From contig JACCGJ010018783.1 in the NCBI GenBank assembly GCA_013407085.1, positions 1 to 64,000 on the forward strand: DNA of 64,000 nucleotides, in the 5' to 3' direction. Position 1 is the stretch's first letter; the number at the start of each line of letters is the position of its first letter. Both the position numbers and the translations under genes were made by a program. This stretch comes from Atriophallophorus winterbourni. Lineage: Eukaryota > Platyhelminthes > Trematoda > Plagiorchiida > Microphallidae. A model generated the notes under the pieces. It saw only the letters and a list, made by a program, of their open reading frames with translations, was not told the origin of the DNA and made no database searches. This document shows, piece by piece, positions 1 through 64,000 of the stretch.

Positions 1-140
1 TCGCGGCAATACGCCGTTGGATCAGTTGGGGCTTAGTTTAGCCCCTTCAGCTACTTATAAAGTAGCGAGTAGACGAGAACTTCAGTTCACATTACGCCAT
101 CCGTCTACACAAATACTAGTTCGAAACGCGAAGAGTCCAT

Positions 141-195
141 CGGATACGCATAGCTGATGAGAGGCAAAAACCTCGAAACCGGTCCTGTGCTTCCG
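141..195 (+). ncRNA. Hammerhead ribozyme, monomer 1
   Basis: Type I hammerhead. Stem I pairs CGGA (141-144) with TCCG (192-195) and, after an asymmetric internal loop, GCATAG (148-153) with CTGTGC (185-190). The core CTGATGA (154-160) is followed by stem II GAGG/CCTC closing a CAAAAA loop, then GAAA (175-178). Stem III is only the self-complementary ACCGGT (178-183), ending in the GTC cleavage triplet, so the predicted cut follows C184. Such a short palindromic stem III is unstable alone but forms a perfect six-pair stem between two copies. This is the dimer-dependent design known from Penelope-like elements and animal retrozymes. Confidence 0.88.
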
Positions 196-397
196 GTGAG
201 ATTTTAGTGTTTCGGAATGGTATTCTACATTGAACTATCCAGGGGTTGTAATAACCCTCGCGGCAATACGCCGTTGGATCAGTTGGGGCTTAGTTTAGTC
301 CCTTCAGCTACTTATAAAGTAGCGAGTAGACGAGAACTTCAGTTCACATTACGCCATCCGTCTACACAAAGACTAGTTCGAAACGCGAAGAGTCCAG

Positions 398-452
398 CGG
401 ATACGCATAGCTGATGAGAGGCAAAAACCTCGAAACCGGTCCTGTGCTTCCG
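398..452 (+). ncRNA. Hammerhead ribozyme, monomer 2
   Basis: Identical in core, stem II, stem III and both stem I helices to the first monomer's ribozyme, exactly 257 bases downstream. The predicted cut follows C441. All invariant core bases are present, so this copy should be competent. Confidence 0.88.
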
Positions 453-473
453 GTGAGATTTTAGCGTTCCGAA

Positions 474-671
474 ATGGTATTCTACTTCGAACTATCCTGG
501 GGTTGTAATAACCCTCACGGCAATACGCCGTTGGATTCGTTGGGGCTTAGTTTAGTCCCTTCAGCTGCCTATATAGTAGCGAGTAGACAAAAACTTCGAT
601 TCGCATTGCGCCCTCCGTCTACACAAATACTAGTTCGAAACGCGAAGAGTCCAGCGGATACGCATAGCTGA
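474..671 (+). CDS. Short ORF repeated in each retrozyme monomer (doubtful)
   Basis: A 65-codon frame beginning MVFYFELSWG and ending ADTHS. Equivalent frames start at 217, 731 and 988, and at 18,214 (minus), 18,635 and 18,892 (plus). In most monomers the frame stops at the TGA TGA that belongs to the ribozyme core CTGATGA. Monomer length is not a multiple of three, so a circular RNA would change frame after one turn. I recognise no domain. The openness may simply reflect recent copying of one sequence, so this is recorded as a possibility and not as a gene. Confidence 0.15.
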   Translation: MVFYFELSWGCNNPHGNTPLDSLGLSLVPSAAYIVASRQKLRFALRPPSTQILVRNAKSPADTHS

Positions 672-709
672 TGAGAGGCAAAAACCTCGAAACCGGTCCT
701 GTGCTTTCG
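655..709 (+). ncRNA. Hammerhead ribozyme, monomer 3
   Basis: Core intact, predicted cut after C698. The outer stem I strand reads TTCG instead of TCCG, which turns a G-C pair into a G-U pair and keeps the helix. This pairing-preserving change supports a structural RNA. Confidence 0.87.
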
Positions 710-911
710 GTGAGATTTAAGCGTTTCGGAATGGTATTCTACTTTGAACTATCCTGGGGTTGTAATAACCCTCACGGCAATACGCCGTTGGATCAGTTGG
801 GGCTTAGTTTAGTCCCTTCATCTACTTATAAAGTAGCGAGTAGACGAGAACTTCAGTTCACATTGCGCCATCCGTCTACACAAATACTAGTTCGAAACGC
901 GAAGAGTCCAG

Positions 912-966
912 CGGATACGCATATCTGATGAGAGGCAAAAACCTCGAAACCAGTCCTGTGCTTCCG
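912..966 (+). ncRNA. Hammerhead ribozyme, monomer 4, weakened
   Basis: CTGATGA and GAAA are kept. The base of stem I next to the core changes from G to T (CATAT), losing a closing pair. Stem III reads ACCAGT instead of ACCGGT, so dimeric stem III would carry two mismatches. The predicted cut would follow C955. Probably poorly active. The same two changes recur at 18,816-18,870, so they predate the segmental duplication. Confidence 0.75.
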
Positions 967-1168
967 GTGAGATTTTAGCGTTTCGGAATGGTATTCTACT
1001 TTGAACTATCCTGGGGTTGTAATAACCCTCACGGCAATACGCCGTTGGATCAGTTAGGGCTTAGTTCAGTCCCTTTAGCTACTTATAAAGTAGCGAGTAG
1101 ACGAGAACTTCGATTCGCATTGCGCCATCCGTTTACACAAATACTAGTTCGAAACGGGAATAGTCCCG

Positions 1169-1222
1169 CGGATACAATAGCTGATGAGAGGCAAAAACCT
1201 CGAAACCGGTCCTGTGCTTCCG
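1169..1222 (+). ncRNA. Hammerhead ribozyme, monomer 5
   Basis: Core, stem II, palindromic stem III and outer stem I are intact; the predicted cut follows C1211. The inner stem I strand reads CAATAG rather than GCATAG, with one base deleted, which explains the 256-base spacing and leaves about four inner pairs. Confidence 0.8.
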
Positions 1223-1259
1223 GTGAGATTTTAGCGTTTCGGAATGGTATTCTACTTGT

Positions 1260-1269
1260 TATGGATTAT
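1260..1269 (+). repeat. Target-site duplication bordering the first array
   Basis: TATGGATTAT directly follows the last retrozyme bases. The same ten bases flank both ends of the second array (17,561-17,570 and 19,164-19,173). Here only the right copy is inside the window. Confidence 0.75.
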
Positions 1270-2351
1270 CTTAATGCATCGTATTCTGCTCGAAACATAT
1301 AAGCAATACAGCTCCACTAAACAACTTCTTTATTTTTTGGTTTTTTTGTTGAAAATATTTCATGATATTTATTATTCAAATATTCGAATCGACGGTATAA
1401 CCATTCACACTATCATTGCACGAGACTCAGAATCGATCCTTTTCAATTGGTAGATGATCAAAGCAACTAAATGTTTTTTAGCATGGGCAACCACTAAATG
1501 GTCAGTTGCTGGCAGTTGCATCTGGTTACAAGGTTTTACGTCAATATGTCTGTGAGTTATATGGTACTTTTCGATGTATTACAGTCACAAAGAATAATAT
1601 CAATTTTAATAACACACTTTTGTTTGCCATTACAAAAGTGATAATATACGTAATACTACAAACTACTACTAAGATTTTCTTTATGCATACCGCTACATTT
1701 AATGGACAAATACGTAATTATACCACAAAACGTTTGTTAGAGTGATCGTTTTTGTCTCGCAATTAGCCTGACAGTAAGAACGTTTTCTCCAGCAGGAAGA
1801 TCTGCATGAATACTACGTGTAGACTGTGGAACACCACTAAGAAGGTCAACATTTAACAGTAGGTTTACCACGACCTCCGCAGATTGCAGCGTTATTCGTA
1901 AAACTGGTTTTGCTGATATCAATTTTCCTGATATCATTGTATCTGAAATATATTGATGATATATTCATTATTCTAGTTTTCATGAAGGTTAAATAAATAT
2001 TCAGTCTCAAAAGTGTTTACACACATTGTTGTCATCGTGTAAGATTGTCAGCTTTGTTTATATTTCGAAGGACATGTTACTCATGAGTAGTCGAAAAGTA
2101 AACTGACGATTTTTGTTCAACTCAGCTAGTCGCATTTTGCATTAGCCTTTAAGATTCCGATAAATCACCCATGTTTAATAGATTTTAAATATAAACCACA
2201 CCCATCTTCTTCTATAACCTCTTTAGATTTCGACAGCAAGCCAGATCATGATGTATGCAATGAATCAAAGTAACCAACCAAGCGAACATCCCAATGAAAA
2301 TCCCACGAAAATAATCGGTGTTAGCTTGCACTGTATCAGAAGACCTGACAT
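1270..2351. other. AT-rich unit spacer, no gene seen
   Basis: Non-coding sequence repeated with about 1% difference at 19,174-20,260 and, for its first 640 bases, at 35,966-36,600. Positions 1,745-1,900 are a LINE ORF1 scrap, listed separately. The rest shows only short unrelated frames. Confidence 0.7.
1745..1900 (-). pseudogene. CR1-like LINE ORF1 fragment
   Basis: The minus strand resembles the ORF1 segment at about 6,960-7,080: it reads LRITLQSAEVVVNLLLN and later SIHADLP, as in the complete ORF1. It is cut on both sides. Longer or parallel copies lie at 19,649-19,810 and 36,433-36,784. Confidence 0.7.
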
Positions 2352-2640
2352 GGAGATCAGATCGGTTGGGAGACCACAACAGATGTTGCTGGCTCCTGCA
2401 CGGCTGGTCGGGCAGACAAAGCTACTCAAATGTGCCAGTTTTGAGAAAGATTCATGAACGCTTAATTGGGATCAGTCAAACGGTTCGTAATGTGTGGGAC
2501 TACCACGGTGATTGTCAAGGTTTCAACTCCCACCCAAGGCTCCGCTGATGAGCTCCAATAAGAGAGAAACTCGAATCCATTCCTCCCATTATGGACCGTC
2601 GTGATCAAATTTGTGAATATTTCAAACGACTTGTTACTTA
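2352..2640 (+). mobile_element. Sm-alpha-like short element with box B and hammerhead, unit 1
   Basis: The shared region runs from GGAGATCAGATCGG to about 2,640 and matches 20,261-20,550 and both orientations around 41,198-41,710. A Pol III box B-like sequence (GGTTTCAACTCCC, about 2,518-2,531) precedes a hammerhead. Schistosome Sm-alpha elements are SINE-like repeats with a Pol III promoter and a hammerhead, so this looks like the same class. The exact ends are uncertain. Confidence 0.65.
2539..2583 (+). ncRNA. Degenerate Sm-alpha-like hammerhead
   Basis: CTGATGA at 2,545-2,551, stem II GCTC/GAGA with a CAATAA loop, then GAAA. Stem III reads ACTCGAAT instead of the palindrome ACTCGAGT. The putative cut follows C2577. 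The stem I strands no longer pair well, so it is probably inactive. Confidence 0.6.
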
Positions 2641-3576
2641 CGGGTAGTCACAAAAATTATGAACGAATTCTCCAACACCCGTGGAGACCCCTAAAAACTC
2701 AAGACGACATGGTTTGCACTCGTGGGTAACAACGACAGCTAATCCCAACTACCAGATTTCTAAGCGATTCGTCATAGTTCCAAACTTTGAAATCTTCACC
2801 GAAGCGCACACACTCAATCCACACAATTTCCTAGCCTCTACATCCAACTGTTCTCATCGTCCATCATGTTCTCACGGAAACCTCTTGTATTGGATTTTGG
2901 TTTCTATCGATTCATCAGTTAGCTTGTGACGTATTGTATCGCGAAGCCTCGGACACTTTGTATTTTGGTGTTGAACATGTATCGTTAGCTTCACCACACT
3001 ATCATTTTAATGAATGTATCATGTGCATTGTGTGTTTTCGCGTTTCCTTAGTAAACGATTTTGTCAAACGTATTCTCTATTCGAATTAGCTTATATGAGT
3101 TGACCATTAGAGTGAATGAAAATTAGATTCAATTTTGAGGAGCAATATGGATATAATCTGCAAGTTGATTTTGACCTAAACCTGTCCCCATATCGAATAT
3201 GCCATGGAATCCATGGTAGAAATAGAAATCGCACAGCGCAGTGCAACTGAGCTCGTCATTGGCACTTTCTAATCGTCCACATAAAATCCGTTTCAGAATT
3301 TTGAAACTGTGCAAAGCCTAAAACAAAAACATAACGAAGATCACTAAATTTCATTAGGAGTTTACTTTATAAAAAAGCCCTACTTAGCAGACTTGTTTCA
3401 TCTCCTGTGATCACACAACGTCCCGGCCACACATTAAAATGTGTCAAAAGCAGCTTGAAATTATTCTGCATTTAGTGTCCTTCTGTGCAGTTGTTAAACA
3501 GTTCAACTACCCACGTTTTACTATCTGCTACACTTGATGTTTGAGAAGAATCTCTCGAACAAGTATGTCTTTGCGT
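2641..3576. repeat. Unit sequence downstream of the hammerhead element
   Basis: Repeated at 20,551-21,486 (about 2-3% different), at 41,711-42,570 (more diverged) and partly inverted at 40,779-41,192. It contains short frames such as 2,681-2,929 (plus) and 3,129-3,314 (minus, 61 codons beginning MHSFKILKRILCGRL). The latter is almost unchanged at 21,037-21,252, but I recognise no family. Nothing here can be called a gene with confidence. Confidence 0.6.
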
Positions 3577-3688
3577 TTCAAGGATTCAAGGATTTTATGG
3601 TTACAAAAGTTAATACTTTAAAACATCACAGGATTACGGTATGAATAAAAACATGAAAAATACAATAGTATAAAAGCAATAGTGAATA

Positions 3689-4540
3689 TCAAACGTAAGG
3701 CTCACGAATGTTATTCTTGTGCATATGTAAATCCAATTTCACTTTCAACGCCGCCAGGCAAGGAGAGTCCACCACATGTTGGGGTAAGAAATTCCAAAGA
3801 AATATAGCATGTATGGCGAATAAATGGCGCCGACAATCAATACGAGAACTTGGAACGTAAATGGATGAGGTGTGTCCACGTGTCACGTTCCCATCACACA
3901 TATCGAGCAAGTGTTTTGGTGGATGTTCTTCGTAGACAAAGTTCTATAAGTTAGAATAATATCGTGTCGTATCCTCCTTTGTGTAAAGTCGCATAGACCC
4001 AGACGTCGCAATCTTCCGGTGTACGGAACATTGTGAAGACCCATCACTAACTTTGTTGCTCTATGATAGATTTCATCGAAAAGAGCAATGTCTTTTCGCA
4101 TCAAAGGAGAACAGACCTCTACCTCATACTACATCGTAGGGCGAAGGTAGACATTCATTATCCTCGGTAACGTTACCAGCGATAATCTTCCACATATTCT
4201 TCAAAAGATACCTAACAATCTGTTTGCCCGTCGATATATGTTCTGGCAGTGCGCTGTGCTCTTCAGGTTTCCGCTAATCCACACTCCAAGATCTTTTTCT
4301 AACGAGCTCCATTCTAGGTTTTCAGTTCCCAATCGATTTGTCCAAGGAACATTCTTGCCAAGATGGAGCATCTTTCATTTCTCTATGTCGAATGACATGT
4401 CATTCATGACCGCCCAATTCGACACGCTGTCCAAATCCATTTGCAGTTCCTCACAATCATCTGCAGAACTTATTGGCGTCCAAATTTTCATATCATCCGC
4501 GAACAGGATCATTTTGGATTTTGGGGTGTAAATCATTTAT
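3689..4540 (-). pseudogene. LINE ORF2 C-terminal part, frameshifted
   Basis: Continuation of ORF2 in other frames: MIYTPKSKMILFADDMKIW near 4,540, later MRKDIALFDEIYHRATKL (4,104) and RLRRLGLCDFTQRRIRHD, ending at 3,689. A stop near 4,126 interrupts what copy 2 still reads as an open stretch (RPTMEYAVEVWAPW). This is the thumb and C-terminal region of CR1-type reverse transcriptase. Confidence 0.8.
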
Positions 4541-6568
4541 GTACAGCAGAAAGAGGAGCGGGCCTAGCACAGATCCTTGTGGGAATCCACTGGTGGTTTT
4601 GAACGTTTCGGATAGAGCTCCGTTAACTTTAACTTGGGCGTCGCGAACTGTCAAATAGTCGCACAACAATGAGAGGAGTAGATCACATATTCCTAAATGC
4701 ATCAGTTTTTGAAGAAGCAAGTGATGATTGACTCTGTCAAAAGCCATCGAAATGTCTAGGTAACAGACGTGTATGCAAGAACTTCTATCCAAATCCTTTG
4801 TCCAGTCGTCTAACGCTATGAGAAGATTCGTTAGACAAGAGCGATGGGATCGAAATCCATGTTGCGCTGTCGAGAACAAAATCTGCGATTCTTGAATCGT
4901 AAAGTGTGCAACCTTTCTTTTCGAGACGATACGTTCCATGAGCTTAGCAATAACAGGTTGAGGTGTGACGGGACGATAATTTGCAGCGTCAGATCGGCAA
5001 CCGCCTTTGAAGATAGGTGTTATCACGCCGGACTTCCAATCTTTCGGTACAACTCCCTTGAGCAACGAATAGTTGAACAGGCTGGAGAGCGGTTCACAAA
5101 GCTGACGGTGACAGAACCTGAGCACATCCGGTGTGATTCCATCCGCTCCTGGGGATTTTCTTACATTTAGTTTGAGCAAATGACTTGCAACAATCATTGG
5201 ATTTATCAAAATATCGCACAATGTTTCGATTCCTGTTTCGATTGAATACTCAAAACGTTCCACTAAAACCTTTGGCACGAACACTTTAGAATAGTAAATT
5301 GCTAGAGCATTTGCGGTTTCCAACGCTGTTTCAGTGAGTTTTTCACCATTCTGGATGGGAAAAATACCTGGTTTGACTTTCGCTTTCGCGTTCATGATTT
5401 TGTATAGTAATTTTGGGTTGCGTTCCATTTTTGACAGCAGCATCAATTGGTGCGCTTCCTTATCCTCTCGAATAAGTGCAGTCACTTTGTTGCGTAACAT
5501 ACGGAACTGTTGCCAAGAAGTAGAAGTATTGTTGGCTTTGTGCTGCACCCACGCTGCTCGCTTCAGTGCTATCCACTTTTTTGTTCTGCTGCGGACAACA
5601 AAACGAAGTTCATGGACGCACCTTTTCTGAACGATCTGCGAGTTCTCGTCTATCTTCAGTTTCAGAAAACCTACAAGTTCGTTCCATTGCGAGTCAGGGC
5701 TTATGTTTTCCGTCTGAAAATGCGGAATCTGCACGAGCGATTTACTCAGGGCCAATTTATCTACCCGTCGAACCACCCCATTCGGAGCAAGCGATTGCTG
5801 AGTACTGCAAACATAGTCAAACACAAGCACTGAATGGTCGCTAAGACCCAGCGGAGCCTGGAATTCGATCGCTTCGATAGATTGTTCTTCCGCTGTTAAC
5901 ACCAAATCCAAGACAGAGGGGCGGTCAGAACCTCTCCTCCGGGTGCATTCGTGAACATGGTTGTATAACGGGATTGAATCTAGTACCTCTCTAAATCGGT
6001 ATTCTGGTGTTTGTATGGAGTGATCGTCCCTGAGATAAAGGGTGGACAGATTAAAATCACCCATAATAAGTGTCGTTTCTTGCTGTGTGCGAGTAAAGCG
6101 CTGAAGCACTTGGATCAACCTTTCGTTGTACGATTCCGTAGATGAAGGGGAACGGTAGACCACACCAATAATGCAAACTTCACCAGACATCAGCGTTAAA
6201 GAGCACCAAATTGTATCCTCAAGCGTTAATTCTGTCTTGTCTATTGGATGGCACTGGAGTCGATTATGGTAATAAAGAGCAACACCACCACCACTTCTCT
6301 CTCGATCGTTTCTTATCAAATTCATATTTGGAATTGATATCTCCGTTTCAATCAATTGGGAAGAATACCATGTTTCTGTAATGGCGATAATGTCAGGTGA
6401 GTAGCGCGAACATATCTCGGTTAGCTCAGCTAATTTGTTTTGAAGGCTTTGTGCATTTGTATATAAACATCTTATAAAGTTTGTGGTGTTTAAATCATTG
6501 AAAGTTATCAAAGGGCCGACTCGGTTAGAGTCGGAATGCTCAAGTTTGTTGGAGCCATCACATGACAT
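4493..6568 (-). pseudogene. LINE ORF2: endonuclease-reverse transcriptase, broken at the catalytic box
   Basis: The open part is 691 codons. The N-terminal AP-endonuclease domain shows NAQSLQNKLAEL, ITETWYSS, GGGVALYY, MGDFNLS and SDHSVLVFD. The reverse transcriptase follows with SPGADGITPDVLR, NYRPVT, QHGFRSHRSCLTN, YLDISMAFDRVNH and PQGSVLGPLLFLLYIND. Just after LYINDLH the frame is lost and stops at 4,493. The catalytic LFADD sits in the next frame at about 4,495-4,505. The same break occurs in copy 2, so it was inherited by both. The GFPQGS here differs from GVPQGS in copy 2. Confidence 0.85.
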
Positions 6569-7818
6569 TCAGGTTGAACCTCATCACTAGGCGTTTGAGG
6601 GTCGGTACTATCCGTTTGCTTGATACCGGCTATTACCTTGGGCAAGCTCAACTTGACGTTTGGGGGTAGGTTTTTTCTATTAGCTTTCCATTCACTTTTG
6701 ATAGTATCCGTCATTTCGGTTGTGAAGAAGGTTAGCTTTAAAGGGCTAGGACCTTGCCCTTTATAGTTGGCAGATCGCTGTATCCTAAAAGCGTCCACAA
6801 GTACAGTATTTTTAATACCAATTGTTTCGGCTAGATATTTCCACTGTTTGTGGTCGTGCTGAGACTTTTCTTGAGAAAGTACGTCAGCAGCATCTTCCGA
6901 AACACCAAGAATTACAATACTTCTTGGATTACGTTCTTCACGAGATTTCTGCGACGACTTTCGCTCCCACCATGGTAGGTCTGCATGGATACGACATGTA
7001 GTCTCTGGAACACCTCTAAGAATGTAAGCATTTAAGAGTACGTTTTCCACGTCCTCTGCAGATTGCAGCGTTATTCTTAAAAGGCGAGGATCATCCTTGT
7101 GAGGAGAATTCAGGTGGTGGTTTAATCGAACTACTGATGAAGTAGTAACTGCGGCCAAGCTCATCTGACTGCAGAGTTTATACCACTCAGCTAAGTCATG
7201 TTTTTGCTTAGCTTCAAACAGCGTTTCCTGCGACTCGGTCACGTTTGTACATATAACGCTAAGGTTTACACCCGCGGACTTTATTTTATAATTTGACTCA
7301 GTCATTTTAGTAGTGGATTTTTTGAGTCCTTTCTCGGTTCCGTTAAGTCGAGGAGTCACTGATCCCAACGAACGCTTCCCCGTTTTAGTCGCCATCTGCG
7401 CGGTTATCTGGGCAAATGTTGGCCTGCTCGAGTATGATGTATTATCTACCGGCTCTTCGGCAGTAACCTCTAAGTCGGGTAACGACGGTGCCTTTATGAC
7501 GTTTATTATCAGTTCATTCAGTTTTCGTATACTGGATTCCATTCTATTTAGACGCGTCTCAATATCATATTCAGGGGTTTTCGCCGCCGAGGCTGACGGT
7601 GTTGATTTGGCCTTGCAAACCAGACAAACATAACAGACACCAGGACAATTATCTCCATTAATAGTCGATACTAAATCCGAGGTCAGCAATTTGTCGCATT
7701 TTGCATGCACTTTCAACAAACGGGCGTAACACGTGACAGATCTTGCCTTAGGACTTACCGACTTTCGGCAAACCGTGCACATGCATCCCGGTGTGCTTTT
7801 TATCCTTTTCGGGGTCAT
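6508..7818 (-). CDS. LINE ORF1 protein with zinc finger and two RRM-like repeats
   Basis: 436 codons, intact. Residues about 12-70 form a PHD-like cysteine/histidine finger (CTVCRKS, CYARLLKVHAKCDK, CYVCLVCK). A short coiled-coil-like stretch follows (ETRLNRMESSIRKLNELI). Two similar modules come next: about 185-300 (NLSVICTNVTE ... RIHADLP) and about 315-415 (SIVILGVSED ... KLSLPKV). Both share a KxxHDxxxW segment and a hydrophobic core, suggesting a tandem RRM-like fold that would bind the element's own RNA. It overlaps ORF2 by 61 bases in another frame. The start is the first Met of the frame. Function is inferred from position and from other CR1 ORF1 proteins. Confidence 0.75.
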   Translation of the reverse strand: MTPKRIKSTPGCMCTVCRKSVSPKARSVTCYARLLKVHAKCDKLLTSDLVSTINGDNCPGVCYVCLVCKAKSTPSASAAKTPEYDIETRLNRMESSIRKLNELIINVIKAPSLPDLEVTAEEPVDNTSYSSRPTFAQITAQMATKTGKRSLGSVTPRLNGTEKGLKKSTTKMTESNYKIKSAGVNLSVICTNVTESQETLFEAKQKHDLAEWYKLCSQMSLAAVTTSSVVRLNHHLNSPHKDDPRLLRITLQSAEDVENVLLNAYILRGVPETTCRIHADLPWWERKSSQKSREERNPRSIVILGVSEDAADVLSQEKSQHDHKQWKYLAETIGIKNTVLVDAFRIQRSANYKGQGPSPLKLTFFTTEMTDTIKSEWKANRKNLPPNVKLSLPKVIAGIKQTDSTDPQTPSDEVQPECHVMAPTNLSIPTLTESAL

Positions 7819-7990
7819 CTGGTCAGGGTTGTGTGCAGTACTGTTAAGTTGTGTGTGCGCAGGCAGTGGTTATGTCGAGCGATCGATGATGAGTATGGTG
7901 GGCGCGACGAAAAGCGTTGTTCACCATTAATGAACAAAGTCAGAATTGATTCCGGCGATGCGCTTCGGTAGTTGCTCTCACGACGTTGAA

Positions 7991-8919
7991 TATATAACCA
8001 GTCGACGGCGAAGAATAAGATCTTTCCGATGACGTTAATCTCTTTGAGGACTTGAAGCGTATTAACAGAGTTGCACGCGTAGATTCAATACGGGAAGATC
8101 ACGATAAATCCGAATTTGCTCGTATTATCGAATAGCGCTACGAGAGTGGTATATCCAGAAAGCTGACTTCGAGAGGAGTCCAACAAAGTATAATATATCT
8201 ACTAACGTGTAAGTGTAAGAACAGTATATCCTGATTAACAGGTGCTCAAAATAATGCGACCACACGGCACGTTGACACGTTTGTTATCAATCCGTAACAA
8301 TAGTTGTTTCAAGGCTCACTGAACCTGATCTTACTGTCTCCACCTGTCGATGGCAAACAGCCTGAAACCGGTAGTGGTGTGTAAGTGATGGGGATGTGAT
8401 AGTTGTTATAATTGTAACTTTCGAACAGATGTAATTTTTGTGGGTTTTGAAGCTTTTTTATCGACAAATCATGTTTGAATAAAGAATAAAAGTTTCGAAC
8501 AAAGCATTGCGAAATCTGGTTCCCTCAAGATGATTTCCTGATGCGGATCAACGTTATTCCGAAATTCGATGCATTGTCGAATTTTTCATTGTAAAGGTAA
8601 TTAAGATTAATTCGTAAACGTATGACTGATGACATATAATACAGCAAAAAGAGCAGTAAGTGTTTCTTGGATGATTATTGCATCTTCTCTTGCGAAATTC
8701 ATTTTCATTGCTTGCTGAGCAATTGTATTTGAAAATTAGGAATAGCCGTACCTTAAGACTGCGAGTGAGACTAGTATGGCTAGGATGCAGCATAACCAAC
8801 CAGTGGAGGGTACACGTTGGTAGTGCCGAGATATTCGAATCTAATGATGCACTGCTCAAATTCATTGGAAATACAGGTTAACTGGGAAATAGAATCATTC
8901 CATTGAAACGAATATTTGC
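7991..8919. other. Spacer, no recognisable gene
   Basis: Probably includes remnants of the LINE 5' UTR (about 7,820-8,250). Positions about 8,200-8,270 occur inverted near 26,610-26,670. From about 8,400 the sequence recurs at 42,590-43,100. The 103-codon frame on the minus strand (8,865-8,554) has no features I recognise and its homologous copy at 43,008-42,763 is open for only 81 codons. Confidence 0.5.
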
Positions 8920-9282
8920 TTACAATTTCGCTAACACTTATGGTGCCGAGAGCATTCAGCGATTCGAACACATTGTTTCTGACAGCGTGCTGTCGAACGT
9001 CTATAGTGTGTGTGCCTGTGTACGTTTATCTGCCACGCTCATTTCACTATAGAAAAAACGTGGATTCTCCCGACAGATTTGTTCTACTGATGACAGACCC
9101 ACACAGGACATTTAGGTCTGAAATCCGTTGAACATGAAATTGGATGAAGATCACACACAGGACGTTTTGCGCTTGCTCCACTTAAACGGCTATTGGGCCC
9201 GGGTGACTATTAGAAATTCTTCACGATGAGTGTGTTCTCGTGAACTTTATGCAACGACTCGATTCAGTAGTTCACAGAGGAC
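8920..9282 (-). pseudogene. SLC6-like last-exon copy, decayed
   Basis: The minus strand reads LCELLNRVVA-stop then EHTHREEFLIV, and further on LCGSVISRTNLSGES, SVADKRTQAHT and SLNALGTISVSE. These align with the intact exon at 35,512-35,874 (LRELLKPVVAWGP, HEHREEFLMV, LCGSVISGITLPEE, SVAEKLTQVHT, SLDALGIISAS). Stops and frameshifts break it. It faces away from the copy at 9,560-9,915, forming an inverted pair. The pair is repeated around 43,100-44,090. Confidence 0.7.
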
Positions 9283-9559
9283 ATACGACGGAACAATGAT
9301 ATAATAACACATGTAAAAATGTTCATGGTTTTAGCTGAATGTTTCAACCTCTCAGTCCATAATGTATGCTATACGGAAACTGTGAACGAGAAAAGTGAGT
9401 CATCAAGATGGCCATTTGCGTGCCGTGATACGTTTCCAATCACACGTGGCTAAGCACGTCATTTCGGGTATGCTGATTCTCCAGTTTCTCAGGTTAGCCT
9501 GCGTAAACTTTCGGCAACAATAATAAAGATTATTGTACATTAGGTTTTATGACATTAAT

Positions 9560-9915
9560 CCTCCACTTACCTTCATGAACTATTACAATCAGCGGTTGCT
9601 TCGGACCCGTGAGAACACATTCAGCATGAAGAATTTTTATGGTCATATTGGCTGATTAGTCTTTCAAGTTGAGCAAACGCAACAACTCGCGTATGAGAAC
9701 TTTATCCCATGCAATGCTCAACGGAACCCAGACGCAAATGAACCATAATCTATGTTGGTCTGTCATCAGCGGTATTACACTGTTGGAAGAACCCAATTTA
9801 CTGGAAGCGGGAAAATTCACACGGGCGCACACAAAAGAATTTGTGAAGCGAGCGGCGAGCAACAAGGAGTTTGAATATCCTGATGCGCTGGGTATCAAAA
9901 TTGACAACCATTCAG
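9560..9915 (+). pseudogene. SLC6-like last-exon copy, decayed
   Basis: The plus strand encodes RTLSHAMLNGTQTQMNHNLCWSV, then EEPNLLEAGKFTRAHTKEFVKRAASNKEF and DALGI, all matching the intact exon at 35,512-35,874. The 5' part is out of frame with a stop (ASDP-stop-EHIQHEEFL). No splice donor is kept at the 3' end. The paired inverted copy is at 8,920-9,282. Confidence 0.7.
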
Positions 9916-10349
9916 TGGGCGAACATTCGTTTCAGTAGAGTGGTTTAATTTCCCATGAACATATATGTTGAATAATGTTTTTGATTTTCTCGCCATGCCT
10001 CATTTGATTCAAATTCACCAGCGACGAGTTGCTTCGTTTTCTCTGTCTTGCGTGTGCTTACCAGCCACACTTAATTTGCTTTGAATATTCTTGGATTGCA
10101 CTCATGGTAGCTGCACAAACGCTGAGGGAGATTTTCAAATGATGACCGTCGATAATGGAGCGGGTGAACCCTTTCAAAATATATTTGTTTCGCTTGCACA
10201 TGGTTTGCGATTCCCGCAAGCTAATGGGCAACTTTACGTGTTGGACGAAGTTTGGAACAATGGTCAGCTTACTATGAATTCCCATTTGTGACATTTTCGG
10301 TGCTTCATTTATGATTAATCCACACTTATCGTTACCGATTCAGCCCGTC
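9916..10349. other. Unit spacer, no gene seen
   Basis: Recurs at about 44,090-44,510. A 66-codon frame at 10,091-10,291 (and 77 codons at 44,281-44,514) is conserved between the copies, but so is the surrounding DNA. I recognise no protein family in it. Confidence 0.45.
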
Positions 10350-11179
10350 TGGTTCAAGCTTCTACGTAACGCCTCAGATGTGCACACATACGGTATACAA
10401 ACTGTATCTCGCCAATTTTTCTCCGATTTTTCGAATGGGTATTTTACCTTCATCAATTGGCGTTTTACAAAAAAATTGGATAACCGTGGTCTCTGAGCCT
10501 TTGGCTCGCTTCACGGTGCGCCAGTTTTCGTTCTACTTCGTCGCTGTACAGGTGTAATATCTTATGGAAAATGGAACATGCTATGGACCTGAAGACCTGT
10601 CTTGGATGAGCGGAAGTGTATCGTTGTACAGCATCTGTATCGATAAGTTTCCGATTGACAGAAATTTTTATTTTTTTATTCACATTTTGTGCTAAACAGT
10701 CAAAAATGGAAGAGTGCCTGTGCAAGATTCAACTTCCTTTATGATCGTAATACGTGGGTTCATTTCATTTAAGTAGTTGAAGATGGCCTCTAACTGATCT
10801 CGCTTGATGATAAAAATGTCATCAACGTCACCATATTTTTGGATTAAGCCCTTCATTTTTAAGTGTTCTCGAAAATGGTCCTAACACATGTTAGCAAGTA
10901 CTGGAGATATCGGTGAACCAATTGCCAACCCTTCTTTTTGTCTATATGATTGCTCATTAAAAACGATACACCGTTGATAATCTGCTGAACGCTCAAGTTT
11001 GTGCGGTCTGACAAACTGGCATCACGTTCCAAGGCCCGTCACTAATTGTTAAGCTAACTATTATTTCATCGTCATCAATTGTTACCGACTTTAAGCGTGC
11101 TACAAAGTCATATGGATTATTGATGAACTAGGCTGTATTGCCGACTAAAGGTTTCAACAAATAAGCCAAATGTCTAGCT
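10350..11179 (-). pseudogene. Penelope-like element reverse transcriptase fragment
   Basis: Read on the minus strand from 11,175: YLLKPLVGNT, FINNPYDFVARLKSVTIDDDEIIVS, then NEQSYRQKEGLAIGSPISP and LANM, YGDVDDIFII, and later NRKLIDTDAVQRYTSAHP, EASQRLRDHGYP and PYVCTSEALRRSL. These match, in order, the conserved segments of Penelope-like reverse transcriptases (KPLVGNT, GxxxGSPxSP, YxDD-type VDD, the HTD...YxSxHP segment, NGYP, IPYVxGxSE). Several stops and frameshifts make it dead. The GIY-YIG endonuclease that normally follows is not visible. It is inserted in unit 1 only; units 2 and 3 lack it. It is relevant because Penelope elements carry and probably mobilise hammerhead elements. Confidence 0.85.
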
Positions 11180-11281
11180 GGCCTGTAATATTTTTAACTT
11201 ATCATAGACTGTTCCATTTTATCAGGTTTCATAACCCAGTATTATAACTGAATACATGCTAAAAGACTCAACTGTCAACTA
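11180..11281 (+). pseudogene. Remnant of SLC6-like exon region
   Basis: CCTGTAATATTTTTAACTTATC and the following CTCAACTGTCAACTATTGGAACTCATGAAC match the diverged SLC6 exon remnants at 45,405-45,570 and, inverted, 40,290-40,400. The exon is cut off by the LINE fragment that follows. Confidence 0.5.
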
Positions 11282-12560
11282 TTGGAACTCATGAACAAGC
11301 TTCCATTCAATTTCAGAATGTGCAAAATGTTACATATTTGGAAAACATCCCATTCTCTTACAAGCTTCGATCACAAAAACTGGAACTGACAACAGAAGAA
11401 AAGTACCTGAGCGTTTCGATTAGTTGAAGTCTGAAGAACAACATGCAATGCGAGGCCATGTAAAACTGAGCAAGCCACCTGCTAGGTATGCTTCGGCACA
11501 TATTTGGACGTTTTTCATTTAAAACATCCCCACTGCTGCTAAATACGTATATCAACCTCCATGGCTACAAAATACACCGAGCTTTCGGGAGGATTTATCG
11601 CAGAGCAACTAAAATGGTGAGCTGTATTCGCGGCTTCCTTTATGGGTTCAACTGGTGCGTCTTAATTAGGATAAAACGGCCCACAAACGTGTTCGATTGG
11701 ATTTAATCCTAACTTATAAAATACTCAAGTCGAAGATACATCCTCTGACGCCTGCATAACGCCGCCGGTCAAGACATACCAGACGCAATCACACATTGGA
11801 ATTGAATAAATCACATTCTCCACGAAACTGCTGTCTGTTCTGCTTTTCGGTGCGCGTTAGTTTCTTAAGAATCTCCTTTTCCGACAGACGTTGTAGAACA
11901 TCTAGTGAAAGGATTTTCAAAAAAGCTGGGCTTGGTAATTCCACCATACAACCCGTTTTTATAAATTATTACGCAAGTTAACACGATAATTATCTCACCT
12001 AATGATTTTGCATCATACTGAGACAATACATGACATATTTTATAAATACAAAACATGTCGACCTTCCCAACGACTCGTTTTTTCGTTGTTCTTATACGAA
12101 TATCATACGCTTTATACAGCTATAAGCATTGTATGCCATATATTGTTGAATCTTGAATCATATCGATCAGGAACTGAAAGCTTGACATGGATCTATGCGG
12201 AAACAAGCTATGGAGTACGGAGTACTGGAAATCATAATCAGGCAGTTCACTGCTCGAATGTAAATCAACAGATCTGCAGATTGTTGGGTTTTATTTAAAA
12301 CAATGTTTTGAAGATTATTGCTAATAACGGTACCAATAATCACGCATGTCTAGGTTCGTCCAACGATGAAATATGTCTAATGTCTATGCTCCTTAGTTGC
12401 GAAAATTATATTGCACTCTGCGATAAAATTTATCACACAGCGACAAAGTCAGTGATAATCCATCGCAAGGTTCCGTACAATGAAAAATGGCGCCGTCTAG
12501 GTCTATGTGACTTTACCCATATCAAAATACCTTATGATATTATTCTCATCCCCTTAAACA
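11282..12560 (+). pseudogene. CR1-like reverse transcriptase fragment, plus strand
   Basis: Decayed pieces of the thumb/C-terminal region of a CR1-type ORF2: LPFNFRMCKMLHI near 11,290, and CDKIYHTATKSVIIHRKVP with RRLGLCDFTHIKIPYDIIL at about 12,420-12,555. The latter matches DEIYHRATKLVMGLHNVP and RRLGLCDFTQRRIRHDIIL of the minus-strand LINE. Many stops. A longer version is at 29,250-30,820. Confidence 0.75.
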
Positions 12561-13925
12561 CTTGATTTTAATGTGTGGTAAGTAGACCTAACTTAATCAT
12601 CAAGATCCAACGTTCACGATCTGATCGTGAGCGTAATAAAAGTTTCTGGAATTTCTCAACATGGGATGGACTCTCCATTGCACGAATATATTTAAAGCGG
12701 AATTTAACTTACATATGTGAACGAACATTAATCGTGAGCATATATATATCAACTCGTTATATACCATTATTCTTGCACATTCACATTCATACGGGAATTC
12801 TGTACTGCTATGAATTGTAGGCATTTTAACCCCATGTCCTAATTTTCATTCGTGGCATTCTCAGTCAAATATTCATGCGACCATCATAATTAATAAGACA
12901 AAACCGTATGATTTAACTTAATTAGTGTTAGCGGCAAGCCAGTGTAAACCCAGAGCGAGATTTTGTATTGACTGATTCGTCATCAATATCTAAATGAGAC
13001 AATGCTCACATATCGATTGATGACAAGTCATTCTACCCGGAGCGACGAGCAATATGCAGTGATGTTTACTGCAATTTCGCATTATCGAATAGATGCTAGT
13101 TCAAATGCCATCCGTGCGAGCGCACTGCCATTAAATGCAGCCGGTAAGTTACAAACAACTTCACTTTCTCGATGTTTGTTTGTAAGCTTATTCCGGAAAT
13201 GTTGTAATATTACGTATTATCAAGTCGCCAAATTGTTCAAATCAAAGATATCTGAACAGTGTCAGCGAATGTCAAATATGTTGCAACAAGTTCGTTTTCA
13301 TATAAGTGCACTTTATGTAACTTATTGAAATGTTCGAGTACATGATTGATAAATTCTGTCGGTAATTATACTTCATATTATCATTATTATCATCAAACAG
13401 CTTCTGGTCTATTGACTGATCAATATCTCTGCCCGTGTAATCTTTCCTTATATTGATCTCAGGATAAATTACTAGGAATATCATGAATAAGTAACTTGAG
13501 TTTCAATGTTTGGTTATTGCGGGTGGTTCACCCAATTATATTTTTATATGAAGATTTGATCCATACACAAGCAGTGAAAATTGATAATAAGTTTCCAAAT
13601 ATTTTAGCATTTTCCAACGAAAATAATAGTGACCCATTCACACTACCGACGATATTCGTGAGTCCGTAGATTTTTCGTGAGTTGTAATTACACCATTACG
13701 TTTAGTCGACGAGAGCAAACAAATCAAAACTAATTTAGAAATGCGGTTCATTGCTGGAAGTGCGTTTCCTTGGTTAAATTCTAGAAATGCTTACGATCAT
13801 CGACCACATTTATTCTAAAACTATGCTGAGCTGGTCATGATTCATCTGAGATTGATTACTACAAGCAAAGAATCGATTATGTTCCTGTACTGAAATTATT
13901 GTTACTCCCTCATTAATAGTTTGGC
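12561..13925. repeat. Non-coding unit sequence
   Basis: Recurs at about 30,820-32,170 and in part at 39,167-40,180, and about 150 bases occur inverted at 45,830-46,010. Very AT-rich. The 108-codon frame at 13,002-13,328 is not kept in the other copies, so no gene is called. Confidence 0.65.
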
Positions 13926-15480
13926 TGAACCGCCACCCGAATTCTCCTCCCAGATATGATCCTCACCTTGTCGAAAACCGCTGCAATCTGCGGAGGACCT
14001 GGAAAACGTACTCTAAAATGCTTACCTGTTCCAGAGTCTACATGTCGTATACATGCAGATTTACCATGGTGGGAGTGAAAGTCGTCGAATAAATCTCGAA
14101 AAGAAAATAATCCAAGAAGTATGGTATTTCTAGGCGTTCCGAAAGATACTGCTGACGTACCTTCTCAAGTAATGTCGGAGCAGGATCACAAACAGTGAAA
14201 ATAACTAGCCGAAACAGTCGGTATTAAAAAAGCCATAATTTTGAATGCTTTTAGGATACCGCGGCCTGCCAACTATAAAAGGCAAGGTTCTGGCCCTTTA
14301 AAGCTAACCTTCTTCACAACCGAAATGACCGATAGTATAAAACGTGAATAGAAAGCTAATAGGAGATACCTACCCCGAAATGTCAAAATGAGCTTGGCCA
14401 GGATAATTGCCGGTAGCAAGCAAACGGATAGTACCGACCCATCAATGCCTAGTGATGCGGTTCAAACTGAATATCATGCGATAGCTCCAAAAACTTGATT
14501 ATTCCGACCGAGTCGGCCCATTGATAACCTTTCATGATTTGAACACTACAAAATTTATAAGATGTTTATATGGAAATGCGCAAAGCCTTTCGAACCAATT
14601 AGCGGAGTTAACTGAGATATGCTCGCACTACTCACCTTACATTATTGGCATTACAGAAACGGTATTCTTCCCAATTGATTGAAACGGAGAATTGGTGGCA
14701 GTGTTGCTCTTTATTATCATAATCGCCTCCAGTTCGGTCAAATGACAACACAGAAATCACCCTCGATGATACAAATGGAACGAATTTATAGATTTTCTGA
14801 AACTGAAGATAGACGAGAACTCGCAGATCGTTCCTAAAAGATCAGAACATGAACTTCATTTTGTTGTCCGCAGAAGAACAAAAATAGAGAAAACTGAAGC
14901 GAGCAGCGTGGATGCAGAATAAAACCAACAATACTTCTACTTCTTGGCCAGATTTCCGTATGCTACGCAACAAAGTGACTTTACTTCATCAAGAGGATAA
15001 GGAAGCACACCAATTGATGCTGTTGTCAAAAATTAGAACGCAACTCTGATTTACTATACACAATCATGAACGCGAAAGCAAAAGTCAAACCAGGTCCAAC
15101 CGTCCAGAATGGTGAAAAACCCACTGAGACCACGTTCGAAACCGCAAATGCTCGCGATTTATTACTCTAAAGTATTCGTGCCAAAGGTTTTAGTGGAACG
15201 TTGTGACTCAGGAATCGAAGCATTGAGCGAAATTTTGATAAATCCAGCGATTGTCTCAAGTTAATTGCTCAAACTAAATGTAAGAAAATCCACAGGTGCG
15301 GATGTCATTACGTCAGATGTGCTCAGGTTCGGACGTCGTCAGCTTTGTGAACCGCTTTCCTGCTTGTTTAACTATTCGAATGTTCATGGAGTGTTACGGG
15401 AAGATTGGAAGTCCGGCGTAATTAGACCTATCTTCCAGGTTGTGGTCCTCGCGATCAGATATTACAATGATTAGGTACGC
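13926..15480 (+). pseudogene. CR1-like LINE, decayed plus-strand copy (ORF1 end to RT)
   Basis: Begins with ORF1-like sequence (reverse complement of 6,960-7,140), passes the ORF1/ORF2 border, keeps scraps of the endonuclease region (about 14,550-14,760) and reaches the RT at MLKLNVRKSTGADVITSDVLRFG and QLCEPLSCLFNYS (15,265-15,400). The middle of the endonuclease is deleted relative to the parallel copy at 32,170-33,850, which still encodes it. Confidence 0.8.
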
Positions 15481-16125
15481 TTCAGGATATGTCCCAAAAC
15501 CGTGCTTAATGGCGGTCTTGCACTAAGCATGTTCTTGAAGTGTTTGCTCAACGTCGTATGTTGTCAAATAGACTGACAAGGAAATTTGATTATGATGCAT
15601 AACAGTGAAGGCATCAAGGAAGCTGTCGTGCTATTGTAGCTCTACTGGTTTACAAAACTTGATTGAGTGCATGTTCCATTCGAGATGTAAGCAACTCATC
15701 CCAGTTTGTTTATGCTTACTCTTCTATAGAATCAGTAGCTATTTGAGTCCCACTCTTCCACATAATCTAGGATTGAACTTTTTCATGGTTGTGTGGCAGT
15801 CAAGCATTCGGTACAATCTATACGTGTTATAGTTTCTCTGATGAAGATGGAGCATCAAAACCTGCGGAAAGATTCGATCCACCTTAAGAGTATAATATTT
15901 TATTTAAATTCAATTTGTTGTAACATATTTGGAAAATAAATTACGAAACATTTTACGAATGAAAACTGAAGAGTAGAAAAGGTAGAAGGTGTGTCTTGTC
16001 AGGTTCACATGGATAGAGCGAAATAAAATGCATAAAGATAATGCATACCAGACGCAGTGTAACATTTCGTTTTAAAAAAAGCTTTCCTAATGAGCAAAAC
16101 CATTCTACTCACTAACATTGCTTAT
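15481..16125. other. Spacer with an unidentified repeat
   Basis: Repeats at 33,850-34,510. The stretch 15,605-15,832 resembles, at protein level in one frame (CYCS-TGLQNLIE, FHSRCKQLIPVCL), an interspersed sequence at 55,278-55,484 on the minus strand (YHCSFTKLIELLFHFLF, HPFPVCSYL). It is therefore probably part of an uncharacterised mobile repeat. No gene is visible. Confidence 0.45.
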
Positions 16126-16487
16126 CGTCTGGCTGGCGCTTATAATTCCAAGGGCATCGAGCGATTCGAAGTCCTTGTTGCTGGCGGCCCGTTTCAATAC
16201 CTCCTTGGTGTGGACCTGCGTGAGTTTCTCCGCCACGCTTAGTTTACTCTGGAAGAACTTAGGTTCTTCCGGGAGAGTAATACCACTTATGACGGACCCA
16301 CACAGGCCATGAGTCATTTGTGTCTGGGTACCGTTGAGCATAGCATGGATAGAGTTCCCATACTGGAATTATTTCGTTTGCTCATTTTGAGTGATTCCTC
16401 AGACCGAATGACCATCAAGAACTCTTCACGATGTTCGTGATCTCGTGGGCCCCATGCAACAACGGGCTTCAACAGCTCGCGAAGGAG
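16126..16487 (-). pseudogene. SLC6-like cytoplasmic-tail exon, frameshifted
   Basis: Acceptor TTTTATAG precedes LLRELLKPVVAWGPRDHEHREEF. The exon is 362 bases against 363 in the intact copies. One missing C near 16,350 (in the CTCTATCC stretch) breaks the frame, after which MLNGTQTQMTHGLCGSVISG and the rest are readable. The splice donor has changed from GTAAGC to ATAAGC. It follows the transmembrane exon at 16,581-16,830 on the same strand. Confidence 0.8.
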
Positions 16488-16580
16488 CTATAAAAGGTTA
16501 ATGAAAAAGTAGGTAAGATATTCATTTCGGAAGCAAGTATAATTATAATACGAAGAATTCTCTATTAGTTAAAAACTCAC

Positions 16581-16830
16581 AATGAAGCCTCCTTCACGAC
16601 AGTATTTGTACAGAAACCAAATCGGAATCAGGCTTATTGGGAAAACTGCCATCACGTTGCCAAAGATGACAGCCCATGCTGGATATCTGTACTTTTCCAA
16701 CGTAATTTCCTCGCCAGCGATGAGGAGGAAAATTACAAGCGCACAACTCAAAGTTGGCGTCACAAACATCCAGCAGATACGACAGAACCAATTTGGCGTG
16801 GGTTTTATTATGAGCCAAATTGGTTTCGGC
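16581..16830 (-). pseudogene. SLC6-like transporter exon for TM11-TM12 (reading frame intact)
   Basis: The open stretch reads KPTPNWFCRICWMFVTPTLS, a hydrophobic helix (CALVIFLLIAG), then YRYPAWAVIFGNVMAVFPIS and IPIWFLYKYCREGGFI, followed by GTGAGT at the exon end (16,575-16,580). The RICWxFVTP, YxYPxWA...G and IPxxxxYK pattern is that of the last two membrane helices of sodium-and-chloride-dependent neurotransmitter transporters (SLC6). It splices in phase 0 to the tail exon. Upstream exons for TM1-TM10 are absent here, so the copy is a partial duplicate although this exon is undamaged. Confidence 0.85.
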
Positions 16831-16849
16831 GTAAATGCTGGTTGATCAA

Positions 16850-17030
16850 TGCACAGATTTTGAGTTGTGCGCTGGTACTTTTCCTCCTCATCGCTGGCGA
16901 GAAATTATGTTGGAAAAGTACAGATATCCAGCATGGGCTGTCATCTTTGGCAACGTGATGGCAGTTTTCCCAATAAGCCTGATTCCGATTTGGTTTTTGT
17001 ACAAATACTGTCGTGAAGGAGGCTTCATTG
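16850..17030 (+). pseudogene. SLC6-like TM11-TM12 exon, inverted damaged copy
   Basis: Mirror image of the exon at 16,581-16,830. The symmetry centre is near 16,815, where CCAAATTGG-type sequence faces its complement. The second half (IMLEKYRYPAWAVIFG to CREGGFI then GTGAGT) is readable. The first half is frameshifted (SCALVLFLLIAGEK in another frame). Confidence 0.8.
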
Positions 17031-17118
17031 TGAGTTTTTAACTAATAGAGAATTCTTCGTATTATTATATTTTCTTCCAAAATGGGTATCTTACCTACTT
17101 TTTCATTAACCATTATAT

Positions 17119-17479
17119 CTCCTTCGTGAGCTGTTGAATCCTGTTGTTGCATTGGGCTCGTGTGATCACAAATACCGTGAGGAGTTTTGATGGTCATTCA
17201 GTCTGAGAATCACTGAAGCTGAGCAAACGAAATAATTCAAGTATGGGAACTCTATCCCATGCTATGCTCAACGGTACCCAGACACAAATGACTCATGGCC
17301 TGTGTGGGTCCGTCATAAGTGGTAATACTCTCCCGGAAGAACCTAAGTTTTTCCAGATTAAACTAAGTGTGGCGGAGAAACTGACGCAGGTCCACACAAA
17401 GGAGGTTTTGAAACGGGCCGCCAGCAACAAGGACTTCGAATCGCTCGATGCCCTTGGAATTAAAAGTGCCAGCCAGACG
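17119..17479 (+). pseudogene. SLC6-like tail exon, inverted damaged copy
   Basis: 361 bases, two shorter than the intact exon. The acceptor AG has become AT (ATTATAT before CTCCTTCG). The 5' half is out of frame; from MGTLSHAMLNGTQTQMTHGL to SASQT it is readable, with a normal GTAAGC donor. It lies just before the retrozyme insertion site. Confidence 0.8.
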
Positions 17480-17560
17480 GTAAGCAAGCGTTGTTTTTGA
17501 GTAGAATGTTTTTTATCCCCTGAACGCTTTTTTGAAAACGAAGTATTCCATTATGTCTGG

Positions 17561-17570
17561 TATGGATTAT
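17561..17570 (+). repeat. Left target-site duplication of the retrozyme array
   Basis: TATGGATTAT; the right copy is at 19,164-19,173. The uninterrupted site in unit 3 reads TATGCATTAT at 35,956-35,965, with matching flanks on both sides. Confidence 0.85.
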
Positions 17571-17721
17571 GCGAATCGAAGTTATCGTCTACTCGCTACT
17601 TTATATGTAGCTGAAGGGACAAACTAAGCCCCAACTGATCGGACGGCGTATTGACGCGATTGTTATTACAACCCCAGGATAGTTCAAAGTAGAATACCAT
17701 TCCGAAACGCTAAAATCTCAC

Positions 17722-17775
17722 CGGAAGCACAGGACCGGTTTCGAGGTTTTTGCCGCTCATCAACTATGCGTTTTA
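17722..17775 (-). ncRNA. Hammerhead ribozyme, inactive copy
   Basis: The core reads TTGATGA instead of CTGATGA, stem II is altered (GCGG) and the outer stem I strand is lost. GAAA and the palindromic stem III remain. The change in the invariant C predicts no cleavage. Confidence 0.75.
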
Positions 17776-17978
17776 GCTGAACTCTTCGAATTTCGAACTA
17801 GTATTTGTGTAGACGGATGGCGCAATGAGAATCGAAGTTCTCCTCTACTCGCTACTTTATAAGTAGCCTAAGGGACTAAACTAAGCCCCAACTGATCGAA
17901 CGGCGTATTGCCGCGAGGGTTATTACAACCAAAGGATAGTTCGAAGTAGGATACCATTCCGAAACGCTAAAATCTCAC

Positions 17979-18033
17979 CGGAAGCACAGGACCAGTTTGT
18001 AGGTTTTCGCCTCTCATCAGCTATGCGCATCCG
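17979..18033 (-). ncRNA. Hammerhead ribozyme, inactive copy
   Basis: CTGATGA is intact, but the second core strand reads ACAAAC instead of CGAAAC and stem III is ACTGGT. Loss of the G of GAAA should abolish activity. Confidence 0.75.
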
Positions 18034-18235
18034 CTGGACTCTTCGCGTTTCGAACTAGTATTTGTGTAGACGGATGGCGCAATGAAAATCGAAGTTCTCG
18101 TCTACTCGCTTCTTTATAAGTGGCTGAAGGGACTAAACTAAACCCCAACTGATCGAACGGCGTATCGCCGCGAGGGTTATTACAACCCCAGGATAGTTCG
18201 AAGTAGAATACCATTCCGAAACGCTAAAATCTCAC

Positions 18236-18290
18236 CGGAAGCACAGGACCGGTTTCGAGGTTTTTGCCTCTCATCAGCTATGCGTATCCG
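18236..18290 (-). ncRNA. Hammerhead ribozyme, intact
   Basis: Same sequence as the ribozymes at 141-195 and 398-452: CTGATGA, GAGG/CCTC stem II, GAAA, ACCGGT stem III, GTC cleavage triplet and both stem I helices. It is on the opposite strand to the copies on the right arm. Confidence 0.87.
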
Positions 18291-18399
18291 CTGGACTCTT
18301 CGCGTTTCGAACTAGTATTTGTGTAGACGGATGGCGCAATTTGAACTGAAGTTCTCGTCTAATCGCTACCTTATAATAGCGGAAGGAACTAAACTACGC

Positions 18400-18634
18400 T
18401 GTGGGTTGTATAACCCTCACGGCAATCCGCCGTTGGATCAGTTGTGGCGTAAGTTTCGGTCCCTCGCTCTTATAAAGTAGCGAGTAGACAAAATATTTCA
18501 TTCAGTTCACATTGCGCCATCCGTCCTACACAAATACTAGTTCGAAAACACGAAGAGTCCGCGGATACGCATACTTATGAATTCAAAAAACTCGAAACCG
18601 TGTCCTGTGCTCCGGTGAGATTTAGCGTTTCGGA
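18400..18634 (+). repeat. Indel-ridden retrozyme monomer at the inversion junction
   Basis: Recognisable as one monomer, but with many single-base insertions and deletions compared with its neighbours (for example GTTGTGGCGTAAGTTTCGG where others have GTTGGGGCTTAGTTTAG). Its hammerhead (18,562-18,614) reads CTTATGA in the core and is dead. Concentrated indels exactly at the centre of a fold-back suggest poor read quality at a hairpin, although real decay is possible. Confidence 0.6.
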
Positions 18635-18815
18635 ATGGTATTCTACTTTGAACTATCCTGGGGTTGTAATAACCCTCACGGCAATACGCCGTTGGATCAG
18701 TTGGGGCTTAGTTTAGTCCCTTCATCTACTTATAAAGTAGCGAGTAGACGAGAACTTCAGTTCACATTGCGCCATCCGTCTACACAAATACTAGTTCGAA
18801 ACGCGAAGAGTCCAG

Positions 18816-18870
18816 CGGATACGCATATCTGATGAGAGGCAAAAACCTCGAAACCAGTCCTGTGCTTCCG
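18816..18870 (+). ncRNA. Hammerhead ribozyme, weakened
   Basis: Identical to the ribozyme at 912-966, including the CATAT stem I change and the ACCAGT stem III. Core bases are intact. Confidence 0.75.
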
Positions 18871-19072
18871 GTGAGATTTTAGCGTTTCGGAATGGTATTC
18901 TACTTTGAACTATCCTGGGGTTGTAATAACCCTCACGGCAATACGCCGTTCGATCAGTTAGGGCTTAGTTCAGTCCCTTTAGCTACTTATAAAGTAGCGA
19001 GTAGACGAGAACTTCGATTCGCATTGCGCCATCCGTTTACACAAATACTAGTTCGAAACGGGAATAGTCCCG

Positions 19073-19126
19073 CGGATACAATAGCTGATGAGAGGCAAAA
19101 ACCTCGAAACCGGTCCTGTGCTTCCG
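19073..19126 (+). ncRNA. Hammerhead ribozyme, last monomer
   Basis: Identical to the ribozyme at 1,169-1,222: core and palindromic stem III intact, one base missing in inner stem I. Confidence 0.8.
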
Positions 19127-19163
19127 GTGAGATTTTAGCGTTTCGGAATGGTATTCTACTTGT

Positions 19164-19173
19164 TATGGATTAT
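19164..19173 (+). repeat. Right target-site duplication of the retrozyme array
   Basis: TATGGATTAT, identical to 17,561-17,570. The following CTTAATGCATCG continues the ancestral sequence seen uninterrupted at 35,966 (CCTAATGCATCG). Confidence 0.85.
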
Positions 19174-20260
19174 CTTAATGCATCGTATTCTGCTCGAAAC
19201 ATATAAGCAATACAGCTCCACTAAACAACTTCTTTATTTTTTGGTTTTTTTGTTGAAAATATTTCATGATATTTATTATTCAAATATTCGAATCGACGGT
19301 ATAACCATTCACACTATCATTGCACGAGACTCAGAATCGATCCTTTTCAATTGGTAGATGATCAAAGCAACTCAATGTTTTTTAGCATGGGCAACCACTA
19401 AATGGTCAGTTGCTGGCAGTTGCATCTGGCTACAAGGTTTTACGTCAATATGTCTGTGAGTTATATGGTACTTTTCGATGTATTACAGTCACAAAGAATA
19501 ATATCAATTTTAATAACACACTTTTGTTTGCCATTACAAAAGTGATAATATACGTAATACTACAAACTACTACTAAGATTTTCTTTATGTATACCGCTAA
19601 ATTTAATGGACAAATACGTAATTATACCACAAAACGTTTGTTAGAGTGAACGTTTTTGTCTCGCAATTAGCCTGCCAGTAAGAACGTTTTCTCTAGCAGG
19701 AAGATCTGCATGAATACTACGTGTAGACTGTGGAACACCACTAAGAAGGTCAACATTTAACAGTACGTTTACCACGTCCTCCGCAGATTGCAGCGTTATT
19801 CGTAAACTGGTTTTGCTGATATCAATTTTGCTGATATCATTGTGTCTGAAATATATTGATAATATATTCATTATTCTAGTTTTCATGAAGGTTAAATAAA
19901 TATTCAGTCTCAAAATTGTTTACACACCTTGTTGTCATCGTGTAAAATTGTCAGCTTTGTTTATATTTCGAAGGACATGTTACTGATGAGTAGTCGAAAA
20001 GTGAACGGAACATTTTTGTTCAACTCAGCTAGTCGCAATTTCGCATTAGCCTTTAAGATTCCGATAAATCACCCATGTTTAATAGATTTTAAATATAAAC
20101 CACACCCATCTTCTTCTATAACCTCTTTAGATTTCTACAGCAAGCCGGATCATGATGTATGCAATGAATCAAAGTAACCAACCAAGCGAACAACCCAATG
20201 AAAATCCCACGAAAATAATCGGTGTTAGCTTGCACTGTATCCGATAGGAAGACCTGACAT
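19174..20260. other. AT-rich unit spacer, no gene seen
   Basis: Close copy of 1,270-2,351. It contains the CR1 ORF1 scrap on the minus strand at about 19,649-19,810 (LRITLQSAEDVVNVLLN). Confidence 0.65.
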
Positions 20261-20550
20261 GGAGATCAGATCGGTTGGGAGACCACAACAGATGTTGCTG
20301 GCTCCTGCACGACTGGTCGGGCAGACAAAGCTACTCAAATGTGCCAGTCTCGAGAAAGATTCATGAACGCTTAATTGGGATCAGTCAAACGGTTCTTAAT
20401 GTGTGGGACTACCCCGGTGATTGTCAAGGTTTCAACTCCCACCCAAGGCTCCGCTGATGAGCTCCAATAAGAGAGAAACTCGAGTCCAGTCCTTACATTA
20501 TGGACCGTCGTGATCAAATTTGGGAATATTTCAAACGACTTGGTACTTAC
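20261..20550 (+). mobile_element. Sm-alpha-like short element, unit 2
   Basis: Matches 2,352-2,640. A box B-like GGTTTCAACTCCC lies at about 20,427-20,440, just before the hammerhead. Confidence 0.65.
20448..20492 (+). ncRNA. Sm-alpha-like hammerhead, core intact
   Basis: CTGATGA at 20,454-20,460, CTC/GAG stem II with a CAATAA loop, GAAA, and the full palindrome ACTCGAGT ending in the GTC cleavage triplet (cut after C20486). The stem I strands (GCTCCG and CAGTCC) pair badly, so activity is doubtful. Confidence 0.68.
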
Positions 20551-21486
20551 GGGTAGTCACAAAAATGATGAACGAATTCTCCAACACCCGTGAAGCCCCC
20601 TAAAAACTCAAGACGCCAAGGTTTGCACTCGTGGGTAACAACGACAGCTAATCCCAACTACCAGATTTCTAAGCGATTCGTAATAGTTCCAAACTTTGAA
20701 ATCTTCACCGAAGCGCAAACGCTCAGTCCACACCATTTCGTTGCCTTTACATCCAACTGTTCTCATGATACCCGCCTCACACACGAAACCTTTTGTATTG
20801 GATTTTGGTTTCTATCGACTCATCAGTTAGCTTGTGACGTATTGTATCGCGAAGCCTCGGACACTTTGTATTTTGGTGTTGAACGTTTATCGTTAGCTTC
20901 ACCACACTATCATATTAATGAATGTATCATGTGCATTGTGTGTTTTCGCGTTTCCTTAGTAAACGATTTTGTCAAACGTATTCTCTATTCGAATTAGCTT
21001 ATATGAGTTGACCATTAGAGTGAATGAAAATTAGATTCAATTTTGAGGAGCAATATGGATATAATCTGCAAGTTGATTTTGACCTAAACCTGTCCCCATA
21101 TCGAATATGCCATGGAATCCTTGGTAGAAATAGAAATCGCACAGCGCAGTGCAACTGAGCTCGTCATTGGCACTTTCTAATCGTCCACATAAAATCCGTT
21201 TCAGAATTCTGAAACTGTGCAAAGCCCAAAACAAAAAGATAACGAAGATCACTAAATTTCCCTGGGAGTTTACTTTATAAAAAATCCCTACTTAGCAGAC
21301 TTGTTTCATCTCCTGTGATAACACACAACTTCCCGGCCACACATTAAAATGTGTCAAAAGCAGCTTGAAATTATTCTACATTTAGTGTCCTTCTGTGCAG
21401 TTGTTAAACAGTTCAACTACCCACGTTTTACTATCTGCTACACTTGATGTTTGAGAAGAATCGCTCGAACAAGTATGTCTTTGCGT
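20551..21486. repeat. Unit sequence downstream of the hammerhead element
   Basis: Copy of 2,641-3,576. A 135-codon frame (20,590-20,997) is open here but shorter in the parallel copies, so it is not called as a gene. Confidence 0.55.
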
Positions 21487-21791
21487 TTCAAGGATTCAAG
21501 GATTTTATGGTTACAAAAGTTAACACTTTAAAACACCACAGGATTACGGTATGAATAAAAACATGAAAAATACAATAGTATAAAAGCAATAGTGAATATC
21601 AAACGTAAGGCTCACGAATGTTATTCTTGTGCATATGTAAATCCAATTTCACTTTCAACGCCGCCAGGCAAGGAGAGTCCACCACTGTTGGGGTAGCAAA
21701 TTCCAAAGAAATATAGCATGTACGGCGAATAAATGGCGCCGACAATCAATACGAGAACTTGGAACGTGAAGGGATAAAGTATGTCCGCGTG

Positions 21792-22445
21792 TCACTTTTC
21801 CATCACACATATCGAGCAAGTGTTTTGGTGGATGTTCTTCGAAGACAAAATTCTATAAGTCGGAATAATATCGTGTCGTATCTTTCTTTGGGTAAAGTCG
21901 CATAGACCCAGACGTCGCAATCTTCCGGTGTACGGAACATTGTGAAGACCCATCACTAACTTTGTTGCTCTATGATAGATTTCATCGAAAAGAGCAATGT
22001 CTTTTCGCAGCCAAGGAGCCCAGACCTCTACCGCATACTCCATCGTAGGGCGAAGGTAGACATTCATTATCCTCGGTAACGTTACCAGAGATAATCTTCC
22101 ACATATTCTTCGAAAGATACCTAACAATCTGTTTGCCCGTCGATATATGTTCTGGCAGTGCGCTGTGCTCTTCAGGTTCCCGCTAATCCACACTCCAAGA
22201 TCTTTTTCTAACGAGCTCCTTGCTAGGTTTTCAGTTCCCAATCGATATGTCCGTGGAACATTCTTGCCAAGATGGAGCATCTTACATTTCTCTATGTTGA
22301 ATGACATGTCATTCATGACCGCCCAATTCGACACGCTGTCCAAATCAATTTGCAGTTCCTCACAATCATCTGCAGAACTTATTGGCGTCCAAATTTTTAT
22401 ATCATCCACGAACAGGACCATTTTGAATTTTGGGGTGTAAATCAT
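21792..22445 (-). pseudogene. LINE ORF2 C-terminal part, open 217 codons
   Basis: Begins MIYTPKFKMVLFVDDIKIW. The catalytic box is FVDD here and FADD in copy 1. It continues through CKMLHLGKNVPRTYRLG, DLGVWISGNLKS, LRPTMEYAVEVWAPWLRKDI and RRLGLCDFTQRKIRHDII. This part is less damaged than in copy 1. It is out of frame with the preceding ORF2 portion by the same break as copy 1. Confidence 0.8.
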
Positions 22446-23530
22446 TTATGTACAGCAGAATGAGGAGCGGGCCTAGCACAGATCCTTGTGGGACTCCACT
22501 GGTGGTTTTGAACGTTTCGGATAGAGCTCCGTTAACTTTAACTTGGGCGTCGCGATCTGTCAAATAGTCGCACAACAATGAGAGGAGTAGATCACATATT
22601 CCTAAATGCATCAGTTTTTGAAGGAGCAAATGATGATTGACTCTGTCAAAAGCCATCGAAATGTCTAGGTAACAGACGTGTATGCAAGCACTTCTATCCA
22701 AATCCTTTGTCCAGTCGTCTAACGCTATGAGAAGATTCGTTAGACAAGAGCGATGGGATCGAAATCCATGTTGCGCTGTCGAAAACAAATCTGTGATTCT
22801 TGAATCGTAAAGTGTGCAACCATTCTTTTCGAGACGATACGTTCCATGAGCTTAGCAATAACAGGTAAAAGTGTGACGGGACGATAATTTGCAGCGTCAG
22901 ATCGGCAACCGCCTTTGAAGATAGGTGTTATCACGCCGCACTTCCAATCTTTCGGTACAACTCCCTTAAGCAACGAATAGTTAAACAGGCTGGAGAGCGG
23001 TTCACAAAGCTGACGGTGACAGAACCTGAGCACATCCGGTGTGATTCCATCCGCTCCTGGGGATTTTCTTACATTTAGTTTGAGCAAATGACTTGCAACA
23101 ATCATTGGATTTATCAAAATATCGCACAATGTTTCGATTCCTGTTTCGATTGAATACTCAAAACGTTCCACGAAAACCTTTGGCACGAACACTTTAGAGT
23201 AGTAAATTGACAAAGCATTTGCGGTTTCCAACGCTGTTCCAGTGAGTTTTTCACCATTCTGGATGGGAAAATACCTGGTTTGACTTTAGCTTTCGCGTTC
23301 ATTATTTTGTTTAGTAACTTAGGTTTGCACTCCATTTTTGATAGGAGCATCAATTGGTGCGCTTCCTTATCCTCTCGAATAAGCGCAGTCACTTTGTTGC
23401 GTAACATACGGAAATGTTGCCAAGAAGTAGAAGTAGTGTTGGCTTTATGCTGTACCCACGCTGCTCGCTTCAGTGCTATCCACGTTTTCGTTCTGCCGCG
23501 GACAACAAAACGAAATTCATGGACGCACAT
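22402..23530 (-). pseudogene. LINE ORF2 reverse transcriptase core, frameshifted
   Basis: Three overlapping frames: 23,530-23,114 (linker, VQHKANTTSTSWQHFRMLRNK), 23,231-22,740 (KSPGADGITPDVLRFCHRQ, NYRPVTLLPVIAKLMERIV) and 22,788-22,402 (QHGFRSHRSCLTN, YLDISMAFDRVNH, SGVPQGSVLGPLL). Single-base indels near 22,790 and 23,270 separate them. Copy 1 is continuous across this region, so these breaks are specific to unit 2. Confidence 0.82.
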
Positions 23531-23724
23531 TTTCTGAACGATCTACGAGTTCTCGTCTATCTTCAGTTTCAGAAAACCTACAAGTTCGTTCCATTGCGAG
23601 TCAGGGCTTATGTTGTTGAAATTGCGGAACCTGCACGAGCCTTTACTCAGGGCCAATTTATCTACCCGTCGAACCAGTGCAATACTCATTACAGTTATAA
23701 CAATTGGCGACGGGGTGCGGAACA

Positions 23725-24792
23725 ATGTCAGTGCCAGTTGAATTTGTACGAGAAGTGCTAAATCAACAGACGCAGATGTTTGGAGAATTAATACAACGTA
23801 TGACAATCAAGACAATCAACAGTCAAAGTTCGGGACAATCAATGGAGAGTCTACTGCAACGGACTTCAGTAGCGCTGGATCTCCTACAAGAAACATTCAA
23901 CATTCAGCTGCAATTCATAGAGAAAGTTGCAGTTCATCAAATAAACAGTTCAAGCTCAGAAGAATCAGTTCAAAGTTCAGTAAATAACGTCGACGAAATA
24001 CAGTCGCATCCAGTTAATGAAGTCGAATTTGATTCATTGAAATTGGAAATGCACATAGAAGATGCTACTACAGAAGATGAGTTCCAGTTCCAAAGGAATT
24101 ATGAGTTTGAGACTAAATTTGAATCAAAGCTGCAGTCCGACCCCGGCAGTAAGTTACAAAAAGTCAGTGAAAAATGTCGGAGTGTGATGAAGCATAAACC
24201 TGAATCAGGAATGAGAGTACTGCTTTTAATCTCAGCCGCAGATGCTGTTCCATACAGCAGGAGAATCAGTAGAGAATTAACTGGTAAAAGAATACGACGA
24301 AACAAAGCCCGTGATGTCATGCCTGAATTTCGACAGACAGGAGATGTTGAAGAGTTTAACCAGAAACATTATGTAATCAATCGTGTGAAAACTGTTGTTC
24401 CAAGTTACGCATACCGGTGGTTCATAAAACTGTTAACTGCCCGACGCAAGCAATATAATTACAGAATCGAACCTCAGTTGAACAAACATCGTGGTGCAAA
24501 ACTGAAAATACTTTCTATTGAGGATAAAGTTTATGTAAAGAACATACGACGCACAAAGGAACCGTCAAAACTATTTCCACGAGAAATCTTTATAAAAACC
24601 GAGGTTCTACCCAATGGCCTCATCAATCATCCAGCAACGCGTTACCTAAAGGCCTCAGTTTATAAAACCAGAATTCGGCCAAACAACACCAGCTTAGCTA
24701 TCGTCCAATGTGTTCATTTTTTTCAAAAAGGGGAGGTGTTGTATAGACGCGTAACGAACTATCGATCAATCATCAATCACGATCGATCGTAA
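23725..24792 (+). CDS. Gag-like/integrase C-terminus fusion ORF of the deleted LTR element
   Basis: 355 codons with no stop from ATG 23,725. The N-terminal half (MSVPVEFVREVLNQQTQMFG, rich in Q, S and E, about 170 residues) looks like the start of a flatworm Gypsy Gag. The C-terminal half has KIRRNKARDVMPEF-like basic sequence and KILSIEDKVYVKNIRRTKE then RYLKASVYKTRIRP, resembling the chromodomain-like tail of a Gypsy integrase. Protease, RT, RNase H and the integrase catalytic core are missing. The last 19 codons lie inside the LTR. Its intactness may mean youth or selection; expression is unknown. Confidence 0.6.
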   Translation: MSVPVEFVREVLNQQTQMFGELIQRMTIKTINSQSSGQSMESLLQRTSVALDLLQETFNIQLQFIEKVAVHQINSSSSEESVQSSVNNVDEIQSHPVNEVEFDSLKLEMHIEDATTEDEFQFQRNYEFETKFESKLQSDPGSKLQKVSEKCRSVMKHKPESGMRVLLLISAADAVPYSRRISRELTGKRIRRNKARDVMPEFRQTGDVEEFNQKHYVINRVKTVVPSYAYRWFIKLLTARRKQYNYRIEPQLNKHRGAKLKILSIEDKVYVKNIRRTKEPSKLFPREIFIKTEVLPNGLINHPATRYLKASVYKTRIRPNNTSLAIVQCVHFFQKGEVLYRRVTNYRSIINHDRS

Positions 24793-24926
24793 GTGCATAT
24801 TGCGATTATTGTTCAGTGTACAAACATTGTGATATTCATTGATTCAGTTAATACACGAGTTCGAGTTCGGTTGTGTTTTGTCGAACCCACGGCTGGGCCA
24901 GTGCAATACTCCTTACAGTTATAACA
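24737..24926 (+). repeat. 3' long terminal repeat
   Basis: 190 bases beginning TGTTGTATAG right after the polypurine tract and ending ACAGTTATAACA. The final 29 bases match the remnant at 23,674-23,702 with one difference. Confidence 0.8.
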
Positions 24927-25890
24927 GTACTACAAACATAGTCGAACACAAGCACTGAATTGTCGCTAAGACCCAGTGGAGCCTGGAATTCGATCGCTTC
25001 GATAGATTGTTCTTCCGATGTTAACACCAATTCCAAGACAGGGACGGTCAGAACCTCTCCTCCAGGTGTATTCGTGAACATGGTTGTATAACGGGATTGA
25101 ATCTAGTACCTCTCTAAATCGGTATTCTAGGGTTTGTGGGGAGTGATCGTCCCTGAGATAAAGGACGGACAGATTAAAATCACCGATAATAAGTGTCGTT
25201 GCTTGCTCTGTGCGAGTCAAGCGCTGAAGCACTTGGATCAACCGTTCGTTGTACGATTCCGTAGATGAAGGGGACCGGTAGGCCACACCAATAATGCAAA
25301 CTTTACCTGACATCATCGCTAAAGAGCACCAAATTGTATCCTCGAGCGTGAATTCTGTTTGGTCTATTGGATGGCACTGGATTCGATTATGGTAATAAAG
25401 AGCAACACCACCACCACTTCTCTTTCGATCGTTACTTATCAAATTCATATTTGGAATTGATATCTCCGTTTCAATCAATTGGGAAGAATACCATATTTCT
25501 GTAATGGCGATAGTGTCAGGTGAGTAGCGCGAACATATCTCGGTTAGCTCAGCTAATTTGTTGGAAAGGCTTTGTGCATTTGCATATAAACATCTTATAA
25601 AGTTTGTGGTGTTCAAATCATGAAAAGTTATCAAAGGGCCGACTCGGTTAGAGTCGGAATGCTCAAGTTTTTTTGAGCTATCGCATGACATTCAGGTTGA
25701 CCCTCATCACTTGGCGTTTGAGGGTCGGTACAATCCTTTTGCTTGTTTCCGGCTATTACCTTGGGCAAGCTCAACTTGACGTTTTGGGGTAGGTTTTTTC
25801 TATTAGCTTTCCATTCACGTTTGATAGTATCCGTCATTTCGGTTGTGTAGAAGGTTAGCTTTAAAGAGCTTGCACCAGTACAGAAAGTTA
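24927..25890 (-). pseudogene. LINE ORF2 endonuclease domain and end of ORF1, unit 2
   Basis: From 25,691 the minus strand encodes the AP-endonuclease (NAQSLSNKLAEL, ITEIWYSS, GGGVALYY, YRSPSSTES, IGDFNLSVL). It is frameshifted near 25,045 by a short deletion (RRGSDRPCLG versus RRGSDRPSVLDLVL). The upstream frame 25,631-25,890 is the C-terminus of ORF1 (KLTFYTTEMTDTIKREWK). The rest of ORF1 is missing. Confidence 0.82.
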
Positions 25891-27047
25891 TAATTAGCTT
25901 CAATTATGGGAACAAAAAGCATGAAGTGAATACAGTATTTTTTTAAATCTGCAGTTAATAGTAGTATTGTGTCCGATATGGCGATCGAAATGATCTTTTC
26001 ACTCATATGGAATTACATTGCGCCCAATCACGATTGTTAGACAAGCAAGACACACGATGCGAAAACGCATAAATCATTGATCTAACACCTATACTTTAAA
26101 GCGAACAACTATTTCAAAATGACGCCGCAACAATGAAAGAAAAAGGTTGATCTACGGTACCATTTGGGACATGATTATCATAAAATCAATCATTAGACAT
26201 TGGAAGTGCAAATGTTAGCATTTATTGAGAAAAATTCCATCCCGCATATATTTACACGCATACTTGGTTCCACCTTCAGCGCTTCGTTGCACACAGAACT
26301 CCGACAAAATTTCTCCACCGAAGACTCACCGGTTACTCTCGTTGGTGCCAACATATTGATTGCTTATTGGACACAATTACGTGAAGTTATACGAGTATCT
26401 TTTCTTCCATTGTGTTTCACGTAATATCGGTCTTGTTGATGGTTCTGGAACATTTTGGGTGGCATAGACATTCCAACGTTAGATTCGGCAAACTAGTCAG
26501 TTTTCCACAGCATTTCACTCAATACCTTGCCATAAATCTTTGTTATTCATAGTCACAGGTAGACGCATCCGCAGGACAACATAAAACATGGGCACCGTGC
26601 GGTCGCATTATTTCGAACTCCCACTTATCAGGATATATTGTTCTCACACTTACACATACGTGGATATATTATACGTTTTAGATTCCTATCGAAGTCAGCC
26701 TTCAGAACATACCACTCTCGTAGCGGTATTCAGTAATACATACAAATTCTGAGTTTTCTTGTGATCCTTCCATATCGGATCTACGCGTATACCGCTTTTG
26801 CTATTCTTCATATCATCAAAGGAATAAGCGACATCGGAAGGAGCTAATTCTTCTGCATCGACTGGTGATATTCTCACAACGTGTGATCAATTCATGGAGC
26901 GTATTGCAGGATTTGATTCTGATTTTACTCTCATTCGTGATAATCGCTTTTCGTCGCGCTCACGCCATTCATCATCGATCGATCGATCGACTGAAACACT
27001 GCGTGTATGCACACCACTGAACTGTGCTGAAAACTGCCCAGAACGGA
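25891..27047. other. Spacer, no gene seen
   Basis: Positions 25,886-26,060 occur inverted at about 40,565-40,745, and about 26,610-26,670 inverted at 8,200-8,270. From about 26,890 it resembles a CR1 5' UTR with a GATC microsatellite (ATCGATCGATCGATCG, about 26,972). Confidence 0.5.
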
Positions 27048-27330
27048 TGACCCCGAAAAGGACACAAAGCGTCTCGGGTTTTGTGTGTGGTCTGCGAAAA
27101 GGCGATGTGCCCCAAGGCGATGACTGCTACGTGTTACGCTTGTTCGTCAAAAGTAAATACGAAGTGCGACAAATCGCTCACCACTGATTTGGTTGCAAGT
27201 ATTAATGGAGAGATTTTTCCTGGTGTTTGTTATGTCTGCCAGTCATTCAAGGCCAAACCGACAGTGATATCCTCGTGGGTAAACACTGCTTGTAACGATA
27301 CTGAAACGCATTTAAATGGACTTAATTGAT
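27048..27330 (+). pseudogene. CR1-like ORF1 N-terminal fragment
   Basis: Starts MTPKRTQS like the complete ORF1 (MTPKRIKS), then shifts frame. The PHD-like finger is readable in the next frame: CVVCEKAMCPKAMTATCYAC, NTKCDKSLTTDLVASINGE, FPGVCYVC. It is cut after HLNGLN. Confidence 0.78.
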
Positions 27331-27779
27331 AAAAACGTCATTAATGTACCTTTGATGTCAGGCACACAGGTTACTATTCAGAGTTTGTAGTGAATGCGTC
27401 ATACTCTTGAAAGCCAACATTTTCCCAGATAGTAACTGAAACAGGTAGGTGTTCGGCGGGAGCACTAACGCCTAAACTTTATGTATTCGTATAGAGAAAC
27501 TTTAGTGAGCTTTTGGCATGTAACAACGAGTCATTAACAGTATTTATTGGTCCGACGCTGTCGACGACGGACTTTTGTGGTTTTTTTAAAGAGGTTGCGG
27601 AATTTTCGCTGGTGATTATGTGTCAACCTCGAATGATTTTGCAATGAAACGCTACAATTTCACCACAGCAACGACTCTGAGATAGCACAATCTAACGTTT
27701 TCAGGTAATTTGTTTCTGCAAGGTTTTAGTTCGGACCCGAAAGCATCTGCCACGCTACTTGACAAAAGTATAACCTTAA
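27331..27779. other. Spacer, probably decayed LINE
   Basis: No frame of interest. It lies between two ORF1 fragments of opposite orientation and is likely decayed ORF1 sequence, but I cannot align it by eye. Confidence 0.35.
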
Positions 27780-28605
27780 GTGGATTTGGACCTTTTCCTT
27801 GATAGTTCGGCTAACAAGATATTCTGTATATGTCGACGACTACAGAAGTTGGGGAACCGATAGTCTCGGCAATTAATGACCACTGTTTAAGATCGTGCTT
27901 TTTGCTTTCATAAACCGTTGCGCAGAATAATACTGTTTGATGCTGTTTGATCCCGACCATTCGGTGTTCGTTGTCTTTCCCACCATGGTACGTCAGCATA
28001 TATAATTTGGTGTGAGTCACTTTGCGCTCGGAGCAAATACGAATTCAGTAGGACATTTTCCATGTGCCTTTCGTTCTCAAAAGTGATCCCAAGCAAACGT
28101 GCTCTCTTGTGTGAAGTCAGTGCTCCCGTCAAACACTTACATACTTCAGTCACCATCTGGGCAATGTTGGGATAAGCAGTCACAACACTCAGTTGAGAAA
28201 GCACTTTTCGGCGTATTTTTCTCAACCTTTTTGCCGCCTTGAGCAACATCTATTTCGGGTTGAATTGTGTTGGCAATTGTATCTACCAAAAGTGGTTTGG
28301 GTGTTTCCTCAAGTTTTTGATAGCAGTTTTTCAAAGTTCTCTATTCTGGGTTCCAGCTTTGCATCATGGGAAGGATTTGTGGGTGTATCGCTAGGCTGTT
28401 TACTTCAACATGCACTACATAGGCAGCAAACGCCGTGGAAACCAACGTTGTTAATAAACAATACCACATTCTGCGTAACGACTTTATCACAGTTGGTATG
28501 TCCTTTACCCAAGCAGCAAAAAGATTTAACTACCCTTTTGTTGCACATTTTACACCCATCACGTGCCTTCTTTGTCTGGGGTATCGAGGTCATCCTTCGT
28601 GTCAT
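27780..28605 (-). pseudogene. CR1-like ORF1 fragment of a different subfamily
   Basis: Minus-strand pieces: MTRRMTSIPQTKKARDGCK and CCLGKGHTNCDKVVTQNVV with GVCCLCSAC (28,605-28,405, finger region), then RARLLGITFENERHMENVLL and IIYADVPWWERQR (28,249-27,908), HDLKQWSLIAETIGSPTSVV (27,870s). The order matches the complete ORF1, with stops and frameshifts between. Confidence 0.75.
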
Positions 28606-29249
28606 TGTTACAATCCAGCGAGTAATGAATCAGTAAACTTGGCGATGAGGTTGTTTATCGATCGATAACTACCGGTGGAATGAATGCGTTGAATTGGAGT
28701 GGCGCGATCCAAGCGGTAAACAGCGAACGAGGTTGAGTAAAAGTGATGCGGTTCAACGAGTTTCGATGTGACTGTGTTGAAAAAAACAATCAGTCGATTC
28801 GAAATGATGTGATCTCAACAGTATTCGAACAGGAACGATATACTCAATCGCCGGGGCTATTACACGCGTAGGTAAATTTGGGTTAAAAATTGAAAAATTG
28901 GATTTTCAAGGATTAACCTTACTCGAAGTTGAAACCGGTATATTCCGAACGACAAACATGTAAGGAAATAAATCCAAATTTATAAGAGGTTAATAGTAAT
29001 CCAGATACCGAGATCCTTCTCAGCGCAGGTCCAAGTCAAGTTTTCATCACCAACATTATATGTATGCTAGTATTGGTGGCCAAGTTGTAGCATTTTACAT
29101 ATACGTATGTTAACGGTCATGTGATTTAGTTGAGACCAATGATACAGGTCATCCAAATTCTCTTGTAGCATCGAACAATCTTCAATGGATCGCATTTGCT
29201 TCGATATTTTCATGTCATCATCAAAAATAACAATCATACAAAGTTGAAA
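28606..29249. other. Spacer, no gene seen
   Basis: Includes a likely LINE 5' UTR on the left. No recognisable coding or RNA feature. Confidence 0.4.
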
Positions 29250-30820
29250 CGGGTATCAGTATATGATGTTCTGTTATTAATGCTTCTGTTCGCGGATGAT
29301 ATATATGTGTCGACGCGAATCAGTTATTCTGTAAATTGTCGGAAACTGCAAATGGATTTGGTAATAGGTTCAGCTTGGTAGACCACCAAAGATATGTCCT
29401 TCGACACAGAGAATAGCAAGATGCTCCACCGTAGCGAGAATTTTCTTTGGAAGAAGCTACCTCACTGATCGCAAGGCAATAGTACGTATCGATGGTGGTA
29501 TATTTATGGAAATCGAAGCCACTAGCTGTGTCCCACAGTGTTCAATGCTTGGTGCGGTTTTCTTTTTGGTATAGATCAATGATCCTCGTAAACTCATCGC
29601 AGCAAATGTGTTTCTTTTTGCGGATGATGCTAAACTTTAAATACGAACCAAGTCAAGTGTGGACTGTTCGCACGCACAGAGTTATTTGGATACATTGAAA
29701 AGCTGTTCAGAGACGAACAAGCTTCCATTCAACTTCAAAATGTGCAAAATTTTACATATTGGGAAAACATCCAATTCTCTTATAAGCTTGGATCTCAAAA
29801 ACTGGAATGGACAACAGAAGAAAAGTATCTGTTTCAAGAACAACATGCAATGCGAGGCCATGTAAAACTGAGCAAGCCACCTGCTAGGTATGCTTCGGCG
29901 CTTATTTGGACGTTTTTCATTTAAATCATTCCCACTGCTCCTAAATACGTATATTAACCTCCATGGCTACAAAGGACACCGAGCTTTTGAGAGGATTTAT
30001 CGCAGAGCAACTAAAATGGTAAGCTGTATTCGCGGCTTCCCTTATGGGTTCAACTGTTGAAGATACATCCTCTCAACGAAACTGCTGTCGGTTCTGCTTT
30101 TCGGTGCGCGTTTGTTTCTTAAGAAACTCCTTTTTCGACAGACGGTGTACAAAGATCTAGTGAAAGGATTTTCAAAAAAAGCGTATATTGAGGCTTAGTA
30201 ATTCTACCATACAACCCGTTTGTATAAATTATTTACGCAAGTTAACACGATACTTATCTTACCTAATAATGTTGCATCATACTGAGACAATACATGACAT
30301 TTTTTATAACTTCAAAAGAGGTCGATCTTCCCAACGACTCGTTTTTTGTTCTTATATGAATGACATACGCTTTCTACAGCCATAAGCATTGTATGCCATA
30401 TATTGTTGAATCTTGAATTATATCGATCGAGAACTGAAAGCTTGGCATGGATCTATGCGTAACAAACTATGGAGTACGGAATACTGGAAATCAAAAGCGA
30501 ACAGTTTAGTGCTCGAATGTAAATCAACAGATCTGCAGATTGTTGGGTTTCTTTCGAAGAATGTTTTGAAGATTATTGCTAATACCGTTACCAATTATAA
30601 CGGATTAAAACCCTCGTCCAACGTAGGAATATGTCTAGCGTATATGATCTTTGCCTGCGAAAATTATATTGTACTCTGCGATAAAATTTATCACACAGCG
30701 ACAAAGTCAGTGATGATCCATCGCAAGGTTCCGTAAAATGAAAAATGGCGCCTTCTAGGTCTATGTGACTTTACCCATATCAAAATACCGCAAGATACTA
30801 TTCTCATCCACTAAAACACG
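29250..30820 (+). pseudogene. CR1-like reverse transcriptase, decayed plus-strand copies
   Basis: Two catalytic boxes are visible: LLMLLFADDIYVSTR near 29,290 and FLFADDAKL near 29,615. They are followed by NKLPFNFKMCKILHIGK (29,730) and CDKIYHTATKSVMIHRKVP (30,680). Two boxes in a row imply two overlapping or tandem fragments. The 3' half parallels 11,282-12,560. Confidence 0.75.
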
Positions 30821-32169
30821 TTTTTAATGAGTGGTAAGTAGGTTATGCGCAGACCTAACTTATTCATATAGATCGAAAGTTCACGAATTGATCGTGAGCG
30901 TAATAAAATTTCCTGGAATTTCTTAACATGTGATGGGCTCTCCATTGCATGAAGATATTTAAAGCAAAATTTAACTTACATATGCGAACGAACATTATTC
31001 GTTAGCCATATAAATATTTCGTTATATACCATTATTTTTCCACATTCACATTCACACCGTAATTCTGTAGTGCTATGAAGTGTTAGCATTTTAACCCCAT
31101 GTCCTAATTTTCATTCGTAGCATTCTCAGTCAAATAATCATGCGACCATCATAATTAATAAGACAAAACCGTATGATTTAACTTAATTAGTGTTAGCGGC
31201 AAGCCAGTGTAAACCCAGAGTGAGATATAGTATTGACTGATTCATAATCAATATCTAAATGAGACAATGCTCACATATCGATTGATGACAAGTCATTCAA
31301 ACCGGAGCGACGAGCAATAGCCACTGACGTTCACTGCAATTTCGCATTATCGAGCGCACTGCCATTAAAAGCAGCCGGTAAGTTACAAGCAACTTCGTTT
31401 TCTAGATGTTTGTTTGAAAGCGTATTTCGGAAATGTTGTAATATTACGTATTATCAAGTCGCCAAATTGTTCAAATCAAAGATATCTGAACAGTGTTAGC
31501 GGATGTCAAATATGTTGCAACAAGTTCGATTTAATATAAGTGCACTTTATTTAACTTATTAAAATGTTCGAGTACATGTTTGATAAATTCTGTCGGTAAT
31601 TATACTTCATGATATCATTATCATCATCAAACAGCTTCTGGTCTATTAACTGATCAATATCTCTGCCCGTGTAATTTTTCCTTATATTGATCTCAGGGAA
31701 AACTACTAGGAATATCATGAATAAGTAACTTGAGTTTCAATGTTTGGTTATTGCGGGTGGTTCACTCAATTATATTTTTATATGAAGATTTGATCCATAC
31801 ACAAGCAGTGAAAATTGATAATAAGTTTCCAAATATTTTAACATTTTCTAACGAAAATAATAGTGACCCATTCACACTACCGACGATATTCGTGAGTCCG
31901 TAGATTTGTCGTGAGTTGTAATTACACCATTACGTTTAGTTGACGAGAGCAAACAAAACAAAACTAATTTAGAAATGCGGTTCATTGCTGCAAGTGCGTT
32001 TCCTTGGTTAAATTTTTGGCCACGTTTGATTTATTCTAGAAATGCTTACGATCATCGACCACATTTATTCCAAAACTATGCAAAGCTGGTCATGATTCAT
32101 CTGAGATTGATTACTACAAGCAAAGAATCGATTATGTTATTGTACTGAAATTATTGTTACTCCCTCATT
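30821..32169. repeat. Non-coding unit sequence
   Basis: Copy of 12,561-13,925 with scattered differences. No gene seen. Confidence 0.65.
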
Positions 32170-33850
32170 AATAGTTCGGCTGAACCGCCACCCGAATTCT
32201 CCTCCCAGATATGATCCTCACCTTTTCGAATAACGCTGCAATCTGCGGAGGACCTGGAAAACGTACTCTGAAATGCTTACCTTTTTAGAGGTGCTACAGA
32301 GTCTGCATGTCGTATCCATGGTGGGAGCGAAAGTCGTCGAATAAATCTCGAGAAGAAAATAATCGAAGAAGTATTGTATTTTTATATTGAAATGCGCAAA
32401 GCCTTATGAACAAATTAGCGGAGTTAACTGAGATATGCTAGCACTACTCACCTGACATAATCGGCATCACAGAAACGGTATTATTCCCAATTGATTGAAA
32501 CCGAGATATCCATTCCAAATATGAATTTGATAAGGAACGATCGATAGAGAATTGGTGGCAGTGTTGCTATTTATTATGATAATCGCCTCCAGTTCGGTCA
32601 AAAGTCAACACAGAAATCACGCTCGATGATACAAATGTGTGTTCTTCAACGCTGAAATCTGGTGAAGTTTGCATGATTGGTGTGGTCTACCGCTCTACTT
32701 CATCTACGGAATCGTGCAGCGAAATGTTGATCCAAGTGCTTCAACGCTTGACTCGCACTCAACAAGCAACAATACTTATTATGGGAGATTTTAACCTGCT
32801 TACCTTATATTTCGAAGACGTTCAAACCCCACAAACGCTAGAATACCAATTTAGAGAGGTACTAGAATCAGTCCCTTAATAAAACCATGTTCATGAATGC
32901 ACTCAGAGAAAAGGTACTGACCGTCCATACGTATTGGACTTGGTGTTAACATCGGAAAAGCAATCTGTTGAAGCTATCGGATTCCAGTCTCCGCTCGGTC
33001 TTATTGACCATTCAGTGGTTGTGTCCGACTATGTTTGCAGTACACATCAATCTCTTGTTCTGAATGAGGTGGTTCGTCAGGCAGATAAATTGGCCCTGAG
33101 TAAATCGCTCGTGCAGATTCCGAATTGGCAGACGGACCACATGAGCCCTGATTCGCAATGGAACGAATTTATAGATTTTCTGAAACTGAAGATAGACGAG
33201 AACTCGCAGATCGTTCCTAAAAGATCAAAACATGAACTTCGTTTGGTTGTCCGCAGAAGAACAAAAATGGATAGAACTGAAGCGAGCAGCGTGGATGCAG
33301 AATAAAACCAACAATACTTTTACTTTTTGGCCAGATTTCCGTATGCTACGCAACAAAGTGACTTTACTTCATCAGGAGGATAAGGAAGCGCACCAATTGA
33401 TGCTGTTGTCAAAAATTAGAACGCAACTCTGATTTACTATACAAAATCATCAACGCGAAAGCAAAAGTCAAACCAGGTCCAACCGTCCAGAATGGTGAAA
33501 AACTCACTGAGACCACGTTGGAAACCGCAAATGCTCGCGATTTATTACTCTGTAGTATTCGTGCCATGGTTTTAGTGGAACGTTGTGAGTATTCAGTCGA
33601 CTCAGGATTCGAAACATTGAGCGAAATTTTGATAAATCCAGAGATTGTCGCAAGTTAATTGCTCAAACTAAATGTAAGAAATGTAAGATGGCATCACGTC
33701 AGATGTGCTCAGGTTCGGACATCGTCAGCTTTGTGAACCGCTTTCCATCCTGTTTAACTATTTGATGGTTCATGGAGTGATACCGAAAGATTGAAAAACC
33801 GGCGTGATTAGACATATATTCCGGGTTGGGGTCCCCGCGGTGAGATACTA
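32170..33850 (+). pseudogene. CR1-like LINE, decayed plus-strand copy
   Basis: ORF1 end, then endonuclease pieces (SGEVCMIGVVYRSTSSTES and LIMGDFNLLTL, 32,637-32,879; MDLVLTSEKQSVEAIGFQSP, 32,934 on), linker (RTKMDRTEAS) and scraps of RT to about 33,850. It is the fuller parallel of 13,926-15,480. Confidence 0.8.
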
Positions 33851-34515
33851 CAATGGCTAGGTACGCTTCAGGTTATGTCCAAAAACCGTGTTTAATGGCG
33901 GTCTTGCACTAAGCATGTTCTTGAAGTGTTTGCTCAACGTCGTATGTTGTCAAATAGACTGAAAAGGAAATTTGGTTATGATGCATAGCATTGAAGGCAT
34001 CAAGGAAGCTGTCGTGCTATTGTAGCTTTACTCGTTTACAAAACTTGATTGAGTGCATATTCCATTCGAGATGTAAGCAACTCATCACAGTTTGTTTGTG
34101 CTTACTCTTCTATAGAATCCGTAGCTACTTGAGTCCCACTCTTCCACATATTCTAGGATTGAACTTTTTCATGGTTGTGTGGCAGTCAAGCATTCGGTAC
34201 AAGCTATACGTGTTATAGTTCATCTCATGAAGATGAAGCATCAAAACCTGCGGAAAGATTCGATCCACCTTACGTGTATAATATTTTATTTAAATTTAAA
34301 TTGTTGTAACATATTTGGAAAATAAATGACGTAAAAGTTTGCGAATGAAAACTGAAGAGTAAAAATGGTAGAAAGAGTTAATTGCGAGGTTCACATGGAT
34401 GGAGAAAAGTAAAATGCCTGAAGATAATGAATACCAGACGCAGTGTAACATTTCGTTTTGAAGAAAGCTTTACTAATGAGCAAAACCATTCTAATCACTA
34501 TCATTGTTTGCTTAC
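33851..34515. other. Spacer, no gene seen
   Basis: Copy of 15,481-16,125, including the unidentified repeat at about 33,991-34,218. Confidence 0.45.
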
Positions 34516-34878
34516 CGTCTGGCTGGCGCTTATAATTCCAAGGGCATCGAGCGATTCGAAGTCCTTGTTGCTGACGGCCCGTTTTAATACCTCCTCGGTG
34601 TGGACCTGCGTGAGTTTCTCTGCCACACTTAGTTTACTCTGGAAGAACTTAGGTTCTTCCGGGAGAGTAAAACCACTTATGACAGACCCACACAGGCCAT
34701 GAGTCATTTGTGTCTGAGCACCATTGAGCATTGCATGGGTTAGAGTTCCCATACTGGAATTGTTCCGTTTGCTCATCTTCAGTGATTCCTCAGACCGAAT
34801 GACCATCAAAAATTCCTCGCGGTGTTCGTGATCTCGTGAGCCCCATGCAACTACGGGCTTCAACAGCTGGCGAAGGAG
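34516..34878 (-). pseudogene. SLC6-like cytoplasmic-tail exon, reading frame intact
   Basis: 363 bases, phase 0, between acceptor (ATTATAG) and donor (ACG then GTAAGC). It reads LLRQLLKPVVAWGSRDHEHR to LDALGIISASQT. The LLKPVVAWG start resembles the post-TM12 RLxxLxxPxxxWGP of SLC6 transporters; the rest is a lineage-specific tail. The donor implies one further exon. The exon itself is undamaged, but its upstream TM11-TM12 exon (34,974-35,215) is broken, so the copy as a whole is labelled pseudogene. Confidence 0.8.
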
Positions 34879-34973
34879 CTATAATGGTTAATGAAAAAGT
34901 AGGTAAGATATTCATTTCGGAAGCAAGTATAATGCTAATAATACGAAGAATTCTCTATTAGTTACAAACTCAC

Positions 34974-35215
34974 AATGAATCCTCCTTCACGACAGTATTT
35001 GTACAAAAACCAAATCGGGATCAGGCTTATTGGGAAAACTGCCATCAGTTCCCATAGATGACAGTCCATGCTGGATATCTGTACGTTTCCAACATAATTT
35101 CCTCGCCAGCGATTAGGAGGAATAGTACAAGCGCACAACTCAAAGTTGGCGTCACAAACATCCAGCAGATACGCAGAACCAATTTGGCGTGGGTTTCAAT
35201 ATGAGCCAAATTGGT
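34974..35215 (-). pseudogene. SLC6-like TM11-TM12 exon, damaged
   Basis: Aligns with 16,581-16,830. The GTGAGT donor is kept, but indels around 35,045-35,060 (GTCATCTATGGGAACTGATGG) break the frame within TM12. Confidence 0.75.
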
Positions 35216-35417
35216 TTCGGCGTAAATGCTGGTTGGTCAATGCACAGATTTTGAGTTGTGTGCTTGTAATTTTCCTCCTCATCGCTGGCGAGGAAGTTAA
35301 GTTGGAAATGTACAGATAGCCAGCATGGGCTGTCACAACAACATGATTGCAGTTTTCTCAATAAGCCTGATTCCGATTTGGTTTTTGTACAAATACTGTC
35401 GTAAAGGAGGCTTCATT
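35216..35417 (+). pseudogene. SLC6-like TM11-TM12 exon, inverted damaged copy
   Basis: Mirror copy of the preceding exon with a palindrome centre near 35,205. A deletion in TM12 removes the CATCTTTGGCAACGTG stretch (GCATGGGCTGTCACAACAAC). Donor ATT then GTGAGT is kept. Confidence 0.75.
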
Positions 35418-35511
35418 GTGAGTTTGCAACTAATAGAGAATTCTTCGTATTATTATTATTACTTGCTTCCGAAATGAATATCATACCGACATTTTCATTA
35501 AACTTTTATAG

Positions 35512-35874
35512 CACCTTCGCGAGCTGTTGAAGCCCGTTGTTGCCTGGGGCCCGCGAGATCACGAACACCGCGAGGAATTTTTGATGGTCATTCGGTCTGA
35601 GGAATCACTGAAGATGAGCAAACGGAACAATTCCAGTATGGGAACTCTATCCCATGCTATGCTCAATGGTACTCAGACACAAATGACTCATGGCCTGTGT
35701 GGGTCCGTCATAAGTGGCATTACTCTTCCGGAAGAACCTAAGTTCTTCCAGAGTAAACTAAGTGTGGCGGAGAAACTCACGCAGGTCCACACGAAGGAGG
35801 TTCTGAAACGGGCCGCCAGCAACAAGGACTTCGAATCGCTCGATGCCCTTGGAATTATAAGCGCCAGCCAGACG
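35512..35874 (+). pseudogene. SLC6-like cytoplasmic-tail exon, reading frame intact
   Basis: 363 bases, acceptor TTTTATAG, reads HLRELLKPVVAWGPRDHEHR through VLKRAASNKDFESLDALGII to SASQT, donor GTAAGC. It is the best-preserved plus-strand copy of this exon. As with the other copies, the matching membrane exon upstream is damaged and no TM1-TM10 exons are present. Confidence 0.8.
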
Positions 35875-35955
35875 GTAAGCAAACGTTGTTTTTGAGTAGA
35901 ATGTTTTTATCCCCTGAAAGCCTTTTTTGAAAACGAAGTATTCCACTTCGTCTGG

Positions 35956-35965
35956 TATGCATTAT
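35956..35965 (+). other. Empty (pre-insertion) retrozyme site
   Basis: TATGCATTAT, a single copy, joining GTATTCCACTTCGTCTGG on the left (as at 17,543-17,560) to CCTAATGCATCG on the right (as at 19,174). Unit 3 therefore never received the retrozyme array. Confidence 0.82.
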
Positions 35966-36432
35966 CCTAATGCATCGTACTCCGCTCGAACCATATAAGC
36001 AATACAGCTCCACTAAACAACTTCTTTATTGTTTGGTTTTTTTGTTGAAAATATTTCATGATATTTATCATTCAAATATTCGAATCGACGGTATAACCAT
36101 TCACACTATCAATGCACGAGACTCAGAATCGATCCTTTTCAATTGGCAGATGATCAAAGCAACTCAATGTTTTTTAGCATGGGCAACCACTAAATGGTCA
36201 GTTGCTGGCAGTTGCATCTGGTTACAAGGTTTTACGTCAATATGTCTGTGAGTTATATGGTACTCTTCGATGTATTACAGTCACAAAGAATAATATCAAT
36301 TTTAATAACACACTTTTGTTTGCCATTACAAAAGTGATAATATACGTAATACTACAAACTACTACTAAGATTTTCTTTATGTATACCGCTACATTTAATG
36401 GACAAATACGTAATTATACCACAAAACGTTTG

Positions 36433-36784
36433 TTAGAGTGAACGTTTTTGTCTCGCAATTAACCTGACAGTAAGAACGTTTTCTCCAGCAGGAAGATCTG
36501 CATGAATACTACGTGTAGACTGTGGAACACCACTAAGAAGGTCAACATTTAACAGTACGTTTACCACGACCTCCGCAGATTGCAGCGTTATTCGTAAGAG
36601 GCGAGAATCATCTTTGTGAGGAGAATTCAAGTGGCGGTTCAGCCAAACTATTGATGAGGGAGTAACTGAGAGCGGTCTCATCAGACTACAGATTTATACC
36701 ACTAAAACTAAGACATGTTTTTGCTAAGCTTCGAAAGGCTTTTCCGTCACTCGGTCACGTTGGTACATATAATACTAAGGTATG
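36433..36784 (-). pseudogene. CR1-like ORF1 fragment
   Basis: Longer version of the scrap at 1,745-1,900: SSIVWLNRHLNSPHKDDSRL followed by LRITLQSAEVVVNVLLN and SIHADLP. The upstream end is interrupted by the RTE-like element. Confidence 0.75.
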
Positions 36785-39166
36785 TACTAGCTTCCCCACA
36801 CGAGATTTCACCGCACCAAATTGTCTGCCAAGACTAGGATAGACGTCACTCGCATGTGCGAACCTAATCTAACTGCGAGATTGGCAAAAGCCTTCACAGC
36901 CGAGTTCAAAAAGACGACCCCACTTGAATCTGCTTCAGAAAACTGGGAATTGATAAAAAGCTGCATATGCCGAGTCGCAATTTCCACGTTCGGTCCGATG
37001 AAAACTCGAACGAGCGACTGGTTCGAAGCAAAAGCTTCTGAGATGACTGCTGTGTTGGATGAGAAACGCTCAGCATTCTCGAGGTTCAAAGGTATGCCAA
37101 CAGATGAAAACTTACGTCTAATAAGAACAGCTAGAAACAAAGGCCAACAGACTGCAAGGCGATGTGAAAACGACTATTAGACTGAAATTAGCCTTTTCAC
37201 GGTATGTATTATGGGATCAAGAGAGCCATTGGTCGAAAGGAACTTAAAACGGCTCCCATTAAGTCTTTATCTGGTAACCCGATTGTCGACAAAATTCAGA
37301 GGGAAAGATGAGTAGAGCACTTCTCATGTTTCTACTCTAGGGACAGTAGGGTTTTACCACATGTATTTGAAAATGTAGAGCGGCTGCCGACTATTGAATA
37401 TCTAGATACCCCTCCTACTCTTGATGAGCTCAATAAGGCAATCGACCGCTTAGCGAATGGGAAGGCACCTGGTGACGACGGAATTCCACCTGAGCTCATC
37501 AAATGCGTTAGAGCAGCATTATTACAGCCACTTCACCATTTGCTTCTTCAGTGCTGGCAGGAGGGGGGTGTCCCACCAGAGATGCGAGACACAAAGATCA
37601 TCACGCTATTTAAGAATAAGGGTGATAGAGACGACTGCAACAATTACAGTGGAATCTCCCTTCTGAATGTTGTAGGCAAATTGTTTGCTAAAGTCTTACA
37701 GATCCGGCTGCAAGTTTTAGCTGATAGAGTTTACTCCGAATCTCAATGTGGCTTCCGCAAGGGAAGATCAACCGTTGACATGATCTTCTCCCTGAGACAA
37801 CTTCAAGAAAAGTGTCGGGAACAGCGTATGCCATTATACGCTGTTTTTATTGACTAAGGCATTCGACTACGTCAGCAGGGAGGGTCTTTTCAAAATGCTT
37901 GATCTGATAGGCTGCCCCCCAGGGCTGCTGAGACTCGTTATTTCGTTCCACGCAGGCATGAAAGGCTCAGTCCATTTTAACGGTTGCAGTTCAGAAGCAT
38001 TTGAAATTCGCCGAGGCGTCAAACAAGGGTTTGTTCTTGCTCCCACACTGTTCGGCATTTTCTTTGCTCTGCTTCTGAAGCACGCTTTTAGGACGAGAAC
38101 AGAAGGCATTTACATACGCCCGCGAAGTGATGGTAAGCTTTTCAACCTGAACCGGTTAAGAGCACGAACCAAAGTACGGGATGTGATAATCTGTGACCTG
38201 TTGTTTGCCGACGATGCAGCCTTTATTGCTCACTCCCAAGAGAACCTACAGTCGCTAATGGACTGTTTTTCGTCGGCATGCAAAGACTTTGGCCTAACAA
38301 TCAGCATGAGCAAGACCAAAGTCCTTGGTCAAGGGACTGTATCGCCACCAATCGTCACTGTTGGAAACTGTCAGCTTGAACCAGTACATATCTTGGTTTA
38401 ACCATTGCGGATAACCTCTCGCTAGACACGGAGATTGATAAGCGGATTGGCAGAGCAGCTGTCATTTTGTCCCGATTGAACTCTAGTGTTTGGGGTAACC
38501 GCAAGCTGACTGTAAAGACAAAGATGATGGTATGCTTTACTGTACTGCAGTGAAACTTGGACCACCCACGCAAGACACGAAACGGAATGCTTTCCATCTA
38601 CGAAGCATCTGTCGTATTTTGAACATATCGTAGATGGACAGAGTGACTAACGCTGAAGTGCTTTCAAAGGCTGGTCTACAGAGCATGTTCACCCTATTAC
38701 GTCAGCGCCGCCCGCGGTGGTTTGGTCATGTCTATAGAATGGAAAAAGGTCGTATTCCAAAAGATCTACTCTATTGTGAGTTGTAATTAGGTAATCGATC
38801 ATTGGGCAGACCGCACTTGCGGTCAATCATGTTTGCAAAAGAGATATGAAATCTCTTGGCATTAACCCCGCGAGCTGGGAAGAACTTGCTCTTGACAGCT
38901 CACTTTGGAGGCATTATGTAAAGCGTCGTCTGCAAGCTAGGGAGAAGCAGATACAGCTCTTGGCTGCTGAACGCAGATCACGCCGCCGGCGTGTAACTGA
39001 CGCCCTACAACACAGTTCTGACTATCGTTGCCAGCGCTGTGGGAGCGATTGTTTCTCACAAATAGGACTGTTTAGTCATTCAAAAAGCTGTAAAACATGA
39101 AAATTCATTCGATTGTGATGTACATTCATGGTCGACATCGACCGAAGAAGGCCAACAACAACAACA
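36785..39166 (+). pseudogene. RTE-like non-LTR retrotransposon, 5'-truncated
   Basis: No endonuclease. The reading starts in the linker (TRMCEPNLTARLAKAFTAEF), then RT: LLQCWQEGGVPPEMRDTKII, NYSGISLLNVVGKLFAKVL, SQCGFRKGRSTVDMIFSLRQ, FIDxTKAFDYVSREGLF (frameshift at 37,856), VKQGFVLAPTLFGIFF and LLFADDAAFIAHSQENL (38,200). The C-terminus has a finger CQRCGSDCFSQIGLFSHSKSC (39,030-39,090). Stops are at about 37,179 and 38,400. The 3' tail is CAACAACAACAACAACAG. Clade assignment (RTE/RTEX-like) is from family resemblance only. Confidence 0.78.
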
Positions 39167-40180
39167 ACAGTTAGCGGTAAGCCAGGGTAAACCCACAGCA
39201 AGATATAGTATTGATTGATTCGTAATCAATATCGAAATGAGACAATGCTCACATATCGATTGATGACAAGTCCTTCTACCCGGAGCGACGAGCAATAGGC
39301 AGTGACGTTTACTGCAATTTCGAATTATCGACTAGATGCTAGTTCAAATGCCATCCGCGCGAGCGCACTGCCATTATATGCAGCCGGTAAGTTACAAGAA
39401 ACTTCATTTTCTCGATGTTTGTTTGAAAGCTTATTTCGGAAATGTTGTGATCTTACGTATTATCAAGTCGCCAAATTGTTCAAATCAAAGATATCTGAAA
39501 AGTGTGAGTGGATGAAAAATATGTAACAACAAGTTCGTTTTAATATAGGCTGCCTTTATTTGACTTATTGAAATGTTCGAGTAGATTATTGATAAATTCT
39601 GTTGTTAATTATACTTCATGATATCATCATCATCAAACAACTTCTGATCTACTAACTGATTAAGATCTCTGCCCGTGTAAATTTTCATTACCTTTATCTT
39701 ATGGAAAATTACTAGGAATATCATGAATAAGTAACTTGAGTTTCTATGTTTGGTTATTGTGGGTGGTTCACCCAATTATATGTATATATGAAGATTTGGT
39801 CCATACACAAGCAGTGAAAATTGATAATAAGTTTCCAAATATTTTAGATTTTCGACGACAATAATAGTGTACCCCATTCAACCTACCCCACCCGGGCGAT
39901 ATTTCGTGAGTCCGTTATTTTCCGTGAGTTGTTATTTACAACTTGCATTAAGTCAACTCGAAGCAAACATCACCAAACTAATTAGGCAATGGCTTAATTA
40001 TTACTGCAACTGCGCTTTTAAAACTCGAATTGCCTTGGTTAAATTTCTTGGCCACGTTTGATTTATTCTAGAAATGCGTACGATCATAGACCACATTTAT
40101 ACCAAAACTATGCCACGCTGGTCATGATTCATCTGAAATTGATTACTATAAAGTAAAGAACCGATTAGGTTCCTATGCTA
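39167..40180. repeat. Non-coding unit sequence
   Basis: Diverged copy of 12,920-14,000. No gene seen. About 39,870-39,960 is noticeably noisier than the parallel copies. Confidence 0.55.
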
Positions 40181-40545
40181 GAATTATTGTGGTGGCTCGA
40201 CCAACACGAGTTCCCAGAGCGTATGATCATTAGCAATTCGTCACAGAGAGATTCCTCTCAGGCTCTGGCGTTCATGAGTTCCAATAGTTCACAGCGGAGT
40301 CTTTTGGCAAGGGCTCAGTTATAGTACTGCGTTATGAAACCTAATAAAAAGGAAAAGTCTATGGCAAGTTAAAAATCATTACTGGCCGATCGGGGAATGG
40401 CACAAACCAGTTGCTGAAGATGGATTCCATGTTGATAATTTGTAATTTTTCAACATAATATTAACGGAGGCGATAAATTACGAGACCGCAACTAAAATTT
40501 GGGTTTACGACCGTGTCCGTTTTCGGTCATGAATTGTGCGTTTCC
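40181..40545 (-). pseudogene. SLC6-like exon pair, strongly decayed
   Basis: The minus strand at about 40,181-40,330 reads LRCELLELMNARA-stop and EESL, aligned with the tail exon. Minus strand at about 40,380-40,545 reads IMLKNYKLSTWN, aligned with IMLEKYRYPAWA of the TM12 exon. Many stops. A related copy in the other orientation is at 45,401-45,690. Confidence 0.55.
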
Positions 40546-41197
40546 GCGTGAAGTTTCTTGCCTGTCTAACATTCGTGATTGGACGCAATGTAATTCATTG
40601 TGAGTGAAGAGATCATTTCGATCGCCATATCGAACACAATAATTCTATTAACTGCAGATTTAAAACTACTCTATTCCCTTCATACTTTTTGTCCCCATAA
40701 TTGAAGCTAATTATAACTTTCTGTACTGGTGCAAGCAGATAAGCGAATGAGATAAGAAAATACGTTTAACAAAATCATTTACTCAGGAAACGCGAAAACA
40801 CAATGCATATGGGCACATTCACTAAAATGATAGTGTGGTGAAGCTAACAATACACGTTCAACACCAAAATACAAAGTGTCTGAGGCTACACGGTACAAAA
40901 CGTCACAAGCTAACTGACAAATCGATAAAAACCAAAATCCAATACAAAAGGTTTCGTGTGTGGGGCGGGTATCGTGAGAGCAGTTGGATGTAAAGGCAAC
41001 GAAATTGCGTGAATTGAGCGTGTGCGCATCGGTGAAGACGTCAAATTTTGGAAATATTACGAATCGTATCGGAATCTGATAAATAGTATTCGGTGTCGTC
41101 GTTGCCCGCATGTGCAAACCTTGGAGATCGAGGTTTTCGTGGGCTTCGCGTATGTTGGAGAATTCGTTCATCATTTTTGTAACTGCCTATCAGTACC
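40546..41197 (-). other. Inverted unit sequence with an unidentified 131-codon frame
   Basis: 40,565-40,745 is the inverse of 25,886-26,060. 40,779-41,192 is the inverse of the repeat at 2,641-3,060. The frame 41,174-40,779 (MMNEFSNIREAHENLDLQGL, ending HCVFAFPE) is open here and partly open in the parallel copies. It is rich in His, Thr and Cys with no recognised domain. I consider it chance openness in a repeat. Confidence 0.35.
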
Positions 41198-41398
41198 AAG
41201 TTCCTTTAAAATATTCACAAATGTGATCACGACGGTCTATAATAAAAGCACTGGACTCGAGTACGCTCTTATTGGAGCTCATCAGCAGTGCATATCCTTT
41301 GCATCGGGTGGGAGTTGAACACCGGAACATCACCATGGTAGTTCCACGTCTTACGGACAGGGCAACACGTCCACCGTTTGACAGATACCAATTAAGCG
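41198..41398 (-). mobile_element. Sm-alpha-like short element, unit 3, minus copy
   Basis: Contains the clearest box B of the family (GTGTTCAACTCCC, complement of 41,308-41,323) and a hammerhead. It abuts the plus-strand copy head to head at 41,398/41,399. Confidence 0.68.
41248..41291 (-). ncRNA. Sm-alpha-like hammerhead with perfect stem I
   Basis: Stem I is a perfect six-pair helix: GCACTG (41,291-41,286) with CAGTGC (41,253-41,248). CTGATGA, GCTC/GAGC stem II with a CAATAA loop, the palindrome ACTCGAGT and GTC cleavage triplet are all present. The second core strand reads GTA in place of GAAA, so the copy should be dead. It shows what the active ancestor looked like. Confidence 0.75.
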
Positions 41399-41710
41399 TG
41401 GAGATCAGATCGGTTTGGCGACCATAGCAGATGTTGCTAGCTCCCTCACCACCGGGCTGGCAGACAAAGCTACTCAAATGCGCCAGTCTCAATAAAGATT
41501 CATGAACGCTTAATTTGGATCTGTCAAACGATGGACGTGTAGACCTGTTCGTAATTCGTGAGACTACTATAATGATGGTAGGGGTTCAACTCCCACTTAG
41601 AGCAGAGGATATGCACTGCTAGTGATCCCCAATAAGATCAAAACTCGAGTCCAGTGCTTACATTATGGACCGTCATGATCAAATTTGTGAATATGTCAAA
41701 GGACTTGGTT
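41399..41710 (+). mobile_element. Sm-alpha-like short element, unit 3, plus copy
   Basis: Runs from GAGATCAGATCGG. Box B GGGTTCAACTCCC at about 41,581-41,593. The hammerhead region (about 41,606-41,657) keeps GCACTG/CAGTGC stem I and ACTCGAGT, but the core reads CTAGTGA and CAAAA, so it is inactive. Confidence 0.65.
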
Positions 41711-42570
41711 ATGATAGGTAGTCAAAAAATGACGAACGAATTCTCCAATACCCACGAAAAAATCAAGACGCCAAGGTTTGCACTCGGGGGCAACGACGAC
41801 AGCTAATCTCAACTGTCAGATATCTAAGCAATTCGTAATATTTCCAAACTTTGAAATCTTCACCGAAGCGCACACGCTCAATCCACACAATTTCGTAGCC
41901 TCTACATCCAACTGTTCTCATGATACCCGCTTCACTCACAGTAACCTCTTGTATTGGATGTTAGTTTTTATCGATTCATCAGTTAGCTTGTGACATTTTG
42001 TATCGTGTAGCCTTGGATACGTTGTATTTTGGTTTTGGACGTGTATCGTTAGCTTCACCATACTAACAAATGTGCCCATGTTCATTGTATTTCCTGATTA
42101 AACAATTATATAAAACTCTTTCTCTATTTGCATTAGCTTACCGGTTTACCGGTAGATTCAATTTTGAGGAGCAATATAGATATAATCTGCATGTTGATTT
42201 TAACATAATCCTTGGTTGAAAAAACATGTTCAGTTAATGGAAATCGTACAACGCATTGCAACGTCATTGGCACTTTATAATCATCCACATGAAATCCGTT
42301 TCTGAATTCTGAAACTGTTCAAAGCCCAAAACAAAAAGATAACGAAGATCACTAATTTTCATCAGGAGTTTATTTTATAAAAAAATCCCTACTTAGCAGA
42401 CTTGTTTCATCTCCTTTGATAAAACAACTTCCCGGCCACACATTAAAATGTGTCAAAAGCATTGCAGCTTGAACTTCTGCATTTTGTGTCCACTCTGTGC
42501 AGTTGTTGAACAGTTCAACTACCCACGTTTTACCATCTGGTTCACTTGATGCTATAAAAGAATCGCTCGA
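41711..42570. repeat. Unit sequence downstream of the hammerhead element
   Basis: Diverged copy of 20,551-21,480. The CR1 LINE that follows in units 1 and 2 is absent: the sequence jumps at about 42,590 to the counterpart of 8,380. Confidence 0.55.
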
Positions 42571-44510
42571 ACAAGTATGTCTTTGTGTTTGTTATTAATC
42601 CGTAACCATAGTTCTTATAATTGTAACTTCCGAACAGATGTAATTTTTGTGGGTTTTGAAGCTTTTTTAACGACAAATCATGTTTGAATAAAGAATAAAA
42701 GTTTCGAACAAAGCATTGCGAAATCCGGTTTCCTCAAGATGATTTCCTGATGCGGATCAACGTTATTCCGAAATTCGATGCATTGTCGAATTTTTCATCG
42801 TAAAGATAATTAAGATTAATTCGTAAACGTATGACTGATGACATATAATACAGCAAAATGAGCAGCAAGTGTTTCTTGGATGATTATTGCATCTTCTCTT
42901 GCGAAATTCATTTTCATTGCTCGCTGAGCAATTGTATTTGAAAATTAGGAATAGCCGTACCTTCAGACTGCGAGTGAGACTAGTATGGCTAGGATGCAGC
43001 ATAACCAATCAGTGGAGGGTACACGTTGGTAGTGCCGAGAAATTCGAAACTAATGATGCACGGCTCACGAATACCAAACTTTTATCAGAAATATAGGTTC
43101 ATTGGGAAATAGAAACATTCCATTGAAACGAATATTTGCTTATAAGCTCGCTAACACTTATGGTGCCGAGAGCATTCAGCGATTCGAACACATTGTTTCT
43201 GACAGCGTGATGTGTGTACCTGTGTATATTTATCTGCCACGCTCATTTCACTATAGAAAAAACGTGGGTTCTCCCGACAGATTTGTTCTAATGATGACAG
43301 ACGCACACAGGACATTTAGATCTGAAATCCGTTGAACATGGAATTAGATGAAGATCACACACAGGACGTTTTGCGCTTGCTCCACTTAAACGGCTATTGG
43401 GCCCGGGTGACTATTAGAAATTCTTCACGATGAGTGTGTTCTCGTGAACTCCATGCTACGACTCGATTCAGTAGTTCACAGAGAGCAATGATATAATAAT
43501 ACATGTAAAAATGTTCATGGTTTTAGCTGAATGTTTTAACCTCGCAGTCCATAATTTATGGTATAGGAAAACTGTGAACAAGAAAAGTGAGTCATCAAGA
43601 TGACCGTCTGAGTGCCGTGATACGTTTTCATTGAAACGTGGCTAAGCACGTCATTTTGGGTATGCTGATTCTCCAGTTTCGAAGGTTAGCCTGCGTAAAC
43701 TTTCGGCAACAATAATAAAGATTATTGTACATTAGGTTTTATGACATTAATCCTCCACTTACCTTCATGAACTATTACAATCAGCGGTTGCTTCGGACCC
43801 GGGAGAACACACTCAGCATGAAGAATTTTTATGGTCATATTGGCTGAGTAGTCTCTCAAGTTGAGCAAACGCAACAACTCGCGTATGAGAACTTTATCCC
43901 ATGCAATGCTCAACGGAACCCAGACGCAAATGAACCATAATCTATGTTGGTCTGTCATCAGCGGTATTACTCTGTTGGAAGAACCCAATTTACTGAAAGC
44001 GGGAAAATTCACACGGGCGCACACAAAAGAATTTGTGAAGCGAGCGGAGCAACAAGGAGTTCGAATAACCTGATACGCTGGGTATCAAAATTGACAACCA
44101 TTCGGCGGGCAAACATTCGTTGCAGTAGAGTGGCTTAATTTCCCATGAACATATATGTTAAATAACGTTTTAGATTTTCCAGCCATTTATCATTTGATTC
44201 AAATTCACCAGCGACGAGTTGCTTCGTTTTCTCTGGCATGCGTGTGCTTACCAGCCACACTTAATTTGCGTTAAATATTCTTGGATTGCACTCATGGTAG
44301 ATGCACAAATGCTGAGGGAGATTTTCAAATGATGACCGTTGATAATGGAGCGGGTGAACCCTTTCAAAATATATTTCTTTCGCTTGCACATGGTTTGCGA
44401 TTCCCGCAAGCTAATGGGCAACTTTACGTGTTGGACGATGAATGGAACAATGGTCAGCTTACTATGAATTCTCGTTTGCGAAATTTTCGGTGCATGAGTC
44501 AATTACGCCA
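42571..44510. repeat. Copy of the 8,380-10,300 segment
   Basis: Includes an inverted pair of decayed SLC6-like tail exons: minus at about 43,110-43,470 (SLGTISVSE-like region, stops) and plus at about 43,750-44,090 (RTLSHAMLNGTQTQMNHNLC, then TRAHTKEFVKRAEQQGV, frameshifted where unit 1 has KRAASNKEF). Positions 44,281-44,514 carry the unrecognised 77-codon frame. Confidence 0.65.
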
Positions 44511-45400
44511 GTGAATTACAATCGATAATTCATTCGACATATTTGTTGAAAAATCGTTGTCAATGCAAGTTTCAATTCGAACAAAACTCACTCCATGCTT
44601 TTGAATTGAATCCGGTCGTCCGGATCTAAAAGCGTACCTTAAACATGCTTGGAAACATCATTTATGATTAATTCACCTTTATCATTGACGATTCAGTCCC
44701 AAGCGATTAGCAAATATGTTTTCATTAAGTTGCAGTTTCGCAATCAAGCAATACACTCCCTCGCTCAGTGTTCAAAATCTATCACACTACACTAAACAGG
44801 TACTAATTATGATAATCACGTAGTTATTTGACAGAGATTGCGGAAAAAGTAAAGTAGATCGAATGTTCTCGAAACTGATTCACCGAATTATAATGAGAAA
44901 ATTTGTAGATAAATAAACTACAGATGATTCACGCGGAATACCAATGACACCCTTATTTCAATATCAAACAGTCATACGAAGAAAACGCGAGATAAACTCA
45001 TATTCTACATCGATTTACGTGAAACAGACCGATTTCTTTGTAAGCGATTCTCCCAAATACTTCATAGCGAAAACGCAGATGATCGGAGGCGTTTGCACAT
45101 TTCACAAGGCACTAATGAGGAATCGATCAAGAATGTAGGCTCACATGGACTACTCATCTTACTACTTACTATACTATTTACTTGCTTTAGGGAGGGAAAC
45201 AGTTAACTTCTAATTACATTTTGTTAACATTTGCGAAAAATGTATCAACAATTTCCGCCGCGATCTTTGAATCATAATGAGATGAACGCCAAATCGGTTT
45301 TATCATGTCTGCTGGAAGGTCGAGGCATCAAATTTTAGTGGTGCTCTCGTACTTTATCGCTGCCGTAAAAATTATAAACCATTAACAGGATTGTGCCATT
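44511..45400. other. No feature seen
   Basis: AT-rich single-copy-looking sequence. Only short unconvincing frames (for example 44,944-45,138). Confidence 0.4.
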
Positions 45401-45690
45401 CCCCGATTGGCCTGCAATATTTTTTATCATAAACTTTTCCATTTTATCAGGTTTCATAATGCACTCACACTCACTCACTCAGTCCTCTCCGTGCCGGGTG
45501 GCACATGAGGCGAAGACAACTTCACGCCAGCACAAGCTAAAAGACTCCGCTGTGAACTATTGGAACTCATGAACGCCATAGCCCGGGAGGAATCTCTCTG
45601 TGTGTCATACGCTCTGGGAACTCGTGTTGCTTGAGCCAGCCCAATAATTCTAGCATAGGAACCTTATCCAATCTTTGCTTAATTGAGAAC
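45401..45690 (+). pseudogene. SLC6-like exon remnant interrupted by a short insertion
   Basis: Parallels 40,181-40,400 inverted: AAAAGACTCCGCTGTGAAC, then CTATTGGAACTCATGAACGCC and CTCTGGGAACTCGTGTTG, corresponding to the start of the tail exon. A 73-base insertion (45,461-45,533) separates its intron side from the exon. Confidence 0.55.
45461..45533 (-). mobile_element. Short SINE-like insertion with a TGAG-type tail
   Basis: Absent from the parallel copies at 11,240 and 40,310. On the minus strand it reads GTGCTGGCGTGAAGTTGTC, a GTGCCACCCGGCAC hairpin, then GACTGAGTGAGTGAGTGTG. A compact structured body with a simple-repeat 3' tail suggests LINE-driven retrotransposition. The family is unknown to me. 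Confidence 0.45.
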
Positions 45691-46671
45691 AATCGCGAGT
45701 GAGTCGGGAAATCATGTTTCAATCAAAAAAAGGGAGAAAATGAAGTTGCTTGAAACATAACTCGTGCAACCAATGAAAGTTAAACGAGCATTGATTCTAT
45801 ATTGCGCAATTGTATCAAAGGTCAGCGCATATGAAAGTTCGCTCTTATTTACACCCGGTTAAAATGATTCGTCATCAATCGATATACGAGTGTCGTCTCA
45901 TTCAGATATTGCTTAGCGTTGACACTGCCTTGGAGTTAACACTAATTAAGTCAAACCAATTGGTTTTGTCCTGTCCCACGGTTATTTGACTGGGAATGCT
46001 ATGATGCATATGATTGAAAATTAAGAAGAATCACTTTTAAAAGTACCTATTACCATAAAGCGAAGCGAGTGTGCATGACGCCGTACAAAATCTGATTATT
46101 TCGAAATCTAACCTAATCGTACGTAGCAAGCACATGACGACCTTTTACTCAACCGAACATTGTGATCCTCGAAACTTCCAAGCGAATAGACGAATCGACT
46201 AGATTTGCGTGTGTCAGCCTGTCTGCTGTTTCATTGCTAATAAATTGATGCATTACACTGTACCAGCAACGTGAACGGCAAACTGCACTGGAGAAATAAG
46301 TAAACATATCTAGGAGTTTCGGAAATTAGTCCATCAGATTACGTGTCTTAATAAACATATCGTCGGATTGCCGTGTTGCACGCTTATTGCGAAAAAAGTG
46401 CTTCAAATATCAACACTTACGAGATGACAACCGCAATATCGACTTTTCGTTTTAAAAGCACGCCATTTGCTGATACCCATTTTCAAATTGAACATACGTA
46501 ATCCTCCGGTTTGCGTTTATTATTTTATTTTACATTTTGCGAATCAAGAATGATCTGTAATTTAGGTCGAACGCGGACTTCGTACACCAAAAAAGAGAAT
46601 TTCTTAAAAGATCATTGAAAACAATCTCTCAGCAATATATAATACTTGTTCTTTTTATTTCTCATATCTAT
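45691..46671. other. Inverted unit scrap, then unique spacer
   Basis: About 45,830-46,030 is the diverged inverse of 12,880-13,030 and marks the end of the duplicated region. The remainder shows nothing recognisable. Confidence 0.5.
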
Positions 46672-46769
46672 TTAGGCCTGGGCAACCTGCCAGTATCTCA
46701 GCCCACGTGCAGTCTCTGACTGTGCGGCACTTTGCTGGATCAGACTTGTGCATTAACAACAACAACACA
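46672..46769 (+). mobile_element. Short hairpin-rich SINE-like repeat, copy A
   Basis: About 82 bases from TTTAGGCCTGGGCAACCTG to GACTTGTGC, followed by an AAC tail (AACAACAACAAC). It matches four minus-strand copies at 51,451, 54,768, 54,985 and 56,556. The CAGTCTCTGACTG hairpin is shared. Confidence 0.65.
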
Positions 46770-47592
46770 GTCAGAATGAAGACAGCACAATATTTTTAGC
46801 AGTAAACCACCACAGATGTGGGTATGACACGAGGCTATCTATTTTCGAATAAACGTAAAGTCAGCACAAGGCACACCATGTATCCAGTCATTGGTATAAA
46901 ACGTAGGTTGCATATTTGAAACAGGGAAAACTTTATCCAGGTCTAACTGACTTTGTCTTGCCAACAACAGAGACTATGATGCGCAAGTCCATTGATCAAC
47001 AATGTTGGGGGAGCAGTTGCAGTTGATTCAGTTACGTCATTAATCGAAATAGGGCACTTGACTACGGCTTTCAAATTGCTAAATTTAACCGCGCAAGGTC
47101 ACATCAGCGTATGTCTGTAGGTCGATGAGCTTGCATGCTGTTCGAGCGCATTGATGCTAGCTCGGATTGATGTAAATAAAAGTTGCTAACAGTCGTGCGT
47201 AACCGTTAACAGGGATGAACCGTTAGAAAGCCATTTAGAATTGATTGTAGCGTCGACTGAGGCTCAACTTCTTCCATCAACAACACGTTTCCAAGATTTC
47301 CCACTTCAAAGTAATAATTACAGATAGTCACAGCTTTCTAAGCTACAAGTATGAGCGGAGGCACTGAGTCTTATATCACCTAACCCAGAAGCGTTTCACA
47401 TTAACGCGAGGATATCTAAGAGAAGACCTATTGAACGAAATCACTATTATTTCATTGAAATCAATAGAACGATTGTGTACATCTGAAATTGATAGCATTA
47501 GCGGCCACCAAGGCTATTTTGAAATCCATTAAAAAACGACGATAAGCCATAAAAGTTACACACACTGAGCTCGAGATGATGAATATTTACAT
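46770..47592. other. 3' flank of the deaminase gene, nothing else seen
   Basis: Probably includes the 3' UTR of the gene that ends at 47,593. I see no second gene or clear polyadenylation signal that I could place with confidence. Confidence 0.4.
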
Positions 47593-50500
47593 TCATTGAA
47601 GAGACATAACGGAATCAAAAAATAAGGCCACTTTCTTTGCGAGTTCTGTCTTCTTGGAATCGGAACAAAATGCGGCTGCTATGGAATTCTCGATGATTTG
47701 CCGCAATTGTGACGAATGGACACCACAACGTTTGACGAGAGCTTGGAGTTCACCGGACAATGTGCAATCAAACAATCCCTTGTCATCAGTCTGAACGAAA
47801 CCAAACAGATGATTCAGCAACAACGGAGCTAAAATTCCGTCAGTCGTAATAATATGTGATTTGCGAGCAAACGCGTTGAGAAATACGACTAAATACCACA
47901 ATCTATCAATACATTTTGGCAAAAAACTTCGTTTATGATAGGAATGTACTGACAGCTGGTTAGTGCATGTAACTTAACCGTTAAAGCTTTTGCGAGCAGG
48001 AATCGCTGCACCAGGTTAGCCAGCTGCGTTCTCAACCTCGAACAAGAAAAACGATAAGTAGCTTGGAAGATCGACAAGCACAAACCTTTACAGTTAAAAA
48101 CACAGAGCTTTCAATGATTCCAATGACACGTTGCTGATTCCAAATCACCTTAGTTTTCCAATTCTAGGGGGTTTTGGGAGAAGAGTACATGCCCATGGGA
48201 ATAAACTAAGAGTTCATCAATTGCCCGGGATCGCCCATGAAGGGCAGTGTTAGCAACTCTATCAGCATGCCAGAAGCCCAGCGGTCGAATGCCAACAATG
48301 GTTGTACATTGCGTCAAAATCCACAGGAACTCAAACTTGCGTATGGAATGATGGTGATACAGCGTAAAACGATCACAAAGTCTTTAGAACAAAAAGTATG
48401 ATCAATTGAACGCGGAAGGTATAGAGACAGCATGGTAAGAGAAAGCAAAGTGAAAATTCAATTTATTCCCGCTAGGCTGGAAGCAAAAATCTTAGAACTA
48501 GATACTGTCTACCACAGTTAGTGTGTTATCAATATGACGAATCGAAGTAAAGCTATCGAATCTGGAGGCACATGAGTAATTGACAAGTCACTCCTAGTAC
48601 ACATTTAGTTTTAAATCCATGAATGGTTCGAAAGCAAATGAGACTGCGCGGAGAATGTGGAAACCTATGACGGTTGATTAAGGATTGAATGACATAGTGG
48701 AACGCAAGCGTTGGCTAGCTGATTCGAAGATGAACCTGTGTAGCGAAACTATTCATATGGTGACAAGGAAGTTTCTGATTGCAATGATTTGAATTTGTTG
48801 TTTTCGGCCTCCACTCGATCATGAGCATCTCGTGATCCAAGATGTTTCAAATGATGAACTTACTTATTTTTGGAGGAACAATCTACACGGCTGCGCTCCG
48901 AGCAATAAATAGTAGTCCACCAATAGGCAGCATTCGCACGTCGTAAGGATCTAACCTCAGCATCTAAGAGTACTAAATGCTCTACTACAGCTTGTAGATG
49001 ACAGTTAGCATCCAAAGTGAGCAATTAACAGCACGCTGTTTCTAACTCGTAGGGTTAATACCGAGCCCCCGAGTGCTTAAATCATATGGCACATAATATG
49101 CATGCATGAGTTGAAGGTAACCCACAAGCGAACACCAGCATATTGGCATTTATATAAATAGAAACAAACATTAATCGTTCAAAGTTGATGTAACAAGCAA
49201 CGGAGAAAGGACCCACACAAATACATATTGGATGCCCATTTCGTATCCAGGCTGGGGCGTGATGGAATTCAAAATCTTTCACGGTATTGGAAACGACGTT
49301 CGAGGTCAAACAGACTTCTGCAAAAAATGTTTAGTAATGTTTAGTACCATTAAAATGGAGCAAAGTAATCGTATAAGTAAGAGCACGGTCATTGCTGAGC
49401 TTAAGCGATGACTGGGCAAATGCAAGCTATTGAGAGCAAGTATCAATTCCTGCATATATCGAATAGCACATGAACAGAAAGAAGATGGATGACTAACCGA
49501 TGGGAATGCGCAGCATTTGGATTAATGCCGACACACGAGTAGCAACAGGAGTTCCAGTAGTCCCCGGTCTCGGTAGACACGTGCCATGACCGATTCGATC
49601 GGGTACGTGCAACTGTAAGAATGCCCACCATTCATCTTCCTGTTGGGGAATCTCTGCCAAATGCACCGTCGTTCGGAAATTGTTTTTTCGTGCTTGTTCA
49701 AGCAGAGGTACGAAATCCAGCAGAGTACCACACTGAAAAAAAGTTGAGCAGAATTACCGATGGGCAGATGTTCAAAGTGATTGAATGATTTCAGTTCATT
49801 AATGACGCGCGAGAACTTAATGAATATCAGCAAAGAAAAGAGTATATCGGATTACACAACATTGAGCTTTTTAGGGAATTGACGCGGGATAAAACAGCGA
49901 CCGAGGCAAGTCAGAGAGTATCGAAATCGTTTCCCCAGTGTTTGAAGGCAAAACTGGTCTTCATGGTTAAAATTTTAAGCACAATTTATCTTGATAAATG
50001 CGGCCAACACATTACCTTGTGTTTCAGATTGTGGCCTTGTCAAGAGAATGGTATCCAGACAGCTGGTCATGACAGAACAGACCATTTTCTGCCCAAAGAA
50101 GGAAGTGAAATCTTACAAACCACATTAAGTGGCTTCCGTCAGGTTTAAACGAGAATGCGTTTCCAAATTATTGAGAGCTGATAATCGTACGTAAATTTCT
50201 CAAAGTGTTTGCGAACTTCATGCACTAATTATATGGGGAATAAGCAGTACTCCAGTCACTACCTGGATTGTTCAATGGTTTGTAACCGACTTGATAACTA
50301 CACCGTCAACTTGTTCTGGTTGCTAAATCTAGTGCCGAAATTACGATCGCTGTTAAAGTCTTGTGCAACATACGATAACGGCCTAAAATAACTATGAACA
50401 TCTAATTAGAAAACTAATCGAAAATAACCAAGGCTGGACGAAATACAAAGTGATTTACTAGTCTCGGCCACCGTCAACACCGAAACCAAATGAACGAAAC

Positions 50501-53500
50501 AACGTACCCGAGGGTTTCCACTGACGTCCAAACCAACAAACAAATTTGGCCATCGCTGTCCATAATGTATCAACATGTCTGTCGTTTTCTGCGCTAGGTC
50601 GCACCCTTTGGTCCGATCAATAGAAAGTAAAATTCGAACATCAATTAGATTTGCAATCACACTCGGGGACTGAAGAACACCAGAGATTACAGCATCCAGA
50701 TAGTCTTCAAGAGACGGTAACGGACGGAGAGTGGTTCGCAATTCCAAATAAACAACACCATCAGAGCAAAATTCTTCTACCACATCCGTGGTTGCCTAAA
50801 ATTCCAAGTACATGTGGACTGGGGTGAGAAAAAATCCATTCAAATAACATTAAACCGTGGAATAAAATCATGGACGGTGCTTTATTTGCAGCAAATACCT
50901 CACATGATTGATTTCAGACATGTATGTCAAATGCTTTAAGTAGAAAATACTTGATGAAAACTGCAAGTTTGGATGATTGCTTAAGTACCCGTACCATCAA
51001 AAACTTTTTTGAAGCAGAAACTATGACTAACGAATGACTTGGTCGAATAGATTACGCTTACAGATACAATAATCAGGAAAGATGAAAGATTGGTGGGACA
51101 CCAACAAGACGGTAAACTTGTGTCAGATAAGCCAACTAAGGTTGCGCCAATCAGAAGAGTCGGTTAAAAAATATCCATTTTCGAGAGTCGACGATCTGCA
51201 CCACTATATTAGATCTAATTAATCTGCACAGTGCAGCAAGTTCTTCTCTATACCACCAACGAAAATCGAAACAGTTTGCGTCGCACCTCATGGAGTGGTA
51301 CCACCACGCACAAATGATATTACGGGGCCCGTAGTTGGCTGGGGATATTGGATGTGTTCCTTCAGAAACGTTTCGCACTCGTGAAGAAGCAAAGCAACAA
51401 CTGAAGCTATCTAAACTTGGCCGTCACGTTTTTGTGGCACCATGTATTAGAGCACAAGCCTGAACCAGGCGAAGTGCCGTACAGTAAGATACTGCACGTG
51501 GGCTGAGATACTGTCAGGTTGCCCAGGCCTAGACAGATACGAAAAATATGTGGCACCATAATTGACCTGGATTATGAAATATGTCATGCAACCTGAAAAT
51601 ATGCCGAAATTTCGTCAGTTAACAATGTATTAGTATTAACACAACCTACAAATAAGCGGAACCATCCTCAATTTCAAATGTCTAATTAGTTGAAATATCT
51701 CAGGAGAACGCAGGCACAAAAAGCGTTTGAAGGTAGCATTTTCATCGCAAACTGTGTATCCTTATATTAATGAAGTAGCACAACCGCATTAAAGCATTCT
51801 TTAAAACGATGAAAACAAAGACCGGAGTTTAAACGCCCTGATTGCATAAACCAATGATGGAATCGATTGCAAACTTTAGATGGACATGACAAGCTAGAAC
51901 TAAGCTAGTGATGAGAAATAATAACTGAATAATTTTAGACCGTGACCTATACACAAGCGCTTCAATAAAGTGAACGCATTAATTTTAAGGAGCACCAATT
52001 CAAAACAGCATACTAAATTGTAGTCTCTCGGTCGTTAAAAAGTACGGCAATAGTTGGCCGACTAAGTATTTTACTGAAACAAGATCTCAAATTGTCATTG
52101 TATTATGAATGCGCGACTGTCATCACCTAACTAAAAGTGATGCTATCTCTTGTTTTACTTCACAAGCATTTAGCTAGAACAATTCCGATCACCATGGATG
52201 CTGACGCTTCCCAGAAGGGAGTTGGTGTGGTTGTCCTGCACGCAATTGATGATGGTTCACAGAAAGCCGTTCTACATATCGCCTGAGCGTTGACTAAAGG
52301 AAAACAAAATTCTGAGCGAATAGAACAAGAGGATTGCTATAGTTTTTCCGTTAGACGTGTCCATAAACTGCTCTAAAACCATCATTTCATTAACTTGGCC
52401 GATCACAAACAACTCCTAACCGCCTTTGGATCCGGCATACCGGCACCTTCACCACTTGGTCACTGAGACGGCGGGCAATCATACTCCTGACTTACAAGTT
52501 CAACATACGAGTATGAAAGTACCTAATGAAGATATTGTGATTGCCAGCCTTACTGAACAGACGACAAGCTAACGACTATCAGATACAATCAAAGCGCCGC
52601 CTGTTACAGCGACAGAGACCACAAGCAAAACACAATCGGATCCCAAACTACGAAAAGCTAGGCAATACACACTGACGCGTTGACCTATAACAATTCGGGA
52701 GGCCTCATTAAAGGCCCTCTCCTAACGAGAGAGCGATTGATTTCCGACCGTGACATAATCCTCTTTTTTCTTCGTTTCTGAGTCTGTTGGCAACTACATT
52801 CCGGAAACCGGGAAATCAAATGGAATAAAAATTTAGCGAGATCTTACATATTCCGACCTGGCTTTCAGGCTGCTCTGACTATCAACAAGCGGCCAAGTCT
52901 CGGACATGACAACCACCAGTCCCTTGTCTATAACCTTGGGAACGAGTTCACTTAGATTTTCTTGGTTCAATCGATTGCGCTATGTATCTCTTGATTGCCA
53001 ACGCTAATTCAAAAAGACAGGAAATCACACCTCTATAAGAATGATCATTTTGCTAAAGACATACGCTTCCCGCAGTATCCCATCTCGAGCAAATGGACAA
53101 AATGTGTGCTTTGTCCATACATTAAAACTTCGCGAGTATGTGTTGGGCCATTATCCATGACTCATCTAAATACCATCATTCTACTACAAGTGGGTATCAA
53201 CTCAATCAGCGAGGCTTCTTAACGCGAGTTCAGCACCCAGCTAAAAGTGTTTTGAAAGCAACAGTGCATCGTCAAAAGTAAAGAATGTAGCTAAGATGAT
53301 ATAGCGCGTAAAACAGTGATATGTAACAAAGTCATCTGTCAATTATGATGGAGAGGTGCATGAACTCATCCAGGAGCCGTTGGTTCTGTAACGGTTTTGC
53401 GGAGGCATGCTAAACACTCTATAAGTTAGTTGCCGTTTTGAGAAAAGTGATTACGATCCAGGTAGGTCATAGATAAGTTTGTATATCTTTCCGTTGTAGG

Positions 53501-53885
53501 TACAATTTGGTTGAAATTATATGCAGTAAACCAGAGATAAATGGATAGAAAGGTCGCGATGTCGTCGGTTATGGCTATGCAAATGAAAGCGCGACGATGA
53601 AAATAATCGATATTTTAAAGTGTCTTACCGATTTAACTTTTTCTGTTGTATTGATTATTTCGTGCAATGCTGAAAAAGTTCGAAAACACCTTCTTTTCTG
53701 AGTCTGTAGTAACAACGTACCCATCTAACGAGCTGGCGTTGTTACTTATATTAGAAGCGTCAGTTAAGCGTCTAAGCGTTGCATGGCTGACGCTGCCACT
53801 TAAATGAGCATGCAACTCCTAAAATAAAAAAATTGAATTGAATTAAACCTACCACCTTTGGTAATGCGATGAAGAAGTCATCCAT
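47593..53885 (-). CDS. ADAL: Adenosine deaminase-like protein (N6-methyl-AMP deaminase type), seven exons
   Basis: Exons (minus strand): 53,885-53,853; 53,818 to about 53,746; about 53,703-53,629; 50,795-50,508; 49,732-49,498; 49,317-49,217; 47,790-47,593, about 333 residues (human ADAL about 355). Exon 1 encodes MDDFFIALPKV; exon 2 ELHAHLSGSVS with the two zinc-binding His; exon 3 CFRTFSALHEI; exon 4 GVVYLELRTT and GLDVSGNPR; exon 5 TVHLAEIPQQ and DRIGHGTCL; exon 6 EVCLTSNVVSNTV and HPICIC; exon 7 TDDKGLF. All deaminase metal-binding and catalytic positions are kept. ADAL proteins hydrolyse N6-substituted AMP to IMP in the cytosol. Junctions are in phase except exon 2/3, off by one base: either an indel here or a different splice site. 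Intron sizes run 34, about 42, 2,833, 775, 180 and 1,426 bases. Confidence 0.9.
51451..51536 (-). mobile_element. Short hairpin-rich SINE-like repeat, copy B
   Basis: 86 bases in the third intron of the deaminase gene. It contains GCACAAGCCTGAACCAGGC and CTGTCAGGTTGCCCAGGCCT in plus orientation. The body is complete compared with copy E. Confidence 0.65.
52170..52640 (+). pseudogene. Ty3/Gypsy RNase H fragment
   Basis: The plus strand reads ITMDADASQKGVGVVVLHAI, then LTKGKQNSERIEQEDCYSFS, VRRVHKLL-stop and LADHKQLLTAFGSGIPAP. This matches the RT-RNase H region of Gypsy polyproteins (DASxxGVGAVL, ALTxxERNYSxIExE, VxRFHxYLxG, TDHKPL). Stops break it. It lies inside the third intron of the deaminase gene on the opposite strand. 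Confidence 0.8.
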
Positions 53886-54767
53886 TTTGCTTCAAAAATT
53901 AGAGAGGTTCTGCGGCTAAAATAAAAAACAGGCATAAACACGAGTCCAGAATAACACGAGGCAGTTTTAAATAACGGCATCCACACAAAAACCACTTTTA
54001 AGTGTTAAACAAGAAATAATAATTAACACAGATGTGAAAGTGATATTTTAAAAAATCAGTGATGGTGAATTTTGATAAACGAACGAAATTTTATTCGATC
54101 TAAGTCGATCTACTTGCGTTTTCGTGGCAGAAACATAACGCTAAACCAATTTGCAACTTTTATATTCATAAACATATTCCCATATCCTGATAATGAAAAA
54201 GTTCAACACGATAAGATAAAAATAAGAGAGAAACAGTCCAACATTAATTACTTATAAATAAGTGTAATAAATAACAAAAAATTATTAAACGCGAGTAATG
54301 TATACAATCAATTTCAAGATGAAAACACACTTGTAAGATATCAAAAGTGTATGGAACTAGGCCTAAACGTGGCGTAAAGAGTTGTGTAAATCCATGAACC
54401 GACGGTATCCCCGGGCCCAGTAAAAGAACCAAAAGAATAGGGCGTCAGCCTGATATACATTGTGTATGCATACATGTATGTAGACGTGTGCATGTATGCA
54501 TGAAATATTACGTAGCATATCAACGAAATAAATTTGACCACAATTTTATCATAACAAGTTGCTGCTGGACAAGATATTCAATGAAAATGTTGGATGGAAA
54601 TGCATGCAAATGAGTGTTTTGAAATAAAGAGCCATTATCGAGACGTTCTGGAAAGCAATATGATAGGTTTGGACGAAGGCTTTCTGTATTTTATGAGTAA
54701 CGGCATAGTGCACTTGGTGCTACCAGTAATAAGGTGTAAGCGATATGTCTAGATGTATGTGTATGAA

Positions 54768-54853
54768 ATCACAAGCCTGATCCAGGCAAAGTAGTGCACA
54801 GTCAGAGATTGTGCATGGGCACTGTTAATGTCAGGTTGCCCAAGCCTAGACAG
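54768..54853 (-). mobile_element. Short hairpin-rich SINE-like repeat, copy C
   Basis: Diverged copy: CACAAGCCTGATCCAGGCAA, AGTCAGAGATTGTGCATGGG and TGTCAGGTTGCCCAAGCCT, preceded by a TATG-type tail (GTATGTGTATG). Confidence 0.62.
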
Positions 54854-54984
54854 AACAAGCGAGAACACACCACAGCCTCACTGTCATAATATCTCATTTA
54901 TATACATGACTGCGCAACAACCTGCTTGGATTCATGTATGCGATTTCGTACGTAATGCATATAGTTCATATTGTATGTATGAAA

Positions 54985-55029
54985 GCACAAGCCTGATCCA
55001 GGCAAAGTGCCGTACAGTCAGAGACTGTA
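54985..55029 (-). mobile_element. Short hairpin-rich SINE-like repeat, copy D (truncated)
   Basis: Only the tail-proximal 45 bases remain (GCACAAGCCTGATCCAGGCA to CAGTCAGAGACTG), again next to TGTATGTATG. The part nearest its own 3' tail is what survives, as expected for 5' truncation during target-primed reverse transcription. Confidence 0.6.
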
Positions 55030-55663
55030 AGTATTGTAAGTATACATAAAGCAACAATCGTAAAATCAGGCAACTTGCAACACAGACTTATCGCTTACAC
55101 ATGAATTAGATACTATCAGAATTGTTTATAAAAAGGTATGACGTAGAGACAGTAATATGTCCTTGCATGCAGCACGTTTCCCGTGACACCACATTGAGCA
55201 AGTGGTTGCCTGTATTAGGCAGTATAACTGCAACATCATTTAGGGACAGCATTACATCGGTAGCAGGCGACGAATGCTTATCTACTACACAACCATGTTA
55301 AATGAAACCCTAAAAGATGGAGAATCGCGCTATTTGAAGAGCTACGGAAACGTCCAAAGACTAAATAAGAACAAACTGGAAAGGGGTGCCTAAACAGAAA
55401 ATGAAACAAGAGTTCAATCAATTTTGTGAACGAGCAGTGATATAACATAACAGATCTCTTGTGGTTTTCACTACCATGCACCATAACAGGTTTTCCTCTT
55501 CACTTCACTTACCAATAAACAAGTTTGAGCAACACCATAGGAAAATACTTACTATAAGACTGCAACTGAACATGGTTTCGAGAAATATCCTTACACGTAA
55601 TTAGCCATATCAGATCACGGGAACCCATATCCGGGGAGATGGACTACGCCAACTTTAGAAAAA

Positions 55664-57818
55664 TTACGAATTATGGTTCATTAGTAACGTGTGACATGCA
55701 ACAGTTTGTTCACCGTGAGCTTTCCGACAATTCATATTTAATGAGTCGGGGAGGTCATTAACATATACTTTAAAAAGTAACGGACCGAGAACAGATCCTT
55801 GCGGAACCCCGGAAGTTAGACGTGTAACCTGCGATTTGACTCCGTTAACCTCGACCTGTGTATAACGGTCAACAAGGAAGTCTTCAATCCAAGTTAGAAC
55901 AGATCCCTTTACACCACGAGCACGGAGCTTGAGCAATAGACGTTGAACTGGAACACGGTCAAAAGCCTTACTGAAGTCAATGAAGTCAGTGACTACCGGG
56001 TGACCCAGATCAAGTTCAGCACACCAGTGCTCGCGAGCAGTGATGAGATTGGATGGCGTAAAACCATTCTGAGCAGATGTTAGCTGACTGGTTGTAAGGA
56101 GAAAATCTTCAATCTGTTTTTCAGCAGTCGTTCCAGAGTCTTCAGAACTACCGAAGTGAGGGTAAACGGTCGGTAGTTAGCCGGATCACTGGTTTCACCG
56201 CCCTTATACATTGGTTTGAAAATGCCGTACTTCCAATCTTTAGGTAACCTGACATACCTCAGGGATAAATTGAAGATTAGCGCCAGTGGTTTATGTATGA
56301 TACTCGACAATACCTTTAAAAGCATTGGGTGTATATCGTCCGGGCCAGGTGCTGAGTGTGCATCGAGTCGTTCTAGTAAATACTGCACCATCTCTGGCGA
56401 GATCGAGATATCCGGCATTTCGGCGTTGCTTTCATGAAGCAGAGGAATGGGAAACGTCTCCTCTGTGTAAACCGAATTGTACTGAGCGGCGAGAAGAACT
56501 GCTTTACGTTCATCTTCATGTTCAGTCGAACCTCCCATAGATCTCAAGCAAGGTATGTATGTATGTATGTATGTAAGCACAAGCCTGATCCAGGCAAAGT
56601 GCCGCACAGTCAGAGACTGCACGTGGGATAAGATACTGTCAGGTTGCCCAAGCCTAGACAGGAAGCAAGGTACACGTTGAGAAGCTTTTGTTCTACGTCT
56701 TATGTACGCAAACAAGCGTTTCGGCATCGAGTTGGCTTCGTCCACCAAGTGAGTTTCATAGTTCTGCCTTTTTTTCTCTTTTGAGGTAGGTGCACTTGTT
56801 GCGGATAACTTTGTAGGCTACATAGTCATCGGTGCATCCACTAGAACAAAACTTCCGCCATAACCGCTTTTTTACCTTCATGTATTTACGAATAACGTTA
56901 TCAAACCACGGCGGTCCCTTAGCGGGGAATCTTCCATTCATTCATGGGACATGATTTTCAAGCGATCTTATTTTACCCAAAAAGTCCAACCAACAGGTAT
57001 CAACATTCGTTGATAGAGAGAGTGACCAGTCCATCGAGTTTGCAGACGTGAGTAGACTCTTTGTCTAATTTCCAGTAGTTTCTCCGGGCATGCGTACGTA
57101 TTCTCAGTTGAAGACCCCGATTCCAAACGAACCATACAGAAAAGTGATCGCTGCAACCAATAGGGGTCTCAATAGACAGATTCGTAACATCAGAGAATCT
57201 AGGTGTGACCACCAAATCCAATATCGAAGGAACTTGCCCGACGCATATCCTCGTAGGATCATTTACATTCTGCACCAAATTCAGCTCCAAAATCGTATCT
57301 AGGAATTCTTGTTGGAACGGTTCACCCCTCGAAACTAAATCCGCCCAGTTTATATCAGGAGCATTCAGATCTCCAAGAACGATACAGCAACCAGTGATAA
57401 CATACCGTTTGATTTGATCACATAACACAGGAACGTAAGCACCAGGTGAGCGGTACATGACCCCAAGTGATGCAGCTCCAGAGCTAGACTTCCAGAGGCT
57501 TTAGGCATTTCCAGCATCATGTTGAAACCTTTCCAATACTTCCACAATCAGGTGCTCTTTAAAGTATACGGCAACGCCACCGGCAGATCTCGAAGCTACT
57601 CTGTCACTTCTGAAAAGCGTATAGTGTGGTAGCGCGCACTCCATAACAGATATATCAATTGTTAACCACGATTCCGTAACAGCGATATCTGGCTGTCGCC
57701 GACAGACAATTTCACTAACCTCGTCAAGTTTATTGCGTAGACTCCTCGCATTGAAAAGCAATACTCGAAATCTCTTCACAGAATGATTAACTGGGGTTGG
57801 ATTGACAGCGGCTTCCAA
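55664..57818 (-). pseudogene. CR1-like LINE ORF2, frameshifted and 3'-truncated
   Basis: Endonuclease at 57,818-57,000 in two frames (RVLLFNARSLRNKLDEVSEI, VTESWLT, GGVAVYFKEHL; MYRSPGAYVPVLCDQIKR, LGDLNAPDINW, SDHFSVWF). Linker at 56,941-56,756. RT at 56,748-56,080 (SAPGPDDIHPMLLKVLSS, NYRPFTLTSVVLKTLERLL) and 55,936-55,664 (LTSGVPQGSVLGPLLF, VYVNDLP). The sequence ends before the FADD box. A 107-base SINE-like insertion (56,556-56,662) splits the linker/RT region. Different subfamily from the 3,577-7,990 element. Confidence 0.82.
56556..56662 (-). mobile_element. Short SINE-like repeat, copy E, with target-site duplication
   Basis: Flanked by perfect ten-base direct repeats AAGCAAGGTA (56,546-56,555 and 56,663-56,672). 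In its own orientation it starts CCTGTCTAGGCTTGGGC and ends CAGGCTTGTGCTTACATACA with a TACA-repeat tail. Length 107 including the tail. This copy defines the ends of the family. I see no Pol III boxes. Confidence 0.8.
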
Positions 57819-58929
57819 CGAATGTGCGGCCTTCTCCTCGCTACCCGAAAATCCACAATATGGAGATCAACCTCGCCAGCTTCCCTGCGTGCTCGCAATT
57901 CTTGGGTAGCTGTTTCCATTTTGATTCTATCTTCAGGAGACAGGTCGCGTAGTATCTTGAATGGCTCACCCTTAAGACGATGAGCGCGTCTTAGCACCAT
58001 CTGGACTTGTTCATCCGAAGCTAAAACAATTTTCAGTGTCCGCGGTTTATCATCCTTCTTCTTCCGACCAAGTCGGAATGCAGAAATGATGGTAACTCCT
58101 TCCTCTCCTTGATCAAAAAGCTTTGAAAAAGTTGATTGTAGGAAAGTTCGCTCTTGCTGTAAACGTATTTCAGCCATGTCCCCGGTTTGCTCACGAACAT
58201 TCACCATAATAAGGCATCGCTTCCGATAATCCAAATGTGGCTTCTTTGAGACCGGGGATCTAAAAGCATTATCAGGAGCAGGTACTTTTCCACTACATTT
58301 AGCTGAGCCTCTATTTTGCTCAATCGCTGTGACAATATTTCATAGCCCGGATCACTGGGTAGACCCTTCGACGTCACATCTGCATAAGTCTCATTCCTTC
58401 CTGACTGTTGAGCAAACGGTGTTGAAGGCGAGCAAACGTCCAGTTCCTGCACGTTCAATGGATCCTCGATACTAATACCATTTTGTAAACGGCTTGTAGT
58501 CGAGGAAGCGAATGGCATGCAAGTTTTCTCCACAGATAGGTGGTGTCTATCCTCAGCTGAGGTTGGGTCAATGTTTATGTCACCTCCATCGAGCACTTTA
58601 GCGGCTTTAGTAGATGCAGCTACGACTTTATTCTGACTACTTCCGTGCCTAACACTTGATGGTGGAAGGCATATCTTACATACCGTTCGAATAATATCGC
58701 ATGATATAATGTGAAGACACCGATACGTCTTTGGCTTCATTCCTCCGCACCGAATATGCATCCATTTGACACATATTTCACATTTTACTGCTTTTGCATT
58801 ATCAACAACCTGTTTAGCGCATACAAGACAAGAGTCCCCCGAGCGAGCAGCGGGGCACCGATTCCATTGCAGCTTCGTGACAGTATGTGCTGTATTATCT
58901 ACTTTTGCAGATTTTCTAGTCATAACCAT
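57776..58929 (-). pseudogene. CR1-like LINE ORF1, frameshifted
   Basis: First frame (58,929-58,201): MVMTRKSAKVDNTAHTVTKL, a PHD-type finger (CLVCAKQV, CEICVKWMHIRCGG, CKICLPP) and a coiled-coil-like SQRLSKIEAQLNVVEKYL. After a frameshift near 58,230 the second frame (58,234-57,776) continues with RCLIMVNVREQTGD, SAFRLGRKKKDDKPRTLKIV and LRRAHRLKG, an RRM-like module. It precedes ORF2 (57,818) with a short overlap, as in the other LINE. Confidence 0.8.
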
Positions 58930-59296
58930 GTTGAAATCCGGTGAAAATCAAATAAATACAAACCAAAGTATTCGTATCAGTATCACAGGGCGATAGTCGA
59001 CCAAGTCGAAACGAGTGCCCAGATTCTTTCGGAGGTGTGCTTGAAAACACCCACCACTACCAGGATTGATTCGTAAGTAACACAGGCGTGTGTAACTGTG
59101 AATGGAAGATGGGAGATGTCTCATCACCGAAAGGTGAGAGAGTTATGCATGTTGCATGTCCAATCGAATGAAAAGACGATGGACAGCAGTTTATTTCCAC
59201 AAATGCGAAAAAATGAAAAAGAAACTCTTTTTTGTGTTTCAAAATATTTTTCGAATATTTTTGTGTTTTTTTATCATAAAAATGAGGGATTTAGTC
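58930..59296. other. LINE 5' and 3' untranslated sequence
   Basis: Left part is the 5' UTR of the LINE that ends at 55,664; right part (to 59,296) is the 3' flank of the next RT ORF on the same strand. No other feature seen. Confidence 0.5.
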
Positions 59297-61093
59297 TTAA
59301 GGGTAATGCTCCGGGAAGAGCTCCTGCCACCGTTCGTCCAGCCCATGTTTGAACGCAATTACTGAAGTTGCCAAGATTAGTTCTGCGGGAAGTGAGTTCC
59401 ACGCGTTCACTATACGGATGCTAAAGAAGTGCGTTCTGGATTCGAGCCTGGTGTGCTGTTTACTTAGCTTAAAACTGTGCCCTCGTGTACCAACCAAAGG
59501 AGAGAACCGGAAGAAGTCATCGAATTCTAAACAACTTAGTCCTTTGACAACCTTAAAGGTCTCTATAAGATCCCCCCTAAGTTGCCTCCTCCTAAGTGAG
59601 AAAAGTCCTAGTGCTAATAGACGATTTTCATAATTGGTGTGTGCTAACCCCTCGATCATGCGAGTGGCCAGCTTCTGTACCTTTTCTAGCTGCACTATAT
59701 CCTTCTGGTAATACGGCTTCCAAGCCTGGATACAGTATTCTAAATGTGGCCTTACTATTGCCTTGTAGAGGGGCAATAGCACCTCAGCTTTTCTGCAAGT
59801 GAGGGCTGAACGTAGTCGAAAGAGTTCCCTCCTGGCCCTTTGAGCTGCAGCAGCACATTGGTCAGCCCACTTAAAGTTTGCGGAGACTACGATTCCTAGG
59901 TCCTTAGTAGACTTTACCCTACGGAACTCCGTGTGAGCTGAGGGCGTAGACACAATCATGTTGCCTGCTAGTGTAGAGAGCAAGTGACTCTTATCTAGGT
60001 TAAGGGGAAGGTCCCACTTACCCGCCCATGCTGTTACAGCTTCCACATCACTTATCAGATCGGAGTTATCCGACCTACCGACAATCTTAACGTCGTCAGC
60101 AAACATATAACAGGGTGAGCGCAGTTGGCTGGCTAGATCATCAATGAAGATGAGGAACAGCAACGGCCCCAAGACTGAGCCCTGGGGAACCCCACTCGTT
60201 ACATGCGCACTTGCGGAGTAAGTATCATCTACCCTGACAGTAAAGGAACGGTCGCTAAGGAATGCTCGAATCCAGCCCAGAAGGTTCCCTGATACTCCTA
60301 TGGCTGAGAGTTTGAGAAGCAAGAGCCTATGGTTGACTGAATCGAAAGCCTTACTAAAGTCGAGATAGAAGACTTCTACAGCTATACCATCATCCATCCT
60401 CTTAGTAACCTCGTTAAGAAAGCTCAACAAATTTGTCAGACATGACCTACCTTTTAGGAAGCCGTGTTGTGCGCCATTCAAAAGAGAGTGTTTGGTTAGA
60501 TATCCACATATTTTATCGCGGATCAATCTTTCCATAACCTTACATAGTACACTAGTGAGGCTAACCGGGCGGTAATTATTGACCGCCGAGGAAGCTCCTC
60601 CCTTATGGATAGGTACTATAACGGCTGTTCTCCAGTCTAAAGTAAGGGTGCCCTGACTGAGGGATGATGTGAAAAGTTCTGTGATCGGCACAGCCAACAT
60701 AGGCGCTAGCAGTCTGATCATGCGTGGATGGATGCTATCGGGCCCAGCCGACTTGTTGTAAGCTAGGCTGGCCAATATATTCTCAACAATGTGTACCTCG
60801 AATGTAAGGTCAGTGCAGAGGGGGCGATCAGAGAGAACACATTGGAGTGATGGCGCAGATGCATTCGAGTTATAATCTCGGCGTTGTACGCCTTGAAAAT
60901 GCGCGGAAAACAATTGAGCCTTTTCAGGGCTTGCAATGACGGCTGATCCATCGTCCCTTCTCAAGGTACCTACACCTTTTCGTGTTGACCCTTTGGATTG
61001 AACGTAGCTGTAGTAACGTTTAGTAAGAAGCAAAAACTTCCTTGCAGTCGATGCTGTATGATTTACTTTTGCAAATTTAAAAGTCATGGCCAT
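59297..61093 (-). CDS. Endonuclease-less CR1-type reverse transcriptase fused to an ORF1-like N-terminus
   Basis: 598 codons, uninterrupted from ATG 61,093. Residues 1-19 (MAMTFKFAKVNHTASTARK) resemble the first 19 of the ORF1 at 58,929 (MTRKSAKVDNTAHTVTK). Then the frame enters the post-endonuclease linker directly (FLLLTKRYYSYVQSK). RT motifs are complete: NYRPVSLTSV (about 173), AQHGFLKGRSCLTN (209), YLDFSKAFDSVNH (243), TSGVPQGSVLGPLLF (299), MFADDVKIVG (330), plus the CR1 thumb and C-terminus to LDERWQELFPEHYP. ORF1 body and endonuclease are absent, as if removed by a precise in-frame deletion or splicing before reverse transcription. It is the most intact RT of the window. It could be a non-autonomous LINE variant or a recruited RT; nothing proves expression. 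Confidence 0.82.
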   Translation of the reverse strand: MAMTFKFAKVNHTASTARKFLLLTKRYYSYVQSKGSTRKGVGTLRRDDGSAVIASPEKAQLFSAHFQGVQRRDYNSNASAPSLQCVLSDRPLCTDLTFEVHIVENILASLAYNKSAGPDSIHPRMIRLLAPMLAVPITELFTSSLSQGTLTLDWRTAVIVPIHKGGASSAVNNYRPVSLTSVLCKVMERLIRDKICGYLTKHSLLNGAQHGFLKGRSCLTNLLSFLNEVTKRMDDGIAVEVFYLDFSKAFDSVNHRLLLLKLSAIGVSGNLLGWIRAFLSDRSFTVRVDDTYSASAHVTSGVPQGSVLGPLLFLIFIDDLASQLRSPCYMFADDVKIVGRSDNSDLISDVEAVTAWAGKWDLPLNLDKSHLLSTLAGNMIVSTPSAHTEFRRVKSTKDLGIVVSANFKWADQCAAAAQRARRELFRLRSALTCRKAEVLLPLYKAIVRPHLEYCIQAWKPYYQKDIVQLEKVQKLATRMIEGLAHTNYENRLLALGLFSLRRRQLRGDLIETFKVVKGLSCLEFDDFFRFSPLVGTRGHSFKLSKQHTRLESRTHFFSIRIVNAWNSLPAELILATSVIAFKHGLDERWQELFPEHYP

Positions 61094-61470
61094 GCTCAAA
61101 TCTTTTGAAAATTGAATATAGTTTCTTGTGATAATATTGTAATAGCCGGAATATCCTCAACAAATGGAATGTTTCGTAAGAAGCAAGCTTTTAAGTGACC
61201 TTGAAATTTATTTGGCAAAACAGTCATTCTTTCAGTTCAGTTAAGTTCAGTTTACACAGGACAGTATGCGGCTAACGAGCCAATCGAGCGTCCAGTTTTT
61301 TTTCGGTGGTATGCCACAGAAGAGCGTTCACCACTTCAAACAATATCTTTACAAATATCTTCTGGAATGAGAGTAATCTGAAATGCAACAGAAAAACTCC
61401 CCTCACCAATAGGTGAGGAGAAACATTAGTGCGCTCCAAAGACAACATGAGGATCATACCAACTATTCAC
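61094..61470. other. LINE 5' UTR-like sequence
   Basis: The first bases upstream of the ATG resemble the LINE leader at 58,930-58,960 (AAAATC/GATTTGAGC before ATG). No other gene seen; the 61-codon minus frame at 61,272-61,457 is not convincing. Confidence 0.45.
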
Positions 61471-62075
61471 TCATGGATAAAAAATCAGGAAATAATGAAG
61501 GCCACACAGAGCCGAGTCCGTTCTTGACCCCCCTACCGAAGTAGAACAAACAACTTTTTTAGGAAGACGATTCCAGTAATTTACTACCCTTTCACTAAAG
61601 AAGAACTTACGAACATTGAACCTGACATGTTGCTTGACCAGTTTTAATTTGTTGCCTCGAGTACCCACACTTGGCGCCAGAGCATACAGTTCACTTGGAT
61701 GAATAGTACTGAAACCTGACATGATTTTGAAGGTTTCAATCAAGTCTCTACCTAGCCGCCTCCTTTTTAGTGATAAGAGATCTAGACCCAGCAATCGTTC
61801 CTCATACGACCCACCCGATTGCCCTACAATGATACGAGTACGTTGAACACCTTCAAGCTTCACAATATCTTTTTCGAAATAAGGTGACCATACTTGAACG
61901 CAATACTCGAGATGTGGTCTCACGACCGCTTTCTATAATGGTATAAAAGTCTCTGAGGACCTGCAGGATAGAACTGATCGAAGGCGAAAAAGCTCGCTCC
62001 AAGCGCGTTGTGCGGCAGCGGCACATTGATCATTCCATTTAAAGTCCGCTGAAACCTCTATAGCTAAGTCACGAA
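61471..62075 (-). pseudogene. CR1-like reverse transcriptase C-terminal fragment
   Basis: Reads DLAIEVSADFKWNDQCAAAA near 62,080, AWSELFRLRSVLSCRS, one in-frame stop at about 61,935, then RPHLEYCVQVWSPYFEKDIV to LKLVKQHVRFNVRKFFFSER and NYWNRLPKKVV. About 50-60% like the neighbouring RT, so a third subfamily. Its 5' side is cut by the BEL/Pao element. Confidence 0.8.
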
Positions 62076-62762
62076 TGTGATTGACGAAAATTTTGTGTAA
62101 ATTTTCTTCTCATTTTTCTGTTTGAACAATTGAATTCTTCTTAATTCTCAACAATTTTATCTTACATTGTTTTTGTGTACACATTTTCCTTATGCACTTG
62201 TATTCCCCGTTCTGTTTTACTGAAGTAATTTATATTGCTTGGCTGCCATTGAAATTCCACATATTTTGCTCGTGGTATTTGGAGAAAACAGAGACGATTG
62301 TTCACCATTGTATTGGTAATTTTATTTCTTTGCATTTATCATTTGGCAGTCTATCTTGTCAGCATTGGCTGAATTTGTTGTTGTCATTTGGAAACTTTGA
62401 GCATTTTGGCTCACATCATTTGTACATTCCGGTACAGTTGAGGTTTGTTAATTGTTATTGTCTATTAATATTGTTAATAGAACCGTAGAAAACTCGAATC
62501 ATTGTGGTTTTGAATTGTCGAAACTAAGAAACGGGTGGACTACGCGTTAAACAGCGACTTTAGTCGATACAGTTCTCAACTCGGATTGTTCTACAAGAAG
62601 AAACAGAAAATCGAATTGCTCATTTGGAAACGGTCAATTTGGATCGTCTGCCTATTGAACAAGGATCAACGTAGATCTTCGTGCCGCAATTGTATTTTGT
62701 TTCAAACTCGGTGACGTCCCCTGTTTTTCTTTTTTATATCTTCGTTTTTGCATTTATTGATA
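62076..62762 (+). repeat. Probable 5' LTR and leader of a BEL/Pao element
   Basis: The LINE homology stops at about 62,075 and AT-rich, T-rich sequence begins with TGTGATTGAC. The LTR 3' end is not certain (perhaps about 62,500); no second LTR is in the window to compare. The leader before the gag ATG shows no other frame. Confidence 0.45.
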
Positions 62763-64000
62763 ATGCCTAAAAAATCGAAACGGTTGATCCCTACTGGGAA
62801 ACATATTGATAGTGAATTTAACGACACTGCTGGTTCTGCCTCACATAGCTCTTGCTTGTCGCCTTTAGGTAGTTGTAATTTAGAACCTAAACCCGAACAG
62901 GCTATGCGGGATTTACAGCAGGATTTAGTAGTAGTGAAGGAAATGTTAGCTCAGTTGTGCCGATCCAACGACAATCCGGTGGCTAGTTTTCCCGTCGCTG
63001 ATCGTCAACTTGAATCGGAAGTGGGCAAAGCGCCACAGAGAATCGTGAAAGATTCTGCTTCACTTCCAAAGGTTGAATTATCATCATTTGATGGTAATCC
63101 AGTGGACTACTGGAAATTTATAAGGCAGTTTGAATGCCATGTGGAATCAAAAACTACTGATTCTGGTCAGCTTCTATTGTACCTCACATATTATTGCCGA
63201 GGTAAAGCTCGAAATGCGATTGACGCTTGCGTGATGTTGCCGCCTGAAGAAGGTTATGAAAGAGCACGCAGCATTCTAAAGGAAATGTTTGGCCTACCTC
63301 ATGTTGTTGCACGCTCGTTATTGAACGAGATGTTGAGTGAAGCAACACGGGTAAGAAACACTTCCGATAGTCTGTCAAACCTCGCCTTGAGGATGGAAAA
63401 CTGCCAAATTGCTTTGAAGCAAATGGGTTGTGAATCAGATTTGAATTCTGTAACCACCTTGGAAGGCGTTGTTAAGTGTCTACCTGTCGCCTTACAGCAT
63501 CAGTGGGCTGATGCGGCGGATCAACTCAGCATGGATGGCCATGGAGTCACATTTGAGCACCTGACACAATTTGTGTCACGGCGTGCACGTATCGCAAGGA
63601 GCAGGTTTGGGCAGCTGCTTGAAACAACTAGCTCAAACACGCATCATCAATCACCTCGTGCATACCCAAATGCGAGGAGTGGTTTCCAAACCACTGAGAA
63701 AAGAAATGTTTTTGTCACCACAAGTGATGTAAGGCCTAGCATGAAATGTTGCATTTGCCAGGCATCTCATGAGTTACAAAATTGTCCGAAATTTATTGAA
63801 TCGGATGTCAAGTCGCGCTGGGAAATCGCCAGGCGCAACTCTGTTTGTTTCTTATGTCTGCGACCGTCACATGGCGCTGTGTCATGTAAATACAAGCCGT
63901 GGTGCACTGCCGAAAATTGCGGTAAACGACACCACACACTTCTACACTACAACCACGCTGCAGAGAAACCGTCCACGAATATTCACTGCAGTCATGCGGC
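62763..64000 (+). CDS. BEL/Pao retrotransposon Gag(-Pol), 5' part, runs off the window
   Basis: Open from ATG 62,763 to the window end, 412 codons and continuing. It begins MPKKSKRLIPTG. The Pao-type gag domain (DUF1759-like) starts about residue 100: LPKVELSSFDGNPVDYWKFI, then LLYLTYYCRGKARNAIDAC and ARSILKEMFGLPHVVARSLL. Zinc-knuckle-like clusters follow: CCICQASHELQNCPKF (about 329), CFLCLRPSHGAVSCK (about 362) and CGKRHHTLLH. In BEL/Pao elements such a Gag is normally followed in the same polyprotein by protease, RT, RNase H and integrase. No stop or frameshift is seen, so the copy may be recent. Confidence 0.85.
   Translation, partial: MPKKSKRLIPTGKHIDSEFNDTAGSASHSSCLSPLGSCNLEPKPEQAMRDLQQDLVVVKEMLAQLCRSNDNPVASFPVADRQLESEVGKAPQRIVKDSASLPKVELSSFDGNPVDYWKFIRQFECHVESKTTDSGQLLLYLTYYCRGKARNAIDACVMLPPEEGYERARSILKEMFGLPHVVARSLLNEMLSEATRVRNTSDSLSNLALRMENCQIALKQMGCESDLNSVTTLEGVVKCLPVALQHQWADAADQLSMDGHGVTFEHLTQFVSRRARIARSRFGQLLETTSSNTHHQSPRAYPNARSGFQTTEKRNVFVTTSDVRPSMKCCICQASHELQNCPKFIESDVKSRWEIARRNSVCFLCLRPSHGAVSCKYKPWCTAENCGKRHHTLLHYNHAAEKPSTNIHCSHA

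Follow-up and report, generated by a model that had tools for sequence, protein, structure and literature searches.

Animal retrozymes have been published, with platyhelminths among their hosts (Cervera and de la Pena 2020; PMC7229834). In the excerpted text of that report, the hammerheads of animal retrozymes are canonical ones and minimal type I hammerheads come from Penelope-like and Terminon elements; Penelope-like elements (PLEs) are named there as a strong candidate helper of retrozymes. The helper and the RNA form are treated as open in the excerpts of PMC7229834, PMC8969392 and PMC11722881, where PLEs or LINEs are proposed. The available part of PMC3846280 describes Penelope copies with an inverted pLTR beside direct repeats, with target-site duplications (TSDs) of 8, 9 and 10 bp. 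Head-to-head is the commonest inverted order in that text, palindromes are found at junctions, and an empty site was demonstrated for one pLTR-flanked Penelope insertion. The same excerpt includes some Adineta Penelope copies without a TSD and one family with mostly direct repeats, and to account for the inverted order its authors prefer self-priming on an antisense template over both-strand priming. In vitro, a PLE protein with a preference for AT-rich targets can cleave both strands and extend them, hammerhead cleavage is dispensable for insertion in vitro, and initiation occurs inside the RNA from the same start sites for both strands; that study holds no TSD data (PMC11167929).

We analysed a 64,000-nucleotide stretch of the Atriophallophorus winterbourni genome (contig JACCGJ010018783.1, positions 1 to 64,000), referred to here as the window. 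It holds two arrays of a 257-bp repeat: array 1 at its start, and array 2 (17571-19161), in which about six monomers lie between identical copies of TATGGATTAT. TRF reported 257-bp repeat blocks at 4-1257, 17569-18396 and 18403-19161, which bore out the repeat length given in the original prediction, and it broke array 2 at 18396/18403. TRF and consensus alignment together showed that array 2 is two head-to-head halves and not the single tandem array that had been predicted. The left half, about 3.2 monomers at 17571-18399, is inverted, with its RNA-sense on the minus strand, and the right half, about three monomers at 18403-19161, has its RNA-sense on the plus strand. Positions 18400-18402 (TGT), which stand as three mismatches in the rows of the tandem-consensus alignment, were read as a 3-bp filler at the head-to-head junction. 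The left half has its outer end at monomer position 87 and its inner end at position 28; the right half starts at position 240 and has its outer end at position 227, or 228 if the T behind the extra G is counted. As the predicted hammerhead cut lies at 181/182 of the monomer, none of these ends or junctions is the ribozyme cut site. Both outer ends are the RNA 3' side, and both halves abut the TSDs. The right-half start falls inside a short imperfect palindrome, GGGGTTGTAATAACCC, which begins at monomer position 239 and has 5-bp arms at the junction; this palindrome was spotted after the fact, and a scan found no exact inverted repeats of at least 7 bp around the head-to-head junction.

Inverted repeats are a known long-read artefact, and the arrangement might on that ground be put down to the assembly, through a palindrome from a missed adapter or the collapse of a satellite. 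However, neither half is a copy of the other, with no left-half monomer exceeding 94.0% identity to another monomer, and the TSDs and empty site are in order. The sequence difference between the halves rules out an artefactual hairpin, and we consider an assembly artefact of either kind highly improbable.

On the plus strand TATGGATTAT stands at 17561-17570 and again at 19164-19173, the same sequence on both sides of the array as the prediction held. Across the whole window it occurs on the plus strand at 1260, 11111, 17561 and 19164 and nowhere on the minus strand; the copy at 1260-1269 lies directly 3' of array 1, and no monomer BLAST match was found beside the copy at 11111. A chance 10-mer match within about 5 bp at two random places 1593 bp apart arose in 6 of 20000 draws. 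At the left junction, 2 bp (AT) are common to the flank end and the monomer. The predicted extent of 17571-19163 was right at its start; at the other end monomer sequence stops at 19161, and 19162-19163 (GT, plus strand) are two extra bases, which either were added without a template or belong to a TSD of 12 bp that has one mismatch.

An empty target site, TATGCATTAT, is preserved at 35956-35965 (plus strand) in the paralogous third unit of a segmental duplication, as predicted, and flank alignment confirmed that its surroundings match. The order in the empty copy is GTCTGG TATGCATTAT CCTAATGC, that at the left junction GTCTGG TATGGATTAT GCGAATCG, and that at the right junction CTACTTGT TATGGATTAT CTTAATGC. 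The array 2 right flank is identical to the empty copy at 627/647 positions and the array 1 right flank at 628/647, the two occupied right flanks agreeing with each other at 635/647, while the left flank (14774-17570) is identical to the empty copy at 2568 of 2781 ungapped positions, a divergence of 7.7%. The target site lies in a palindromic element, and the tip of this element's other arm has a second TATGCATTAT, on the minus strand at 16038. At one base the two TSD copies have G, against C in the empty site and in that other arm, so the target probably carried the G before insertion. A clean 10-bp TSD with an empty site is typical of a mobile element's endonuclease. With a TSD and an empty site in place, a plain tandem satellite is ruled out, and the prediction that the array moved as one unit is supported on the same basis. 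A later inversion inside the array was likewise set aside, since the inverted half runs all the way to the TSD.

Array 1 (1-1259, plus strand; TRF and alignment) starts before the window start and contains at least 4.9 sense monomers. Its last two monomers are identical to those of array 2 at 257/257 and 226/227 positions, and the right junction and TSD copy (1260-1269) are also common to both. The remaining 53 pairs among the 11 monomers are 3.1-13.3% different, the 15 pairs within array 2 being 6.0-13.3% different. Near-identity of the last two monomers shows that the arrays come from one insertion, or that one was copied onto the other; arrays 1 and 2 therefore count as a single insertion event. 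Upstream of the shared monomers, array 1 stays direct, and array 2 has a decayed monomer followed by the inversion; no inversion was found in the in-window part of array 1.

The segmental units are arranged in tandem and are 16-17 kb long (1258-17570, 19164-35955 and a third from 35956). Across the aligned parts, identity per 250-bp block is 86-99.6%; it stands at 99.6% in the block immediately right of the arrays and fluctuates beyond it with no steady trend. Dating from the left flank contradicts dating from the right, and thus no age is claimed. The palindromic element measures about 1.5-1.6 kb (34395-35994 and 16038-17570) and is 87-88% self-complementary; array 2 sits at the tip of its right arm, and weaker relatives of the element (65-75% identity) are found near 8915-9960 and 43265-44100. 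A 363-aa open frame at 23701-24792 (plus strand), with no Pfam match at E <= 0.001, lies in a part of the second unit for which the first unit has no aligned counterpart. Elsewhere in the window, 48001-56000 shows an AT skew of 0.12-0.15 in 4-kb blocks, compared with -0.08 to 0.05 in the other blocks.

Hammerheads were assessed against Rfam RF02275, which has a gathering score of 52 bits; at Rfam gathering thresholds the window gave no match at all. At E <= 0.3, RF02275 matched 10 of the 11 monomers long enough for a hammerhead, with scores of 21.5 to 43.8 bits, all sub-gathering. The E-value list, which covers 1-20000, contains RF02275 eleven times: ten of these are in monomers, and the eleventh, at 2544-2578 (E 2.1), is probably a chance match. 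Scoring of core and stems found one array 2 motif fully intact, at 18224-18295 on the minus strand (42.5 bits, predicted cut after 18247). Two on the plus strand have an intact core and weakened stems: 18811-18882 (predicted cut after 18859) has lost one stem I and one stem III pair, and 19068-19138 (predicted cut after 19115) has a stem I weakened by a deletion. The other three are broken, with a broken core on the minus strand at 17967-18038 (21.5 bits) and 17710-17781 (34.9 bits), and a broken core plus several indels in the plus-strand monomer at 18420-18678, which is the one absent from the Rfam list. In array 1, three motifs are fully intact and two more are core-intact with weakened stems. 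The predicted hammerheads are present as sub-gathering matches in most monomers, with three of the six array 2 cores broken; the cut sites 184 and 441 that had been assigned to this array both belong to array 1.

Stem I of the motif is extended and contains an internal loop, and stem III is loop-less in the four alignments examined, which places the motif between the minimal and canonical classes. Canonical hammerheads feature contacts between loop 1 and loop 2, and in the excerpt of PMC7229834 the invertebrate-like stem III has two base pairs and a tetraloop, unlike the loop-less stem III of array 2. With such a stem III, cleavage may need two copies; two-copy cleavage is reported for amphibian motifs in the available text of PMC7229834 and suggested for PLE motifs in that of PMC7761336. 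The type I assignment of the original prediction stands, although it took the minimal form as a retrozyme trait, which the excerpted PMC7229834 ties to PLEs and Terminons. Exact hammerhead patterns had no match in viral and prokaryotic contig collections, a result of little weight for an animal element.

The state of the monomers bears on whether the array could have originated at the DNA level, with a satellite piece or extrachromosomal circle joined in at a staggered break, the inversion produced by repair or recombination, and the hammerhead incidental. The divergence among array 2 monomers is as in an old satellite, and the locus lies within a palindrome-rich, segmentally duplicated region. 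However, both halves abut the TSDs, so that a later internal inversion would need a breakpoint exactly at a TSD; the 10-bp TSD and empty site point to an element endonuclease; and 8 of the 11 monomer copies that were scored keep the hammerhead core (6 of 9 when each of the two copies common to both arrays is entered a single time). We judge a DNA-level origin unlikely.

The monomer is 257 bp with a GC content of 0.46, and no ORF of at least 150 aa overlaps array 2. Modelled as a circle, the array 1 monomer at 185-441 has a predicted fold of -87.8 kcal/mol, versus -61.7 (s.d. 5.0) for 100 shuffles (z -5.2); three other monomers were folded as circles without a shuffle comparison. A B-box-like word, GTTCGAAAC, lies on the sense strand at monomer position 116 and is present in 10 of the 11 monomers in the two arrays; such a word arises by chance in about 6% of shuffles per strand, and no suitably spaced A box of a Pol III promoter was found in the monomer.

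Taken together, we think it probable that array 2 was inserted as an animal non-LTR retrozyme, a retroelement that bears hammerheads and is not autonomous, with both-strand priming by a helper. In such an event, multimeric retrozyme RNA, whether read-through or circular, would be bound by the reverse transcriptase and endonuclease of another element, and the target would be cut on both strands with a 10-bp stagger. cDNA copying from both exposed DNA ends would then yield two cDNAs that meet head-to-head (twin or both-strand priming), and copying from both ends would leave each half's RNA 3' side next to the flank. The locus would later have been duplicated within the 16-17-kb unit to give arrays 1 and 2, with decay of the monomers. 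We infer the RNA intermediate, the circles, the both-strand priming and the identity of the helper from what is one insertion event.

By analogy with described insertions, a PLE would be the likeliest helper, with about an even chance of being the right one, and an RTE-type LINE the next likeliest, a candidate we hold to be distinctly less probable. The excerpts of PMC4245944 give TSD peaks of 3-5 bp for L2, much the same for CR1, 10-12 bp for RTE and 13-15 bp for L1. Judged by geometry and by a TSD of 10 bp, or of 12 bp if one mismatch is allowed, a PLE or RTE element fits and CR1 does so poorly. It speaks against a PLE that the outer ends do not coincide on the monomer (227 and 87), and an RTE element gives the same TSD length; no PLE was found in the window among the 10 of 16 ORFs of at least 150 aa that were Pfam-scanned. 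Expressed repeats in Fasciola hepatica include Penelope as well as RTE families, according to the available part of PMC11270206.

A wholly LINE-driven account, in which the RNA was copied by a resident LINE of the RTE type and L1-style twin priming produced the inversion, agrees with the RTE TSD peak in the excerpted PMC4245944, a peak that a possible 12-bp reading of the TSD, with one mismatch, would also match, and with the presence of reverse-transcriptase ORFs in the window. However, the 5' inversions in that excerpt are of human L1 in human cells, plus one Nimb-2_DR insert; the L2 element tested there gave no 5' inversions, RTE and CR1 being outside that test. No monomer BLAST match was found in the window outside the arrays, and a tail shared with a LINE thus did not show, the LINE 3' ends being unmapped. 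We regard this account as possible but rather unlikely.

LINE-type ORFs, several of them decayed, lie at 4493-7869 (minus), 21792-25691 (minus), 37312-38401 (plus) and 55664-61932 (minus), and the window's LINEs may be CR1-like. In the Pfam scan of 10 ORFs, a reverse transcriptase domain was found in 4493-6568, together with an endonuclease domain, and in 59297-61156; 37312-37857 had one just under the Pfam cut-off. ORF 4493-6568 has 106 relatives, of which 15 are labelled by organism: 10 Dicrocoelium dendriticum, 1 Paragonimus westermani, 1 Echinostoma caproni and 3 Branchiostoma (amphioxus). Digenean flukes thus account for 12 of the 15, in line with the flatworm family that had been predicted. 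The best 120 of 7851 matches to ORF 59297-61156 include many from Mycteria, other birds, a turtle, bacterial bins and two Dicrocoelium, and a third ORF searched had 5 matches.

Within the retrozyme reading, the template could have been a single circular RNA, in which case the monomers were identical at insertion and their differences came later. We compared variants across 10 monomers, counting orthologous pairs once. Private variants dominate, with 74 of 109 variant cells in single monomers, and the 12 shared minor states are ordinary in a star simulation (mean 9.5; at least 12 in 21% of 5000 runs), so that the pattern is star-like overall. Left-flank dating (7.7%) would also allow enough post-insertion decay for both shared monomers (P 0.99 and 0.26). 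Against a single circle, 5 of the 10 monomers, drawn from both sides of the inversion, carry the minor state at both of the adjacent positions 81-82, and five sharers at any site appeared in 3 of 5000 star runs. Right-flank dating gives 11 changes in the last shared monomer against about 1.3 expected (Poisson 1.5e-7), and 4 against 1.5 expected in the other (P 0.064). Gene conversion could be the source of the 81-82 sharing or of the excess monomer divergence. We lean weakly towards a mixed, multimeric template and hold copying of one circle to be the less probable course, though a tenable one. A broader and quite speculative idea is that animal retrozymes might be minimal satellites of PLEs, their uncut heterogeneous multimers being reverse-transcribed from both cut strands and the circle being a by-product and not the transposition intermediate.

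Set beside known systems, array 2 resembles the metazoan non-LTR retrozymes of the excerpted PMC7229834 in monomer length (170-400 bp there), type I hammerhead and tandem copies. Those elements have a GC content under 50% and, when present, TSDs of >4 bp (here 0.46 and 10 bp), and like array 2, which lacks an ORF of at least 150 aa, they have no coding capacity. The retrozyme assignment in the original prediction thus holds in these traits, and what it missed is the inversion. Expression as linear and circular RNA is a further mark of the class, and the circular RNAs foreseen in the original prediction are putative for array 2. Array 2 differs in its head-to-head halves and preserved empty site, no inverted arrangement being described in the available text of PMC7229834; in the open-access literature, no inverted or head-to-head retrozyme appeared in the titles or abstract starts among the matches listed. 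PLEs (Adineta vaga, PMC3846280 in excerpt; Anolis PAc, PMC11167929) share with array 2 repeats of about 200 bp in tandem organisation, and PAc also has a hammerhead in the repeat. With inverted-pLTR PLEs, as excerpted, array 2 has in common a head-to-head repeat, an 8-10-bp TSD and a palindromic junction. PLEs carry an ORF for reverse transcriptase plus GIY-YIG between the pLTRs, whereas array 2 has no such protein-coding part, and it has several monomers per half; in PAc both strands start at the same RNA sites, whereas the array 2 outer ends differ.

Among flatworm repeats, Schistosoma SMalpha and the W-element (PMC8490949, in excerpt) are likewise satellite-like with type I hammerheads, and one W-element there has a possible TSD; the SMalpha-type monomer is 335 bp, against 257 bp here. 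A SINE mobilised by CR1 or L2 would share a 3' tail with its LINE and have a TSD of about 3-5 bp (PMC4245944, in excerpt), the TSD found here being 10 bp. The 5'-inverted L1 products of twin priming in the same excerpt have an inverted left part, a direct right part and a TSD, as array 2 does, but their TSD peak is about 15 bp and their template is not tandem. Array 2 is thus a genuine retrozyme-type insertion, ordinary in kind and unusual and informative in structure, by which a repeat otherwise filed as satellite is shown to have moved as a unit. What is new here is a single insertion that combines a TSD, an empty site and an internal inversion. TSD, empty site and opposed halves form a footprint open to counting in any genome, and PLE, RTE and CR1 helpers should be easier to tell apart from the frequency of head-to-head copies, the TSD lengths and the end positions.
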